Assembly (NCBI GenBank): GCA_030280995.1
Contig: JASXTE010000005.1
Span: forward strand, 27,071,501-27,135,500
Source: Hemileia vastatrix
Taxonomy: Eukaryota > Basidiomycota > Pucciniomycetes > Pucciniales > Zaghouaniaceae
Direction of reading: 5' to 3'
DNA length: 64,000 nt
Each line of letters opens with the position of its first letter. Position 1 is the first letter of the stretch. Below, one piece after another: positions 1 to 64,000 of the stretch. Under the pieces are notes generated by a model. The model saw nothing but the letters and a program-made list of their open reading frames with translations, was not told the origin of the DNA and ran no database searches. The position numbers and the translations under genes are program-made.

Positions 1-1212
1 TGTAAAAATCTGTGAAAAATTTTCATTTGGGTGGCACTGCCCTACAACAAAACATGAAAAAGTGCAAGATCACATGTCATGTTTTGTGTGTGGGACATTG
101 CCATCCAACACCCAAATGTGACACAATTTTGTCCCTGTGATTCAATTTGGAAGTGGTTGGTTGGGTTTGATGAGTGCAGAGTGGGAGGTTAAGATGATTG
201 GAGTTAGCTAGGACACTGGCATGAATGCCCAAAAATAGGGGATTAGGTTGATAGAAGAAGATGTAGATTTTCAGGCTGAATTTAAGTACACAGACATGAA
301 TAGCTTGACTAGTCAGTTGTCCAGAAGATTTTAATGGTCCAGTATGAATAAAGTTTTCAAAATCCAATTAAGTAATAAAATACTATTCAATATAATAGTC
401 TCAGTAATTTAATTTCACTTAATATAAATGGTTATAGCTTCCAGTTGGTAGAAAAATAGAATTAATGATTTAAAATAATATTTAAAAGACTTATAAAGTA
501 CTAATGAGCATTATTTGTAATTGATTGGCTACGTGTTTAAAATGTGAAGTAAAGAATGTAGAATAAAGCACAAAAACCTTCTCCTTTTATACCCATAAAT
601 CCCTGGTGTCCACCCCTTGTTTCCCAGACTCATTACACTGCTATCCCCAGCCATCGCAGTGCTATGAGGGTGCTTATCTCCTCATGGAGTCCACTTCAAG
701 CAGTTTCACAGGCCTAGTAACCAAAGTACTTTCCCCACACAAAAGAAGAACTATGTCACACACCAAAATCTAAGAATAACATGGGGTAATCCATCAGAAT
801 ATAGAAATAACCCAAAAACAGAATATATGCATGTTATTCTTTAAATAAACTACCAAAAAAGAAATACCACCAGAGAGTTGACAACATTTTATGCTATACG
901 CTGTGGCAGTCTAAAGTTTATTAAAAAAAAAAGATTTATGGAGATGATTATTGAAATTGGGAAAACCAATTTAATTTTATAATGGGTTATATTTAAGAAA
1001 ATGAGTATATAAAAGAGTTTAAAAGGGTAATTTTATGAGTTAAGATCAAACGAATAATTAATGGTCAGAAAATGCAAGGATAGGTCTAAAAGTGTATGAA
1101 AATTAAAGTCAGGAGTCTCAAGAAACTTTGGAAATTTTTATGAAATTTTTATGAAATTTTTACTATTTTTAATAATTTAATAAAGTATTTTTGATGGCTA
1201 GCGTGTTTCTGA
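1..1212. other. AT-rich flank without a recognised gene
   Basis: No credible coding region, RNA gene or complete mobile element was found here. The only structure noted is a short triplication of an ATGAAATTTTT-like word near 1135-1165. The stretch may be the interior of the family A element whose end lies at 1213-1257, but no matching left end is in the window. Confidence 0.5.
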
Positions 1213-1257
1213 AATCTGCACTTAAATAAGTGCGGATTTGCCAGAACTGACACCCCC
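1213..1257 (-). repeat. Terminal repeat of a family A PIF/Harbinger-like element (end only)
   Basis: The end reads ...TGCCAGAACTGACACCCCC and is followed by TAA. It matches, in reverse, the ends at 4225, 7706 and 45907. Just inside lies the near-palindrome centred on CACTTAAATAAGTG that the other family A ends also carry. TTA/TAA target duplications are typical of PIF/Harbinger. The opposite end is not seen, so this is a remnant or the right end of an element that starts upstream of the window. Confidence 0.7.
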
Positions 1258-1760
1258 TAATATATATAACCCTTATTTTAATAATATTATCATAAGTTTT
1301 GTTATATGATTTTATTACTCAATATAATATTAATTTATATGCATAATTATTTGCCCTCTTTCAGATCCAATAAATTAACAAAACATTTACTGGACTCCTG
1401 GTACAGCCTGGCTGACAGGAATAGAAACACTACACTGAACGCTTCTCTGTCCCCTCCCTTTTCACGCATGGGAAGGAAGAACATGAGAGGATGATCGAGT
1501 GTGTCTGGACAGGTGTTTCTCTACAGTTCTAGCAGGCAAGTAAGAAGATGATCATGGCTGCTTTGAATGAAGACAGTAGAAATCTGTCTGTGTGTGTCCA
1601 CTGAGCATGGTGGCCCAAGCACTGTAGCTGCACTGGTCTAGCGCTCGGTGGCTAGTTCGAAGGCACCGCAAGTCAGTATAGTGTGGTTTTGCTGCCTGTT
1701 CGGAGCTAACAACGAAAGTCGGCCCTCAGTCACCAACTTTCATTGTTTCGGCGTGGATAA

Positions 1761-3172
1761 ATGAGCTCTCTTTCTTCTCGATCGGGTGCTTTGCGGCATC
1801 GTGGATCTAGCTCGTTTCTTACCCATTCTTCATCTAGTCTTGCCTCCCCTTTGTCTGTCACTCATCGCCCATTTTGGGATGAAGACTCAGAAGATGGTTT
1901 TTTTTTACCTGGATTCAACTCTTCGCTCGCTACTTCAAATTCAAATTATAACCTTCCTGGGAGCTCCAACAGTAGTAGTATCAACATTAGCAGCAGCAGC
2001 AGCAGCAATAGTAATAATGCTTCGAATCTCTCCAGTGGTAATCCAAGTAGCAACACTGGCGGCGTTAATGGCTTGGGAAGTATAGGTCTCGGATCTTCAG
2101 TACCGGGTAATGGATCAGTAGAGCAACTCAAATTCATCGTCTCCAAACGAATCACAACCTTTATTTATCTCAAGAAAGCCCATGAAGGCAAAGTGCATTG
2201 GTTTAACACAGTGCTGCTCACCAAGAGCGACTTGGAATCGGTTTTTGAGCCTCAAAAGATGCAACGAAGGTTGTTCTCAACGTCTCACCTAATGCTATCT
2301 CTGATTTTATGTTATTTTTTCTTTTACATTCTTTTTATCAGGCCATTTGCTGACAAGCAATCTGTTTAACCTCAAATTAAATTCATAGAACAACGCGTTT
2401 TGCTGTTTTGGGGATGTCTTTATCATCTTTGTTGGATATCATGACTTTGAGTGACTTTTTGAGAGGTTTATTGACCTTATTGCATGAGTACGAATCTATA
2501 CCAGATGATAATTTCAAACCCAAAATGGTGAGATTTCACGGACGACTTTTGTCCAAGTATTAAGCTGATGTGACTTGATTCGCTTGCTTTACTCATAATA
2601 ACTCGTGGAAACATGAATGTTGCAGCGGGGATTGTTTAGGCAGTCTAAAGGTCCCCGAAAATCTTCAAACTCAACGTCTTCAGACTATCCGATTAATTTA
2701 CAAGATTCCGGAGATCCTTCTTATTTGTTCTCCCCTAACATTGTCAGTGTCAGAAAAATCACCAGGTTGCTATGTGGCTCTCTCAACAACTAATTATGAT
2801 GTTTTTTAATAGCCGTTTGACCTGGACTATTTCCAAGTGATGTACAGTTTGTGCGATATTCTTGTTGAAATTTATTCCAAGATACTATACTTTATTTCGC
2901 AAACAAATGTTGGTTCTTCCTCTCCAAAAATGAATTCAAGTCAGATGTCTGGAAATGGAACGCGCCCAGCATCTGCACATTATGGACAGGGGGAGATGCC
3001 TCTTCCTACGATTGAGCTGATACTCAAACTTGATAGCAAATTGAAAAAAATTATTGCAGTGGTAACGAAGGAATTAGATGGCCTGGCCCGCAATGCAATT
3101 CGTGAAGAATTATCTCTAGTTGATCCGATGTTGATTGGACTGAGTGGTGAAGGCAGTTACTTTGGGGATTGA
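1761..3172 (+). CDS. Conserved basidiomycete protein of unknown function (host gene, four exons)
   Basis: I model this as join(1761..2269, 2389..2527, 2626..2742, 2813..3172), which gives 374 residues. The introns are 119, 98 and 70 bp, all GT...AG, and every junction keeps the frame. The N-terminal 115 residues are Ser/Asn-rich and include a poly-Ser run encoded by AGC repeats near 1990. From about residue 120 the sequence turns globular, with KRITTFIYLKKAHEGKVHWF, then RTTRFAVLGMSLSSLLDI across the first splice and PFDLDYFQVMYSLCDIL across the third. I recall this motif order from a fungal family with no assigned function. It ends in a helical, charged segment (LDSKLKKIIAVVTKELDGL). It is the only gene here with intact splice structure and ordinary codon use, so it is probably expressed. 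Function is unknown. Confidence 0.8.
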
Positions 3173-3335
3173 AAAATGTATCTATAGGGAGCTAAAATAG
3201 AGAAACAAATGAGATGGACCAACATTTTCTATGATTTTACTTGCAAGTCAAGGCTACCTATAAATTATACTATGATTTTACTTTCTGGTTAAGGCTAAAT
3301 ATGAATTATACTTGGGTAAAACGAAATCCATGATA

Positions 3336-3456
3336 CAGCTATTTGGAAAAACCTTGCTCTTTTTTTGTCCCTCATCCCCCGCCAAAAGCGGCTTAAACTC
3401 ATGTTTTTGGCGGGGAGTGGTTGGCAAAAACACAGCAAGCTCTTCCCAAATAGCTG
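3336..3456. mobile_element. 121-bp MITE with TA flanks (Tc1/mariner-like)
   Basis: The terminal inverted repeats begin CAGCTATTTGG at the left and end CCAAATAGCTG at the right, with similarity running about 35 bp inward. Both ends are flanked by TA, the duplication expected for Tc1/mariner-type elements. The interior is G/C-rich and has no coding capacity. It lies in the 3' flank of the host gene. Confidence 0.7.
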
Positions 3457-3458
3457 TA

Positions 3459-3872
3459 TATAGAATATTTAAAATGTTTGTTATAGACACAATTTGATAG
3501 CTGTATATTTAATGTTATTATTTCAAAGTACAAATAGGGATAAAATATGAGAAAGATATCGCTTGAGCTTGGTTTTACTGGCCTTGTTTCAACTTCTGTG
3601 AGGCCTTATGATGTGATTCTACCACCTTGCGCTGCTCTTTTTCAGAAGAACTAACTTCCTCTTCATATTGCTACAAGCTGATAAACAAGCAGCGTTTAAT
3701 CTAGGCTAGCTCATATCATCAAATTCAATTCATCCAAGAATCAATATAAACATTTTGGGATGCCAAAGTGGAAACAAACCAGCCTTTTAATTACAGCCAT
3801 TGTAAAGACGCTTGCAGTTTTTTTTTTTTTTGCAAATTTCAAAAACACTTTTCATCCAGTTGGCCACCCCAA
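3459..3872. other. Spacer, nothing recognised
   Basis: AT-rich sequence with a poly-T run near 3820. No gene, repeat family or RNA was recognised. Confidence 0.5.
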
Positions 3873-4000
3873 CCCCCTATATTTCATCCATTCTCGTACA
3901 TACTTCTGTAAAAGGTTGACAGCCTATGTCAAAATATTGCGCCTCCTCACCTTTGACGTCAGACAGAAAAAGCTGATTGCTCAATCGGCAATTTGGGGGA

Positions 4001-4034
<34 letters not shown>

Positions 4035-4229
4035 TTTCAAACTGAACAGAGAAAATCACCAGTCAGGCAAAAAAAAACAAAATAAAAAATAAAAAAATAA
4101 ATAAAAAATAAATAAAAAATTCTGATTGAGCAATCAGCTTTTCTCATGACAAAGGTGAGATGCGCAATGTTTTGACATGGTTGTCAACCTTTCCCAGATG
4201 CATGGAGAATGGATGAAATAAATAGGGGG
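3873..4229. repeat. Long inverted-repeat (foldback) element with a GA microsatellite core
   Basis: The arms at about 3873-3997 and 4107-4229 are inverted copies of each other. Shared words include CCCCCTAT, TTTCATCCATTCTC, AAAGGTTGACA, TGTCAAAA and AAGCTGATTGCTCAATC. The centre is a (GA)n run followed by A/T-rich filler. This looks like a non-autonomous foldback element or large MITE. Its right end shares GGGGG with the left terminus of the family A element, so the two are abutted or one inserted at the tip of the other. Confidence 0.65.
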
Positions 4230-4509
4230 TGTCAGTTCTGGCAAATCGGCACTTACAAATCCGCACTTAAATAAGTGCGGATTTCCAAAACACAATAGCC
4301 CCAATACTGGTGGATTTCAAAATGAAATAAGTCACTTATTTCACTCAAATCCGCACTTTCTCAACCAAAAGTGCTGATTTCACCATCAAGTCCCATTTCA
4401 CTGATTTGTCAGCATCATCCCATTCATACGCAGCACTCCGCAGAATAACACTTCATAACTCAAAACATCGTACATCATTTACATCTTCATATCATATCAT
4501 ATAAGAGTT

Positions 4510-5140
4510 ATGCCTTCCTCACTTTCAAATCGTGATAAATTACATAAAGCAATGACTTTCATGGCTCTTGAACTGCTCTTGGACTCTGATTCCAATTCTG
4601 ATTCTGATCTAGAAGAAGATTTCGTTGTTTTATCAAAAATGGCCAGGAAACGTCACCTTCTTCCCAGAAAGCCTCAAGTACCTCATACCCCCAAGTACAC
4701 CATCCAAACACTTCTTAACCTATCTACACCCAGTTTTAGACAGCTGTTCAGGACTTCTCAGGAATGTTTCCTTAAATTGCTTGAGCTTATTCAGGATCAT
4801 CCCATATTTCACAATAATTCTCAAAAAGAACAACAACATCCTTCAATTCAATTGGCCATCACACTATGTCATTTGGGTTCAAATGGTAATGGAGCCGCTT
4901 TGAAACATTTAGAAAATGTCTTTGATTTAGGGTATGGTTCAGTTAACACTTATACCAAACAATGTATCACTGCCATCAACTCCTTGTAATCTCAACTTCT
5001 CACCTGGCCAACAAAAGAAGAGCAACTTGAATCATCTCAGGTTATGCAAGCAGAGGGCTTCCCAGGATGTATTGGTTTTGTTGATGGTACTGCTATTCCT
5101 TTGAGCCAGAAACCTGCTCAAGGTGGAAACAATTACTTTC
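4510..5140 (+). pseudogene. PIF/Harbinger-type DDE transposase, N-terminal part only
   Basis: From ATG 4510 the frame encodes an acidic leader (DSDSNSDSDLEEDF) and then a helical region matching the transposases at 13747-15057 and 19445-20756 (HPIFHNNS, GSNGNGAA). A TAA at 4987-4989 interrupts the frame where the relatives read Lys. Beyond it the frame continues to GFVDGTAIPLSQKP, which holds the first catalytic Asp of the HARBI1-like DDE core. Homology stops near 5140, where the minisatellite begins, so the second Asp and the Glu are missing. It cannot be active. Confidence 0.8.
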
Positions 5141-5149
5141 ACATTCTCG

Positions 5150-5345
5150 TCAAAAATTTTCACCAAAATATTTACAAGTCAAAAAAATTATATATATGTT
5201 TTAAAAAATTGGCAATACTCTCCCCTGCATTTTAATGAAGCAAGGGGTGGATATCACCAAAATTTTTCTAAGTCATCAATTTCACATGTCAGATTTGAAA
5301 ATTTGGCAATACCCCTGCCTGCATTTTATTGAAGTAAGTGGTGGA
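5150..5345. repeat. Degenerate minisatellite shared by the Harbinger-like copies
   Basis: There are about two and a half units. Each contains TGCATTTTATTGAAG, a 'GGGGTGG' step, ATCACCAAAAT and AAAATTTGGCAATAC. The same unit forms arrays at 9470-9900, 18300-18625 and 26440-26760, always next to the Myb-like or truncated transposase gene. Here it replaces the 3' half of the transposase. Confidence 0.75.
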
Positions 5346-5686
5346 AGTCATCTAAATTTAATATAATTACTTAAATTATTAAATAAATATCTAATATATA
5401 TCAATTTCCCTAGTTTAAAGTAATGACAATCCCTCAAGCCAAAATGCAGACCAAGTCTAGAAACAAAAGTTTGGGACTTTCCACAGGTATAGGCTAGAGG
5501 AACCCCATGAAACAAATAAATGTTATCATGATTACCATTTATACAACACAAGGTTGTGGGCCCATTAATTTAGTTGAGGAAATTGATACATAAAAAATAT
5601 TTATTAAAAATTTACAAAAAAATATAAAATTTTCGATGACAACTCTAATCCCCATACTTTTTGGATCTAAATAAAGTTTTTTTAAA

Positions 5687-6273
5687 TCAATTAACTTTAC
5701 CTTCTTTCATTACCTTATTGATTCTTTGAATCAACTTATGACTGATTTGAAATGAGCAACCAAATTGTGTTAAATCTTGACAGGATTCCAAACCAGGAGG
5801 AGCTTTGGTCGTTTGATGATTATCCTTAGAAGAATTCCAAATAGTTTCGATGATACCATTTCCCAAACCAAAATCAATGATGCACCGGTGGTCTGGAAAA
5901 TATAAACCATGTCCTTTGATTTTAGCTGGAGATGGTATTGGGTGGCCAGTTATTTGATTGATATATGAGAATATTCCAAAAGTAGGAAAATTGGCATCAT
6001 TCCTATCGATATGAATCCTATTGTGAAATCCAGAATGAGTGATAATAACATTAGAAAATAAAAGATATTCGTGGCTGATATCTTCCCATTCTGAGTCACA
6101 CCAATTCAGTATTCCAACTTTGGTTGCAAGTTCATGATTTTCTTCAAATGCTTTATTACAGAGCTTTTTTAGTCGAAAAGCAAGAAAAGAGTCAAAGGAA
6201 GGTAGAGTGTCCCATAAGTGAAAATCTTCATCTTTTTGAGCTTTAGTGATATTCATGACCAACGAATATATGC
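5687..6273 (-). pseudogene. Tet-like 2OG-Fe(II) oxygenase, catalytic exon only
   Basis: This matches the second exon of the copy at 10239-11930. It opens at a retained splice acceptor near 6274 and ends at the stop 5687-5689. Visible are the Fe-binding HID (in RIHIDRNDA), the segment GLYFPDHRCIIDFGLGNGI and a distal His in KDNHQTTKAP. The C-terminal FGCSFQIS core resembles the fungal Tet/JBP-like family, whose members oxidise modified bases. The position where I expect the 2-oxoglutarate-binding Arg (TRFG in relatives) is Gln. Exon 1 and the Ser-rich N-terminus are absent upstream, so this is a truncated copy. The family assignment is by motif recognition. Confidence 0.7.
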
Positions 6274-6356
6274 CTATATAATTGAAATGCCTAGATAATA
6301 ATCATATAAGAGGTTCAGAATCCTTATCCTCTAAATATGCAATATAAAAATGTGAA

Positions 6357-6690
6357 ATAAGACAAGTGAAATTTGGAAAAAAGGCTTAACTTCAAAGGTC
6401 AAAATCTCAGCAACCACTGAACCTAATTCAAAACTGTTTGTGGAAAATGAAAGATATGCTTTAGTAGAATCTTCAGTTAAAGGACATGTGATTTAAATAA
6501 ACCTAACCCTAATTTGTTACATAAAAATATGAAATAAAAATTTAAATTGGGAAAAAAAAGGCTCAACTTTAACGGTCAATATCTCAGAAACCACTTAATC
6601 AAATTCAAATCTGTTTGCAGGAAATGAAAGGTAGCCTTCAGGAGAATCTTCAGTAAAAAGAACATTAGATTTGAATAAACCTAACCCTAA
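6357..6690. repeat. Two tandem units of about 180 bp
   Basis: Two diverged direct copies share AAGGCTYAACTT, AATCTCAGMAACCACT and GAATCTTCAGT. Both end in AATAAACCTAACCCTAAT, which contains two telomere-like CCTAA words. Neither has coding potential. Confidence 0.65.
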
Positions 6691-7640
6691 TTCCGAGTCT
6701 GATTTTCAAAATTTTACAAAAACTTGAAAAGTGGTAATGAAGATGAGATCAAAAGGAGTTTAATAAGTTCACTGTTATCCAGATAAGGGTCATACATATA
6801 TTTAAGTATGAAGTTTTCATGAAAGTAATTAGATATCATATAGGCATGAAAAAAAGGAGATGAAACTTACCTTGATTGAAAAGTAGGAAAAATAGAGTGA
6901 GAAAGATTGATGTTGGAATTGTGGGGAAATTGAATATGGAGTAAGTGAAATGCATAAAGAATGTGCAATGTACGTGTTTCAATGAAATGGAGCCAAAAAA
7001 AAGTGAAATAAGGGAAAGGGGGGATAATGACAATGCCAAGGAGGGATGAAGAGTAGGGTGATGGAGCTAAAAAATAAAGTAAAGAGGGAGAGAAAAAAAA
7101 GGTTAATTATACCATTGAAATCCAAAATAACCACTTACAAAAAAAATTTAGATAAAAAAAATAAAATAAACAGAAAAAAACAAAAAAAATTATAATTAGT
7201 AATCAAAAAATCAAAAAAAAAGAATAAAATGACTTACCTGGAGAGATGAGATGACAAAATGAATGAAACCAAATTGTTTGAGGGATGTTGGAGGAGAATA
7301 GGAAAAGGATATGAGGGATGAATGAAAAAAAAATCACTGACAAAATATGCGATTTCATTTTGAGCTGGTGAAAGAAAACCAATGAGCCATCCAAAAAAAA
7401 GATTTTCACCGTAAATTCTAAAAAAAAATGAATATGCAACAAACCAAAATACCAACCTGAGTGAATGAAGTCCACAAAGAGGACATTTGGAGAGTACAAA
7501 ATGGTATGGGAAAGAAAGGGATGATGTGGCCAACATGTGGTTTTGAAAAAAAAATCACGAAAAAAGTGCTGATTTGAGGACAGAATTGACACCCATTTTT
7601 GAAATAAGTGACTTTTTTGCAAAATTTAAGTGCTGATTTG
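6691..7640. other. Non-coding subterminal part of the family A element
   Basis: AT-rich, poly-A-interrupted DNA with no credible gene. About 7310-7490 is clearly related to 13500-13720 in the family B copy (for example AACCAATGAGCCATCC and ACAAAGAGGACATTTGG). The two transposon families therefore share internal modules as well as genes. Confidence 0.6.
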
Positions 7641-7986
7641 TAAGTGCTGATTTGGTTTGAAATCCGCACTTAAGTTAAGTGCGGATTTGCCAGAACTTAC
7701 ACCCCCTAATAATTGGGTTATTAGACACGTTACGTGTCAATGTTCACCTCTTATCCGACATTTTTTTACTCAATTTTTCATAACCACATCTTGGACAAAC
7801 TTCTGTCATAACCACATCTTGACCTACTTTCTGCCATAACCACATCTTGGACTACTCTCTGGATATGGCTTCTACCTTGCTGAACACTCACATTCTCGTC
7901 CCATCCTGTCCATTCTATCCACTCAGAACCCCTCACCATCTCATCTGCTTGTTTCTGCTCCTTTTCATCTTCATTTATATTTTAAC

Positions 7987-9335
7987 ATGCCTCGTCGTCC
8001 TAGATCTTCTCAAAGGCAGCCATCACCAAGTTGTTCTTCAAATCCCACAACTCCCACTTTCCCCCGCTCAGCCAAGAAATCAAAGACCGTTCAATTAAAA
8101 AAAGATGACCATCTCATTCTTATCAACTGGCTGAAAACCAAATCTAACTATGATTCTTGTTTTGGTACTGAGTATGCCACTAAAGTAGGACGGCCCCCCG
8201 CATCAAAAGTTAATGGCTATCTTCTAATGGCAAATGAATTACGCAATAAGACCAAGGGAAGGATTGATCTTTTGCCTAAACAGATGTCTGAACGCTTCAA
8301 GCATTACCGAGAAAAATACAAGAAGGCAAAGGCTCTTTCATCTTCCACTGGTTTTGTGATTACCGACAACGATATAACTAAGGGCATAAAATCCATAGAC
8401 AATAAACTTGATTCTTTATGTCCTCACTTTAAAGAGATGGATGGAATTTTTGGAGAGCAAGCCGATGTTAATCCTGTAAACATGTTGGATGGTGAAGATC
8501 CTATCTCTGAACAGGATGTCAAAGCAAATCTTTTCCCATCCTCTTCCTCCACTCAAGCCTCCCCTCATTTGAATGAGACATATCTAGATAGCTTTTCTGT
8601 AGATCCTATAGGTGATTTAACCCAACCAAATCTAACTCAGGTCTGTTTCATTTTTCTTTTATCTTATCTTTTCTATTTTTATTTACTTATCTTTTTCTTA
8701 TTTCTTAAAAGGCTGATGAACAAACCCAGGATCCTCAATCAACTGAGTCTGAAGCTAGTGACAATGATGAGGAGGAAAATGCTATGTTGAACAAAAAGCG
8801 AAGGGCTTCAAGTAGTCTAAATTTCCTCTCCCAAAGAAGACGAAAAAGTGATACTTCATCACAAACACCTTTTTCCTTGATTGAACAGTTTTTAGAGAAA
8901 CGTGATGCTGGTAAGTGATATCATACCTCTTATTACTTTACTCTGCTTTTCTTCTACTTTATGTTAATTTTTATTCTCACTCTAGAACAAGTGGAAATTT
9001 CTAAAGAGACTCTAAGCTTTGAAAAGAAGAAATACGAGCTCTCTTTAAGGAGGGATGACAGAGTACAAGATTTGGAAGAGAGGAAGTACGAGCTCTCCTT
9101 ACAGAAGGATTATTGGGTCCAAGATTCGGAGGAGAAGATGTTCTAGTTAACTCTTAGTATTGAAAAATCCAAAAAAAAAGAAAAAACACTTGAGCATCAA
9201 AACTTAATGGAAAAGATGAAGTATAAGCATGATCTTCAAGAAAGTTCTAAAAAGAAAGATTTCTTGATTGAATGCATTAAAGCGAAAAAATCTGTTGAAG
9301 AAATAGAACAATTAATGAAATTTTTTGTTGACTAG
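7987..9335 (+). pseudogene. Myb/SANT-like partner protein of the Harbinger element
   Basis: I model three exons, 7987-8640, 8712-8910 and 8986-9335, with clean GT...AG introns of 71 and 75 bp. Exon 1 starts with an RS/P-rich, basic tail. A Myb/SANT-like DNA-binding domain follows (about residues 35-125), with Trp in LINWLKTK, KVGRPPASKVNG and MSERFKHYREKYKKAK. Exon 2 is acidic and ends in a basic KKRR/RRRK patch that could act as a nuclear signal. Exon 3 is coiled coil built from an 18-residue repeat (KKYELSLRRDDRVQDLEE). A TAG at 9144-9146 stands where copy 2 reads GAG and cuts off the last 63 codons. In Harbinger elements the partner protein binds the ends and helps the transposase enter the nucleus. 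Confidence 0.75.
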
Positions 9336-9469
9336 TTTCTTTTATTTCTTTCACACTTCATGTTTTCATATTTATTTGTACATAAATTTTACAATTATTT
9401 TCTGTATTTCTTGAAATATCCTATTTTAATGTTAAATATTCTTTTTTTAAATAAAATTTTCAAGTCTCC

Positions 9470-9900
9470 TTTGAAAATTTGACAATCCCCCACCCCTGGA
9501 TTTTTTTGAAGTAAGGGGTGGGTATCACAAAAATTCTTTCATGTCATGAATCTTGAAAGTCTTATATGAAAATTTGGCTTTACTACCCCCTGCATTTTAC
9601 CGGTATCCCAAAAATTCTTACATGTCAAGAATTTCACAAGTCTTATAAGAAATTTTGGCAAAACCCCCCATGGATTTTATTGAAGTAAGGAATGGGTATC
9701 ACCAAAAAAATTTCACCAAAATATTTACAAGTCAAAAAAATTCTATATCTGTTTAAAAAAATTGGCAATACTCTCCCCTGCATTTTATTGAAGCAAGGGG
9801 TGGGTATCACCAAAATTTTTCTAAGTCATCAATTTCACATGTCAGATTTGAAAATTTGGCAATACCCCCCCTGCATTTTATTGAAGTAAGGGGTGGAAGT
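9470..9900. repeat. Minisatellite array downstream of the Myb-like gene
   Basis: About five units of 65-90 bp, each with a G/C-rich core (CCCCTGCATTTTATTGAAGT, then AGGGGTGGGTATCACC) and an AT-rich remainder. The repeat is the same as at 5150-5345, 18300-18625 and 26440-26760. Confidence 0.75.
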
Positions 9901-10238
9901 CATCTAAATTTAATATAATTACATAAATTATTAAATAAATATCTAATATATATCAATTTCCCTAGCTTAAAGTAATGACAATTCCTCAAGCCAAAATGCA
10001 GACCAAGTCGAGAAACAAAAGTTTGGGACTTTCCACAGGTATAGGCAAGAGGAACCCCATGAAACAAATAAATGCTATCATGATTACATGTTATACAACC
10101 AACGGTCGTTGGCTCATCACATTACTTGAGCAAATTGATATATAAAAAATATTTATTTAAAATTTATGAAAAAATATAAAATTTTTGATGACAACTCTAA
10201 TCCCCATACTTTTTGGATCTAGATAAAAATTTTTTAAA

Positions 10239-11930
10239 TCAAATAACTTTACCTTCTTTCTTTACCTTATTGATTCTTTGAATCAACTTATGACTGATTT
10301 GAAATGAGCAACCAAATTGTGTTAAATCTTGACAGGATTCCAAACCAGGAGGAGCTTTGGTCATTTGATGATTATCCTTAGAAGAATTCCAAATAGTTTT
10401 GATGATACCATTTCCCAAACCAAAATCAATGATGCATCTGTGGTCTGGAAAATATAAACCATGTCCTTTGATTTTAGCTGGAGATGGTATTGGGTGGCCA
10501 GTTATTGGATTGATATATGAGAATATTCCAAAATTAAGAAAATTGGCATCATTCCTATCGATATGAATCCTATTGTGGAATCCAGAATGAGTGATAATAA
10601 CATTAGAAAATAAAAGATATTTGTGGCTGATATCTTCCCATTCGGAGTCACACCAATTCGGTATTCCAACTTTGGTTGCTAGTTCATGATTTTTTTCAAA
10701 TGCTTTATTACGGAGCTTTTTGAGTCGAAGAGCAAGAAAAGAGTTAAAGCAAGGTAGAGTGTCCCATAAGTGAAAATCTTCATCTTTATGAGCTTTAGTG
10801 ATATTCTTGACCAACCAATATATGCCTATATAAATGAAATAAGTGAAATGATATTAAGAATGGAAAAAATTTTTTTAGACATACCAAGAGAATATCCTTT
10901 AACAAAACCTGGTCTCCAACCAAATCCAATCATGATACCACCCAACAAATTTGTATTCCTTATAGTTAATTGAACCAAAGCCATTTGATAAAGAGTTATG
11001 ATAAGATCCGATAGTTGATTAAAAGCTTCATCTTTTACACCATCAAATGATTGAACTTCCAATATGAATTGAGCCTTATAAGAATTACTGATAACTGCAA
11101 CAACTTGATCATCTCCAAATTCAGTTAGATATTTGATATCTTCTGGTAATTTTTTCGGATATTGATTTTTTTTATCTACTTTAGTTTTATGAAAAATAAT
11201 GTTTGGGATATGACAAAAATAACTTTCACAGAGAATTTTTTTTTCAGATATATTTTCTTCTGATGAGACTGATTCTCTTTAAATTTTTTTGATGATTTAG
11301 ATGAAGAATTTTTTTTTTCAGATATCTTTTCTTCTTATGAGACTGATTATCATTATTTTTTTTTGATGATTTAGAAGATGATTGTATGGAAGTTGATTTT
11401 GAAGAAGATGATAGAGATGATAAAGATGAAGATGATAAAGAAGATAATTTTTTTTTGATGATTTAGAAGATGATTGTATGGATGTTGATTTCAAAGAAGA
11501 TTATAGAGATGATATAGATGAAGATGATATAGAAGATAATTTTTTTTTTGATGATTGTATGGATGTTGATTTCAAAGAAGATGATAGAGATGATATAGAT
11601 GAAGATGATAAAGAAGATATTTTTTTTTTGATGATTTAGAAGATGATTGTATGGATGTTGATTTTGAAGAAGGTGATAGAGATGATATAGATGAAGATGA
11701 TAAAGAAGATAATTTTTTTTTGATGATTTAGAAGATGATTGTATGGATGTTGATTTCAAAGAAGATGATAAAGATGATATAGATGAAGATGATAAAGAAG
11801 ATAATTTTTTTTTTGATGATTTAGAAGATGATTTTATGGATGTTGATTTCGAAGAAGATGGTAGAGATGATAAAGAAGATAAAGATGAAGGTAAGAGAGA
11901 AGTAAGGGGTGAATCAGAAGAAGAAGACAT
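10239..11930 (-). pseudogene. Tet-like 2OG-Fe(II) oxygenase with Ser-rich N-terminus
   Basis: Reading leftward, ATG 11930 opens a Ser/Lys-rich, repeat-encoded tail. A linker (SEKKILCESYF) and exon 1 of the catalytic region (VVAVISNSYKAQFILEVQSF, GFGWRPGF) follow. A 59-bp GT...AG intron (10826-10884) splits a Gly codon, and exon 2 runs from 10825 to the stop at 10239. Exon 2 carries the HxD iron ligands (RIHIDRND), a distal His (KDNHQMTKAP) and FGCSFQIS. Fungal Tet/JBP-like enzymes oxidise 5-methylpyrimidines in DNA. The expected 2-oxoglutarate Arg is Gln here, a TAA lies at 11279-11281, and the Ser-rich repeats change frame at poly-A runs, so this copy is probably inactive. It lies between the partner gene and the transposase, as cargo. 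Confidence 0.65.
11377..11930 (-). repeat. Coding minisatellite, about six units of 81-93 bp
   Basis: Units begin at 11377, 11469, 11550, 11642, 11734 and 11827 on the plus strand. Each encodes, on the minus strand, Ser-rich sequence with SKSTSIQSSSKSSKK, and each contains a homopolymer A tract of 8-10 (T on plus). Most units are 92 bp, not a multiple of three, so the frame changes from unit to unit. Confidence 0.75.
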
Positions 11931-11940
11931 TTTTTTGATC

Positions 11941-12590
11941 TGAAAAAAAAATTAATTGTCAATAAAATTTCAACTCAATTTTTTTTTAAAAAAAATTCCT
12001 ACCTAATAATAAAAAAAGCTGTTTTTTTATTTGAAAAATAAAATTGAAAAAAAAACCAAAAAATCAGTAAAAAATTTTCCAAAAAAAAAATTATAAAAAA
12101 AAAACCTGAGGTTTTATTTTAAAAAACACAATAAAAGCAAAATCCTATAGAAAAAAAAAATTAATAATTAAATTCATTCAAAAAAGAAAATTTAAGTAAA
12201 AATTAAATTAAATAAAAATAAAATAAAAATAAAAAGTGAACCTGAAGATTGGTTATTAAAAACCTTCTCACAAGATCCTGAAAAAAAAAAAAAAAAAAAA
12301 AACAGTAAAATCAAAATCAAAAACAAAAAAATTATTAAAATAAAAAAAAACCAAAAAATTATTTTCTAGAAAAATTAATTTTTAATTTAAAAACCTTTTT
12401 GGATTTGGAAATAAGAGGGACAGTCCTTAACAGAAAGAAATTTTTTTTTATTTCTATAATACTGCCAGCCAAAAAAATTAAAAAATTAATCAAATTTACA
12501 AAAAAAAATTTGTTAGTATATTTATTTGAAAGTAGGTAACCCCTCTTTATCTTCCATAATTGTCCCCTATTCAACTCCTTTATTTATGTG
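11941..12590. other. AT-rich spacer inside the family B element
   Basis: Almost entirely A/T with long A runs. No gene or RNA is visible. The corresponding stretch in copy 3 is 23640-24170. Confidence 0.55.
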
Positions 12591-13275
12591 AAATCCCCTT
12601 ACAAATCCCTCCCTCCTTGCCTCAATAGTCCCCTCAAATCCTCCCCTTGCCTGCCTCAAAAACCCCCTGAATACCCCTGCTTAATTTCCTCAAAACCCCC
12701 CAAAATTCCCCCCCTTTACCCTTCTTTATATCTCCCAACCACCCCCATTCACCTCTCTTTAGCCACCTCAAACCCCCCCATTCCCCTCTCTTTAGCTGCC
12801 TCAAACCCCCCCTACCCCTACCCACTCCCTTACCTCCTCCTCTACCCCCCCCCCTCCCTCTTAATGAACGATTGTTACCAATTGTTCATTAAGAAGGGGG
12901 GGGGGGGGGGGGTAGAGGAGGAGGTAAGGGAGTGGGTAGGGGGGTAAAGCGAGTAGAAGGGGGGGAAGGGGGGGTGTCTGAGGTGCCTAAAGAGAGGGAA
13001 AGGGGGGGGTTTGAGGTGGGTAAAGAGAGGTGAAGGGGGTGGTTTGAGGCGGCAAAAGAGAGGTAAAGGGGGGGGTTTGAGGGACATAAAGAGAGGGGAA
13101 GGGGGGAGTATTGAAGCACCTAAAAAGAGGGGAAGGGGGGGTGATGAGGGACCTAAAGAGGGGGGAAAGGGGGGATTTGAGGCAGCTAAAAAGGGGGTAA
13201 AAAGGGGGTCTTGAGACAGGTAAAGAGAGGGAAAAAGGGGGGCCTTGAGGATGATAAAGAGAGGTGAAGGAGAAA
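12590..13275. repeat. C-rich/G-rich foldback block
   Basis: The left half (12590-12869) is C-rich and the right half (12888-13275) G-rich, with purine-rich units such as AAAGAGAGGGGAAGGGGGG. The two halves meet in an inverted repeat of about 55 bp per arm, with a small hairpin at the tip (TTAATGAAC ... GTTCATTAA). Runs of up to about 18 G follow it. Open frames here are low-complexity artefacts. A related but rearranged block lies at 23180-23640. Confidence 0.75.
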
Positions 13276-13740
13276 AAAAAACAAAAAAAAAGAGAAAAAA
13301 GAGAAAAAAACAAAACAAAAATTAGTTTACCCTAGAACAAAAATAAATTAAGCACTTACAAAAAAAACAAAAAAAACAAAAAAAAGCAAAAAAAAAAAAT
13401 CATGATTAGCAAATAAAAAACAAAGAAAAAAGAAAAAAAATGACCTACCTGGTGAGTTGAGTTGAGAAAATAAATGCAACCAAAATATTTGAGGGATGTT
13501 TGAGGAGAGGATGAAAAGGATATGAGTGATGAATGAAAAAAAAAATCACTGACAAAATATGCAATATAAGAAAATATGCGATTTCATGTTGAGGAGGTGA
13601 AAGAAAACCAATGAGCCATCCAAAAAAAAGATATTCACCATAAATTCAAAAAAAAAATGAATATGCAACAAACCAAAAAACAAAACCAAGTGATTAAAGT
13701 ACACAAAGAGGACATTTGGAAATTATGAAAACATAAAAAT
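13276..13740. other. Non-coding spacer shared with family A
   Basis: AT-rich. 13500-13720 matches 7310-7490 of the family A element. No gene was found. Confidence 0.55.
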
Positions 13741-13746
13741 TAAAAA

Positions 13747-15057
13747 TTAAAAGGGTGAAGAGAAATGTTGGAGAGTAATTGGCATTATAATGGGGCATAT
13801 GCCGGTTGATTGAATGATTTGTGAATCAAGGGAGGGGAGTGCCGGTGGTGGTTCAGGATCCTCTTCTTCATAAAGATCATTCCACTCATCCTTTAAATCA
13901 GCTAGAATATTGTGGAGTATTACGCAAGTCAAGATCCAATGATTTGCAGTTTTGATCTACAATTTTTTTTGAAATTGGATTCTGAGCTCCCAAAGACTAG
14001 AAAATTGTCCCTTTAAAATACCTATAGCATGTTCAATTCGTACTCTTGATTGTGCAAGGTGATAATTAAATTTAGTTTTGGGGTCATTTTCTGAAGTTGC
14101 ACCACGGAAAGCAGGTATAATGTACTTTCCACTTGCATATGCTGAGTCTGCAAGGAGGTACTGAGATTTGTCAAAGTATGAGTCAGGGGATTGAGAAATC
14201 CTCATTCTTTAGAAGACGGAAGAGTCATGACATGATCCAGGGCAGCCACTGTGAAAAGCAATAAAATTTTTATTGACATCGCATACAAGTTGAACAGCAA
14301 TAGAGTATCTAGAAAGAAGATAAAAAGTTAGATTGTGAAAGATGAGAACTTGGAGGAGATTTTGAAGAAAACTTTTTTTGCAATCAAAATAATGGTTGCC
14401 ATCATGAGCAGGCTTTTGACTCAAAGGGATGGTTGTGCCATAAACAAAACCTATACAGCCAGGGAAACCTTCAGCTTGCATTACTTAAGAGGATTCAAGT
14501 TGCTATTCTGGAGTTGGCCAAGCAAGAGTTTGAGACTTGAGGGAAAGGATAGCAATCATACAGCGCTTGGTGTATAATATCACGGTACCATATCCTATGT
14601 TAAAGAGATTATCCAAAAGTCTTACGGCAGCACCATTTCCATTTGAGCCAAAGCGACATAGAGCAACAGCAAGTTGGATGGCAGGATTATGCTGTTTGTT
14701 ATGAGAATTGTTATGGAAGATAGGATGTTCAGAAATGAGTTGATAAAGTTTGAAGAAAGAATTGGGAGAAGTTCTAAAAAGTTGTGTGAAGTTTAAATGA
14801 GGAATGTTGAGAATGGAGGCCAGATCATATCGGGGATCATGATAAAGATTTGGCCCCCTGGTGATGATGTAACGCTTTTTGGAAAGAAAACACATATAAG
14901 CTAAAGCATCTTCCAAATCAGAGTCAGTTTTATAGTAAAGAACTAAAAGAAAAGTAATAGCATTCATTGTTGATTGAAGTAGCTTCATAGTAGAGAGGTG
15001 TTTCATTGTTGCCAGTGAAAGGGTTATGTGATGAGGGAAGTGGGAATTCACCGCCAA
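13747..15057 (-). pseudogene. PIF/Harbinger-type DDE transposase
   Basis: Reading leftward from ATG 15057, the N-terminal helical region (HPIFHNNS, FGSNGNGAA) is followed by the HARBI1-like core. The first motif GFVDGT has become GFVYGT, which loses the first catalytic Asp. The second is present (LLADSAYASGKYI) and the Glu is visible in RVRIEHAIGILKG. The C-terminus has the conserved HNILADLKDEWNDLYEEE. Stops lie at 14503-14505 (TAG), 14485-14487 (TAA) and 14209-14211 (TAA). In copy 2 these codons are CAG, CAA and CAA, so all three are C-to-T changes. A further stop near 13957 separates the C-terminal part. Around residues 205-220 there is an extra 15-20 residue stretch (LIFHNLTFYLLS) that could be an unspliced intron. 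The gene is convergent with the Myb-like gene. Confidence 0.8.
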
Positions 15058-15118
15058 ATGTGCAGTTGGGGTGTGTAGATAGAAAAAAAACTTAAGTGTT
15101 CGCTACCAAAATTAAGTA

Positions 15119-15452
15119 GCATAGAGTGAAGAAAGACTTAAGGATGGCATCAGCAATTATGAGTCATGTGACTTTCTTGCAAATCCATCATGGATGAGAT
15201 GAGTTTGGGATCAGGAATTAGGAATGGTAATTGGGGTATAAGAGGCGGGATAATGCATTATCGTGTTCCTTATCCACTAGCCCCGGGGCTAATGGATAAG
15301 GAATCCACGATAATGCATTATCCCGCCTCTTATACCCCAGTTTTCATTCCTAATTCCTGATCCCAAACTCATCACATCCATGATGGATTTGTTGGAAAGC
15401 CACATGACATATAATTTTGGATGCCATCCTTATGTCTCTCTTTAGTCTATGC
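15119..15452. repeat. Large palindrome at the right end of family B copy 1
   Basis: Two arms of about 166 bp meet at AGCCCCGGGGCT (centre 15284/15285) with essentially no spacer. Each arm carries GGGGTATAAGAGGCGGGATA, ATGCATTAT and GGATAAGGAA. The right arm is the transposase-side end of a family B element in inverted orientation. Confidence 0.8.
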
Positions 15453-15580
15453 AAGATGTGCTTATGACAGAAAGTTGTCCAAGATGTGATTATGAAAAAT
15501 TGAGTAGAAAAATGTCAGATAAGAGGTGAACATTGACAGGTAAAATGTCTAATAACCCAATAATTAGCAAAAATAATTGC

Positions 15581-16340
15581 GGAAGATAATTGGGGTATAA
15601 GTATTTTTATTTTTCCCGGGATCACACATTATTAATTGCAGAAGATTCTTATCCACTATTCCTGGGGCTAGTGGATAAGGAATCCACAATAATGCATTAT
15701 CTCGCCTCTTATACCCCAATTTCCATTCCTAATTCTTGATCTCAAACTCATCACATCTATTATTGATTTGTAGGCAAGTCACATGACATATAATTGCAGA
15801 TGTTATGAATGAAAGGAGGCCAAGATGTGGTTATGACAGAAAGTTGTCCAGTATATGGTTATGAAAAATTGAGTAGAAAAATTTCAGATAAGAGGTGAAC
15901 ATTGACACGTAAAGTGTCTAATAACCCAATTATTAGCAAAAATAATTGCGGAAGATAATTGGGGTATAAGTATTTTTATTTTTCCCGGGATCACACATTA
16001 TTAATTGCAGAAGATTCTTATCCACTATTCCTGGGGCTAGTGGATAAGGAATCCACAATAATGCATTATCTCGCCTCTTATACCCCAATTTCCATTCCTA
16101 ATTCTTGATCTCAAACTCATCACATCTATTATTGATTTGTAGGCAAGTCACATGACATATAATTGCAGATGTTATGAATGAAAGGAGGCCAAGATGTGGT
16201 TATGACAGAAAGTTGTCCAGTATATGGTTATGAAAAATTGAGTAGAAAAATTTCAGATAAGAGGTGAACATTGACACGTAAAGTGTCTAATAACCCAATT
16301 ATTAGCAAAAATAATTGCAGAAGATAATTGGGGTATAAGG
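15581..16340. repeat. 369-bp tandem duplication of a family B end junction
   Basis: 15581-15949 and 15950-16318 appear identical, and a third partial copy begins at 16319. Each unit joins the transposase-side end of family B (GATAAGGAATCCACAATAAT, CTCGCCTCTTATACCCC) to its Myb-side end (AAGATGTGGTTATGACAG, AATAACCCAATTATTAG). In effect it is a repeated end-to-end junction of the transposon. Confidence 0.85.
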
Positions 16341-16449
16341 ATTTTTATCTGTAATTAATTTAATTGTGGATTCCTGAACACCCCTATTCAGAACACCTTG
16401 CTATCTCATCTGCTTGTTTTTACTCCTTTTCATCTTCAATTATCTTAAC

Positions 16450-18107
16450 ATGCCCTGTCGTCATAGATCTTCTCAAAGGCTGCCTTCCCCCAGTTGTTCT
16501 TCAAATTGCACTACTGCCTCTTTTCCCCGCTCAGCTGGGAAATCATAGACTGTTCAATTAATAAAAGATGATCATCTCATTCTTATCAACTGGCTGAAAA
16601 CTAAATCTAACTATGATTCTTGTTTTGGTACCGAAAATGCAACTAAAGTAGGATGGCCCCTAGCATCAAAAGTTAATGGTTATCTTCTAATGGACAATGA
16701 ATTACGGAATAAGACCAAGGGAAGGATAGATCTTTTACCAAAACAGATGTCTGAATGCTTCAAGCATCACCACACAATATGGGGGGCGGACTTGTTAGCA
16801 AGTCTGCAACCTTGGACTCAAACTCACCACAGATTGAACACACATTGAGCTATTGACAAAGGAACCATACAATCAGGGATAAAAACGACTCAGCAGAAAA
16901 GTTTTATGTGGGTCTTCAAGTAGAGTTCAATATGAGTTCATTATGAGTTCAGTCTGAATTCCATCTGAGTTCTGTCTAAGTTTAAGTTGGGGACTTGCCA
17001 GCAAGTCCACCCCCTATATTGCATAGTGCATTATTGGGCCAAATACAAGAAGGCAAAAACTCTTTCATCTTCTACTGGTTTTGGTATTACTGACCTCAAT
17101 ATCAGTAAGGGCATCAAATCTATAGATGATAAACTTGATTCTTTATGTCCTTACTTTTAAGAGATGGATGCTATTTTTGGAGAGCGAGCTGATGTTAATC
17201 CTGCAAAAATGTTGGATGGTGAAGATGCTATCTCTGAACATGATGTCAAAAGAAATATTTTTCCTTCTTCTTCTACTCAAGCCTCTCCTCATTTAACTTC
17301 CACAAATCAAGATATCTTTTCATTAGATCCTTATGGAGATATAAATCAATCTGATCTAACTCAAGTATGTTTTTTTTCTTTTATCTTACCAATTCTTTTT
17401 TTTATTTACATTTTCTTATTTCTAAAAAGGCTAAAGAACAAACGCAGGAACCACAATCAACTGAGTAAGAAGCCAGCAACAATGATTAGGAGGAAAATTT
17501 GACCTTGAAAAAAAAGCAAATGGCTTCAAGTAGTCTAAATTTCCACTCTCAAAGAAGAAGAAAAAGTGATACTTCGTCTCAAACCCCATTTTCTTCAATT
17601 AAAGAATTTTTGGAGAAAAGTGATGCTGGTAAGTGATATCAAACCTCTTAATACTTTACTCTACTTTTCTTCTACTTTTTGTTAATATTTATTATCACTC
17701 TAGAACAAGTGGAAGTTGCTAAAGAGACTCTAAAGTTTGAATAGAAAAAATACAAGCTCTCTTTAAGGAGGGATGAAAGGGTAGATGATTTGGAAGTGAA
17801 GAAGTTTGAAATCTCTATACAGAAGGATGATAGGACACCAGTCTTGGAGGAGAAGAAGTATGACATCACTTTATGGAAGGATGATAGGGCACAAGACTTA
17901 GAGGAGAAGAAATTTGAGTTATCTCTAAGTATTGAAAAATCAAAGAAAGAGGAGAAAACACTTGAGCATCAAAACCTCATGGAACAGATGAAATATAAGC
18001 TTGATCGTGAAGAAAATTCCAAAAAGAAAGAATTCTTGATAGAATGTGTTAAAGTTAATAAATCTGTTGAGGAAATTGAACATTTGAAGAAATTGTTTGA
18101 TGACTAG
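16450..18107 (+). pseudogene. Myb/SANT-like partner gene interrupted by a MITE
   Basis: This copy is collinear with 7987-9335: start ATG 16450, the LINWLKTK domain, a MITE insertion at 16768-17028, then KYKKAKTLSSSTGF, the acidic middle and the coiled-coil C-terminus. The same two introns are recognisable (about 17365-17430 and 17630-17703). In-frame stops lie near 16548 (TAG for AAG in copy 1) and 17158, and at the start of exon 3 (FE-stop-KK). The last exon keeps the full C-terminus missing in copy 1, ending VEEIEHLKKLFDD at 18107, with about four 18-residue coiled-coil repeats against two in copy 1. Confidence 0.75.
16768..17028. mobile_element. 261-bp CACTA-type MITE (family C), 3-bp duplication CAT
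   Basis: The ends are CACCACACAATATGG and ATATTGCATAGTG, flanked by CAT at 16765-16767 and 17029-17031. Removing the insert and one CAT restores the Myb-like reading seen in copy 1. Each end has a hairpin just inside (16788-16805 and 16991-17008). The interior is a chain of GAGTTCA-like 10-11-mers. A same-size copy in the other orientation is at 21492-21752. There is no coding capacity. Confidence 0.9.
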
Positions 18108-18299
18108 TTTGTTTTATTTCTCTCACACTTCAACTGTTCATAATTAACTGTACATAAAATTTTATCTTAATTTCCTGTATTTCTTTACTCTATCCATCAT
18201 TAGTTGAATTTTCATATTTTACTGTTATATATAAATTCTTTTTTAAATAAAATTTTCAAGAATTTTTAGTGTTAAAATTTCTTTTTTAGTTAAAATTTA

Positions 18300-18625
18300 T
18301 AAGTCACATTTGAAAATTTCACAATCCCACCCCTGCATTTGATTGAACTAAGGGGTGGGTATCACCAAAATTCTTTTAAGTAAAGAATTTTTCAATTCTT
18401 ATATGAAATTTTGGCATTAATCCCCCCTGCCTTTTATTGAAGTAAGGGATGGGTATCACCAAAATTTCAAGTCAATTTTTTTTTGCAAGTCTCATATGAA
18501 AATTTGGCAATAACTCCCCCCCCCTGTATTTTATTGACTTAAGGGAAGGGTATCACCAAATTTTCAATTCAAAATTTTTTTTAAAGTCTGATATAAAAAT
18601 TTGGCAATACCCCCCCTGAAATTTA
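18300..18625. repeat. Minisatellite array (family B copy 2)
   Basis: About four units with CCCTGCATTTGATTGAACTA, GGGTGGGTATCACC and ATATGAAAATTTGGCAATA. Same family and same position relative to the Myb-like gene as 9470-9900. Confidence 0.75.
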
Positions 18626-18639
18626 TTGAATCAAAGAAA

Positions 18640-19360
18640 TTAAATGGAAAAAAAATTAAAAAAATGAAAATTTCTTCAACCAATTATTTTCACCAGTCCC
18701 AATCAAGTTTTCCTATTTTATATAATGGCCAGTAGAACAACCTAAGGCCAGATGCACCATTATATAAAACAGTAATCTATCTTGATGTAACAGAAATTGG
18801 GGTTCAAGGATTGTGGAGGCAATGTAAAGGGGAGGAATGGGGCTACAAGGGTTGGGGAGGCTGGAGAGAGGAGTGAGGAATGATATATGAGGTACTGAAA
18901 ATGTTGGGAAAGAGTTGGAAGGGAAGATTAAGGGTTTCTGAGGCATTTTGAATGAAGAAAAGGGTTGGGGAGAGGTTGGGAGGGATGAAATGGGGATCAA
19001 AAGAGGATGGGAGGGTAGCAAAAGGGGTGGGGAGGGAAGACAAGCATGTGTTGATAGAATTGAAAGGGAAGGGGATTGGTGCAAACTGAGTTTGAAAATA
19101 AGAGGATGGACTCTGTTCTTTGGGAAAAGAATAGATTTCACTGCCATAAAATATTAGCTGAAACATGAAATATATAAGGTGAAAAAATTAACTTCAGAAA
19201 ATAGGACGATGGACTCAGTTCTTTGGGCAAAGAACAGAGTTAACTGCCATAAAATATTAGCTGAAACATGAAATATATAAGGTAAAAAAATAACTTCAAA
19301 GTAGTTTAAGACATTCATTAGCATTTTAAATAGGATACTAAAGCTGTAAAGTTACTTTAT
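18640..19360. other. Non-coding middle of family B copy 2
   Basis: 18690-18790 is one inverted unit of the array at 25731-26400. The following purine-rich stretch (18790-19085) is open on both strands but low in complexity. A direct duplication of about 105 bp lies at roughly 19089-19300 (CTGCCATAAAATATTAGCTG in each unit). The Tet-like gene expected here is absent. Confidence 0.6.
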
Positions 19361-19444
19361 CAAAGTGATTAAAACATGGAACATGAAAATAACACAAGTG
19401 AAATAAACAAGGAAGTTGAAAGTTGGGAGAGTAAAAAAAATAAT

Positions 19445-20756
19445 TTAAAAGGGTGGCAAAGAGAAACTTTGGAGAGTAATAGGCATAATGACAGAGCATA
19501 TGCTGGTTGAATGAATGTTTTGTGATTCAAGGGAGGGGAGAGCCAAGGCTGGTTCAGGATCCTCTTCTTCATAAAGATCATTCCACTCATTCTTTAAATC
19601 AGCTAGGATATTGTGGAGTATAAAGCAAGTCATTATCCAATGATTTGCAGTTTTGATTTCCATTTTTTTTTGAAATTGGATTCTGAGCTCCCAGAGACTA
19701 GAAAATCTTCACTATAAAATCCCAATAGCATGTTCAATCTGTACTCTTTTTGGGCAAGATGATAATTAAAGGTGGTTTTGGGGTCATTTTCTATAGTTGC
19801 GCCACAGAAAGCAAGTATAATGTACTTTCCACTTGCATATGATGAGTCTGCAAGGAGGTACTGAGATTCATCAAAGTATGAGTCAGGAGTGTGAGAAATC
19901 CTCATTCTTTGGAAGATGGAAGAGTCAAGACATGAGCTGGGGAAGCCACTATGAAAAGCAATAAATTTTTTATTGACATCACATACAAGTTGAGCAGCAA
20001 TAGAGTATCTAGAAAGAAGATAAAAAGTCAGTTTATGATAGATGTGAAATTGGAGAACATTTTGAAGAAAACTTTTTTTGCAATCAAAATAATGGCTGCC
20101 ATCATAAGCAGGCTTTTGACTCAAAGGTAAAGTTGTGCCATCAACAAATCCTACACATCCAGGGAAACCTTCAGCTTGAATTACTTGAGACGAATCAAGT
20201 TGCTGTTGTGGAGTTGGCCAAGCAAGTGTTTGAGACTTGAGAGAAAGGATAGCAATCATACTGTTCTTGTTGTATAATATCACTGTCCCATATACTATGG
20301 TAAAGAGATTTTCCAAACGTCTTACAGCAGCACCATTTACATTTGAGCCAAAGCGACATAGTGCAACAGCAAGTTGAATAGCAGAATCATGATGTTTATT
20401 TTGAGAATTGTTATGAAATATAGGATGTTTGGAGATGAGTTGATAAAGTTTGAAGAAAGAATCTGGAGAAGTTTAAAATATTTGAGTGAAGTTTAGTTGA
20501 GGAATGTTGAGAATGGAGCAGAAATCATATCTGGGATCATGATGAAGATTTGGCCCCCTTGGGTTTATGTAACACTTTTTGGAAAGAAAAGACATATGGC
20601 TAAAGCATCTTCCAAATCAGAGTCTGTTTTATAGTAAAGAACTAAAAGTAAAGCAATAGCATTCATAGTTGAGTGAAGTAGCTGCCTAGTAGAGAGGTGT
20701 TTCATAGTTGTTGGTGGAAGACTTATGTGATGAGAAAAGTAGGAATTCACTGCCAA
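19445..20756 (-). pseudogene. PIF/Harbinger-type DDE transposase, copy 2
   Basis: Reading leftward from ATG 20756. The N-terminal part shifts frame near 20565, and a second long frame covers 20316-19633. It keeps the first catalytic Asp (GFVDGTTLPLSQKP) and the second (LLADSSYASGKYII). The region of the Glu is frameshifted (AQKEYRLNMLLGF for the AQSRVRIEHAIGI of copy 1). The C-terminal domain (HNILADLKNEWNDLYEEE) lies in a third frame, 19663-19445. The decay here is mainly by indels, unlike copy 1, where it is mainly C-to-T nonsense changes. Confidence 0.8.
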
Positions 20757-20919
20757 ATGTGCAGTTGAGGTGTGTAGATATAAAAAAACTTTAAGTGTTT
20801 GCCACCAAAATTAAGTAGCATAGAGTGAGGAAAGACTTAAGGATGGCATCAGAAATTATAAGTCATGTGACTTTCTTAAAAACCCATTATGGATGTGATG
20901 AGTTTGGGATCAGTAATTA

Positions 20920-21084
20920 GGAATGGAAATTGTGTTATAAGAGGCAGGATAATGCATTATTGTGGATTCTTTATCCACTAGCCTTGGTATAGTGAATAAG
21001 AATTAACCTCAATTAATAATGTCTGATCCTGAGAAAAAATATTCCTGATCCCTAATTGCAAATCGGTCAACTTTGATACCCCCT
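20920..21084 (-). repeat. Right terminus of family B copy 2
   Basis: Subterminal sequence with the imperfect TATCCACTAGCC fold seen in copy 1, then TGCAAATCGGTCAACTTTGA and the tip TACCCCC, followed by TAA at 21085-21087. This is the only complete family B tip in the window. Confidence 0.7.
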
Positions 21085-21491
21085 AATAAATATATACAAT
21101 TGGTAATATAAAATGCTTGTGAAAATTGCAATAGGGAGGATAAATGGGAGAGAATAGAGAAGGAAGAACAATAGAAGAAAAGAAAGAAATGAAAGAAAAA
21201 AGAATTATCTAATTCCCTGTTTAATGCAGGTATTATTATGAAGTGTAGGACCTATATTTTTTGTAAATATGTCTGCTAATACCCAGTTTAGTTCAGCATT
21301 TGCTTTATACAACTGTTTGTTCACATAGAAGAAGTCTTTCTCAATGTGTCTTGGTATTTTATTGGAGGCTTTTTTGTGTGAAATTTTTACTGTTTCTTGA
21401 TTGTTGCATTTGAGAATGAGGAGTTTAGAGAAGGAAATAAGTTCACAAAGAAGATGTTTATCCCATATCCCCAGATGTGTGGCCAAGCTTA

Positions 21492-21752
21492 CACTACGCA
21501 ATATAGGGGGTGGACTTGCTAGCAAGTCCTCAACCTGAACTCAGATGGAACTCAGATGGAACTCAGACTGAACTCAGACTGAACCCATACTGAACTCTAC
21601 TTGAACACCCACCTAAAACTGTTCTGCTGAGTGGTGTTCATCCCTGATTGTATGGTTCCTTTATCAATAGCTCAATGTGTGTTCAATCTATGGTGAGTTT
21701 GGGTCCAAGGTTGCGGACTTGCTAGCAAGTCCGCCCCCCATATTGTGTGGTG
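21492..21752. mobile_element. 261-bp CACTA-type MITE (family C), 3-bp duplication TTA
   Basis: Starts CACTACGCAATATAGGGGG and ends CCCCATATTGTGTGGTG. TTA flanks both sides (21489-21491 and 21753-21755). Perfect palindromes sit just inside both ends (18 bp at 21512-21529, 22 bp at 21713-21734). The interior has an 11-bp tandem word GAACTCAGATG and variants. It is the same length as the copy at 16768. Confidence 0.9.
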
Positions 21753-22054
21753 TTAGGGCCATTGATTCTGCACGGCTAGTCAATTTTGCAATATATGGCA
21801 TCTGCTTTGAGCTCCAGAATATTAAGGATCCTTGAAGAAGTATCACCATTCCACCAGTTGATTTTGATGTTTCCCCGCCCCAATTTGAGTCAAAGTAAGC
21901 TTCTAATTTTGGGTAAGGTTGGATTGGGGTCCTAGATACAGCTTCTTATGCTTCGTTGAGGAGATGTATCCAAGAAGGTGGCAAAGTTCTTGCCAATGTG
22001 GCTCTTGGGGAAGTTTTGTGAATTGGGAGAGAAGATTGACTGCAAATGATATTT

Positions 22055-22616
22055 CTTTTTATTTTTAATTTCTTACAATCTCACCCAGCTAGGGGAATAA
22101 AGGCATGGTAAACTAATTGGCTAGGTACAAGTAGGGAGTAATGAATGTAATTAGTTAGGTAAAAACAGGGTAATTGAAAGGATGAATTGGGTGGGGGGGC
22201 AGCCAGGTGGCTTGAGAACACATATGGGGTTGCCAAGGGGGGGAGGGTAATCCTTGAGGGGTTGTGGTTTGATGGGCAGGGATTTTTAGAAAGAATTTTT
22301 GGGAGTTTAATTCGGCAGCTGACCCCATGTTAATGACCAAGCACAATAATCCAGATAATGAGGGATGGAAAAGTGGGAGGGGCTCTCCAGCCTTCAGGCA
22401 CATGTCCATCCACTGTAGGTCACTTAGGGAGAATAGAGATATCATGGGGATAACAAGACATTGACACCAGCATGAAAACAAGCATGCCAACCATGGATGA
22501 AGGGGGTGTGGTTAAAAGGGGGGGGAGGCGGCAGGGATTTGAAACCACGACACACAAATTAATGTGACAAGCGGCCATCCAGGTAATGATACAACCACTT
22601 AGACCATCTAACCTCG
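22055..22616 (-). mobile_element. tRNA-derived SINE with 15-bp target duplications
   Basis: CTGCAAATGATATTT is present at 22040-22054 and again at 22617-22631. Read on the minus strand, the 562-bp insert starts GCGAGGTTAGATGGTC. An A-box match TGGTCTAAGTGG follows, and about 50 bp later a B-box-like TTTCAAATCC, spaced as in a long-variable-arm tRNA (Leu/Ser type). The 3' end is A-rich (AAATTAAAAATAAAAAG). No protein is encoded. Long target duplications, an internal polymerase III promoter and an A-rich tail together define a SINE mobilised by a LINE-type enzyme elsewhere. Confidence 0.8.
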
Positions 22617-23179
22617 CTGCAAATGATATTTTGGGGCAAGTACCTGTTGCTATATAGCTCAAGGCACCAATAAGAGATAGATATTCCTTTGGGCTAACAG
22701 GTGATGCATTGAAGGGTGGGGTTGTTAGAAAAATGTTTGGTGGTAATGGGGTATATTTGGGAACCAACAGCAACTTGGTCCTCTCAATCAAGGTCTACTG
22801 ACTTAGCAGGAAACTGTTCTGTGATCTGATGGTATTAATGCCTACTATTGGATCAAGAGTCTGTTCCCATTCATTTTAAGAGTTCTTCCAAGGCAATTTT
22901 CCAGAGTTTTGAGACTTGAGAGTGAGTCTCCTGTCACCAGGCCATCATTGACGTGTATCCAAATGAAGGTCTTGGACAAATTGTTGGAGAGAAAATAGAC
23001 ACTGCTGTCATACTGGGAAACAGTGTAACCATTGTTTTACAGAGTGGAGCTCAGGTGCTTCCACCAACAACGGGCAGCCTGAAAGTTACAGTACAATGCT
23101 TTCTTCAGCTTTAAGGATAAGCCATCATTTAGTTCAAAACCTGGTGGGTCTTTCACCCAGATCTCTTCCTTAAGGGGCT

Positions 23180-23340
23180 GTTCATTATCTTATCAAATCG
23201 TTAGCAATTTGATAAGTTAATGATCCATTGCTGATAATCGATCATTAACTTATCAAATTGTTAACAATTCAATAAGATAGTGAACAATTGCTGATAATCA
23301 TTCACTAACTTACCAAATTGTTACTGATTTGATAAGTTAG
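23180..23340. repeat. Nested inverted repeats able to form a cloverleaf
   Basis: GTTCATTATCTTATCAAAT at 23180 pairs with the inverted copy ending 23285. Each arm is itself palindromic around CTTATCAAAT and ATTTGATAAG. A third hairpin (CTAACTTACCAAAT ... ATTTGATAAGTTAG) follows at about 23303-23340. The loop words resemble the hairpin tip at 12870-12887. Confidence 0.75.
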
Positions 23341-23640
23341 GTGTAGGGGTGGGGGTTTTAGGCGTGTCTGAGGGGGTAAGGGGGGTTTAGGGGGCCAAGG
23401 AATGGGTAAAGGGGGGTGATGGGGGGGTTTGAGGTGGGCAAGGAGGGGGTAAGGGGGGGTAAAGGGGGGTTTGAGTTGGGTAAGGGGGGTAAAGAAGGGG
23501 TAAAGGGAGGGTAAAGGGGGGGGGGTTGAGGCAGGTAAGGAGGGGTTAAAGGGGGGGTTTTGAGGAAGACAATGAGGGGTTAAAGAGTGGGATTGAGGGC
23601 GTAAAGGGGGGACTTTTTGGAGGGAATTTTAAAGAAAAAA
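23340..23640. repeat. G-rich block of family B copy 3
   Basis: Purine-rich tandem words such as GGTAAAGGGGGGTTTGAGG, with many G runs of four or more. It is related to 12888-13275 and lies at the same place relative to the Tet-like gene. Confidence 0.75.
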
Positions 23641-24174
23641 AAAGACTAATCCCTGCTTTTTAAATTTTTTTACAGATTTTTTTTTCTTTCCCTTAGTTGC
23701 TGGACATTTCCCCCTGTTTCAAGAATTAATCAGGTAATTTAATTTTTTTTATTTGTGTTTGTTTTTGCTAATAATTAATTATTCTGAAATTTACTGAAAT
23801 CAATTTTTTTTTTATATTTAAATAAATTGGATTGAATAACATCAAGAAGTATTTCCAATAGCAGGTAAGTAATTTTTATTTATTTATTTAATTTTTTTGA
23901 AACTGAATTTAATTTAATTTTATTTTTGGGTGAATTTGTTTTATCTCGTATTTAAAACATAATTCAGGTTTTTATTTTGTATTATAATTTTTTTTCAAAT
24001 ATTTTTATTGATTTTTTGCAACTAATTTTTATTTGTTTTTTTTAACAAATTTTCTTTTTTCTTTTCAATTATTTTACTGATAATTTTTTAATTTTGGGGG
24101 TCTTTTTTTTTAATTTATTTTTTTATTTTTTTTATTTTTTTTGTTTTATAATTTTTTTTTTCCAGGAAGTTATT

Positions 24175-25525
24175 ATGGAAAATTTAAATCACTAATCTTC
24201 TTTATCATCAATTTCTTCTGAATCATCTTTCTCCTCTCTTTCTTCCTTGTCTTAAAATCATGAAAGCTCCAAGAATAATGATCAAATATATTCAAATTCT
24301 TCTTCTTTATCTTTACTTTCTTCTATCTCTTCAATGTACTTCCTTTCTATTCCTTCAATATCAAATTCTTCTTTTTTATCTTTACTTTCTTCTATCTCTT
24401 CAATTTCCTTCAATTATATTCCTTCTCCCAATCAATCTGAGCTTTCCTTACCAGAAAATAAAAAGCTGAAAATCATGGAGCAAGCTAAAGAATCAAGCAA
24501 TTCAAAGACAAAGTTTTATCAAAACAGAAAATTGATTAGGATGAAGATATTTTGCAAAAAATTCTTTGGAAAATTGGATGATCTCAAATTTTATAAGACA
24601 TCAATATCAAATTTTAAGAATTTTTTTTTTACATAAACATCAAAAACCTTACAGAAGGGGGTATAGATCTCATTGTGGCAGTTTTCAATAACGGATACAA
24701 ACCTCAATTCTTCTTAGAAGTTCATTCATTTTCTGGGAAAAAGGATGAAGTTTTTTTCCAGATTTCTGATTTAATTTCTACTCTCTATCAAATGGCTTTG
24801 TTTTGACAACCCTTATCAAATAAATATATGATTTATGGTGTCATGAAAGGTTTTGGATGGCAACCAGAATATGATCAAGGAATTTCTTTTAGTATGTAAA
24901 TTTTTTTTAATTATAAGTAATTTTTAATTTTGTCATATATTTCAGGAATTTATTATTTATTGAAAAATTTAAAACCAGAGCAAATGGAAGAAGATCTGAT
25001 ACAATGGAATTCTTTAAGATCATTTAATTATTTCTTGGCAAATTGTTTTAAAAAATTATGTTTTCAAGCTTTTCAAAAAAACCATCAACTTGCATTAGAA
25101 TCAGGTTTACCAAATTGGTCTGATCCTGAATAGGAAGAATCAATAAATGATTATGTTTTTTTTACAAATTTTATCATCACTTATAATGGATTCTACAATC
25201 ATGTTCATCTAGATAAACAAGATAATAATTCTTTAACATTTTGGAATTTTCTCTTATATTAATCCAGAGACTGGTGTTCCTATTCCATCACCTTCTTCTG
25301 ATGAGGGACATGGCCTTAATTTTCCTGACCATAAATGTATTATTGATTTTGGTAGTGCCAATGGAATAGTTGAGGCTCTATGGAATTCTTCTCAACATAG
25401 GCATCAAACAACTAAAGCACCTCCAACTTTAGTTTCTTGTAATGAATTTACCCATTTTGGGTGTTCATTCCAAATAAATCAAGGTCTTATTAATCATATT
25501 AATAATCAAAAAAAATTTAGATAAA
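24175..25525 (+). pseudogene. Tet-like 2OG-Fe(II) oxygenase, copy 3
   Basis: Same architecture as 10239-11930. An ATG at 24175 opens a Ser-rich tail (SLLSSISS repeats), then MKIFCKKFF, catalytic exon 1 (AVFNNGYKPQFFLEVHSF, GFGWQPEY), an AT-rich intron (about 24892-24945, GTATGT...TTTCAG) and exon 2. HLD (in HVHLDKQD) gives the iron ligands, followed by LNFPDHKCIIDFGSANGIVE, a distal His (HRHQTTKAP) and FGCSFQIN. The expected 2-oxoglutarate Arg is His. Early stops occur in the Ser-rich part and near 24804, a TAG at 25131-25133 replaces a Trp codon, and a frameshift lies near 25257. It is inactive but clearly once the same gene. Confidence 0.7.
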
Positions 25526-25730
25526 AAAATTGTTCTTAGTAGATCTGTCAAGTATTGCAATTAAAATATTATATTTTTTCTATCATAAAATATTTTCTTC
25601 CAAATTATTTTTCTTTTTTTTTCTCTTTTATCAATTTTTTATATTTATTTAAATTTTTATCTTTTTTTTTAAAATTCCCTTTTTATTTTTCTCTTTTTCA
25701 ATTTTATTTATGCTTTTTAATTTTTTTTTC

Positions 25731-26400
25731 ATTTAATTTTGGATTTGTCTCTTTCAATTTTTTTTTAAAATCTACATCAAGATAGATTAATGTTTTTATA
25801 TAATGGTGCATCATTATATAAAATAGGAAAATTTGATTGGGACTGGTGAAATTAATTGGTTGTAGAAAATTTAAATTTAAATTTTTTTTTTCATTTAATT
25901 TTGGATTTGTCTCTTCCAATTTTTTTCTAAAGTTACATCAAGATAGATTACTGTTTTTATATAATGGTGCATCTGGCCTTAGGTCGTTCTACTGGCTATT
26001 ATATAAAATAGGAAAACTTGATTGGGACTGGCGAAATTAATTGCTTGTAGAAATTTTCAATTTAAATTTTTTTCATTTAATTTTGGATTTGTCTCTTCCA
26101 ATTTTTTTCTAAAGTTACATCAAGATAGATTACTGTTTTTATATAATGGTGCATTTGGCCTTAGGTCGTTCTACTGGTTATTATATAAAATAGGAAAACT
26201 TGATTGGGACTGGTGAAATTAATTGGTTGTATAAATTTTCAATTTAAATTTTTTTTCATTTAAATTTGGATTTGTCTCTTCCAATCTTTTTTAAAGTTAC
26301 ATAAAGATAAATTACTGTTTTTATATAATGGTGCATCATTATATAAAATAGGAAAACTTGATTGGGACTGGTGAAAATAATTGGTTGAAGATATTTTCAA
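25731..26400 (+). repeat. Tandem array of four units, about 160-182 bp
   Basis: Units share CATTTAATTTTGGATTTGTC, ACATCAAGATAGATTA, TATATAATGGTGCATC and TTGATTGGGACTGGTGAAAT. Units two and three carry an extra 22 bp (GGCCTTAGGTCGTTCTACTG region) that units one and four lack. One inverted unit exists at 18690-18790. Open frames across the array are not genes. Confidence 0.85.
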
Positions 26401-26439
26401 TTTTAAATTTCTTTCCATTTGATTTCTTTGATTCCTTTG

Positions 26440-26760
26440 ATTCAGTAAATTTCAGGGGGGGGGTATTGCCAAATTTTCATATCAGACTTTAAAAAAAAAT
26501 TTGACTTGAACATTTGATGATACCCTTTCCTTAATTCAATAAAATACAGAGGGGGTGGGGTATTTCCAAATTTTCATATGAGACTTGCAAAATAAATTTT
26601 GACTTGTAATTTTGGTGATATCCTTCCATTACTTCAATAAAATGCAGGGGGGAGTATTGACAAAATTTCATATAAGACTTGCAAAATTTTTTACTTAAAA
26701 AAATGTTGGTGATACCCACCCCTTAGTTCAATCAAATGCAGGGGTGGGATTGTGAAATTT
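26440..26760. repeat. Minisatellite array (family B copy 3)
   Basis: About four units, inverted relative to those at 9470-9900: GGTGATACCCACCCCTTAG, AATGCAGGGG and CCAAATTTTCATATGAGACT. It lies directly downstream of the inverted Myb-like gene. Confidence 0.75.
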
Positions 26761-26960
26761 TTAAATGTGACTCAAAAATTTTAACTAAAAAAGAATTTTT
26801 AACATTAAAAATTCTTGAAAATTTTATTTAAAAGAGAATTTATAACATTAAAATATGGAAATTCAACTAATGATGGATAGAGTAAAAATACACTAAATTA
26901 AGATAAAATTTTATGTACAATTAATTATGAACAGTTGAAGTGTGAGATAAATAAAACAAA

Positions 26961-28407
26961 CTAGTCATCAAAAAATTTTATTAAATTTTTAATTTCCTCA
27001 ACAGATTTATTAACTTTAACACATTCTATCAAGAATTCTTTCTTTTTGGAATTTTCTTCACAATCAAGATTATATTTCATCTGCTCCATGAGGTTTTGAT
27101 GCTCAAGTGTTTTCTCCTCTTTCTTTGATTTTTCAATACTTAGAGATTACTCAAATTTCTTCTCCTCCAAGTCTTGTGCCCTATCATCCTTCCGTAAAGA
27201 GAGTTTGTACTTCCTCTCCTACAAGTCTTGTGCCCTAACATCCTTCTGTAAAGAGAGTTCATACTTCCTCTCCTCCAAGACTTGTGTCCTATCATTCTTC
27301 TGTAAAGAGAGTTCAAGCTTCTTCTTTTCCAAATTATGTACCCTGTCATCCCCCCTTAAAGAGAGCTCATATTTTTACTTTTCAAACTTTAGAGTCTCTT
27401 TAGCAACTTCCACTTTTTCTAGAGTGATAAAAAATATTATAAAAAAGTAGAAGAAAAGCAGAGTAAAGTATTAAGAGGTTCAGTATCACTTAACAGCATC
27501 ATGTTTCTCCAAAAATTCTTTGATAGAAGAGAAAGGGGTTTGAGATGAAGTATCACTTTTTCTTCTTCTTTGAGAGTGAAAATTTAGGCTACTTGAAGCC
27601 CTTTGCTTTTTTTTCAAGGTCACATTTTCTTCCTCATCATTATTGCTGGCTTCTGACTCAGTTTATTTTGGCTCCTACATTTGTTCTTCAGCCTGTTTAT
27701 AAGTAAGAAAATGTAAATAAAAAAAGAATTGGTAAGATAAAAGAAAAAAAACATACTTGAGTTAGATCAGGTTGGTTTATATTGCCATAAGGATCTATTG
27801 AAAAGATATCTTGATTTGTGGAAGTGAACTGAGGGGAGGCTTGAGTAGAAGAGGAAGGAAAAAGATCTCTTTTTACATCATGTTCAGAGATAGGATCTTC
27901 ACCATCCAACATGTTTGCAGGATTAACATCAGCTTGCTCTCCAAAAATCAAATCCATCTCTTTAATATAAGGACATAAAGAATCAAGTTTATCATCTATG
28001 GATTTGATACCTTTACTGATATTGAGGTCAGTAATACCAAAACCAGTAGAATATGAAAAATGTGTTTGCCTTCTTGTACTTGGCTCAATAATGCTTGAAG
28101 TGTTTAGAAATATGTTTTGGTAAAAGATCTATCCTTCCCTTAGTCTTATTCAGTAATTCATTGGCCATTAGAATATAACCATTAATTTTTGATGCAGGGG
28201 GCCATCTTACTTTAGTCGCATTCTCAGTACCGAAACAAGAATCATGGTTAGATTTAGTTTTTAGCCAGTTGATAAGAATAAGATGATCATCTTTTTTAGT
28301 TGAACGATTTTGGATTTCTCAGCAGAGTGGGGGAAAGAGGGAGTAGTGGGATTTGAAGAACAACTAGGTGATGGCTGCCTTTGAGAAGATCTATGATGAC
28401 AAGGCAT
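26961..28407 (-). pseudogene. Myb/SANT-like partner gene, copy 3
   Basis: Reading leftward from ATG 28407: basic RS/P tail, the SANT-like domain (damaged by a frameshift and a partial duplication around 28060-28100), then MDLIFGEQADVNPANMLDGE, an intron ending near 27693, an acidic exon 2 with an in-frame TAG, a second intron (about 27420-27494) and a coiled-coil exon with about four 18-residue repeats. It ends at TAG 26961-26963. Same gene as 7987-9335. Confidence 0.7.
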
Positions 28408-28833
28408 GTTAAGATAATTAAAGATGAAAAGGAGCAGAAACAAGCAGATGAGATAGAAAGATGAAAAGGAGCAGAAACAAGCAGATGAGAGAGTGAGATG
28501 AAAAGGAGAAGAATCAAATAGATGAAATGGGGAGAAATTCCGAGTGGATAGAATGAACAGGATGGGATGAGAATGGGAGTGCACAGCAAGGTAGAAGGCA
28601 TATGCAGAGAGTAGTCCAAGATGTGGTTATGGCAGAAAGTTGTGCAACATGTGGTTATGACAGAAAGTTGTCCAAGATGTGGTTATGAAAAATTGAGTAG
28701 AAAAATGTCAGATAAGAGGTGAACATTGACACGTAAAGTGTCTAATAACCCAACTATTAGCAAAAATAATTACGGAAGATAATTGGGGTATAAGAATTTT
28801 TATCCGCAATTAATTTAATTGCGGATTGGTGTG

Positions 28834-30435
28834 GTCTTCCAACATTGGCGGAGCCCTTTGTTGGTTTATTTGGTGATGTTTTGGTATGTCTTAAATTGCA
28901 TTGTTTAAATAATTAGGTATTTTTCTAGAATGACACAAAAAATATTGGAAATACAGGGATATGAGTGCTACCATTGGATAGCCCTGGTCCCTCTCTATAT
29001 TTTATGTCTTGGGGACATTTTTCATAGCATAAGTATTTAGGGGATAATTCCTCACTTTTCATTTTTAAAAGATTGCTGTTGAATTTTTTTTTTATGTTTT
29101 ATGGGCTAACCTTAAGTCTTAGGTTTGAGTTCTTAGTACCATTTGAAAGAGCGGAATTTTCTCTACCTTTGATGTCTAAATGTTGTTGTAGTGTAATTAT
29201 GTGTTTTAAGGGTTTTAGTATGTGTAGGTGAATTTTCTAAGTAGTTTGGGTGTTTTTGGTGGTTTTCTGGCTTCAGAGTGGTCAGGCTGCTTTGGGCGGA
29301 CTGCCTGCCTCAGTGCTAGAGGGCTGGGAAGCGCTTCTAGGGAGGTTTTATGCAATTCGGTGGTCAGGAACTCCAGATTTGCAGGTGTGCATGGGCTCTT
29401 GATTAGTAGTCTGTGGGTATATAGTGATGAAGACAGTTTGGGGCAACTTTAATTATCATTCAACCATCTGGTGGTGATATCCTTGTTCCTCACTCAGTTT
29501 TTGCTGCTTGTTGGCCACATTTTGGCTGTGTTTTGTTGCAAGTAAGTTCATCATTTAACTTAACTTAGCAACTGTTTTCTCTGTTATAGTCTTTCAAGCT
29601 ATAGCAAGTATCATTGCTGTCTCTGGTGTGGATTTGCAGCCTACATCAAGTATCATTGCTTTCTCTGGTGTGGACATTAGTCTACATTTAAGTTCTTTGG
29701 TTGGTAGTCTGTCTGGAGACTACTTTCTTGACTGATCAAGCAGTCAAGTGTGTTTGGAAAAGGGCTTTTTGGTAACAGGAACCAATTTACTGTAACAGGT
29801 AAATCTCACTTTGTTTCTCTAAAGGGACAGGGGTTTTTCTTCTGGTTTTACTCTAACTCCCTTGGTCAAGGCCTATAGCTAGTACTATACGATTGTCTAC
29901 ATCAGTCAACATTGATACCCCCTAATGTAACAGGTGCATCTTTTGGGCACTTTGGCTGTATCACTGATACATTACTTTTAAATTTGATCTTTGAGTAGAA
30001 TTAGTATTTTCATTTGGTGACTGGTGCCATCTATAACATATTTACAAGGTTAAGATATCCCTGTGACACTAATTTAACAAGGAAGACCATCATTCTTTGT
30101 CTTATTTATTAAAATATATGAGTTTAAACAGCTTTCAACTGTTGTCCACCAACATTTGAATGGATTTTCATATTGCTATCAAGGTGGTTTCAGTCAGTAT
30201 TCACCCTATTTTCATGATTGTTTCATCACTTTGTCAAAGTGTGATCAATTAGATATGAATCAGGGTTCAAGGTTGTGGACTTGCTAGCAAGTCTGCCCCC
30301 CATATTGCATGGTGAATTTTTTGCTATTAGTGTAGGGTGATGTTTGTCTAGCTATGTGGTGGTGGGGGGGATGTTATGGTGTTACCATACTATGTACTTA
30401 GCTAGTCTCTCATCAGTATATAGTGTAGCTTCTGA
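28834..30435. other. Spacer with transposon-end fragments
   Basis: No convincing gene. A 75-codon open frame at 29228-29452 has no recognisable motif. A 39-bp word (CAAGTATCATTGCT...GGTGTGGA) is tandemly duplicated at about 29608-29690. 29901-29922 is a family B tip (GTCAACATTGATACCCCC followed by TAA). 30259-30313 is one end of a family C MITE with its palindrome, truncated on the left. Confidence 0.55.
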
Positions 30436-31767
30436 CACTTCGTGAGAACAGCCGACGATCCCACTGCAACGTTGTGCCAACGTTTCAGATAAGATCAAAA
30501 AATGAAATCCTGCAATTTCGGCTGATATTTTCCATGGTAACCAACTCAATTAAATAGCACCCTTTCAAAAAAACAGTATACTTATTAGGCACCTAATACC
30601 AGTGCTAAGGTTTCAGAAACTTAGATTTAATAATTTAATATTTTGGCGTAGATGAGAAAAGGGGTTATATTCTAAAGTTGATTTTCTAAGGAATTATAGC
30701 TGGAGTAAATTAGATATACATAGATGTTATGAGATGCATTTTTTTGCAGTTAAGACATTTTGTAAAAAAAATTATATTGTATCTAGGGTATGCATGTTGT
30801 TATATGTGCTAATTTCATTGAAAGAGATTAATTATTATTGGAGATAAGAGTATTACAAAAGGAATCTTTTATATGAAGATAACCAATAAATTAAAGCCCT
30901 TTGAAGCAAGGCTGAGTTGAAAGTAAGTGAAAAAATTACATTTAAAAGGATTGCCATAAAAATCTAATAACTTGATTTACATAGATAAACTCTAAAATTT
31001 GTATATTTCCACCGCCTTTACCAAAGTAGCTACACTAACTTCAACAAACTTTTCAATATTACCATTGTAAGTGAAAGTTAAAAGGTTCCAATTAAATTAA
31101 AAAGTGAATACTTAGGGTTATAGAAGATTTGTTAATAATTTTTGTATCCTCGGATGTAGAGAAACTCTCATGTCCTGAAGAAGTAGAATTCTCGGCAGCG
31201 TTTGTTATCATTTTTGGTGACGATAAGGTGAGCTGTTGGAAAGAATCAATGACATTGTGCTCATTTTTACAGTGTTTTGCTCTAGTTTTGCGGTGTACAT
31301 AGAATCCTATGACTTCATTACCATCTGTGTCGAGTGTTTTGAATTTGCTACAATGTGAGCATTGACAAAGCAGCAGGTTATCAGGTTCATGTTTGATTTT
31401 GTCCATCTCGGTGGGGAGGTCTAAGTCACAGGTGGTAAGGAATGATAAGGGGTATGTGTGTGTATAAGATAGAAATATGTATTGCTTAAGTACTCAACTA
31501 CATAAGAGCTTATATTTACATATAGTATATACAACATATTGAAATATATTGTGATTATACCATTACCATCACAGCTGTATGGAGATGCTGGGTCAAATGC
31601 ATTAAGATGCAGGGTAGGTAAATTGAAATGCAGTCTGTAATATGGAAAAAAATACCACTAGTTATCATGGGAAAATAACAGCCGACGTTTCAGGATTTCA
31701 TTTTTTGAACTTCTCTGAAACCTTGGCGCAATGTTGAAGTGGGATCGTCGGCTGTTCTCACGAAGTG
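30436..31767. mobile_element. 1,332-bp CACTA-like element, 3-bp duplication TGA
   Basis: Terminal inverted repeats of about 105 bp start CACTTCGTGAGAACAGCCGA on both strands (30436 and 31767 inward). TGA flanks both sides (30433-30435 and 31768-31770). A CACT tip and a 3-bp duplication fit the CACTA/CMC group. The interior is AT-rich and has one short frame (31092-31406) but no transposase, so the element is non-autonomous. Confidence 0.8.
31092..31406 (-). CDS. Small Cys/His-rich protein fragment in the CACTA-like element
   Basis: The frame encodes 104 residues. Near the start is CQCSHCSKFKT, followed by a GFYVHRKTRAKHCKNEH segment: four Cys and two His that could bind zinc. I associate similar C-x-C-x-x-C modules with the N-terminal exons of CACTA-type transposon proteins in rusts, but that is recall, not a search. 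The rest is Ser/Thr-rich. It is probably a leftover exon of a longer transposon gene, and expression is uncertain. Confidence 0.4.
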   Translation of the reverse strand: MDKIKHEPDNLLLCQCSHCSKFKTLDTDGNEVIGFYVHRKTRAKHCKNEHNVIDSFQQLTLSSPKMITNAAENSTSSGHESFSTSEDTKIINKSSITLSIHFLI

Positions 31768-31817
31768 TGAGTACATTGGAGAGCTTTCCCTGGCTCTGCA
31801 AGGCATCATTCTCTACA

Positions 31818-32232
31818 GATATCACTGATGTGGATATCCAGCATGAGTTAGGGATATTTTAGGGAAGGACATAAGGTCAGAAAAATAAATGTAAGAAAAT
31901 TAAGTGCGAGAAAAATAAGTGTGAGACAAGCAAGTGTAAGAAAAATGATTTTTTTTTAAAAAAAAATATTTGTGAAAAAATAGAAAAAAATAAAAAATGA
32001 AATAAAAAATCTTTTTTTAGGAGAAAAAAAAATTAAAAAACAAAATTTACCATGGTTGCAAGATATTTTTCTTACACTTATTTTTCACACTTTTTTTTGG
32101 ACATATTTTACTTACACAAATTTTTCTTGCACATATTTTTCTTACACATATTTTTCTATTATGTCCCTCCCTACATTATCCCCAACTCGCGCTGGATATC
32201 CCCATCAGGGATATCTTACTTGGTGCGTAGTG
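31818..32232. mobile_element. MITE family D, left end degraded
   Basis: The right end is intact (GATATCTTACTTGGTGCGTAGTG region, ending 32232). The left end aligns from GATATCACTGATG at 31818 but lacks the outermost 17 bp. Subterminal AAGTGTAAGAAAA-like words repeat in both orientations. The complete relative is at 37764-38204. Confidence 0.7.
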
Positions 32233-32332
32233 ATGTTTGGTTTTCATTAACAGAGTTCACGGATAATTTTATAAATTTTCATACTAGGAAACATGTGTTT
32301 TTGGCAAAAATTGTAATCATATATCAGATATT

Positions 32333-32622
32333 TGTTGAAGGAGACTGGTTGTTAGGCACTAATGTTCTTGAGTATTCTACACGTGCTTAACACAATGATT
32401 GATTTATACTGAGTATTGATTTAAGACGTGATCAGTTAGTCAGGGTGTATAATGATAATATGAGATTATATATAGTAAAAGCATTACACTGTATACTTTG
32501 TTTATTAGAACTGACATTAGTATGTCTATTAGGTGATTGAATACGTTACAGTCAACGGGGTTTTACTATAACTGACAAATCTCTTTATAATAACTTAAAG
32601 GTGATTTGAATTGGTCTCAATA
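32333..32622 (+). repeat. 5' LTR of copia 1 (short form)
   Basis: Starts TGTTGAAGGAGACTGG and ends TTGGTCTCAATA. A TATA box (TATATATAG) lies at 32467-32475. It holds one 68-bp cassette at 32533-32600 bounded by AG|GT on both sides (TTAG|GTGATTGAATACG ... CTTAAAG|GTGATTTG). The downstream primer-binding site was not identified with confidence. Confidence 0.9.
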
Positions 32623-32646
32623 GATTAAAAGTCTGAAGATCTTTTC

Positions 32647-35600
32647 ATGAGCTCTCCGAGTGAAGATATACCTGATACATCTTCTGCTACTTCTGATAAT
32701 ACCTCGTCAACATCAACCTTTCGACCAGCGGCTGAAACTAGTACCTCATCTAATCCTACACGTCCCTACATCTCTTTGACTATGTCAGATCAGTCAAATG
32801 ACAAACTATTGAGAGTACCGGTTCTCACCTCCGGGAATGTTTCTCTTTGGAAATCCATGATTGAGTTCTACTTTGACTCTCATGATCTAACTCATCACAT
32901 AACTTGTGCTGCCAAGCCCAGTGATGCTGATTCTAATGACTGGCGAAAGGGTGAAGCTAAATCTCGGTTAATCCTAATCAACGCTGTTGGACCAAGGGAT
33001 TCATTACTGATCTCAAAGGCTAAATCCACTTATCTTGCCTATCAAAAAATTCTTTCTGATTATGGTGAGGGCAATGCCTCTACGGTCTCTGATCTGTTGG
33101 ATCAGCTTGTTTATTTGAAATGGGATGGAGCTTCATCTCTTAGGGAGCATTTGGGCAAATTTGAACAGATAGAAAACTTGTTGGTAAACAGTGCATCCAG
33201 TGACCCGGAGCTGTCTATTCCCTCCAAAGTGGTGGCTATGATTCTTGCTAAAAGTGTTCAACACGAGACGATGTTAGGAATCACTCAAAACCTTTTTCAG
33301 AATTTTAAGAATTTAACACTAGAGCAAGTTTACGATAGTCTCAAATCAGAGGCAAATCGCAGGTTGCGTGATGAAAACTCTAGTGATAACGCACTAAAAG
33401 CTCAGGCAAAAAAGAAAAAAACTACTCATCACTCTCATTCACCTGATAAAAAGGACAAGAAGAATATCAAGTGCAAACTAGGACATGTCGGTCACAGTGA
33501 CGAGAATTGTATCACTCAACTACGTGAGGAGTTAAAAAAATTAAAAGTCACGTCGCACTCTAAAAACGAGAAGGCCAAACCTGCTGAGGAAGTTACTGAA
33601 TCAGCTTCATTAGTTGTTGAACACGAGCATGAAGAATCAGCATATCTAGCTGGAACAAAAAATTTGAACACTCGTTTTGTCTTAGATTCAGGAGCGACTT
33701 CGCATATGGTTCAGAATAAGGGAGTGCTTTCTAATCTTAAAAATCTTATCCCTCCAGTTAAAATTGATACTGCCGGAACCGAAGTTTTGATTGCGAATTA
33801 TTCTGGTGACTTGGTTATTAATCGAAAATTGGTTCTGCATGATGTCTTAGCCATAGATGGAATTTCTGCCAACTTAATCTCAGTCAATAAGTTGAATCGT
33901 CTAGGTTATAGTATTGTTTTTGATCCTGTTGAAACAAAAGTCCTTAACTCAAGTGGACAGCTTGTTGCCAGGCTTAATCATAAAGGTCAAAAACAAAACT
34001 TGTGGTATGTCACGAATAAGGCTCTATTGTCGAGTGAATAGAGTCTGACACTGTTTCAATGGCATCAACGTTTAGGGCATCTGAATAATAAATCTACCAG
34101 AAGGTTTCTCACTGAAAAGGGTATTGATTTTGTTGATGAAAGATATGAGTGTGTTACATGCCTGAAAGGAAAAATGGTGAAATTACCCTTCCTATCGTCC
34201 TTTCCACTGGCAACTGCACCTCTCTTTCGTATTCATTCGGATGTTATGGGGCCTATTGAACCACCTAGTATTGGGGGTCATAGATATGTAGTTACATTCA
34301 TAGATGACTGCACACGATATTCGACTGTTTTTCTTATGAAATGCAAATCAGAAGTTTTCTCTAAGTTTCTTATTTATCAGGCTGATGTTGAAAATAAGTT
34401 GGAGCGTAAAATTAAATTTTTGAAATGTGACAGGGGAGGAGAGTATGGTGCTGGAAAATTTATTGATCATTTGAATAAATGTGGGATCACTCGAGAACAG
34501 GCACCAGCCAGGACACCTCAACACAACTCTGTTGCTGAGCGATTCAACAAGACTCTCATGGATAGAGTTTGTACTATTATGATAGACTCTGCATGCCCGG
34601 CTCCACTCTGGGGAGAGTGTGTTATAAGTAGTGTATATCTGTTGAATTTGCTCCCACATTCCAAACTCAAGTCAAGGACGCCACAGGATGTCTTAAATGA
34701 TTTTCTTCCAAGTGAAGGTAATCATTCAGTTGACTACTCATTTCTTCGAAGATTTGGTTCCCTTGCCATTCGACACAGTGCCAAGGAAGATCGCCCTCAT
34801 AAATTTCAGCCTCGGGGTATCGAATGTGCAATTGTTGGTTATGAACCCAACTCTAAAAGTTATCGGCTGTATGATTCAATAAAAAGAAAAATTATTGTTT
34901 CACGTAATGTGAAAATTCTTGAATCACAAAATTATTTTAGTGAACCAAATGTTTCCATTAAGGTACCTGATTATGTACTTCTACCGACTTCCTCTAACAC
35001 TATCATTAACTCACCTGCACAAACTGAATCATCTTCACAAGTGGCTCTCTTACCACTGTCATCTTCAGATACCTCAATTCACACCTCTGTCCCAGGTGAG
35101 GAATTGGCAGTATTAGATAATGATCATGTAGAGGGCACACAAAGGAAGAGTCAACGACTTAAACTTACCCTCCAACGTCAAACATCTGAACCAACCGAAA
35201 GTGAAAATCCTCTAGTACCTGTACCAGATGACTCTGAGGCTAGTAACTCGTCTACCTCTGAAAATCTCTCACATCATGGCAGACCAGTGAGACAACACAA
35301 TCCACCAGCTTACTATGGTTATTTTGCCAGCCATACATCAGATACTCCTACATATAAGCAGGCGATGAATAGTCCGGAAGCTGAATTATGGCGTGAGGCT
35401 ATGGATAAAGAATTTGATTCTTTATGCGAGCATCAGGTTGGCGAGTTGGTAAATAAGACAAAGGACATGAAGGTCATTGGAGGTATTTGGGTCTTGTCTA
35501 AAAAAAGGGATGAACTCGGTAGAGTAATCAGATTTAAGGCACGATGGGTTGCTTTGGGAAATCTTCAAAAAGAGGGTATAGACTATGGAGAGACATATGC

Positions 35601-36942
35601 TTCTGTAGGACGTACGGAGACGTTTAGGCTTCTCATGTCCCTTGCCGCTGCTAGAAACTGGTTTATTTCACAATTTGATGTATCAACTGCCTTTCTTCAT
35701 GGCATAATGAAAGACGATGTTTATGTTACACAAGTAAAAGGCTATGAAATAGGTGGTAAGCATAAGGTTTGGAAGTTAAAAAAATCACTCTATGGCACTT
35801 GTCAAGCACCTCGACAGTGGAAGGAAAAGTTTGTTGAAGTCATGACAAAATTATATTTTACGGAGGCCAAAGGAGATGAATCACTGTTTATTTATCAAAA
35901 TAAGAAAGTATTTCTTTTTGTTCATCTCCATGTGGATGACGGACTGGTTTTCTCAAATTGTGCTAAAACCATAAACCAATTTCATACTGATTTACAGGTG
36001 CATTTCAAGGTTAAATGGACTGATAGCCCAACTTATCATTTGGGTATCAAAATTTCATATCTTGATGATTACATCACATTAACTCAGGAGTCTTATGTTA
36101 ATGAGTTGGCTAGACGTTTTGATTTGTCTGATTGTAAGAAGCTATCCACACCGCTTCCAGTAAATTGTCATCTGGTCGATCCATCACCTGAGGAGACTGA
36201 AGCCGGTAAGGAGGATCCTTATCAGGAGCTTATTGGCTCTTTGAATTATCTAGCTGTTTCAACAAGACCAGATATTAGTCAAGCCCTTAATACTCTATCT
36301 AAATACAACTCAAATCACTCACCCTATCACTGGAAGCTTGCTCAGAAACTCTTACAGTATGTAATTACGAATCAGACAACTGGGATCAGGTATCTACGAA
36401 ATACGAGTAATGTTGATTTTGAGGCCTATAGTGACTCTGATTATGCTAATTGCAAGGCCACTAGATGTTCAGTAACTGGCTTTGTGATCATGCTCAATGG
36501 GAGTCCGATATCCTGGCGAAGTAGACGGCAAAAAGTGGTAACTCTTTCGGTTACTGAAGCTGAATACATTGCTATGTGTGAATGCGCAAAATCTCTTGTC
36601 TGGCTCTCAAAAATTTTTTTCTCTCTCAACATTGATATGGTCACCCCACAACTTCTTAGCCGAATAAATGAGCCAGATCTATTTTGTGATAATAGTGGGG
36701 CCATCTTCTTGTCTAAGGAAGCTCAAATCAATGAGCGCTCAAAACATATAGATGTTCGTTATCATTGGCTGCGACAGAAAGTTAAACGTAATGAAATAAG
36801 AATTGTCTATTGTTCCACTATGGACATGCTGGCCGATATGTTCACCAAACAACAACCACAAATTCGTTTTGATAGTGATAAACAGCGTTTAAATCTAATC
36901 ATGTCTGAAGCAGGGGGGGTGTTGAAGGAGACTGGTTGTTAG
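32647..36942 (+). CDS. Copia 1 Gag-Pol polyprotein with one internal amber codon
   Basis: Codons 1-464 (32647-34038) hold Gag, a damaged zinc knuckle and the protease (LDSGATSHM, Asp near nt 33685). TAG follows at 34039-34041. The same frame then continues without a break to 36942: the GAG-pre-integrase motif FQWHQRLGHL, integrase with D-D-E visible (FIDDCTRY, KCDRGGEYG, NSVAERFNKT), reverse transcriptase with HVDDGLVF in place of the usual YVDD context (35932-35940) and RNase H (YSDSDYANC, then YHWLRQKVKR). The knuckle reads CKLGHVGHSDENC, missing the second Cys of CX2CX4HX4C. The full product would be about 1,431 residues if the TAG is read through. The frame extends 23 bp into the 3' LTR. 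Confidence 0.85.
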
Positions 36943-37516
36943 GCACTAATGTTCTTGAGTATTCTACACGTGCTTAACACAATGATTGATTTATACTGAG
37001 TATTGATTTAAGACGTGATCAGTTAGTCAGGGTGTATAATGATAATATGAGATTATATATAGTAAAAGCATTACACTGTATACTTTGTTTATTAGAACTG
37101 ACATTAGTATGTCTATTAGGTGATTGAATACGTTACAGTCAACGGGGTTTTACTATAACTGACAAATCTCTTTATAATAACTTAAAGGTATTGTTTTATT
37201 ACTAAAACTGTTTAATCACATTTTGCAATCCAATCTTATATTTTTCCATTTACGAAAACTGATTGATCATTTTTTATATTTTCTTATCTTTAACTTACTA
37301 TATTGATATTTGTGTTAAAACCCGTTTAACTATTTAATCTATCAATCACTTGGGACAGGTGATTGAATACGTTACAGTCAACGGGGTTTTACTATAACTG
37401 ACAAATCTCTTTATAATAACTTAAAGGTGATTGAATACGTTACAGTCAACGGGGTTTTACTATAACTGACAAATCTCTTTATAATAACTTAAAGGTGATT
37501 TGAATTGGTCTCAATA
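36920..37516 (+). repeat. 3' LTR of copia 1 (long form with cassettes)
   Basis: Identical to the 5' LTR outside an extra 307 bp (37188-37494). The order is cassette 37120-37187, an intron-like 171 bp (37188-37358, GTATTG...GGGACAG), cassette 37359-37426, cassette 37427-37494, then the common tail. All cassettes are 68 bp and every junction is AG|GT. Confidence 0.9.
37188..37358 (+). other. Intron-like segment in the 3' LTR of copia 1
   Basis: Begins GTATTG, ends TTGGGACAG and has a TTTAAC branch-like word upstream of the acceptor. It lies between two copies of the 68-bp cassette and is absent from the 5' LTR. Splicing is inferred from sequence only. Confidence 0.6.
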
Positions 37517-37712
37517 ATATTTGCTAACGATTTCAGCCTTTTCTGTGAATCATCGAAAAATTGTCAGGGGCCTCGAGCCGGATACTAAAATTCAAAAGCT
37601 ATTTCCAAAATGTGAAACTGAATTTGAAATATGCGCCGTGGAGAAATTCGCAAGAAATTCGTAGCAAAAAGAAAAAAAAATTCTGAGCAATTGAGTTTTT
37701 TAAAAGAGGTCT

Positions 37713-38269
37713 CACCCTGAAAAAAAGTTGGCACCTGCTGGCAGGTGCGACCCCCCAATTAAACACTACGCACCAAGTAAGATATCCCTGATGGGGATAT
37801 CCAGCGCGAGTTGGGGATATTGTAGGGAGGGACATAAGGATAGAAAAATATGTGCAAGGAAAATATGTGTAAAGAAAATATGTGAGAAAAATAAGTGTAA
37901 TAAAAATATCTTGCAACCATGGAAAATTTTGTTTTTTGTTTTTTATTTTTTATTTATTTTTTCTCAAAAAAAGGATTTTTTTTCATTTTTTCTGTTGTTT
38001 ATTTTATTTTCTGTCTTTTTACCTTTTTTTTTTTTTTTTTTTGAAAAAAAAAAACCCCTCATGGTCGCAAATGATTTTCTTACACTTACTTTTTTTGCAC
38101 TTAACTTTTCTTACATTTATTTTTCTGACCTAAAGTCCCTTACTAAAATATCCCCCACTCGGACTGGATATCCCCATCAGGGATATCTTGCTTGGTGCGT
38201 AGTGAAACTACCATAGTCTAGTCAAGGATAGGAACCTGCTAGCAGGTGCCAGGTTTTTTTTTTCTGGTG
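37713..38269. mobile_element. Small MITE (family E) split by MITE D
   Basis: The left part (from CACCCTGAAAAAAAG, with palindrome 37731-37748, GCACCTGCTGGCAGGTGC) and the right part (palindrome core ACCTGCTAGCAGGT at 38234-38247, then TTTTTCTGGTG) form an inverted pair around MITE D. Without MITE D it would be about 113 bp. Flanks are TCT and CCT, so the duplication is not exact. Confidence 0.5.
37764..38204. mobile_element. 441-bp CACTA-type MITE (family D), duplication AAA
   Basis: Both ends start CACTACGCACCAAGTAAGAT (one base differs at the right end) and are flanked by AAA (37761-37763, 38205-38207). A GATATCCC/GGGATATC hairpin sits just inside each end (37781-37801, 38167-38187). The interior is AT-rich with TAAGAAAA-type subterminal words and no coding capacity. 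Confidence 0.85.
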
Positions 38270-38334
38270 CCTTTGATTAAGATTCTTATTTTTATGTCTT
38301 TTACTCACTACCATTTTTTCCGAGGGTATCTTAA

Positions 38335-38425
38335 CCTCCACCCATACCAGATAAGCCTCCCATACCACCACCACCACCCATGCCAGGGAAACCACCCACG
38401 CCTCCACCCCCACATCGGCGCACCA
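38335..38425 (-). other. Possible terminal exon, Gly/Met-rich
   Basis: On the minus strand an acceptor-like TTCTTGTAG near 38432 is followed by an open stretch ending GGFPGMGGGGGMGGLSGMGG and a stop at about 38332. Base composition is less AT-rich than the surroundings. It could be the tail of a host gene whose rest is not present, or chance. Confidence 0.25.
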
Positions 38426-38495
38426 TCCTACTTCTACAAGAATAAAGAGCTCAGAAAAATTAGATAGGAATCTATAAAAATGGAAATAAACCAAC

Positions 38496-38636
38496 ATGGC
38501 CGCTCCAAAGTTGCTGAAGTTTTCACCTTCCACTACATTGGGTATCGGGGCTAGCCAAACTTGTGGGGCCAAAATCAAGAAAAAGAAGAAAACTGTAACT
38601 TTTGAAAGTGACGAAAGCATTGAAAACCGAGTTTAA
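38496..38636 (+). CDS. Small open frame, 46 codons, function unknown
   Basis: ATG 38496 to TAA 38634-38636. The product starts MAAPKLLKFSPSTTLGIGAS and ends with a basic run KIKKKKK followed by TVTFESDESIENRV. The less AT-rich composition suggests host DNA. It may be a first exon or a small basic protein, or chance. It lies 84 bp before copia 2. Confidence 0.3.
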   Translation: MAAPKLLKFSPSTTLGIGASQTCGAKIKKKKKTVTFESDESIENRV

Positions 38637-38720
38637 TGTTTTTGAAAAATGATTGAATATAATCAAACTTTGAAAGTGCAATTAGCTTCAAGCTAAATAG
38701 TTGATTTTAAAAGAAAAGGT

Positions 38721-39608
38721 TGTTAGTATATACATAATATTCTAATTCATACTTATTATTATAATCTTTTTTGCATTACTTGTCCCGAAGTGGACTGATA
38801 CTAACTGTATGTAGAAGAGAGAGAAGTGTATTGTGCTAGCGTGAGAAGTTGTAGTTATGGTATATATAGCTATCAAGTGTTCATCTATTACCATATCTTT
38901 TGTCTTCTTTTGCTCATCATCTCATCTCATCTCTCTACACGTACTCACTTGAATATACAGGTGTGTACCATTACTATCATAAGTTGATTTTTACATTTAA
39001 TTGTTATTGTTATAGGTTAGCGCATTACTATCAGCGATTTCAGCTTCATCCACAGTGTTACTAGAGGAGAAGACTTACGCTAGATTAAAGGTGTGCTCTA
39101 ACTGTAGTTTCCTATTGTTACTATTATATTCATACTCCACTATGTTTGTAGGTTAGCACAACACTGTTCTCTTGTGATCCATATTATTTACGAGTAGATC
39201 TCATATCATACAGGTGTGCTTATCTTTGCAATTAAATATCTTTTGTCTTCTTTTGCTCATCATCTCATCTCATCTCTCTACACGTACTCACTTGAATATA
39301 CAGGTTAGCGCATTACTATCAGCGATTTCAGCTTCATCCACAGTGTTACTAGAGGAGAAGACTTACGCTAGATTAAAGGTTAGCACAACACTGTTCTCTT
39401 GTGATCCATATTATTTACGAGTAGATCTCATATCATACAGGTTAGCGCATTACTATCAGCGATTTCAGCTTCATCCACAGTGTTACTAGAGGAGAAGACT
39501 TACGCTAGATTAAAGGTTAGCGCATTACTATCAGCGATTTCAGCTTCATCCACAGTGTTACTAGAGGAGAAGACTTACGCTAGATTAAAGGCTTTTATTA
39601 TTCTTTCA
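38721..39608 (+). repeat. 5' LTR of copia 2 with a GT...AG cassette array
   Basis: Starts TGTTAGTATATACATAAT and ends TTATTATTCTTTCA. From the presumed start site: leader exon 38893-38960; intron-like 38961-39015; exon A 39016-39090; intron-like 39091-39151; exon B 39152-39213; a 22-bp intron start 39214-39235; a second copy of the leader 39236-39303; A 39304-39378; B 39379-39440; A 39441-39515; A 39516-39590; tail. The second leader-A-B block is exactly the first with both introns removed. Confidence 0.9.
38861..38868 (+). promoter_or_regulatory. TATA box of the copia 2 LTR
   Basis: TATATATA lies 32 bp upstream of 38893, where the duplicated leader copy also begins. The spacing is right for a TATA-directed start, so 38893 is the likely 5' end of the transcript. 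The 3' LTR copy of the box is at 43927-43934. Confidence 0.65.
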
Positions 39609-39666
39609 CATTATCAGTACCAGCTCACGTACTTAAGCACAAACAACAACTAGTAACACTAGTAAC

Positions 39667-40527
39667 ATGGACAACAATAGCATCCGTGAATTAATCTCTG
39701 CACTTGAAAACAAAAATGACACAAAACTCGGAAGTGACAATTACTTTACCTGGGCTGCTCACATGGAAGGTCTTCTCTTCGAAAATGAACTGTGGGAAGT
39801 AACCGAAAACGAGTTTATAATAACAACTACTGAAAAAGAAGATGGGACAACAATCACGTCTCCAAGTGCAAATGAGATCAAGAAGCGCCTTAAGACAAAC
39901 ATGAAAGCGTATTCAATGATTCTTCGACATCTTGACCATGAAAACACGATGCTAATTTGCGACAGTCCAGAGCTAAAAGGAGATCCATACAAAACATGGA
40001 TGAAACTGAAAGAGAAACATGCTGAAGTAAATCAATTCACTAAAGCCGCTGCCTACAAATCATTAAATGATCTGACTTACACTACGGATCTCAAAACCTT
40101 TATTAACGATATCCGAAAAGTCCTACGAAATTTGAGAAATGCTAAAATCAGCTATGAAGGCGACACTGTAGCTACTCAAATAATTATGAAATTACCTGAT
40201 CAATATCAAACCACAGCTCAAAATATCCTGGCTTCTGGAAAGGTAACCATGATGAATGTCCTGGCAGTACTCGAACAGACTAGCAAATTTCACAATCTTC
40301 AGGACAACCAATCGAACGAATCTAAGACTAGCAAAGCCCTTATTGCCGACTCAAGTAAAACTGAAACGTCGAAGTCCAGAGAAAGAAAACCGCGAAAGAA
40401 ATGCACGTACTGTAATAAAACAGGACATCTTGAAAGCGAATGCTGGGAGAAGGTTGGAAAACCAAGCTGGGTCGAACAACGCGATCAATGGAAGAAAGAG
40501 ATGGCTGAGAAGAATAAAAAAAACTAA
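39667..40527 (+). CDS. gag: Copia 2 Gag
   Basis: The frame encodes 286 residues. The N-terminal part is a typical copia Gag (NYFTWAAHMEGLLFENELWE, then a helical region up to about residue 215), followed by a Lys/Ser-rich linker and one zinc knuckle CTYCNKTGHLESEC (CX2CX4HX4C, about nt 40402-40443). It forms the virus-like particle and binds RNA. The frame ends TAATGA just after a run of eight A, and Pol continues in the +1 frame. ATG 39667 is the first ATG after the LTR cassettes and the presumed primer-binding region. Confidence 0.9.
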   Translation: MDNNSIRELISALENKNDTKLGSDNYFTWAAHMEGLLFENELWEVTENEFIITTTEKEDGTTITSPSANEIKKRLKTNMKAYSMILRHLDHENTMLICDSPELKGDPYKTWMKLKEKHAEVNQFTKAAAYKSLNDLTYTTDLKTFINDIRKVLRNLRNAKISYEGDTVATQIIMKLPDQYQTTAQNILASGKVTMMNVLAVLEQTSKFHNLQDNQSNESKTSKALIADSSKTETSKSRERKPRKKCTYCNKTGHLESECWEKVGKPSWVEQRDQWKKEMAEKNKKN

Positions 40528-43500
40528 TGAGTCAGCTATGATGGCGTACAATCAGTATGTTCTTATCTCTTCTATCGACAACAACACCAACCTGAAACCA
40601 ATCCTTGATTCAGGAGCCACGTCAACGATGATTAGAAACCGAAAGTACTTCTGGACATATCAGAGTACTAAGTTCGATATTGTGACTGGAAATGAAAACA
40701 CAGAATGTGTTGGAAAGGGAACTGTTAAATTGGTTGAAGGGAAAAATGTTGTGACTCTTAATGCACTACATGTACCTAAATTACCGTATGATCTTGTGGC
40801 AACTATTGAGTTTTGGAGAAAAAATTATCAAGTTGAATTTGCTAAGAATCCCGAAAGATGCATCATCAGTAATAAAAATCTTAAATTCAATGCAGATATC
40901 GAGAACAATCTTTGCAAAATGCGTGGAAACTTCAAACCAGCTGAGTCCGCACTGATTTGCTCTGTAAAAATGTGGCATGATAGACTGGGACATCCAAACT
41001 CGAAGTATACAAAGTCAACTGTTGGTGAGACGTTGGACGACAGTCAGTTCTTCTGTGAAATCTGCGAAATGACAAAAGCGAAGAAACTACCATTTCAAGG
41101 ACATTTTCCAACACCAAAGAAACCTCTGGAAGTGATCCACACCGATCTTAGTGGCAGAATCAATCCACCAACCAACAGTGGCTATGAGTACTATATGAAG
41201 ATCACAGATGGATTAACTTCAACTCGTGCAGTATACCTGTTAAAAAACAAAGATGAGGCACTATCTAAATTAACGGAATTTAAGACAAAATATGAAAATA
41301 TCTGTGAATCAAAAATTAAGACTATTGTAACAGATGGAGGAGGAGAATACTGCTCGAATAAATTTGAAACATACCTTAAAGACAATGGTATTTTCCATCA
41401 AATCACTGCGCCTTATACACCTGAGCAGAACCCAATCAGCGAGCGAGGAAATCGAATCACCACCGAGAAAGCTCGAGCGATGCTGTTCCAATCAGGGCTA
41501 CCACTTAGCTATTGGGGAGAAGCAGTAATAACAGCAGTATATTTGGAAAATCTGATAGTTAGTAAGGCTGCAAATATGATATCACCATATGAAGCACTTA
41601 CCGGCAGAAAACCAAAAATAACACATCTACACCCGTTTGGATGCCTAGCTATTGCCAATATTCCAAAACAACAGAGGAAAAATAAGTTTGCTCCGACAGG
41701 CACCAGATGTGTTCTACTTGGGTATTCTGAAGGAAACAACAACTATAAGTTGATGGAAATTCAAACAAAAAGAATAATCTTCACTCACAACGCCACATTC
41801 AATGAGTCAGTGTTTCCTATGAAAGATTGCAACAGCCCAAAAGAAATGTTCAATATCGTCACCATAAGTCACACAACAGAGACACCAACAAATCAAAATG
41901 TTGAAGATGATGAGGAATTTCATGATGCAGTAGAGGAACAAATAGAAGAACAGTCAGCAGATACTGAAAATCCAGTAACCAGACGACTAATCTTACGCCT
42001 TGGTCCACCGCCACCTGAAAATCAATCAGATCAGTATTCTGGACCCACCCTGAGATCTCATACCAGGAAGGTGATAAATGAACTTGAAGGTACCCACAAT
42101 GCTTTAATAAACTTTGTCGAACAACAAAACACAGATCCTGACAATTACAGAAAGGCAATCAGTGGGTCTCAAAGGTCACACTGGATAAGTGCAATTAAAG
42201 AAGAACTTGACTCACTTCATGAAAATCACGTGTGGTGTATCGTCCCTGCTAATCATCAAAAAACAATACCTACCCGTTGGATCTTCAAAACAAAGTATGA
42301 TGAAAATGGAGTCCTTAACAAATTTAAAGCAAGACTGGTTATCAAAGGCTATCTACAAAGACATGGAATAGACTTCAACGAAACGTTTGCACCTACCGGG
42401 AGACTGGCAACCCTTCGAACGATCTTTGCGCTTGCTGCTATTGAAGGATTACCGATGCATCAACTTGATATAAAGACTGCATTCCTAAACAGTAATCTTG
42501 ACGAAGACATCTTTATTCAACCTCCAGAAGGTTTTACTGAGTGGTTGGATAGATCAAACTTGAACTGTAAAAAGGAGATAGAGCAATTAAATGGTGGTAG
42601 CAGAGTTTTAAAATTAAAAAAAGCACTCTACGGTTTAAAGCAGGCACCTAGAGCCTGGTATCAGGAGGTATCTAAGTGGTTCCATAAACATAAGTTTAAA
42701 ACCAGCAATAGCGATCCCTGTTTATTTATTAGAAAAGATTCAAATGATGACTATTTATATGTGTTTATTTGGGTGGATGACATGGCTATCATTGGACACG
42801 GGGCTCATCAATTTCATGCTGAATTATCGAAGGATTTCAAGGTACATGACTTCACAAAAGCAACTTATCTACTGGGTATACAAATTACTCGACTAAATAG
42901 TACTTCTGTTCAACTACACCAAAGTCAGTACATAGCAGATCTATTAGAAACCTTCGGTATGACAGACTGCAAAATTAATCCTACTCCAATGCAATCAAAT
43001 ATCCAGCTGTTACCCTCTGATGATGACCAATACGCTCAGTTTCTGAAAACAGGAAATGACTATCGAAGTATCATTGGAAGTATTGGCTATCTAGCACAAT
43101 GTACTCGACCGGATATCACCCATGCTGTCAACTATTTATCTCAGTTCCTCATAAAACCAAATCAGTCTCACTGGCAAGCGGCACTCCGAATTCTAAGATA
43201 TCTCAAGGGTACAGCCAATGTTGGCCTACTGTACTCACGAGACTTCAAAACATTAATACCCACGAAAATCAATATTAGCAATCAAGCACCTACAGGTTTC
43301 AGTGATGCGGATTGGGCTGGATGTAATCTAACACGTAGATCAACTAATGGGTATGCCTTTCTGCTCGGTGGAGGTGCTATTTCTTGGAAGAGCAAAAAGC
43401 AAAACACTGTTTCCACATCAGCCACTGAATCTGAGTATAAGGGATATCTTGATGCAGGATTAGAAGGAGTATGGTTGCGAAAACTGCTAAGTGAACTAGG

Positions 43501-43792
43501 GTATGAAAACAATCAAGGAACGTTACTTTATGGAGATAATCAAGGAGCAATAGCATTGTCAAAGAATCCCGTAGCTCACAAACGAACAAAACATATTGAA
43601 GTACATTTCAACTGGGTCAGGGAAAAAGTACTTGATGGCGAATTAAATCTCAAATACTGCTCTACGCACGACATGGTTGCAGACATCATGACAAAAGCAC
43701 TGGATTGTACAAAATTTGAAAAATTTAGAACAGATCTAGGCCTGAATGAATGTCGACGCACTATTGGTTCAAGTAATGAGGTGGAGTGTTAG
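40516..43792 (+). CDS. pol: Copia 2 Pol (protease, integrase, reverse transcriptase, RNase H)
   Basis: The open frame extends back to an ATG at 40256, but coding character in this frame starts near the A8 run at 40516, so I take Pol as a Gag-Pol fusion made by +1 frameshifting or slippage there. Domains in order: protease (LDSGATSTMI at 40604-40633), GAG-pre-integrase (WHDRLGHPN) with CEICEM, integrase (DLSGR, TDGGGEYC, NPISERGNR giving D-D-E), reverse transcriptase (LDIKTAFLN, IWVDDMAII at 42769 on) and RNase H (FSDADWAGC, ATESEYK, HIEVHFNWVREK). About 1,090 residues without internal stops. It ends inside the first bases of the 3' LTR. Confidence 0.9.
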
Positions 43793-44674
43793 TATATACA
43801 TAATATTCTAATTCATACTTATTATTATAATCTTTTTTGCATTACTTGTCCCGAAGTGGACTGATACTAACTGTATGTAGAAGAGAGAGAAGTGTATTGT
43901 GCTAGCGTGAGAAGTTGTAGTTATGGTATATATAGCTATCAAGTGTTCATCTATTACCATATCTTTTGTCTTCTTTTGCTCATCATCTCATCTCATCTCT
44001 CTACACGTACTCACTTGAATATACAGGTGTGTACCATTACTATCATAAGTTGATTTTTACATTTAATTGTTATTGTTATAGGTTAGCGCATTACTATCAG
44101 CGATTTCAGCTTCATCCACAGTGTTACTAGAGGAGAAGACTTACGCTAGATTAAAGGTGTGCTCTAACTGTAGTTTCCTATTGTTACTATTATATTCATA
44201 CTCCACTATGTTTGTAGGTTAGCACAACACTGTTCTCTTGTGATCCATATTATTTACGAGTAGATCTCATATCATACAGGTGTGCTTATCTTTGCAATTA
44301 AATATCTTTTGTCTTCTTTTGCTCATCATCTCATCTCATCTCTCTACACGTACTCACTTGAATATACAGGTTAGCGCATTACTATCAGCGATTTCAGCTT
44401 CATCCACAGTGTTACTAGAGGAGAAGACTTACGCTAGATTAAAGGTTAGCACAACACTGTTCTCTTGTGATCCATATTATTTACGAGTAGATCTCATATC
44501 ATACAGGTTAGCGCATTACTATCAGCGATTTCAGCTTCATCCACAGTGTTACTAGAGGAGAAGACTTACGCTAGATTAAAGGTTAGCGCATTACTATCAG
44601 CGATTTCAGCTTCATCCACAGTGTTACTAGAGGAGAAGACTTACGCTAGATTAAAGGCTTTTATTATTCTTTCA
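43787..44674 (+). repeat. 3' LTR of copia 2
   Basis: Same 888-bp sequence and cassette order as the 5' LTR, offset by 5,066. It follows a purine-rich stretch (AATGAGGTGGAG). Introns correspond to 44027-44081 and 44157-44217, and the spliced leader-A-B block to 44302-44506. Confidence 0.95.
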
Positions 44675-44679
44675 AAGGT

Positions 44680-45506
44680 AAGAGGTGAGTATATTTTAAA
44701 AGATTTTAAATCGTTACTAAAGTTGGTGCGAAAAATTATTAATTATTAGCAGAGCTTTTATAACCATTCAAATACCGTGAAAAGATTAAAAGGGAGGGGG
44801 AGGGCTAAAAAAAAAGAGCCCTGAGTAGTGATTCAAACTCGTTTTTAGAGGAAAAAATAAGACCCTCGATAATTACTTTATCATTCTCGACTAAATGTTT
44901 TGACTAAAAGAAAGAACAATAACTGTTGGCCCTTTTGTCATGTTTTGTGCACTTTTTGTACTGGCGTGGCATTTTTTTTTTGTTGGCTGTATCACCCAAA
45001 AAAGCCTAAAACCCCCTATTTAATGCCGGAATAGTGCTGAGCCAGGAAAAGAGGTAGTAATAATTTTTGGCAAAAAGGCCAAGCATTTATGGTGTTGCTG
45101 TACTGTCATAGCTGCCCAAAACTTTTTCCTGATAAAAGTAAAACCCTCTTTCTGCCTAGGTTCAATTCAAGGGGAAAGTAATTAAGATAAACTGTCACCA
45201 GGAAATATTGGCATGGACCTCCTAGTATCATCCTATCGCTAAACTACAGATCATCATAATCGTCATTGTATTTCTCGCTCAACTCGTTGTTTCTCCATGA
45301 TTATTAAGGATATATCGAAGGATGATGATGAACCTGGGGATGTGTCTGGTGATGAGAGCTAAAGGGCACACAGTCTAACTATGCTCAAAATAATGCAAAG
45401 ATATCTCTACTTAAATGTACGGCGCAGGGTGGAAGCAACAGATCTCGAGCTCTTGTGAATGACGAGTAGCAACAAAGATAGATGTTTTTCAAAGTTAAAC
45501 ATAATG
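44680..45506. other. Spacer, nothing recognised
   Basis: Mixed composition with no gene, RNA or repeat family recognised. It is the continuation of the DNA into which copia 2 inserted. Confidence 0.5.
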
Positions 45507-45509
45507 AAT

Positions 45510-45693
45510 CACTACCAAAATTGTTTGTTACGCGTCACGGAGTAACAGTTGCGTAACGGTTGTGTAACAAGTACATAACAATTATTATTAATTGCTAGGG
45601 CACATAAAGATTGTTATGTATTTATTATGCAACCGTTACACAACTGTTACGCATTTGTTACGCCTTGTGGCGTAACGAATGGTGTTGGTAGTG
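45510..45693. mobile_element. 184-bp CACTA-type MITE, duplication AAT
   Basis: Ends CACTACCAAAATTGTTTGTT and TGGTGTTGGTAGTG, flanked by AAT on both sides (45507-45509, 45694-45696). Both arms are built of repeated GCGTAAC/GTTGCG words, for example CAGTTGCGTAACGGTTGTG. No coding capacity. Confidence 0.85.
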
Positions 45694-45906
45694 AATCCAA
45701 CAAAACTTTTAAAAATATTCAGTGATTTATAATTTAATCTGGTGTATAATAAGAAGTAACAAAGATAGAAATAAGAAGGAGAATTTTGCAATCCTTGTAT
45801 ACTTTCTGATTATCACCAGGATTTGGTTAAGGCAAATTAGGGCTAGATGATAAAAAACAGTGCGCAAAATTTAGACATGTATAAATGTATTTATATGTGT
45901 ATATTA

Positions 45907-47050
45907 GGGGGTGTCAGTTCTGGCAAATCTGCACTTAAGTTAAGTGCATATTTCAAAGCAAATCAGCACTTACAAATCAGAACTTAAATTTTGAAAAAAA
46001 GTAACTTATTTCAAAAATGGATGTCAGTTATGACATCAAATCAGAACCTTTTTCCAAGTTTTTTTTTCACAAACACACACAGGGGGAAAAATGGTGAACC
46101 AGACGTCTGCTTCAGTTTTTGGCTTCAGGGTTAACTCACGGGTGTGATTCAGGGAGTGACCCTGGTTGAGCCCAGTATATGACCTTATTTGTGACTTTTT
46201 CCATGTTCCCTTTTTTTTTGTTTGTCTGTCATTATCATCTCTCTGTTTTTCTACTTCTAAACCCCATATATTCCTCCTCCTCCACCTCATTGTTTGTGAG
46301 AATTTTCTTGTTGTACTTGTTACTCATTTCATATGCATTTTATTTGGTACCCTCTTCTGGTAGTTTAATTTTCATTTTTTTTCTTAGTAAATGTGTGTTT
46401 TTAGTTTTACTTTCACTTGCTACCTTCCCCCTCCACCCATCTCATTTTTGTAAGTAATGATACATGCTTGCAATTTTATTCTCATTTTTCTTGCCCCTCT
46501 CATGCCTTTTTCCTCCTCAACTCCTTATCGCACATGCAACTCCTTTCTCATACCTCTTTTCTCTCCTCCTCTTCCTCAGCGCCTTTCTTGCCTCCTTTTT
46601 CCCATCTGCCTGTTTCCCTACCCTCCAAATCCTCTCGCTTCTATCCCCCTCCCCTCATTTCTATCTCCTCTCCTCCCAATTCTCTTGCTTCCATCTTATT
46701 TCCCTCCCAATCCTCTTGCTTCCATCCCATTCCATCCCATCTCCTCCCCATACTCTCTTTTCAGTCCCCCTCCTCTCCCCATCCTCTCATTTCCTTCCTC
46801 CTCCCTTCCCCATCCTCTTGCTCCCATCTCTCTCCTCCCTAGTCCTCTCTTTTCCCTCCACCCCTTCCACCCTCCCCAATCCTCTCGCTCTCATCATCCT
46901 CCCCTCCCAATCATTTTGCTTCCTTTCTCTGCCCATATTTCGCCATCCTCATGCTTCACTTACCTTCCCTCCCTTCTCCTTCCCATATCTTTTTCTTCCT
47001 ATCCCTAAACATATTTTTCAACTCACAAACCTCAACAATAAAAAAAAGTA
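45907..47050. mobile_element. Family A Harbinger-like left end and pyrimidine-rich interior
   Basis: A family A terminal repeat (GGGGGTGTCAGTTCTGGCAA) starts at 45907 after TTA. The first 120 bp match the right end of the 4225-7706 element in inverted orientation (CAGCACTTACAAATCAG, TATTTCAAAAATGG). From about 46400 to 47010 the DNA is C/T-rich, with repeats of CCTCCCAATCCTCTCGCTTC type. It is open in all three forward frames because of its composition. No right end was found, so this is a truncated or non-autonomous copy. Confidence 0.55.
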
Positions 47051-47213
47051 AGTAAGGAAGTGATAACCAAAAAATAAACTAATTTATTGAATTATAACTA
47101 AATAAAAAGGTTAAAACTACCCAAAGTTAATCTCAATAACTAATCACAACACCTACACCTGAGCAACAAGAAACTAAGAATAACAAAATTGAACCAAAAA
47201 TATATTAACTAAT

Positions 47214-47460
47214 CACCACAGAAAAAATGGGGGGGTACTGCTAGCAATACCCCTTGCTTGAACTCCGTTGAGCCACAAATCTATGCTTGAATTATGCACA
47301 CATCATCACCATGTAGGAAATTGTTTGGCCTTACATTTAGTCAGAGATTTGTCACAAATTGAGCTCAAGATGAACCTACATTGATCACCGTTTGATCTTG
47401 TAAAATCCTAATTTGATCATCAGTTGAACTCCCTTTGATCTCACTTTGATCTAACATAAG
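47214..47460. repeat. End of a family C-like CACTA-type MITE
   Basis: CACCACAGAAAAAATGGGGG at 47214 is followed by a 22-bp near-perfect hairpin around TGCTAGCA (47232-47253). Repeated TTTGATC/TTGAACT words up to about 47455 are comparable to the interior of the 261-bp MITEs. No matching right end was found. Confidence 0.5.
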
Positions 47461-49157
47461 ATTTTGCATATCCAATATGTCAAATATTCACTTTCAAAAA
47501 GATTCGTAATGAATTTCACATGGAATATTAGAAACAAAACCAGTAATTTTGAGTAAATGGCTCATCAAAATGATTAATCTACAACAAAATACCATCAAAA
47601 TTCAATCTGATTACTGATAACTTTTGGTAAAATGACTAATAGATATTTAAATTGGAAAATAATATTCCATTTCTCAATTTCAAATTCAAAATATAAATCC
47701 TCGTTTGAAATGTGAATTTTGTAGATTCCTTGCCTTCCTATATTATGAGTAATATTTAAGGTATTTTACACCTTTGTAAATATGGTGTTGTGCTGCTAGA
47801 AATCATCTCTGTTTCAATTCAACTTTATTGAAGCTTGATTCCAGAATGATACATATTTTATAACTATTTTGAGAAAAAAGTCACTAGTAATGAATTTAGC
47901 CTTTTATCTGTCCTTTATTAAACCTCACTTAATCATACTTAAATCCAAATTGACCCACAAAAACCTTATTTGGGATATTTTTTAGCCCAGGATGATTCAA
48001 GATTGGAGCAAAATATTATTTTAAATATCCAATATGCCTATTGATTAAATTTCTTCAAGCTTACTTTAAATTCACATTAACATTAACTTTCACAGGAAAT
48101 ATTAAACACAAATCTTGAAAATATAGTATTTAAAATCATAATAAATATAATATAATATGCTTACAACAAAATTTTCTTTCTGGATTAATTGAAACAAAAA
48201 ATTGTTCATTTGTGAAAATAGAAAAAATACTATCCATCCTGAATTTAGAATTCATTTTTAAAAATTCAATGCCCCCTCACTTTCAAGTTTATCATGTATT
48301 TCGAAAATTATATTTTTAATAATTTTGTGAATAGTACACCTGAGATATAAACTTGGGGATATCAAAAACTAAAACATCAGCAAATTGAAATGTTTTTTAT
48401 TGTTATGAATGGAAATAATGATTGAAAAACACCATTAGAGCAAGTTTGATTTTGAATAATAGGCATAATTTCTCATGTAAATTTCAATAAAAATAATTTT
48501 TATTCTTACATAAGTTGTGGTGGATACATTTGAGCTCAAAAAGAATTAAAATTGACAAAATAAGACTTTTATAATTCATATTCAAAAATGAAATCACCCT
48601 TCATTATCTACCTGTAAACTATTTTAAATTGAATAATTTCAAAGTCAGTATATACTGATGTTATATTTTCTTCTAAAAAATTTTTATATAGATTAATAGT
48701 CATAAACAGTTGACATAGATGTTAAATTTATATAAGCAATCTTTAATGCATAAAATGATAAAACTATCTTTTATGTAAAAAGTGATGAAGGAAAAAAATA
48801 TTATTAAATTTTTGATGCACTATCAATAAAATTGAAGATAGAGCATATCAAAAGTTTAAACTTAATTTCAATTTTGATATCATCATTTTATTTTATTTTA
48901 CTTGAGTAGAAAACAGATTTTAAATCTCAATATATTTTTAAATCCCATTAGTTTGTAGATTTCAACATTTGAAACTATGAAATAAATATTTATGAAAGAA
49001 TTTTACAATATTTGCCCTTCTAAAAACTCATAAATCCAAATTCAAATCTTCTAACCTTCACAAGTAACCACAATGCATTCTGAAAATACTCTATATTTAA
49101 ATAATTAAAGGTAAATAAAGTTATGTTTTTATTCTTTATTTCAATTTTTGATAAATA

Positions 49158-49188
<31 letters not shown>

Positions 49189-52100
49189 ATTTCTTAAAAA
49201 GTCTAAGAGGGAACTTAATAGTGGTTTTGGCATTAGATATATAGATTCAACTTTCAAAAAATTTGTTTGGAATAGATTACAAAGACAAAAAGGATATATT
49301 TTGATGAAAGAATACTGATTTAGGTTCTCTTAAAATTTTATTAACCATTTTTATGGAATATTAATCCATGGTTATCATTCTTTATGATATTATCATAGAA
49401 TTTTTTCCTTTTTTAATATAATGATTTTCTATTGTGTGGTATGTAGGCTAAGATAAGTTTAAAAGATTTATTGAAGATATATATACCAGAAAAAGTATAA
49501 TCTGTAGATTTATAACTATAACTTACTTTTCTGATGTTTTACATCATTGATAAGTAGCTCATGCATTACACAAGTAAATAATTATAGTCTCTGGAAATAA
49601 TTCCTTGTGAATTTCAAATTTTTTGTTATTCTTAAAATCATTACTCAAATAAACTAAAAATTTCTTCAAATATTGATTGAAAGAAGGAGTTACAAAATCT
49701 TATTTTGTAGTTATAAAAGTTTGAGTTATTTTTCATATTATCAAGTATAATGAACATTTGTAAATTTTAACTTGAAAACTAGTGATCATAGCAAAGTAAT
49801 ACTGGAAGAATCAGATAAAAAGGGTGGAATAAAGTCATAGCACAACAGGAAATGATACAAAATTGTTGATTTTTATCTCACAAAATTCAACATATTTTTA
49901 ACATATTTTACCACCTTTAGATAATGTTTAGTGGATTTTAACATTATTATAACAAGCAAACTTAACAATGTTTTGATTTTTTTAACAAAAATAAATATTG
50001 TTAGATCATTTTTTTAAAAAATATGACTTATTTTTATGCTTTATCTACAATAGTTTGTAGTTTTTTTTGCAGAAATTACTTGTTTTGATATTCTATTTTT
50101 GAATTTTTTAAGAGAGTTCATTGCATTAAAGTTTTGTAATAATTTTTCATTAAAGCATCATATTTCAAATCTAGAGATTTGGTTTTGAAATAATATATAT
50201 TTTCATGTTAATTGACTCATTATTTTTGGATTGATAAATTATGTTAAAATTGGGATTGCTTATTTCTAGTTAGTGTACATCATAGTTTGTTTTCAAATCA
50301 AAGATTAATAAATGGTGAAATTTGGTAAAATTCTAAATATCTTTTAAACCTTTTTGATTTAAATAATGTTTAATGTTATGTAATCATTCTATAAGTAGAA
50401 CACAGTTAAAATCTGATAATGGTACATTGCTTTCAATTTCTAATACTAAAATTCTATTCTACTTGAAACAATGTAAACTAAAGCTTGGTATCTCATAAGA
50501 AACTCACAATTTTCAAAAATCATATTTCCAACTTTTTAAACATGATACACATTAAAATATATTTTTAGAATAATTTCCTAATTAGTTTCAAATACTAGAA
50601 AATAATGACCTCAATTTATTTTAATACTTAAACCATTCTGATGAGTGAATTTCACAATCCTCTAAGTAACATATGGTTACCATTTATACACATATGCATG
50701 ATTTCTCCTTTTGTTTAATTTTAGCTGAATCTAAAAAGTAAAATCACATGTTGAATATCATCTATAGATAAACTTCTTATATTAGAAGCTAATATTTCAT
50801 ATGAGAAATTTGTTATTGAGTTTGTGAAACATTAATAAGTGTTGGGTATTATAATTGAGCCATTTATTCAAGTAAATAAAAAAGGATGACCTTCTAAATA
50901 TTTCATATATATATATAATAAAAATTAATTATATAGTAGCATTTAACCATGTTTTTATACTAATGTCATATAAAAAAAGGGATTGAACTAAAACTTTCAG
51001 TAAAGAAAATAAAAATAAGATAAGTTAATATTCTTGTTTATATTCTCATATTTTTGAAATGGCTTACTTAAGGGAGAAAATTATTTGGGTTTAGAGTACA
51101 AGAATTTCTAGATAAAAATCTTCACAATATAGTTTGACCCTCTCAAAAAGAAAATTCCTCAAATTTTACCATCACATTTTATATATTTGTTAAGTAATAG
51201 AAAATGGGGTTGTGTCTTTGACAATGAAGCTTTATAAAATGAAATAAATGATTTAAATTTATAATATAATTTTTGAAACAATAAATCATGTATTCAAAAA
51301 AAATTATATATCTTACAATCAAGATAACAGTATTAATTAAGCAACTCTAACAACTTTGGAAAGAAAACAAGAAAAAAATAGTTAGTAAAATGCATAAGTT
51401 ATTTTTAGAATTTAAGGAAACTTAATAGCTCTACCTGTAAACTAGCCTTAAAGCAGGTTTGGATTTAACATGTGTAAATTCATACATAGTACCCTTCCAT
51501 CATTAGAGAAGAATAAAATTTATGTAGTTTTATTTTTTTAATTTTTAATAGTATTTTTATTTTTGGCTTTTTCATTAGTATAACTATATATTTTTTAACT
51601 TTTTTGTTTTTCATAACATAAGTTCAAAGCTGCACATCACTACTTCAAGATGAAACTCCATATAATGTAATAAATGAATGATATATTATAATGAATTTTA
51701 CTAGAGACTTTTCAAAAATGGTGATTAAGAATACTTATTATAATTTTTTAAATTTTTATTATTATTCTATCTCTTGAAAGGAGATGGCCATATCTCAATT
51801 TAATTAGTTTTTCCTCAGAAAAATTTATTCTTGATCTAAATAAAATTGCATCACTATTAACTAGATGTTATTATACAATTTTAACAATTTTTTTATCTGA
51901 ACATAGTTGAAAGTATGTATAAATTAAAGTGTTTCCACATAGTCTTACTATTATCCCACCATTATTTTCACATTTAGATTTCATTATAACTGTAAAATAA
52001 GTTTTTCAATAATTTTAATAATACCTTAATATTTAATAATTTAGTTACATAGTAGATTTTTTATCCTTTTTTTTATATGAGGCTTATTATATAAACACCA

Positions 52101-53070
52101 CTTTTAGATTTTATCCATTTTGATGTCTGATAATTTAAATTTTCATTTAACTACCCAAATTATATCAAAAAAAATTCAAAAGTATATTTTTTTAATGTAC
52201 TCTTTTTGATAAACTTATCATTTCTTATAGGTTATTCTTCAACTATTTATTGTAATTAATTACCCACTCATTTATGGTCTGTTATTGTTGTTCATTACAT
52301 ACAGACAAAATAAGGATACTCTCATATTATATTGGAGTTTTAAATTAAAAAGTAAATACTAGTGGCTGGTATTAAATATGAAGTTGTTATAACTAAGTTG
52401 AACAATAATTAATGATTAAATGGCATTTTATATTACAAATTTTATTGAATGTATATAAAAATAACACTCAAGAAATATATATAAGATATATATATAACCA
52501 TTGTATATCAAAAATGAAGTACTTATAAACATGGTCTTTTTAAATGATTTTCAAATTTACTTAAAGAGACATTAATATTACCAATTTAAATTTTATATCA
52601 AATATAACAATATTATTATTTCATTTTTAATTATTTTACAAAAAATTTGAGTTGCAAAGTAATTTAATTCAGTATTTAATGAATGTTTTTGAAAAATATT
52701 TTTAAAAATAGAAATAACCCCTCACAAAAAAAATATAATTTTTTTTACTTACAATTTGCACCATTTTTCTACCCTTAAAATATTGGTATTCTTCTAACAA
52801 AAATATTTTTTAAATAAATTTAAAATTTTTTTCATTATTCAATTACAAAATGTCAAATTTATAATTTATTTTACCTTACTAAAAAATTTAGTTTAAAATT
52901 TAATTTTGTATTTCCAAAAAATAAACTTAAATGTCAAAAATTAAAAAAACAAAATTATAAATATAATTATGAGAAAGAGGTAGATTAAATTTATAATATT
53001 CATATAAAAAAATTCATATATTTTACGGTGTTTGAATTTTAAATTTAATGTATTAAAAAATAATTATTAA
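47461..53070. other. AT-rich gene desert
   Basis: About 5.6 kb of strongly A/T-biased DNA. I see no gene, no transposon termini and no tandem array beyond (TA)n runs near 49160-49190, 50905 and 52480. No frame reaches 60 codons on either strand. It could be old, heavily mutated repeat DNA or a structural region. Confidence 0.6.
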
Positions 53071-53074
53071 ATAA

Positions 53075-53722
53075 CCAAGCCAAATGAAATTGGCTTGGAT
53101 TTTTGGTATCACTAGCACTTATTTTTTTTCTTATACTCACATTTTAATTTTTTTCTAGATTTCTCATTTTTTTTTATGATTTTTAATGTTTTTAAGACCG
53201 AAGTTGCTTTCAAACAACTTCGGTCTAACGTTTCTCTCACTTTCCCACCAGATTGCACCTGGTAGGGAAAGTCGCTTCCATTTTAGAGACCAAAGTCCCT
53301 TGCAAGGAATTTGGTTTCTCAGTGTGCATTGCACAGCCAGAAAAAAACTGGCTGTGCAATGCACTGCATGCAGCACATGCAACACGCATCGCTGCTGCAA
53401 GTAATGCGCATTGCATGTGCTGCGCATATCTCATGCAGCTGACTTGATATCAGCTGCATGAGATATGGTAGCGATTGTGCAACGCGTGTTGCACACTGCT
53501 TTGGCCACCTCCCAGCCTAGTAAATTAGCTGGGAGGGTGGCAAACATTACAGCAAGCAATAAAAGTCGCTTTTAGCGACTTCGATTGCTTGAAAGAGACA
53601 CTTCCAGCCAGGGGAAACCTGGCTGGAAGTACTAAATTGCAATGTAAGGGACCCAAGCCAATTTCAAAGGCTTGGGTCATAAATTAAGGTTTCTAAAAAG
53701 CAGCCAGTATAAATCTGGCTGC
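53075..53722. repeat. Train of thirteen consecutive stem-loops
   Basis: Inverted repeats (left arm/right arm): 53075-53083/53090-53098; 53195-53206/53215-53226; 53239-53251/53259-53272; 53285-53294/53310-53319; 53324-53340/53348-53364; 53370-53382/53411-53423; 53426-53442/53450-53466; 53476-53483/53488-53495; 53505-53516/53528-53540; 53553-53569/53575-53591 (with an internal loop); 53600-53612/53618-53630; 53650-53659/53669-53678; 53700-53707/53715-53722. Stems are 8-17 bp, mostly perfect, with loops of 4-11 nt except the sixth. From the second on they are 2-21 bp apart. The DNA is much richer in G/C than its surroundings. Short open frames here have no recognisable motif. Confidence 0.9.
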
Positions 53723-53933
53723 AATAAAAAGTAAATTTTTTAAATAAAATACATAAAAAAATAAGAATGTGTTTAAATAAAATATACAACACTCTTCAGC
53801 CAGTAAGAAAAAGCCTTCCATTGTTACACATAGAAACAAAATCAAATGTTTCTTTCATCAACATTGGTCATGTTTCAATATTTTGAACCAAGTAAGATCA
53901 GGAAAAAGGTCACGGCAAAAAAATTGCATAATT
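53723..53933. other. Spacer before the Ty3 element
   Basis: AT-rich, nothing recognised. After the Ty3 element the same locus continues at 63669. Confidence 0.5.
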
Positions 53934-53938
53934 AAAAG

Positions 53939-55439
53939 TGTCAGCCTGTATATCTCCAGGACTGAGTAAAAAGTACTTATAAGTTATGTTAAACACATGA
54001 ACTATACATGGGAATAATAAATAAGAGTACACAAATAGTATACATAAGTAAAATTATGATAATACACAAAAAATGCCATTATAACACCTTATATACACGC
54101 ATATATCCACCTTTTATAGGTCTTATGTACTTAATATTAAGTTGGAATATGTTAGGGTAATCTTAAGAACCTTAAGTATAAGGCTGCATAATTTTTAAGT
54201 ACACCTAAAGCTGTTATATTCATTGTTTTATGCAAAAAACAAGAAATGCGCTTTATTTCACTTAAAAGTTGACTATATGCGCTATAAAATTGAGAATATC
54301 AAAATTGCGCTTTGACAGATCAATTGGGCTCATTTAGAACTATTGATTTGGCTATTTAAATGCATAAAAATAACACTTTTCAAATTTGGTGTTTTTTATG
54401 CCAGAAATGGCTTCTGTGTACTGGCCACATACTGCCTGCTTTTTTCCCATGTGAATAGCTTCATTTTTAGCAAAGTTAGCTTTTTCACACTATAATTACC
54501 CCACATTCTATGCCCACTGTGGGGAAATACACTAAAATAGGCGACAGGCGCTTATTTAGTGTCATAGCTTAATTAATAATGCATTGACCCTATTTATATG
54601 CACTAATTTCATTAATAACCTCACTCTTGGCACTTTATTTCATAACCACGCTTAAATTCGCCTAATTTTAGTCAAGGATTTACCCGTGCAAGCGCCTGCC
54701 AAGAACTGCATGTAGTTACCCCACATCTCACGCTCTTTTTTAAGTTTTTGGGTGGTTTCTCAGTCAATTTTGGTTATTTTTGAATGGGAATTTCACGTAG
54801 TATAATGTCAGGATTAGCCCCATTATTTCTACAGTCAATCCCCCTTATTATTAAGCTATTATTAACCTTAAAAAGTCTCCTTTAGTCCTTAATATTATTG
54901 TTTTATACGCATATACTCTCTTTTTGTCTTTTTCTTTAATTTTGATGGATTTCCCTTATTATTTCAGGATTTTGGCGGTTATTACTCTTCTAATTATGTC
55001 ATGGGTCACTGGGAATGTTGATGGGAATGTCTATTAGTTGTTTAGAGGCGTGATTAACTGTGTATTGGGTGGTACATCAAGGGAATCATTGGGGAACTCA
55101 GTGTGTATAAAAGGAGGAGGTTTTTGGGTTGTATTTCTTCATTCTTTATCATTACAATTTAACCAATATAACCAAACCAATTACAATACATATCAATTAG
55201 TACTTTTATAAGACTTTTGAACAGTATCTGAATTTATATAATCTATTTTTCTACCAACTATAAAGATTGTAAGCCATATATAAGAATAGTGAGAATTATA
55301 TTACTGAGACCTCTATATTTGATTATATTTTACAACTTAGTGGATTAAAACTACAGTATTCATATAGGACCATTTAAATCTTCTAGACAACTGACTATTC
55401 AAGCTAGTTCACGTCCTTGTACTTGACCCTAGCCTGACA
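53939..55439 (+). repeat. 5' LTR of the Ty3 element
   Basis: Perfect 6-bp inverted tips (TGTCAG/CTGACA). TATAAAAG at 55106-55113 is a good core promoter. The primer-binding site should start at 55440-55441 (TTGGGGGCC follows directly). The tRNA was not identified. Confidence 0.95.
55106..55113 (+). promoter_or_regulatory. TATA box of the Ty3 LTR
   Basis: TATAAAAG, about 330 bp before the LTR end, gives a transcript start near 55135-55140. The same box in the 3' LTR is at 63330-63337. Confidence 0.55.
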
Positions 55440-56107
55440 ATTGGGGGCCTTTCCTCAAGAATTCTGTTATAATCCTGTAAGTGAAATTTTCAAGAGAAGG
55501 TGCACGTAAATAATATCCCTATAGAAATATTTGGATAATTACAACAGGTTGGGGTCACTTATATAGTGATTTCAGAAAAAGAAGCCCTGTTATATTATAA
55601 AATTGTGATATTGAATCAACAATTTTACCACTAATTTAACTTATAATTGTTATTAGTGGGTCTGTCAATAGACCAATTAAATTTGAGATCTTTGCAGATA
55701 AAATTTTTACCACTAATTTACCATATAATTGTTCTTAGTGGGAGTCTGTCAATAGACCAATTAAATTTGTGATCTTTGCAGATAATAAACCAATTAAACT
55801 GATTAATTGTTTTCTTTTAACAGGACTCTTAATCTTTTCTTTTATTGGTTTGTAAAATTCATTAAATATTGAGAAAGAATCATACTGACAGTTGTTTTCT
55901 TTTGAATATAAAAACACGGCTACATATTGTAGACCAGTTAAATCAAGTGACCACATAAAAGCATATTTGACTTTTGGCACTTAAATATTCACTTCATACC
56001 AATAAGTAAGCAATAAAATTGTCTTCAGTGGTATTGATAAATACTGATAAAACTCCTTTTTGAAGTTTTCATATCTAAACTTTCAATTCTTTAAATTCCA
56101 CGTAAAA
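55440..56107 (+). other. Leader of the Ty3 element with an 82-bp direct duplication
   Basis: Untranslated leader. Two diverged copies begin ACCACTAATTTA at 55627 and 55709 and contain CAATAGACCAATTAAATTTG and ATCTTTGCAGATAA. No gene was recognised, and an antisense frame at 55735-55980 has no motif. Confidence 0.6.
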
Positions 56108-59100
56108 ATGTGTGACAACAATGACATTGTAAGTAATAAGGTAAAACCTTATAACTTAAGACCTAGAGCTGAAAGACCTGTTACAGGACATTCAAATGGA
56201 GGGCCAGGACTCTCCCATAATCAACAACACTCCGTCAATGTCTCTGGAGGAAAGGGAAAAGCTTTTAAAGCAGGTTTCAATAAAGAAAACAAAAAATACT
56301 TTACAAAAACAAGTTCACTCCCTATCCACCCTACTGAACACCTTGACAATAAGAGTCAAAAATATAGTGGACCAGATCAACAATCTGGAAAAGAGAGCAG
56401 CTCAAGGTTTCATAGAGGTCAACCAAGCTCTAGTGGACATAAAGACTCAACCACCAACAGTGGCACCCAACAATTCCATAGCAACACCTCCAGCCCAAGA
56501 GGAGGACCAAAAAATTACAGTAAGCAAATGGAAATGGGATTGGTACACCCAAAACTACAACAATCCTCAACAGCAGGGCTCCAGCAGTCACCCTTACAGG
56601 GAAAAGGCAAGGAGAGGCAGGGGAAGTGGGATAAGACCTTGGTAAGTCATCCAACTTCTTATGATCAATTATATCAACCTGAAAATAAATTACTTATAGG
56701 TAATGAGATTGATAAGGAAATATTGGATATTATTGATAAGGATTTAAAGAATTATTCATTTGAACAGAATATGTTAAACTTGTCTTTACATGAGGACAAA
56801 GTAAATAGTTTTATTGACCACCAGGAAAATACTATTAATATAAAAATGGAATCAAATGAATTAAATCTTGACCCTGAAAATGAGTCTTCTGAATTGGACA
56901 CGGGAAAAATAGAATATTTTTTAAAAGAGAATCCAATGGAATCAAAAATAATAAGTAAATTATTATTAAGAATTGAAAAATTGGAAGAGTTCTCAAAAGA
57001 GTCAAACATTAATACAGAAAATGTATTATTACATCTAACACAATCATTGAGTACCACAGCCAATAAATTAAAAATTATTGAAAATTCAAATAATGAATTA
57101 ATCAATGAGAATAAAAGATTAAAATCTGAGATTAGAAATTTAGAAAGTAAATTAGAACACTCTCAGAATATTATGGCTACCATAGAGGGACGTGTAAAAT
57201 TGTCTTTTTCAAATGTAAATGATACTTTGACTCAAGTACCTGTAATAAAAGATAGGTTACAAAGAGTAGAAATTGAAGTAGCTAACATTTTGAAAAATAC
57301 TGAAACAATAAAGGATAATACCTCTTATGTAGAAAGAGTACCAGTTTTTATGAAACACTCTGAGGATAAACCAATGATGGAACATGAACATAGTGTCATG
57401 GGCTCTGAGAATATAAAATCAGTAAAAGATGAAATAAATGATCATCTTTCTAAAGTAAGTGAATTAATCAATATTCCTCAGGTTAGGGAAGCAAAAACTA
57501 GCCAAAAGAACTGGCCTAAGTTAGATCAGTACCCTTCTTTTGACGGGGATTCAAAATCTGATTGGCAACAATTCATACAAAGAATTGATAACCTAAAATT
57601 TTCATACAAATTACCTGATGAAGAAATTACTTCAAAGTTAATATCTTTATTTACAGATGTGGCCTTATTATGGTTTGAATCTGTATTGAGTGAGGGAATT
57701 AATTACTCCTGGAATGAATGGAAGGCACTAATTGAAAGGCAATTTGGTGGCCCAAAATTTAGAATCACTCAACAAAGACTGTATGAAAGGGCCAGATATA
57801 ATCCAAATGCTGGAGATAAACCCATGGTCTTCTTAATGAATTTAATAAAAATCATGAAAGCTATGGATCCAAAAATGGATTATGAAGAGTGGAAAGAAAA
57901 AATAATATACAAGTTGCCTATATCAGTTAGAGACATTATTGTTGCTAGAACTGAAACTGTCAGAGACACCTCTGGATTCATTAATATATGCAATGAGATA
58001 TTATTAAACCACAAATATGAAACCAAGTATAGTAATTACAGACAAAGTGTTGACGTGGTAAAACCTACTACAAGTAAGTTACCAGTGGAAAAGAAAAAAC
58101 CTTCAGCTCCCCTTGTCCCTAAGAGACAAGAAAATAACACTTGTTACAAATGTAATGAACCTTGGGTTAAAGGTCACACGTGTAAGAAAAGAATAAATGT
58201 TATTGAAACCTCACAGAATTCTGAACCTAGTAATCATGAAGATGAGAATGTGGAATCCAGTGAGGATTGCAAGAGTAACATATCTTACAGTGATGATGAA
58301 AATGAGATATTTGTCTTAGAACAGGATATAATGTTCCTGAATGATGCTATACCTCATACAGACACATCTTTAACTTCTATAGAGGAAGCTGAAATAATTA
58401 AAGATGTATCTCATGATACTTACAAAATAACACCTATCAGAGCACCTATTATCATATGTGGAAAAGAAATGAATGCCATTCTTGACACTGGGGCTGCAGG
58501 TAGTGTAGTTTCACTTAATGCATTAATGAAACTTGATAGTAAGTACCAGGAAAAACTAGAACCTGTTCAGACAAAGAACTGGAGGGGTTTTGGTTCAGTA
58601 TTAAATCCAATTGGCAAATACAAAACTGCTGTATTCTTTAAATATAATAATGGATATGTTAGAGCAGTTTGTGAATTTGTAGTAATGGATAATAATAATT
58701 GTAGTGATTGGTTTATTATTGGCAATGATTTATTGACAAAATTTGGCATTAAACTAGATCCTGCAAACAGTTGTTTCACCATAGGGGTGAATGGTAAAAG
58801 AAAATTCAAAATATGTTCTGAAAATTCAGTATATACCATTTCTCCTAGAGAAGAACAACTGCAAGGTGGAAGAACCACCAATGAAGTGGGTGAATTGGAA
58901 AATGAAATCCAAAAGGCCTCTTTCAGTCCTCAACTCTCAAAAATTGAACAAGAAGATATTTTGAGATTGATTAAATCATATCCTATGGCATTTGCTCATG
59001 GCTCAAATGAACTAGGATTGGTCAAAGACCATGAGATGAAAATCTCTTTAAGCTGTGATCTGGATAATATTCCTGGCAGTTTAAAAAAGAAACCTTACCC

Positions 59101-60430
59101 AGCATCTCCTGCAAAAAGGAAAGATATTGAAGACAATATAAAATTGTTGTTGGAAATGGGTATTGTTGAAAAAGTGGACACAACACCTAAGTATTGTGTC
59201 ATTTCACAAGTATTAATCTCTTATGAAAAAGATAAGGCAAGATTATGCGGTGATTATAGAGCTCTGAATACATATACAGTAGATGATATTTACCCTCTAC
59301 CAAGGATAGCTTCTATCCATGCTACCTTACAAGGAGCAAAATATATTTCCTGTCTGGATGGGAACAAGGGTTACCACCAGATTCCTGTGGAAAGAAATTC
59401 TCAAAATTACTTATTAATAACCACACATATGGGTATATATAAGTATGTGAGAATGCCATTTGGCCCAAAGAATGCCCCTTCAGTCTTCCAAAAATTGATG
59501 GATAGTGTTTTTCATCAGGAAATGGTTGAAGGATGGTTATTGGTCTATATTGATGACATCATAGTGTTTTCAAAGACATATGATGAACATTTAAATCACC
59601 TGAAAAGAGTCTTTCAAAAAATGGATGAAATTAATATGACTATTGCATTAAAGAAATGTAAGTTTGGATTTCAATCCTTGAAAGTACTTGGACATGTTGT
59701 ATCTGGATTACAAATTTGTGTTGACCAGAATAAAGTGGCAGCAATTAAAAACATTGGGATACCTAAAAATGTAAAAGAGGTTCAAAGTTTTTTGGGTATG
59801 TGTGGATATTATAGACAATATATTAAAAATTACCAATCCATTACAGCCCCTTTGACAACATTAATCAGGAAGAATGAAGCTTTCATTTGGAATAATGAAA
59901 GACAACACGCCTTTAATAAATTAAAGGAATGTTTAATGTCAGCTCCAATAGTAGGACTTCCAGATTTCACCCTACCTTTTATCTTGTACACTGATGCAAG
60001 TTTCATAGGTTTGGGTGCTGCTTTACAGCAGAAACAGATAATAAATGGAAAATTATCTGAAGTAGTTATCTGTTATATATCCAGAACCTTAAGAAAAACA
60101 GAATTAAGGTATGGTGCCACACAGCTAGAATGTTTAGCCGTGGTGTGGGATTTGGAGAAACTTCATTACTATCTGGAAGACCAGAAGTTTGAACTTATAA
60201 CAGATTGCAGTGCAGTAAAATCATTACTAAACATGAAAACACCTAATAGGCACATGTTTAGATGGCAACTAGCTGTACAAGAGTACAGAGGAAGAATGAC
60301 AATCACTCACAGAGCAGGAACATTGCATTCAAATGTGGATTTATTATCCAGAAGTCCTTTGCCAAATGATGCTGACACCCAGCTTATGTACCTGAAAATG
60401 AGGTTATACATATATTTGGGATTTATATAG
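56060..60430 (+). CDS. Ty3 Gag, protease, reverse transcriptase and RNase H
   Basis: The open frame has 1,456 codons. Translation more likely starts at the second Met, ATG 56108 (MCDNNDIVSN). Order: a low-complexity N-terminus, coiled-coil Gag (about residues 295-420), the Ty3 Gag core (SWNEWKALIERQFG), a zinc knuckle of CX2CX7HXC form (CYKCNEPWVKGHTC), aspartic protease (ILDTGAAGSVVS, Asp at residue 809), reverse transcriptase (YIDDIIVFS, residue 1163 on) and RNase H (LYTDASFIGLGAAL). The last dozen codons look out of frame: the -1 frame reads PENEVIHIFGIYIVDLEEEF into the integrase. The frame changes within about 60375-60385, next to ACACCC. Confidence 0.9.
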   Translation: MKFSYLNFQFFKFHVKMCDNNDIVSNKVKPYNLRPRAERPVTGHSNGGPGLSHNQQHSVNVSGGKGKAFKAGFNKENKKYFTKTSSLPIHPTEHLDNKSQKYSGPDQQSGKESSSRFHRGQPSSSGHKDSTTNSGTQQFHSNTSSPRGGPKNYSKQMEMGLVHPKLQQSSTAGLQQSPLQGKGKERQGKWDKTLVSHPTSYDQLYQPENKLLIGNEIDKEILDIIDKDLKNYSFEQNMLNLSLHEDKVNSFIDHQENTINIKMESNELNLDPENESSELDTGKIEYFLKENPMESKIISKLLLRIEKLEEFSKESNINTENVLLHLTQSLSTTANKLKIIENSNNELINENKRLKSEIRNLESKLEHSQNIMATIEGRVKLSFSNVNDTLTQVPVIKDRLQRVEIEVANILKNTETIKDNTSYVERVPVFMKHSEDKPMMEHEHSVMGSENIKSVKDEINDHLSKVSELINIPQVREAKTSQKNWPKLDQYPSFDGDSKSDWQQFIQRIDNLKFSYKLPDEEITSKLISLFTDVALLWFESVLSEGINYSWNEWKALIERQFGGPKFRITQQRLYERARYNPNAGDKPMVFLMNLIKIMKAMDPKMDYEEWKEKIIYKLPISVRDIIVARTETVRDTSGFINICNEILLNHKYETKYSNYRQSVDVVKPTTSKLPVEKKKPSAPLVPKRQENNTCYKCNEPWVKGHTCKKRINVIETSQNSEPSNHEDENVESSEDCKSNISYSDDENEIFVLEQDIMFLNDAIPHTDTSLTSIEEAEIIKDVSHDTYKITPIRAPIIICGKEMNAILDTGAAGSVVSLNALMKLDSKYQEKLEPVQTKNWRGFGSVLNPIGKYKTAVFFKYNNGYVRAVCEFVVMDNNNCSDWFIIGNDLLTKFGIKLDPANSCFTIGVNGKRKFKICSENSVYTISPREEQLQGGRTTNEVGELENEIQKASFSPQLSKIEQEDILRLIKSYPMAFAHGSNELGLVKDHEMKISLSCDLDNIPGSLKKKPYPASPAKRKDIEDNIKLLLEMGIVEKVDTTPKYCVISQVLISYEKDKARLCGDYRALNTYTVDDIYPLPRIASIHATLQGAKYISCLDGNKGYHQIPVERNSQNYLLITTHMGIYKYVRMPFGPKNAPSVFQKLMDSVFHQEMVEGWLLVYIDDIIVFSKTYDEHLNHLKRVFQKMDEINMTIALKKCKFGFQSLKVLGHVVSGLQICVDQNKVAAIKNIGIPKNVKEVQSFLGMCGYYRQYIKNYQSITAPLTTLIRKNEAFIWNNERQHAFNKLKECLMSAPIVGLPDFTLPFILYTDASFIGLGAALQQKQIINGKLSEVVICYISRTLRKTELRYGATQLECLAVVWDLEKLHYYLEDQKFELITDCSAVKSLLNMKTPNRHMFRWQLAVQEYRGRMTITHRAGTLHSNVDLLSRSPLPNDADTQLMYLKMRLYIYLGFI

Positions 60431-61980
60431 TGGATTTAGAAGAAGAGTTTATGAAAACTATATTGGAAAATTATTCATCTGATAAAGATTTGTCTAAACT
60501 ATCTACCATTCTTAATGATCCAACAAATGCCTCCATGAGTGCATTAATTAAAACCTTGCCTCCAAAGTATAAAAATGCGTTGGAAAAAGGTAAACTATCA
60601 ATTGAAGATGGATATATATATTACAGGAAAATGTTAAGCAATGTAATAGTAATACCACCTTCTATGAAAGAGTTAATGTTGAGTACTTGTCATGATGACA
60701 TCTTAGCTGGTCATTTTGACTTTAACAAAACATTAACCAGAGTTAAAAATACAGCCTGGTGGATAAACATGAAAGAGGATGTACAAAAATACATTGAAAC
60801 ATGTGACTCTTGTCAGAAATCTAAAAGATTAACTGGGAAGAGAGCTGGGTTGTTACAACAAATAGAGCAGCCAAAAGCTCCATGGGAAATTATAAACATG
60901 GATTTTGTAACTGGCTTGCCATTAGCAGGAAAAGAAAGTTTCAATTCTTGCTGGGTAATAGTGGATAGATTAACAAAAATGTGTAAGTTTATCCCTACCC
61001 ATAAAGAGGTATCTGCAAAAGACTTGGCATTACTATGGTGGACACAGATGATGAATACTGCTGGGTTCCCCAAAGCCATAATCTCTGACAGAGATCCTAA
61101 ATTTACTTCAGAGTTCTGGACATCTTTGATGGAAGTATCAGGTTGTCAATTAAAATTGTCTACAGCACACCATCCACAAACTGATGGGCTGGCTGAGAGA
61201 ATGATACAAACTCTAGAAGACATGATCAGAAGATATTGTGCCTTTGGATTAGAATACAAAGACAATGAGAAATTCACACATGACTGGGTAAAATTAATTC
61301 CTGGCCTTGAATTTGCTTATAACAGCACAACTCATTCTGTAACAGAGAAGAAACCATTTGAACTCTGGCTGGGATATGTACCAAATACCCCAGTAAATCA
61401 TTTAAATAAACTACCAAGGTTGGATATACACCCTGGCACTAAATCCTTTATTCATATGCAACAAATGTGTAGAAAGCATGTGGAAGAATGCATCCAAAAA
61501 GCATTTGAATATAAAAAGAAAAGGTGGGACAAATCTCATAAAGAATTTGAATTTAAAAAGGGAGATGAAGTCCTCATATCAACACTACATTTTAACTTAC
61601 AAGGTAATGTTAAATTAAAGGATCCCTTTGTAGGACCTTTTGTAGTAAATAAAATGGTTGGGAATAATGCAGTGGAAGTCATATTATATGCTCCATATGA
61701 TAGGAAACATCCAGTTTTCCCTATCTCATTATTGAAACCTTACCATGCAAATGATCCTGACTTATTTCCAAAAAGAAGGGGAAGGCCTAAAAAGCAACCT
61801 GAAGAAATTGTGGAAAAAGCAGAGATTGAAAAAATACTCAAGAAAAGAATCCTTACTAAAGAAAAAGGAACTGAGTATTTACTAAGATTTAAAGGGAAAT
61901 CAAATGAATTTGATAAATGGATACCTGAAAAAGAAATTTCTAATTTATCCACCCTTCTTAAAAAATTTAAACAGAAATAA
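60430..61980 (+). CDS. Ty3 integrase with C-terminal chromodomain
   Basis: No ATG starts this frame (GTG at 60430), so it is probably made as part of Gag-Pol in the -1 frame of the upstream gene. The zinc-binding segment has His in HDDILAGHF and Cys in CDSCQKSK. The catalytic core shows Asp in MDFVTGLP, Asp in ISDRDPKF and Glu in DGLAERMIQTLED. A GPF/Y-type motif (DPFVGPFVV) follows, then a basic linker. The last 55 residues form a chromodomain (EIEKILKKRI, EYLLRFKGKSNEFDKWIPE). Chromodomains of chromoviruses steer integration to marked chromatin. The stop at 61978-61980 is intact. Confidence 0.9.
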   Translation: MDLEEEFMKTILENYSSDKDLSKLSTILNDPTNASMSALIKTLPPKYKNALEKGKLSIEDGYIYYRKMLSNVIVIPPSMKELMLSTCHDDILAGHFDFNKTLTRVKNTAWWINMKEDVQKYIETCDSCQKSKRLTGKRAGLLQQIEQPKAPWEIINMDFVTGLPLAGKESFNSCWVIVDRLTKMCKFIPTHKEVSAKDLALLWWTQMMNTAGFPKAIISDRDPKFTSEFWTSLMEVSGCQLKLSTAHHPQTDGLAERMIQTLEDMIRRYCAFGLEYKDNEKFTHDWVKLIPGLEFAYNSTTHSVTEKKPFELWLGYVPNTPVNHLNKLPRLDIHPGTKSFIHMQQMCRKHVEECIQKAFEYKKKRWDKSHKEFEFKKGDEVLISTLHFNLQGNVKLKDPFVGPFVVNKMVGNNAVEVILYAPYDRKHPVFPISLLKPYHANDPDLFPKRRGRPKKQPEEIVEKAEIEKILKKRILTKEKGTEYLLRFKGKSNEFDKWIPEKEISNLSTLLKKFKQK

Positions 61981-62162
61981 ATTTCTGTTCAACCAGCTGA
62001 GGGGTTAAAAAACCAGTACTCATAATATTTTATTATGTTTTATTTCTTTAAAGTTGAATCTTTAATGCTACAGATTTATTCTGAATACCTGAAAATTACA
62101 AATTAAATAAAATACAATGTATGACTTATCATTTTTTTTATTGTTTTTTTTGGGTGGGCGAG

Positions 62163-63663
62163 TGTCAGCCTGTATATCTCCAGGACTGAGTAAAAAGTAC
62201 TTATAAGTTATGTTAAACACATGAACTATACATGGGAATAATAAATAAGAGTACACAAATAGTATACATAAGTAAAATTATGATAATACACAAAAAATGC
62301 CATTATAACACCTTATATACATGCATATATCCACCTTTTATAGGTCTTATGTACTTAATATTAAGTTGGAATATGTTAGGGTAATCTTAAGAACCTTAAT
62401 TATAAGGCTGCATAATTTTTAAGTACACCTAAAGCTGTTATATTCATTGTTTTATGCAAAAAACAAGAAATGCGCTTTATTTCACTTAAAAGTTGACTAT
62501 ATGCGCTATAAAATTGAGAATATAAAAATTGCGCTTTGACAGATCAATTGGGCTCATTTAGAACTATTGATTTGGCTATTTAAATGCATAAAAATAACAC
62601 TTTTCAAATTTGGTGTTTTTTATGCCAGAAATGGCTTCTGTGTACTGGCCACATACTGCCTGCTTTTTTCCCGTGTGAATAGCTTCATTTTTAGCAAAGT
62701 TAGCTTTTTCACACTATAATTACCCCACATTCTATGCCCACTGTGGGGAAATACACTAAAATAGGCGACAGGCGCTTATTTAGTGTCCTAGCTTAATTAA
62801 TAATGCATTGACCCTGTTTATATGCACTAATTTCATTAATAACCTCACTCTTGGCACTTTATTTCATCACCACGCTTAAATTCGCCTAATTTTAGTCAAG
62901 GATTTACCCGTGCAAGCGCCTGCCAAGAACTGCATGTAGTTACCCCACATCTCACGCTCTTTTTTAAGTTTTTGGGTGGTTTCTCAGTCAATTTTGGTTA
63001 TTTTTGAATGGGAATTTCACGTAGTATAATGTCAGGATTAGCCCCATTATTTCTACAGTCAATCCCCCTTATTATTAAGCTATTATTAACCTTAAAAAGT
63101 CTCCTTTAGTCCTTAATATTATTGTTTTATACGCATATACTCTCTTTTTGTCTTTTTCTTTAATTTTGATGGATTTCCCTTATTATTTCAGGATTTTGGT
63201 GGTTATTACTCTTTTAATTATGTCATGGGTCACTGGGAATGTTGATGGGAATGTCTATTAGTTGTTTAGAGGCGTGATTAACTGTGTATTGGGTGGTACA
63301 TCAAGGGAATCATTGGGGAACTCAGTGTGTATAAAAGGAGGAGGTTTTTGGGTTGTATTTCTTCATTCTTTATCATTACAATTTAACCAATATAACCAAA
63401 CCAATTACAATACATATCAATTAGTACTTTTATAAGACTTTTGAACAGTATCTGAATTTATATAATCTATTTTTCTACCAACTATAAAGATTGTAAGCCA
63501 TATATAAGAATAGTGAGAATTATATTACTGAGACCTCTATATTTGATTATATTTTACAACTTAGTGGATTAAAACTACAGTATTCATATAGGACCATTAA
63601 AATCTTCTAGACAACTGACTATTCAAGCTAGTTCACGTCCTTGTACTTAACCCTAGCCTGACA
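62163..63663 (+). repeat. 3' LTR of the Ty3 element
   Basis: 1,501 bp, the same length as the 5' LTR. Substitutions include 62323 (T for C), 62400 (T for G) and 63654-63659 (TTAACC for TTGACC). It is preceded by a polypurine stretch GGGTGGGCGAG. Confidence 0.95.
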
Positions 63664-63668
63664 AAAAG

Positions 63669-64000
63669 TCTCCCAATTTAATATGGTGCGGAGGTTCATA
63701 TTTTAGAAATAGGTGGTGCACATTATAGTTCCCTTTAAAAAAATTCAAAAATGAATTAATTTTGGCGCAATGTAAATTTAAATGTGATGAGTGTATGTTT
63801 TTTAGCTATGTGAAACATGGTAGCTAGAATTATGTGGCGTCAATTTTTTTTAGATGTGAAATTCAGTGTTCCACAAATGTGCATCTGTACAACATGCAGC
63901 CAAGTAAATTCTAGCTGGAATTAGTATATGCATAGGAAAAAATGATCATTCTGTGTACAGTGCCTTGGCAACATCATTCTTGGAATTTAGATGAAGTTTA
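63669..64000. other. Spacer at the right edge, nothing recognised
   Basis: AT-rich DNA continuing the locus interrupted by the Ty3 element. No gene or repeat family was recognised in these 332 bp. Confidence 0.5.

Follow-up and report, generated by a model that had tools for sequence, protein, structure and literature searches.

A copia LTR in a rust fungus that carries its leader with and, directly behind it, without two putative introns

How can a long terminal repeat (LTR) come to hold a leader interrupted by intron-like pieces and, next to it, the same leader with those pieces gone? An LTR should lose its introns when spliced RNA is used for the first strand transfer, and both forms side by side in one LTR would mean that spliced and unspliced templates had been combined. 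The question is raised by a retrotransposon, here E1, in the window, by which we mean the whole stretch of 64,000 bases that was analysed. Its parts are:

38721-44674, E1, a Ty1/copia LTR retrotransposon
38721..39608, + strand, 5' LTR of E1, 888 bp, TG...CA, identical to 43787-44674, with the target duplication AAGGT on both sides of the element
39667..40527, + strand, gag reading frame (Retrotran_gag_2, E 5e-18)
40256..43792, + strand, pol reading frame, integrase (rve) before reverse transcriptase (RVT_2)
43787..44674, + strand, 3' LTR of E1, carrying the array of the 5' LTR unchanged at an offset of +5066

Within pol, rve spans 288-389 and RVT_2 658-913, which is the copia order; this order, the copia-type gag (Retrotran_gag_2) and an LTR pair with a short target duplication place E1 in Ty1/copia. 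The two LTRs agree at 888/888 positions and the element is flanked by a 5-bp target duplication, which indicates a recent insertion. In the present copy gag and pol are out of register (39667-43792), and a near-identical, uninterrupted protein of 1374 aa from a public assembly (P0001) matches E1 gag-pol. Among the matches listed for E1 pol (best 120 of 304), the 16 organism-named entries above P0040 were all from Puccinia or Austropuccinia. No confirmed relatives of E1 or E2, a second element described below, were found in viral_contigs with E1 pol, a ten-relative alignment and E2 pol, or in genome_contigs with E1 pol. A 25-base piece of exon A had zero matches in viral_contigs and genome_contigs, a 91-aa frame of the LTR gave 3 candidates, none reaching E <= 10, and Rfam and tRNA scans returned nothing, including no tRNA within the 64-kb window.

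From left to right the E1 LTR consists of U3, then L-i1-A-i2-B-22 bp, then L-A-B-A-A-tail, where L, A and B denote putative exons and i1 and i2 candidate introns:

38861..38868, + strand, TATA box TATATATA, by motif
38893..38960, + strand, L, first copy of the leader exon, 68 bp, its left edge the probable transcription start
38961..39015, + strand, i1, putative intron, 55 nt, GTGTGT...TATAG, 49% T, exactly missing from the second copy
39016..39090, + strand, exon A, first copy, 75 nt
39091..39151, + strand, i2, putative intron, 61 nt, GTGTGC...TGTAG, 46% T, exactly missing from the second copy
39152..39213, + strand, exon B, first copy, 62 nt
39214..39235, + strand, 22-bp piece starting GTGTGC, possibly the start of a third intron truncated by the 3' terminus of the RNA (R border)
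39236..39440, + strand, intron-less L-A-B, 205 bp, equal to the exons of the first copy
39441..39590, + strand, two further A units (39441-39515 and 39516-39590), both identical to A
39591..39608, + strand, tail of the E1 LTR, 18 bp, directly adjoined by the primer-binding region and the leader to gag

The first-pass annotation had described a leader-intron-A-intron-B block followed, after 22 bp, by leader-A-B with both GT...AG introns exactly removed and then by two more A units, and this description holds letter for letter. The second L-A-B is identical to the exons of the first copy at 205/205 bases, and the introns are missing exactly in 2/2 cases, with i1 and i2 both absent to the base. 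The left edge that it had assigned to the duplicated leader, 38893, was also confirmed; it lies 32 bp past the first T of TATATATA (TATA at 38861), and the bases to the left of the two L copies diverge at once, at the 22 bp/L joint. The reading of 39236-39440 as a processed, intron-less copy is well supported and is the simplest, because one event would cover two GT...AG losses, full identity and an edge at TATA+32. By reading, there is no poly(A) run at the 22 bp/L joint, and the 22-bp piece ends AATTAA. Because the joint lacks an A run, the L-A-B copy is taken to work like a retrocopy without being filed as an inserted one, and a plain LINE-like retrocopy insertion, considered as a candidate, was thought less likely.

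The arrangement has a partial counterpart in a second element nearby:

32333-37516, E2, second copia element, target duplication ATATT, 1.2 kb upstream of E1
32333..32622, + strand, 5' LTR of E2, 290 bp, X-C-tail
36920..37516, + strand, 3' LTR of E2, 597 bp, X-C-j1-C-C-tail
37188..37358, + strand, j1, putative intron of the E2 3' LTR, 171 nt, GTATTG...GACAG, 46% T

E2 pol is 31% identical to E1 pol over the compared parts, the comparison by which E2 is classed. The common parts of the E2 LTRs are identical, and their 307-bp difference in length is made up of j1 and two C units (C = 68 bp). The diagnostic feature of E2 is the placement of j1 exactly between C units; no duplicated leader occurs in its LTRs. 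Because C is repeated, the short 5' LTR is explained equally by recombination between C units or by splicing. As this distant element, with different sequence, also shows modules around a GT...AG piece, the AG/GT-module pattern is not confined to one element. Repeats are difficult to assemble and the E2 LTRs are unequal in length, but the full E1 array is identical at two sites 5 kb apart, and an assembly error within the repeat array is hardly credible.

The sequence that directly follows the E2 5' LTR (32623-32640, GATTAAAAGTCTGA) looks like a complement of the tRNA-Lys(UUU) anticodon stem-loop; if so, E2 would be primed by a half-tRNA, as copia is. E2 has inverted and direct repeats on either side (31817-32232 and 37764-38204), including 74 nt that are 99% complementary between 32159-32232 and 37764-37837, as if the element had inserted into or next to foldback elements. 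A third LTR element was available for comparison:

53937-63664, E3, Ty3-like by eye, 1504-bp terminal repeats, 99.3% identical

LTR variation of the E1/E2 type is absent from E3, whose 1504-bp terminal repeats align gap-free. An 84-bp tandem repeat lies ahead of the E3 gag (55623-55785).

Do i1, i2 and j1 look like introns? All three have GT...AG borders and end in TAG, TAG and CAG, respectively, and their T fractions (i1 0.49, i2 0.46, j1 0.46) exceed those of A (0.28), B (0.35) and C (0.34), but L reaches 0.43. Introns of the host are represented in the window by one gene:

1761-3170, host gene at the left window end, with three short introns by placement and relatives in rust and other fungi

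Its matches include Melampsora (50%, rank 1), Cronartium (42%, rank 2) and Phakopsora (47%, rank 4) among 68; with the E1 pol matches given above, they identify the host as a rust fungus. The three introns, placed using relatives, have T fractions of 0.45, 0.34 and 0.34 and lengths of 119, 98 and 70, and the host exons have a T fraction of 0.31. T content is thus compatible with introns yet indecisive, because L is T-rich and two of the three host introns are less so. By eye, i2 has no strong branch-point consensus, and the 22-bp piece after B provides a third donor-like start, GTGTGC. From 38893 up to the beginning of gag, the sole ATG sits in i2. Depletion of upstream ATGs was tried as a sign of an mRNA leader and dropped: on unique exon sequence it is not significant (shuffle P 0.099; 59/1275 background windows are ATG-free too), and the P = 0.0005 obtained for the whole leader counts repeated modules.

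The borders of the modules can be set against chance. The first-pass annotation had every junction at AG/GT; this is correct for 9/11 borders in E1, the exceptions being 22 bp/L and A/tail (AG/GC). AGGT occurs nine times in the R-U5 of E1 and five times in the E2 3' LTR, in each case only at module borders. When 200,000 random gaps per length were drawn within the window, placement as GT...AG was possible for 0.40% at 55 bp, 0.49% at 61 bp and 0.53% at 171 bp, so that i1, i2 and j1 would jointly do so by chance about once in ten million, a product that assumes independence. Gaps between repeat copies, aligned with the split that gave the fewest mismatches, fitted GT...AG in 15/15 rows from E1/E2 and 0/6 elsewhere in the window (21 rows), where the 15 comprise 7 distinct gaps per E1 LTR (the same 7 in both) and 1 in E2 and are non-independent through shared borders, and the 6 controls include three within one array and come from older, more diverged repeats (77-97% identical). 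A cruder version with one-sided overlap trimming (22 rows) gave 5/15 in E1/E2 and 0/7 elsewhere; one control row (gap at 9541) was dropped in the refined analysis.

The same borders bear on an account without splicing, in which the arrays were built by recombination at the DNA level only, whether by slippage, by unequal exchange or by a template switch where short stretches of AGGT are shared. Each of the gaps left by i1, i2 and j1 can be shifted along AGGT, giving 5 equivalent placements of which one is GT...AG, and therefore a 4-bp microhomology fits them too. On this account the tandem A units, the tandem C units and the 307 bp by which the E2 LTRs differ would be simple gains or losses of repeats. 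Nor is AGGT by itself special to E1/E2: in a control of 19 tandem arrays (period at least 40, 3 overlapping rows dropped), three of them E1/E2, it was present on the + strand in 7/16 of the others (1-4 each), counted irrespective of borders. Yet the account requires the same 4-mer, which occurs 202 times in the 64,000 bases of the window, at nine borders in E1 and five in E2, and leaves the copy edge at TATA+32 without a reason. We regard it as unlikely.

The leader might instead have been duplicated as DNA first, with i1 and i2 inserted later into the upstream copy in the manner of introners, and j1 likewise in E2. AG/GT proto-splice borders do flank each piece, as this order of events would have it. 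It calls for one duplication and two insertions with zero substitutions in 205 bp, however, and the introner hallmark of many near-identical introns is missing from the 64-kb window, which holds no copies of i1, i2 and j1 beyond the paired E1 LTR; matches among the three are short, up to 15 nt. In a related route, set out in PMC4974935, introns are gained through duplication of an AGGT-bounded segment, and it is the duplicated part of the exon that becomes the new intron. E1 resembles that model, as given there, in its AGGT borders and tandem units. It differs from it in that i1, i2 and j1 share only matches of 8-14 nt with exons (A/i1 11 nt, A/i2 8 nt, C/j1 12 and 14 nt). Later insertion of the introns into a duplicated leader is distinctly improbable.

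A further possibility is that the whole array consists of GT...AG cassettes strung together as recursive or tandem introns, whose excised lariats were reverse-spliced into AG/GT junctions and then made permanent by the reverse transcriptase that the element encodes. The units i1, A, i2, B, 22 bp+L (90 nt) and C can indeed all be read as GT...AG pieces of 55-90 nt. Acceptor sites follow the consensus YAG, however, and A and C end in AAAG, a poor acceptor; moreover, L lacks an initial GT and its copy begins at TATA+32. We consider a cassette chain very doubtful.

On balance we favour the reading that the E1 array is a reverse-transcribed spliced leader joined behind an unspliced R, and that this probably took several rounds. 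The R region of E1 would contain introns, and a leader transcribed from about 38893 would be spliced from L-i1-A-i2-B... to L-A-B.... During reverse transcription its cDNA would not have replaced the unspliced R at the 3' end of the RNA but would have been attached behind it, and the LTR would have grown by a second leader copy lacking introns. Splicing of i1 and i2, the start at 38893, a poly(A) site at 39231-39235, the type of jump and the number of rounds are what we infer from the layout of the array. The first-pass proposal of a spliced strong-stop cDNA joined end-to-end survives in part: an intron-less copy is the simplest reading and the 22 bp/L joint fits, but a single jump leaves the B/A and A/A joints unexplained. 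These joints suggest that the process was repeated in more than one round. The B/A joint corresponds to loss of 39214-39303, where the 22 bp and the second L together form a GT...AG stretch of 90 nt; it is therefore probable that splicing had acted on an array already carrying a downstream L.

Three rounds behind R might have run from L-A-tail through L-A-A-tail to L-A-B-A-A-tail, and in the rounds after the first, homology of the second L may have been used in place of a new jump. A symbolic model of the array starts from a plain ancestor whose third intron was longer, allows fully spliced leaders only, and reaches the observed order in three rounds with i1, i2 and the 22-bp piece (GTGTGY) alone as donors. 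With A and B as donors it offers an alternative three-round path (L-A-B-tail, L-A-B-A-B-tail). Because the model seems to permit any order of A and B given enough rounds, it serves as a consistency check, not as proof.

We compared this arrangement with known systems. The leaders of HIV-2/SIV and HTLV/BLV have a splice donor or an intron in R/U5, and in this placement within the R region they resemble E1. Unlike E1, to our knowledge, none of these viruses has added a spliced copy of R to its LTR. In the literature searched (open-licence papers, judged from titles and abstract starts), we found no LTR in which the element's leader stands both unspliced and spliced, in agreement with the first-pass remark that no described LTR of this build was known to it. 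LTR retrotransposons with introns are known, among them Ogre and EVADE as presented in parts of PMC12786077. They are like E1 in being LTR elements with spliced RNA, which for E1 is predicted; the introns of Ogre and EVADE serve subgenomic RNAs, by the same partial account (PMC12786077), whereas those proposed for E1 lie in the LTR with an intron-less copy adjoining. In dinoflagellates, repeated RNA processing and reverse copying leave several relic copies of the spliced leader, according to the portion of PMC6050394 that covers them. Those leaders are trans-spliced, 22 nt long and placed before retrogenes (same portion of PMC6050394), whereas the E1 modules belong to an LTR and would be spliced in cis.

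If the favoured reading is true, it describes a route for LTR growth, and for silent elements both start sites and splice forms would become readable from DNA; copies of different ages could reveal the order of events directly. More tentative, and put at slightly less than even odds, is the wider proposal that rust copia elements repeatedly write their own spliced leaders behind the unspliced R, that families do so independently, and that the LTR archives the start site, introns and past splice forms.

Elsewhere in the window, three frames (4510-4989, 14503-15057 and 19633-20316) are mutually similar by eye and, again by eye alone, have the look of transposase pieces.
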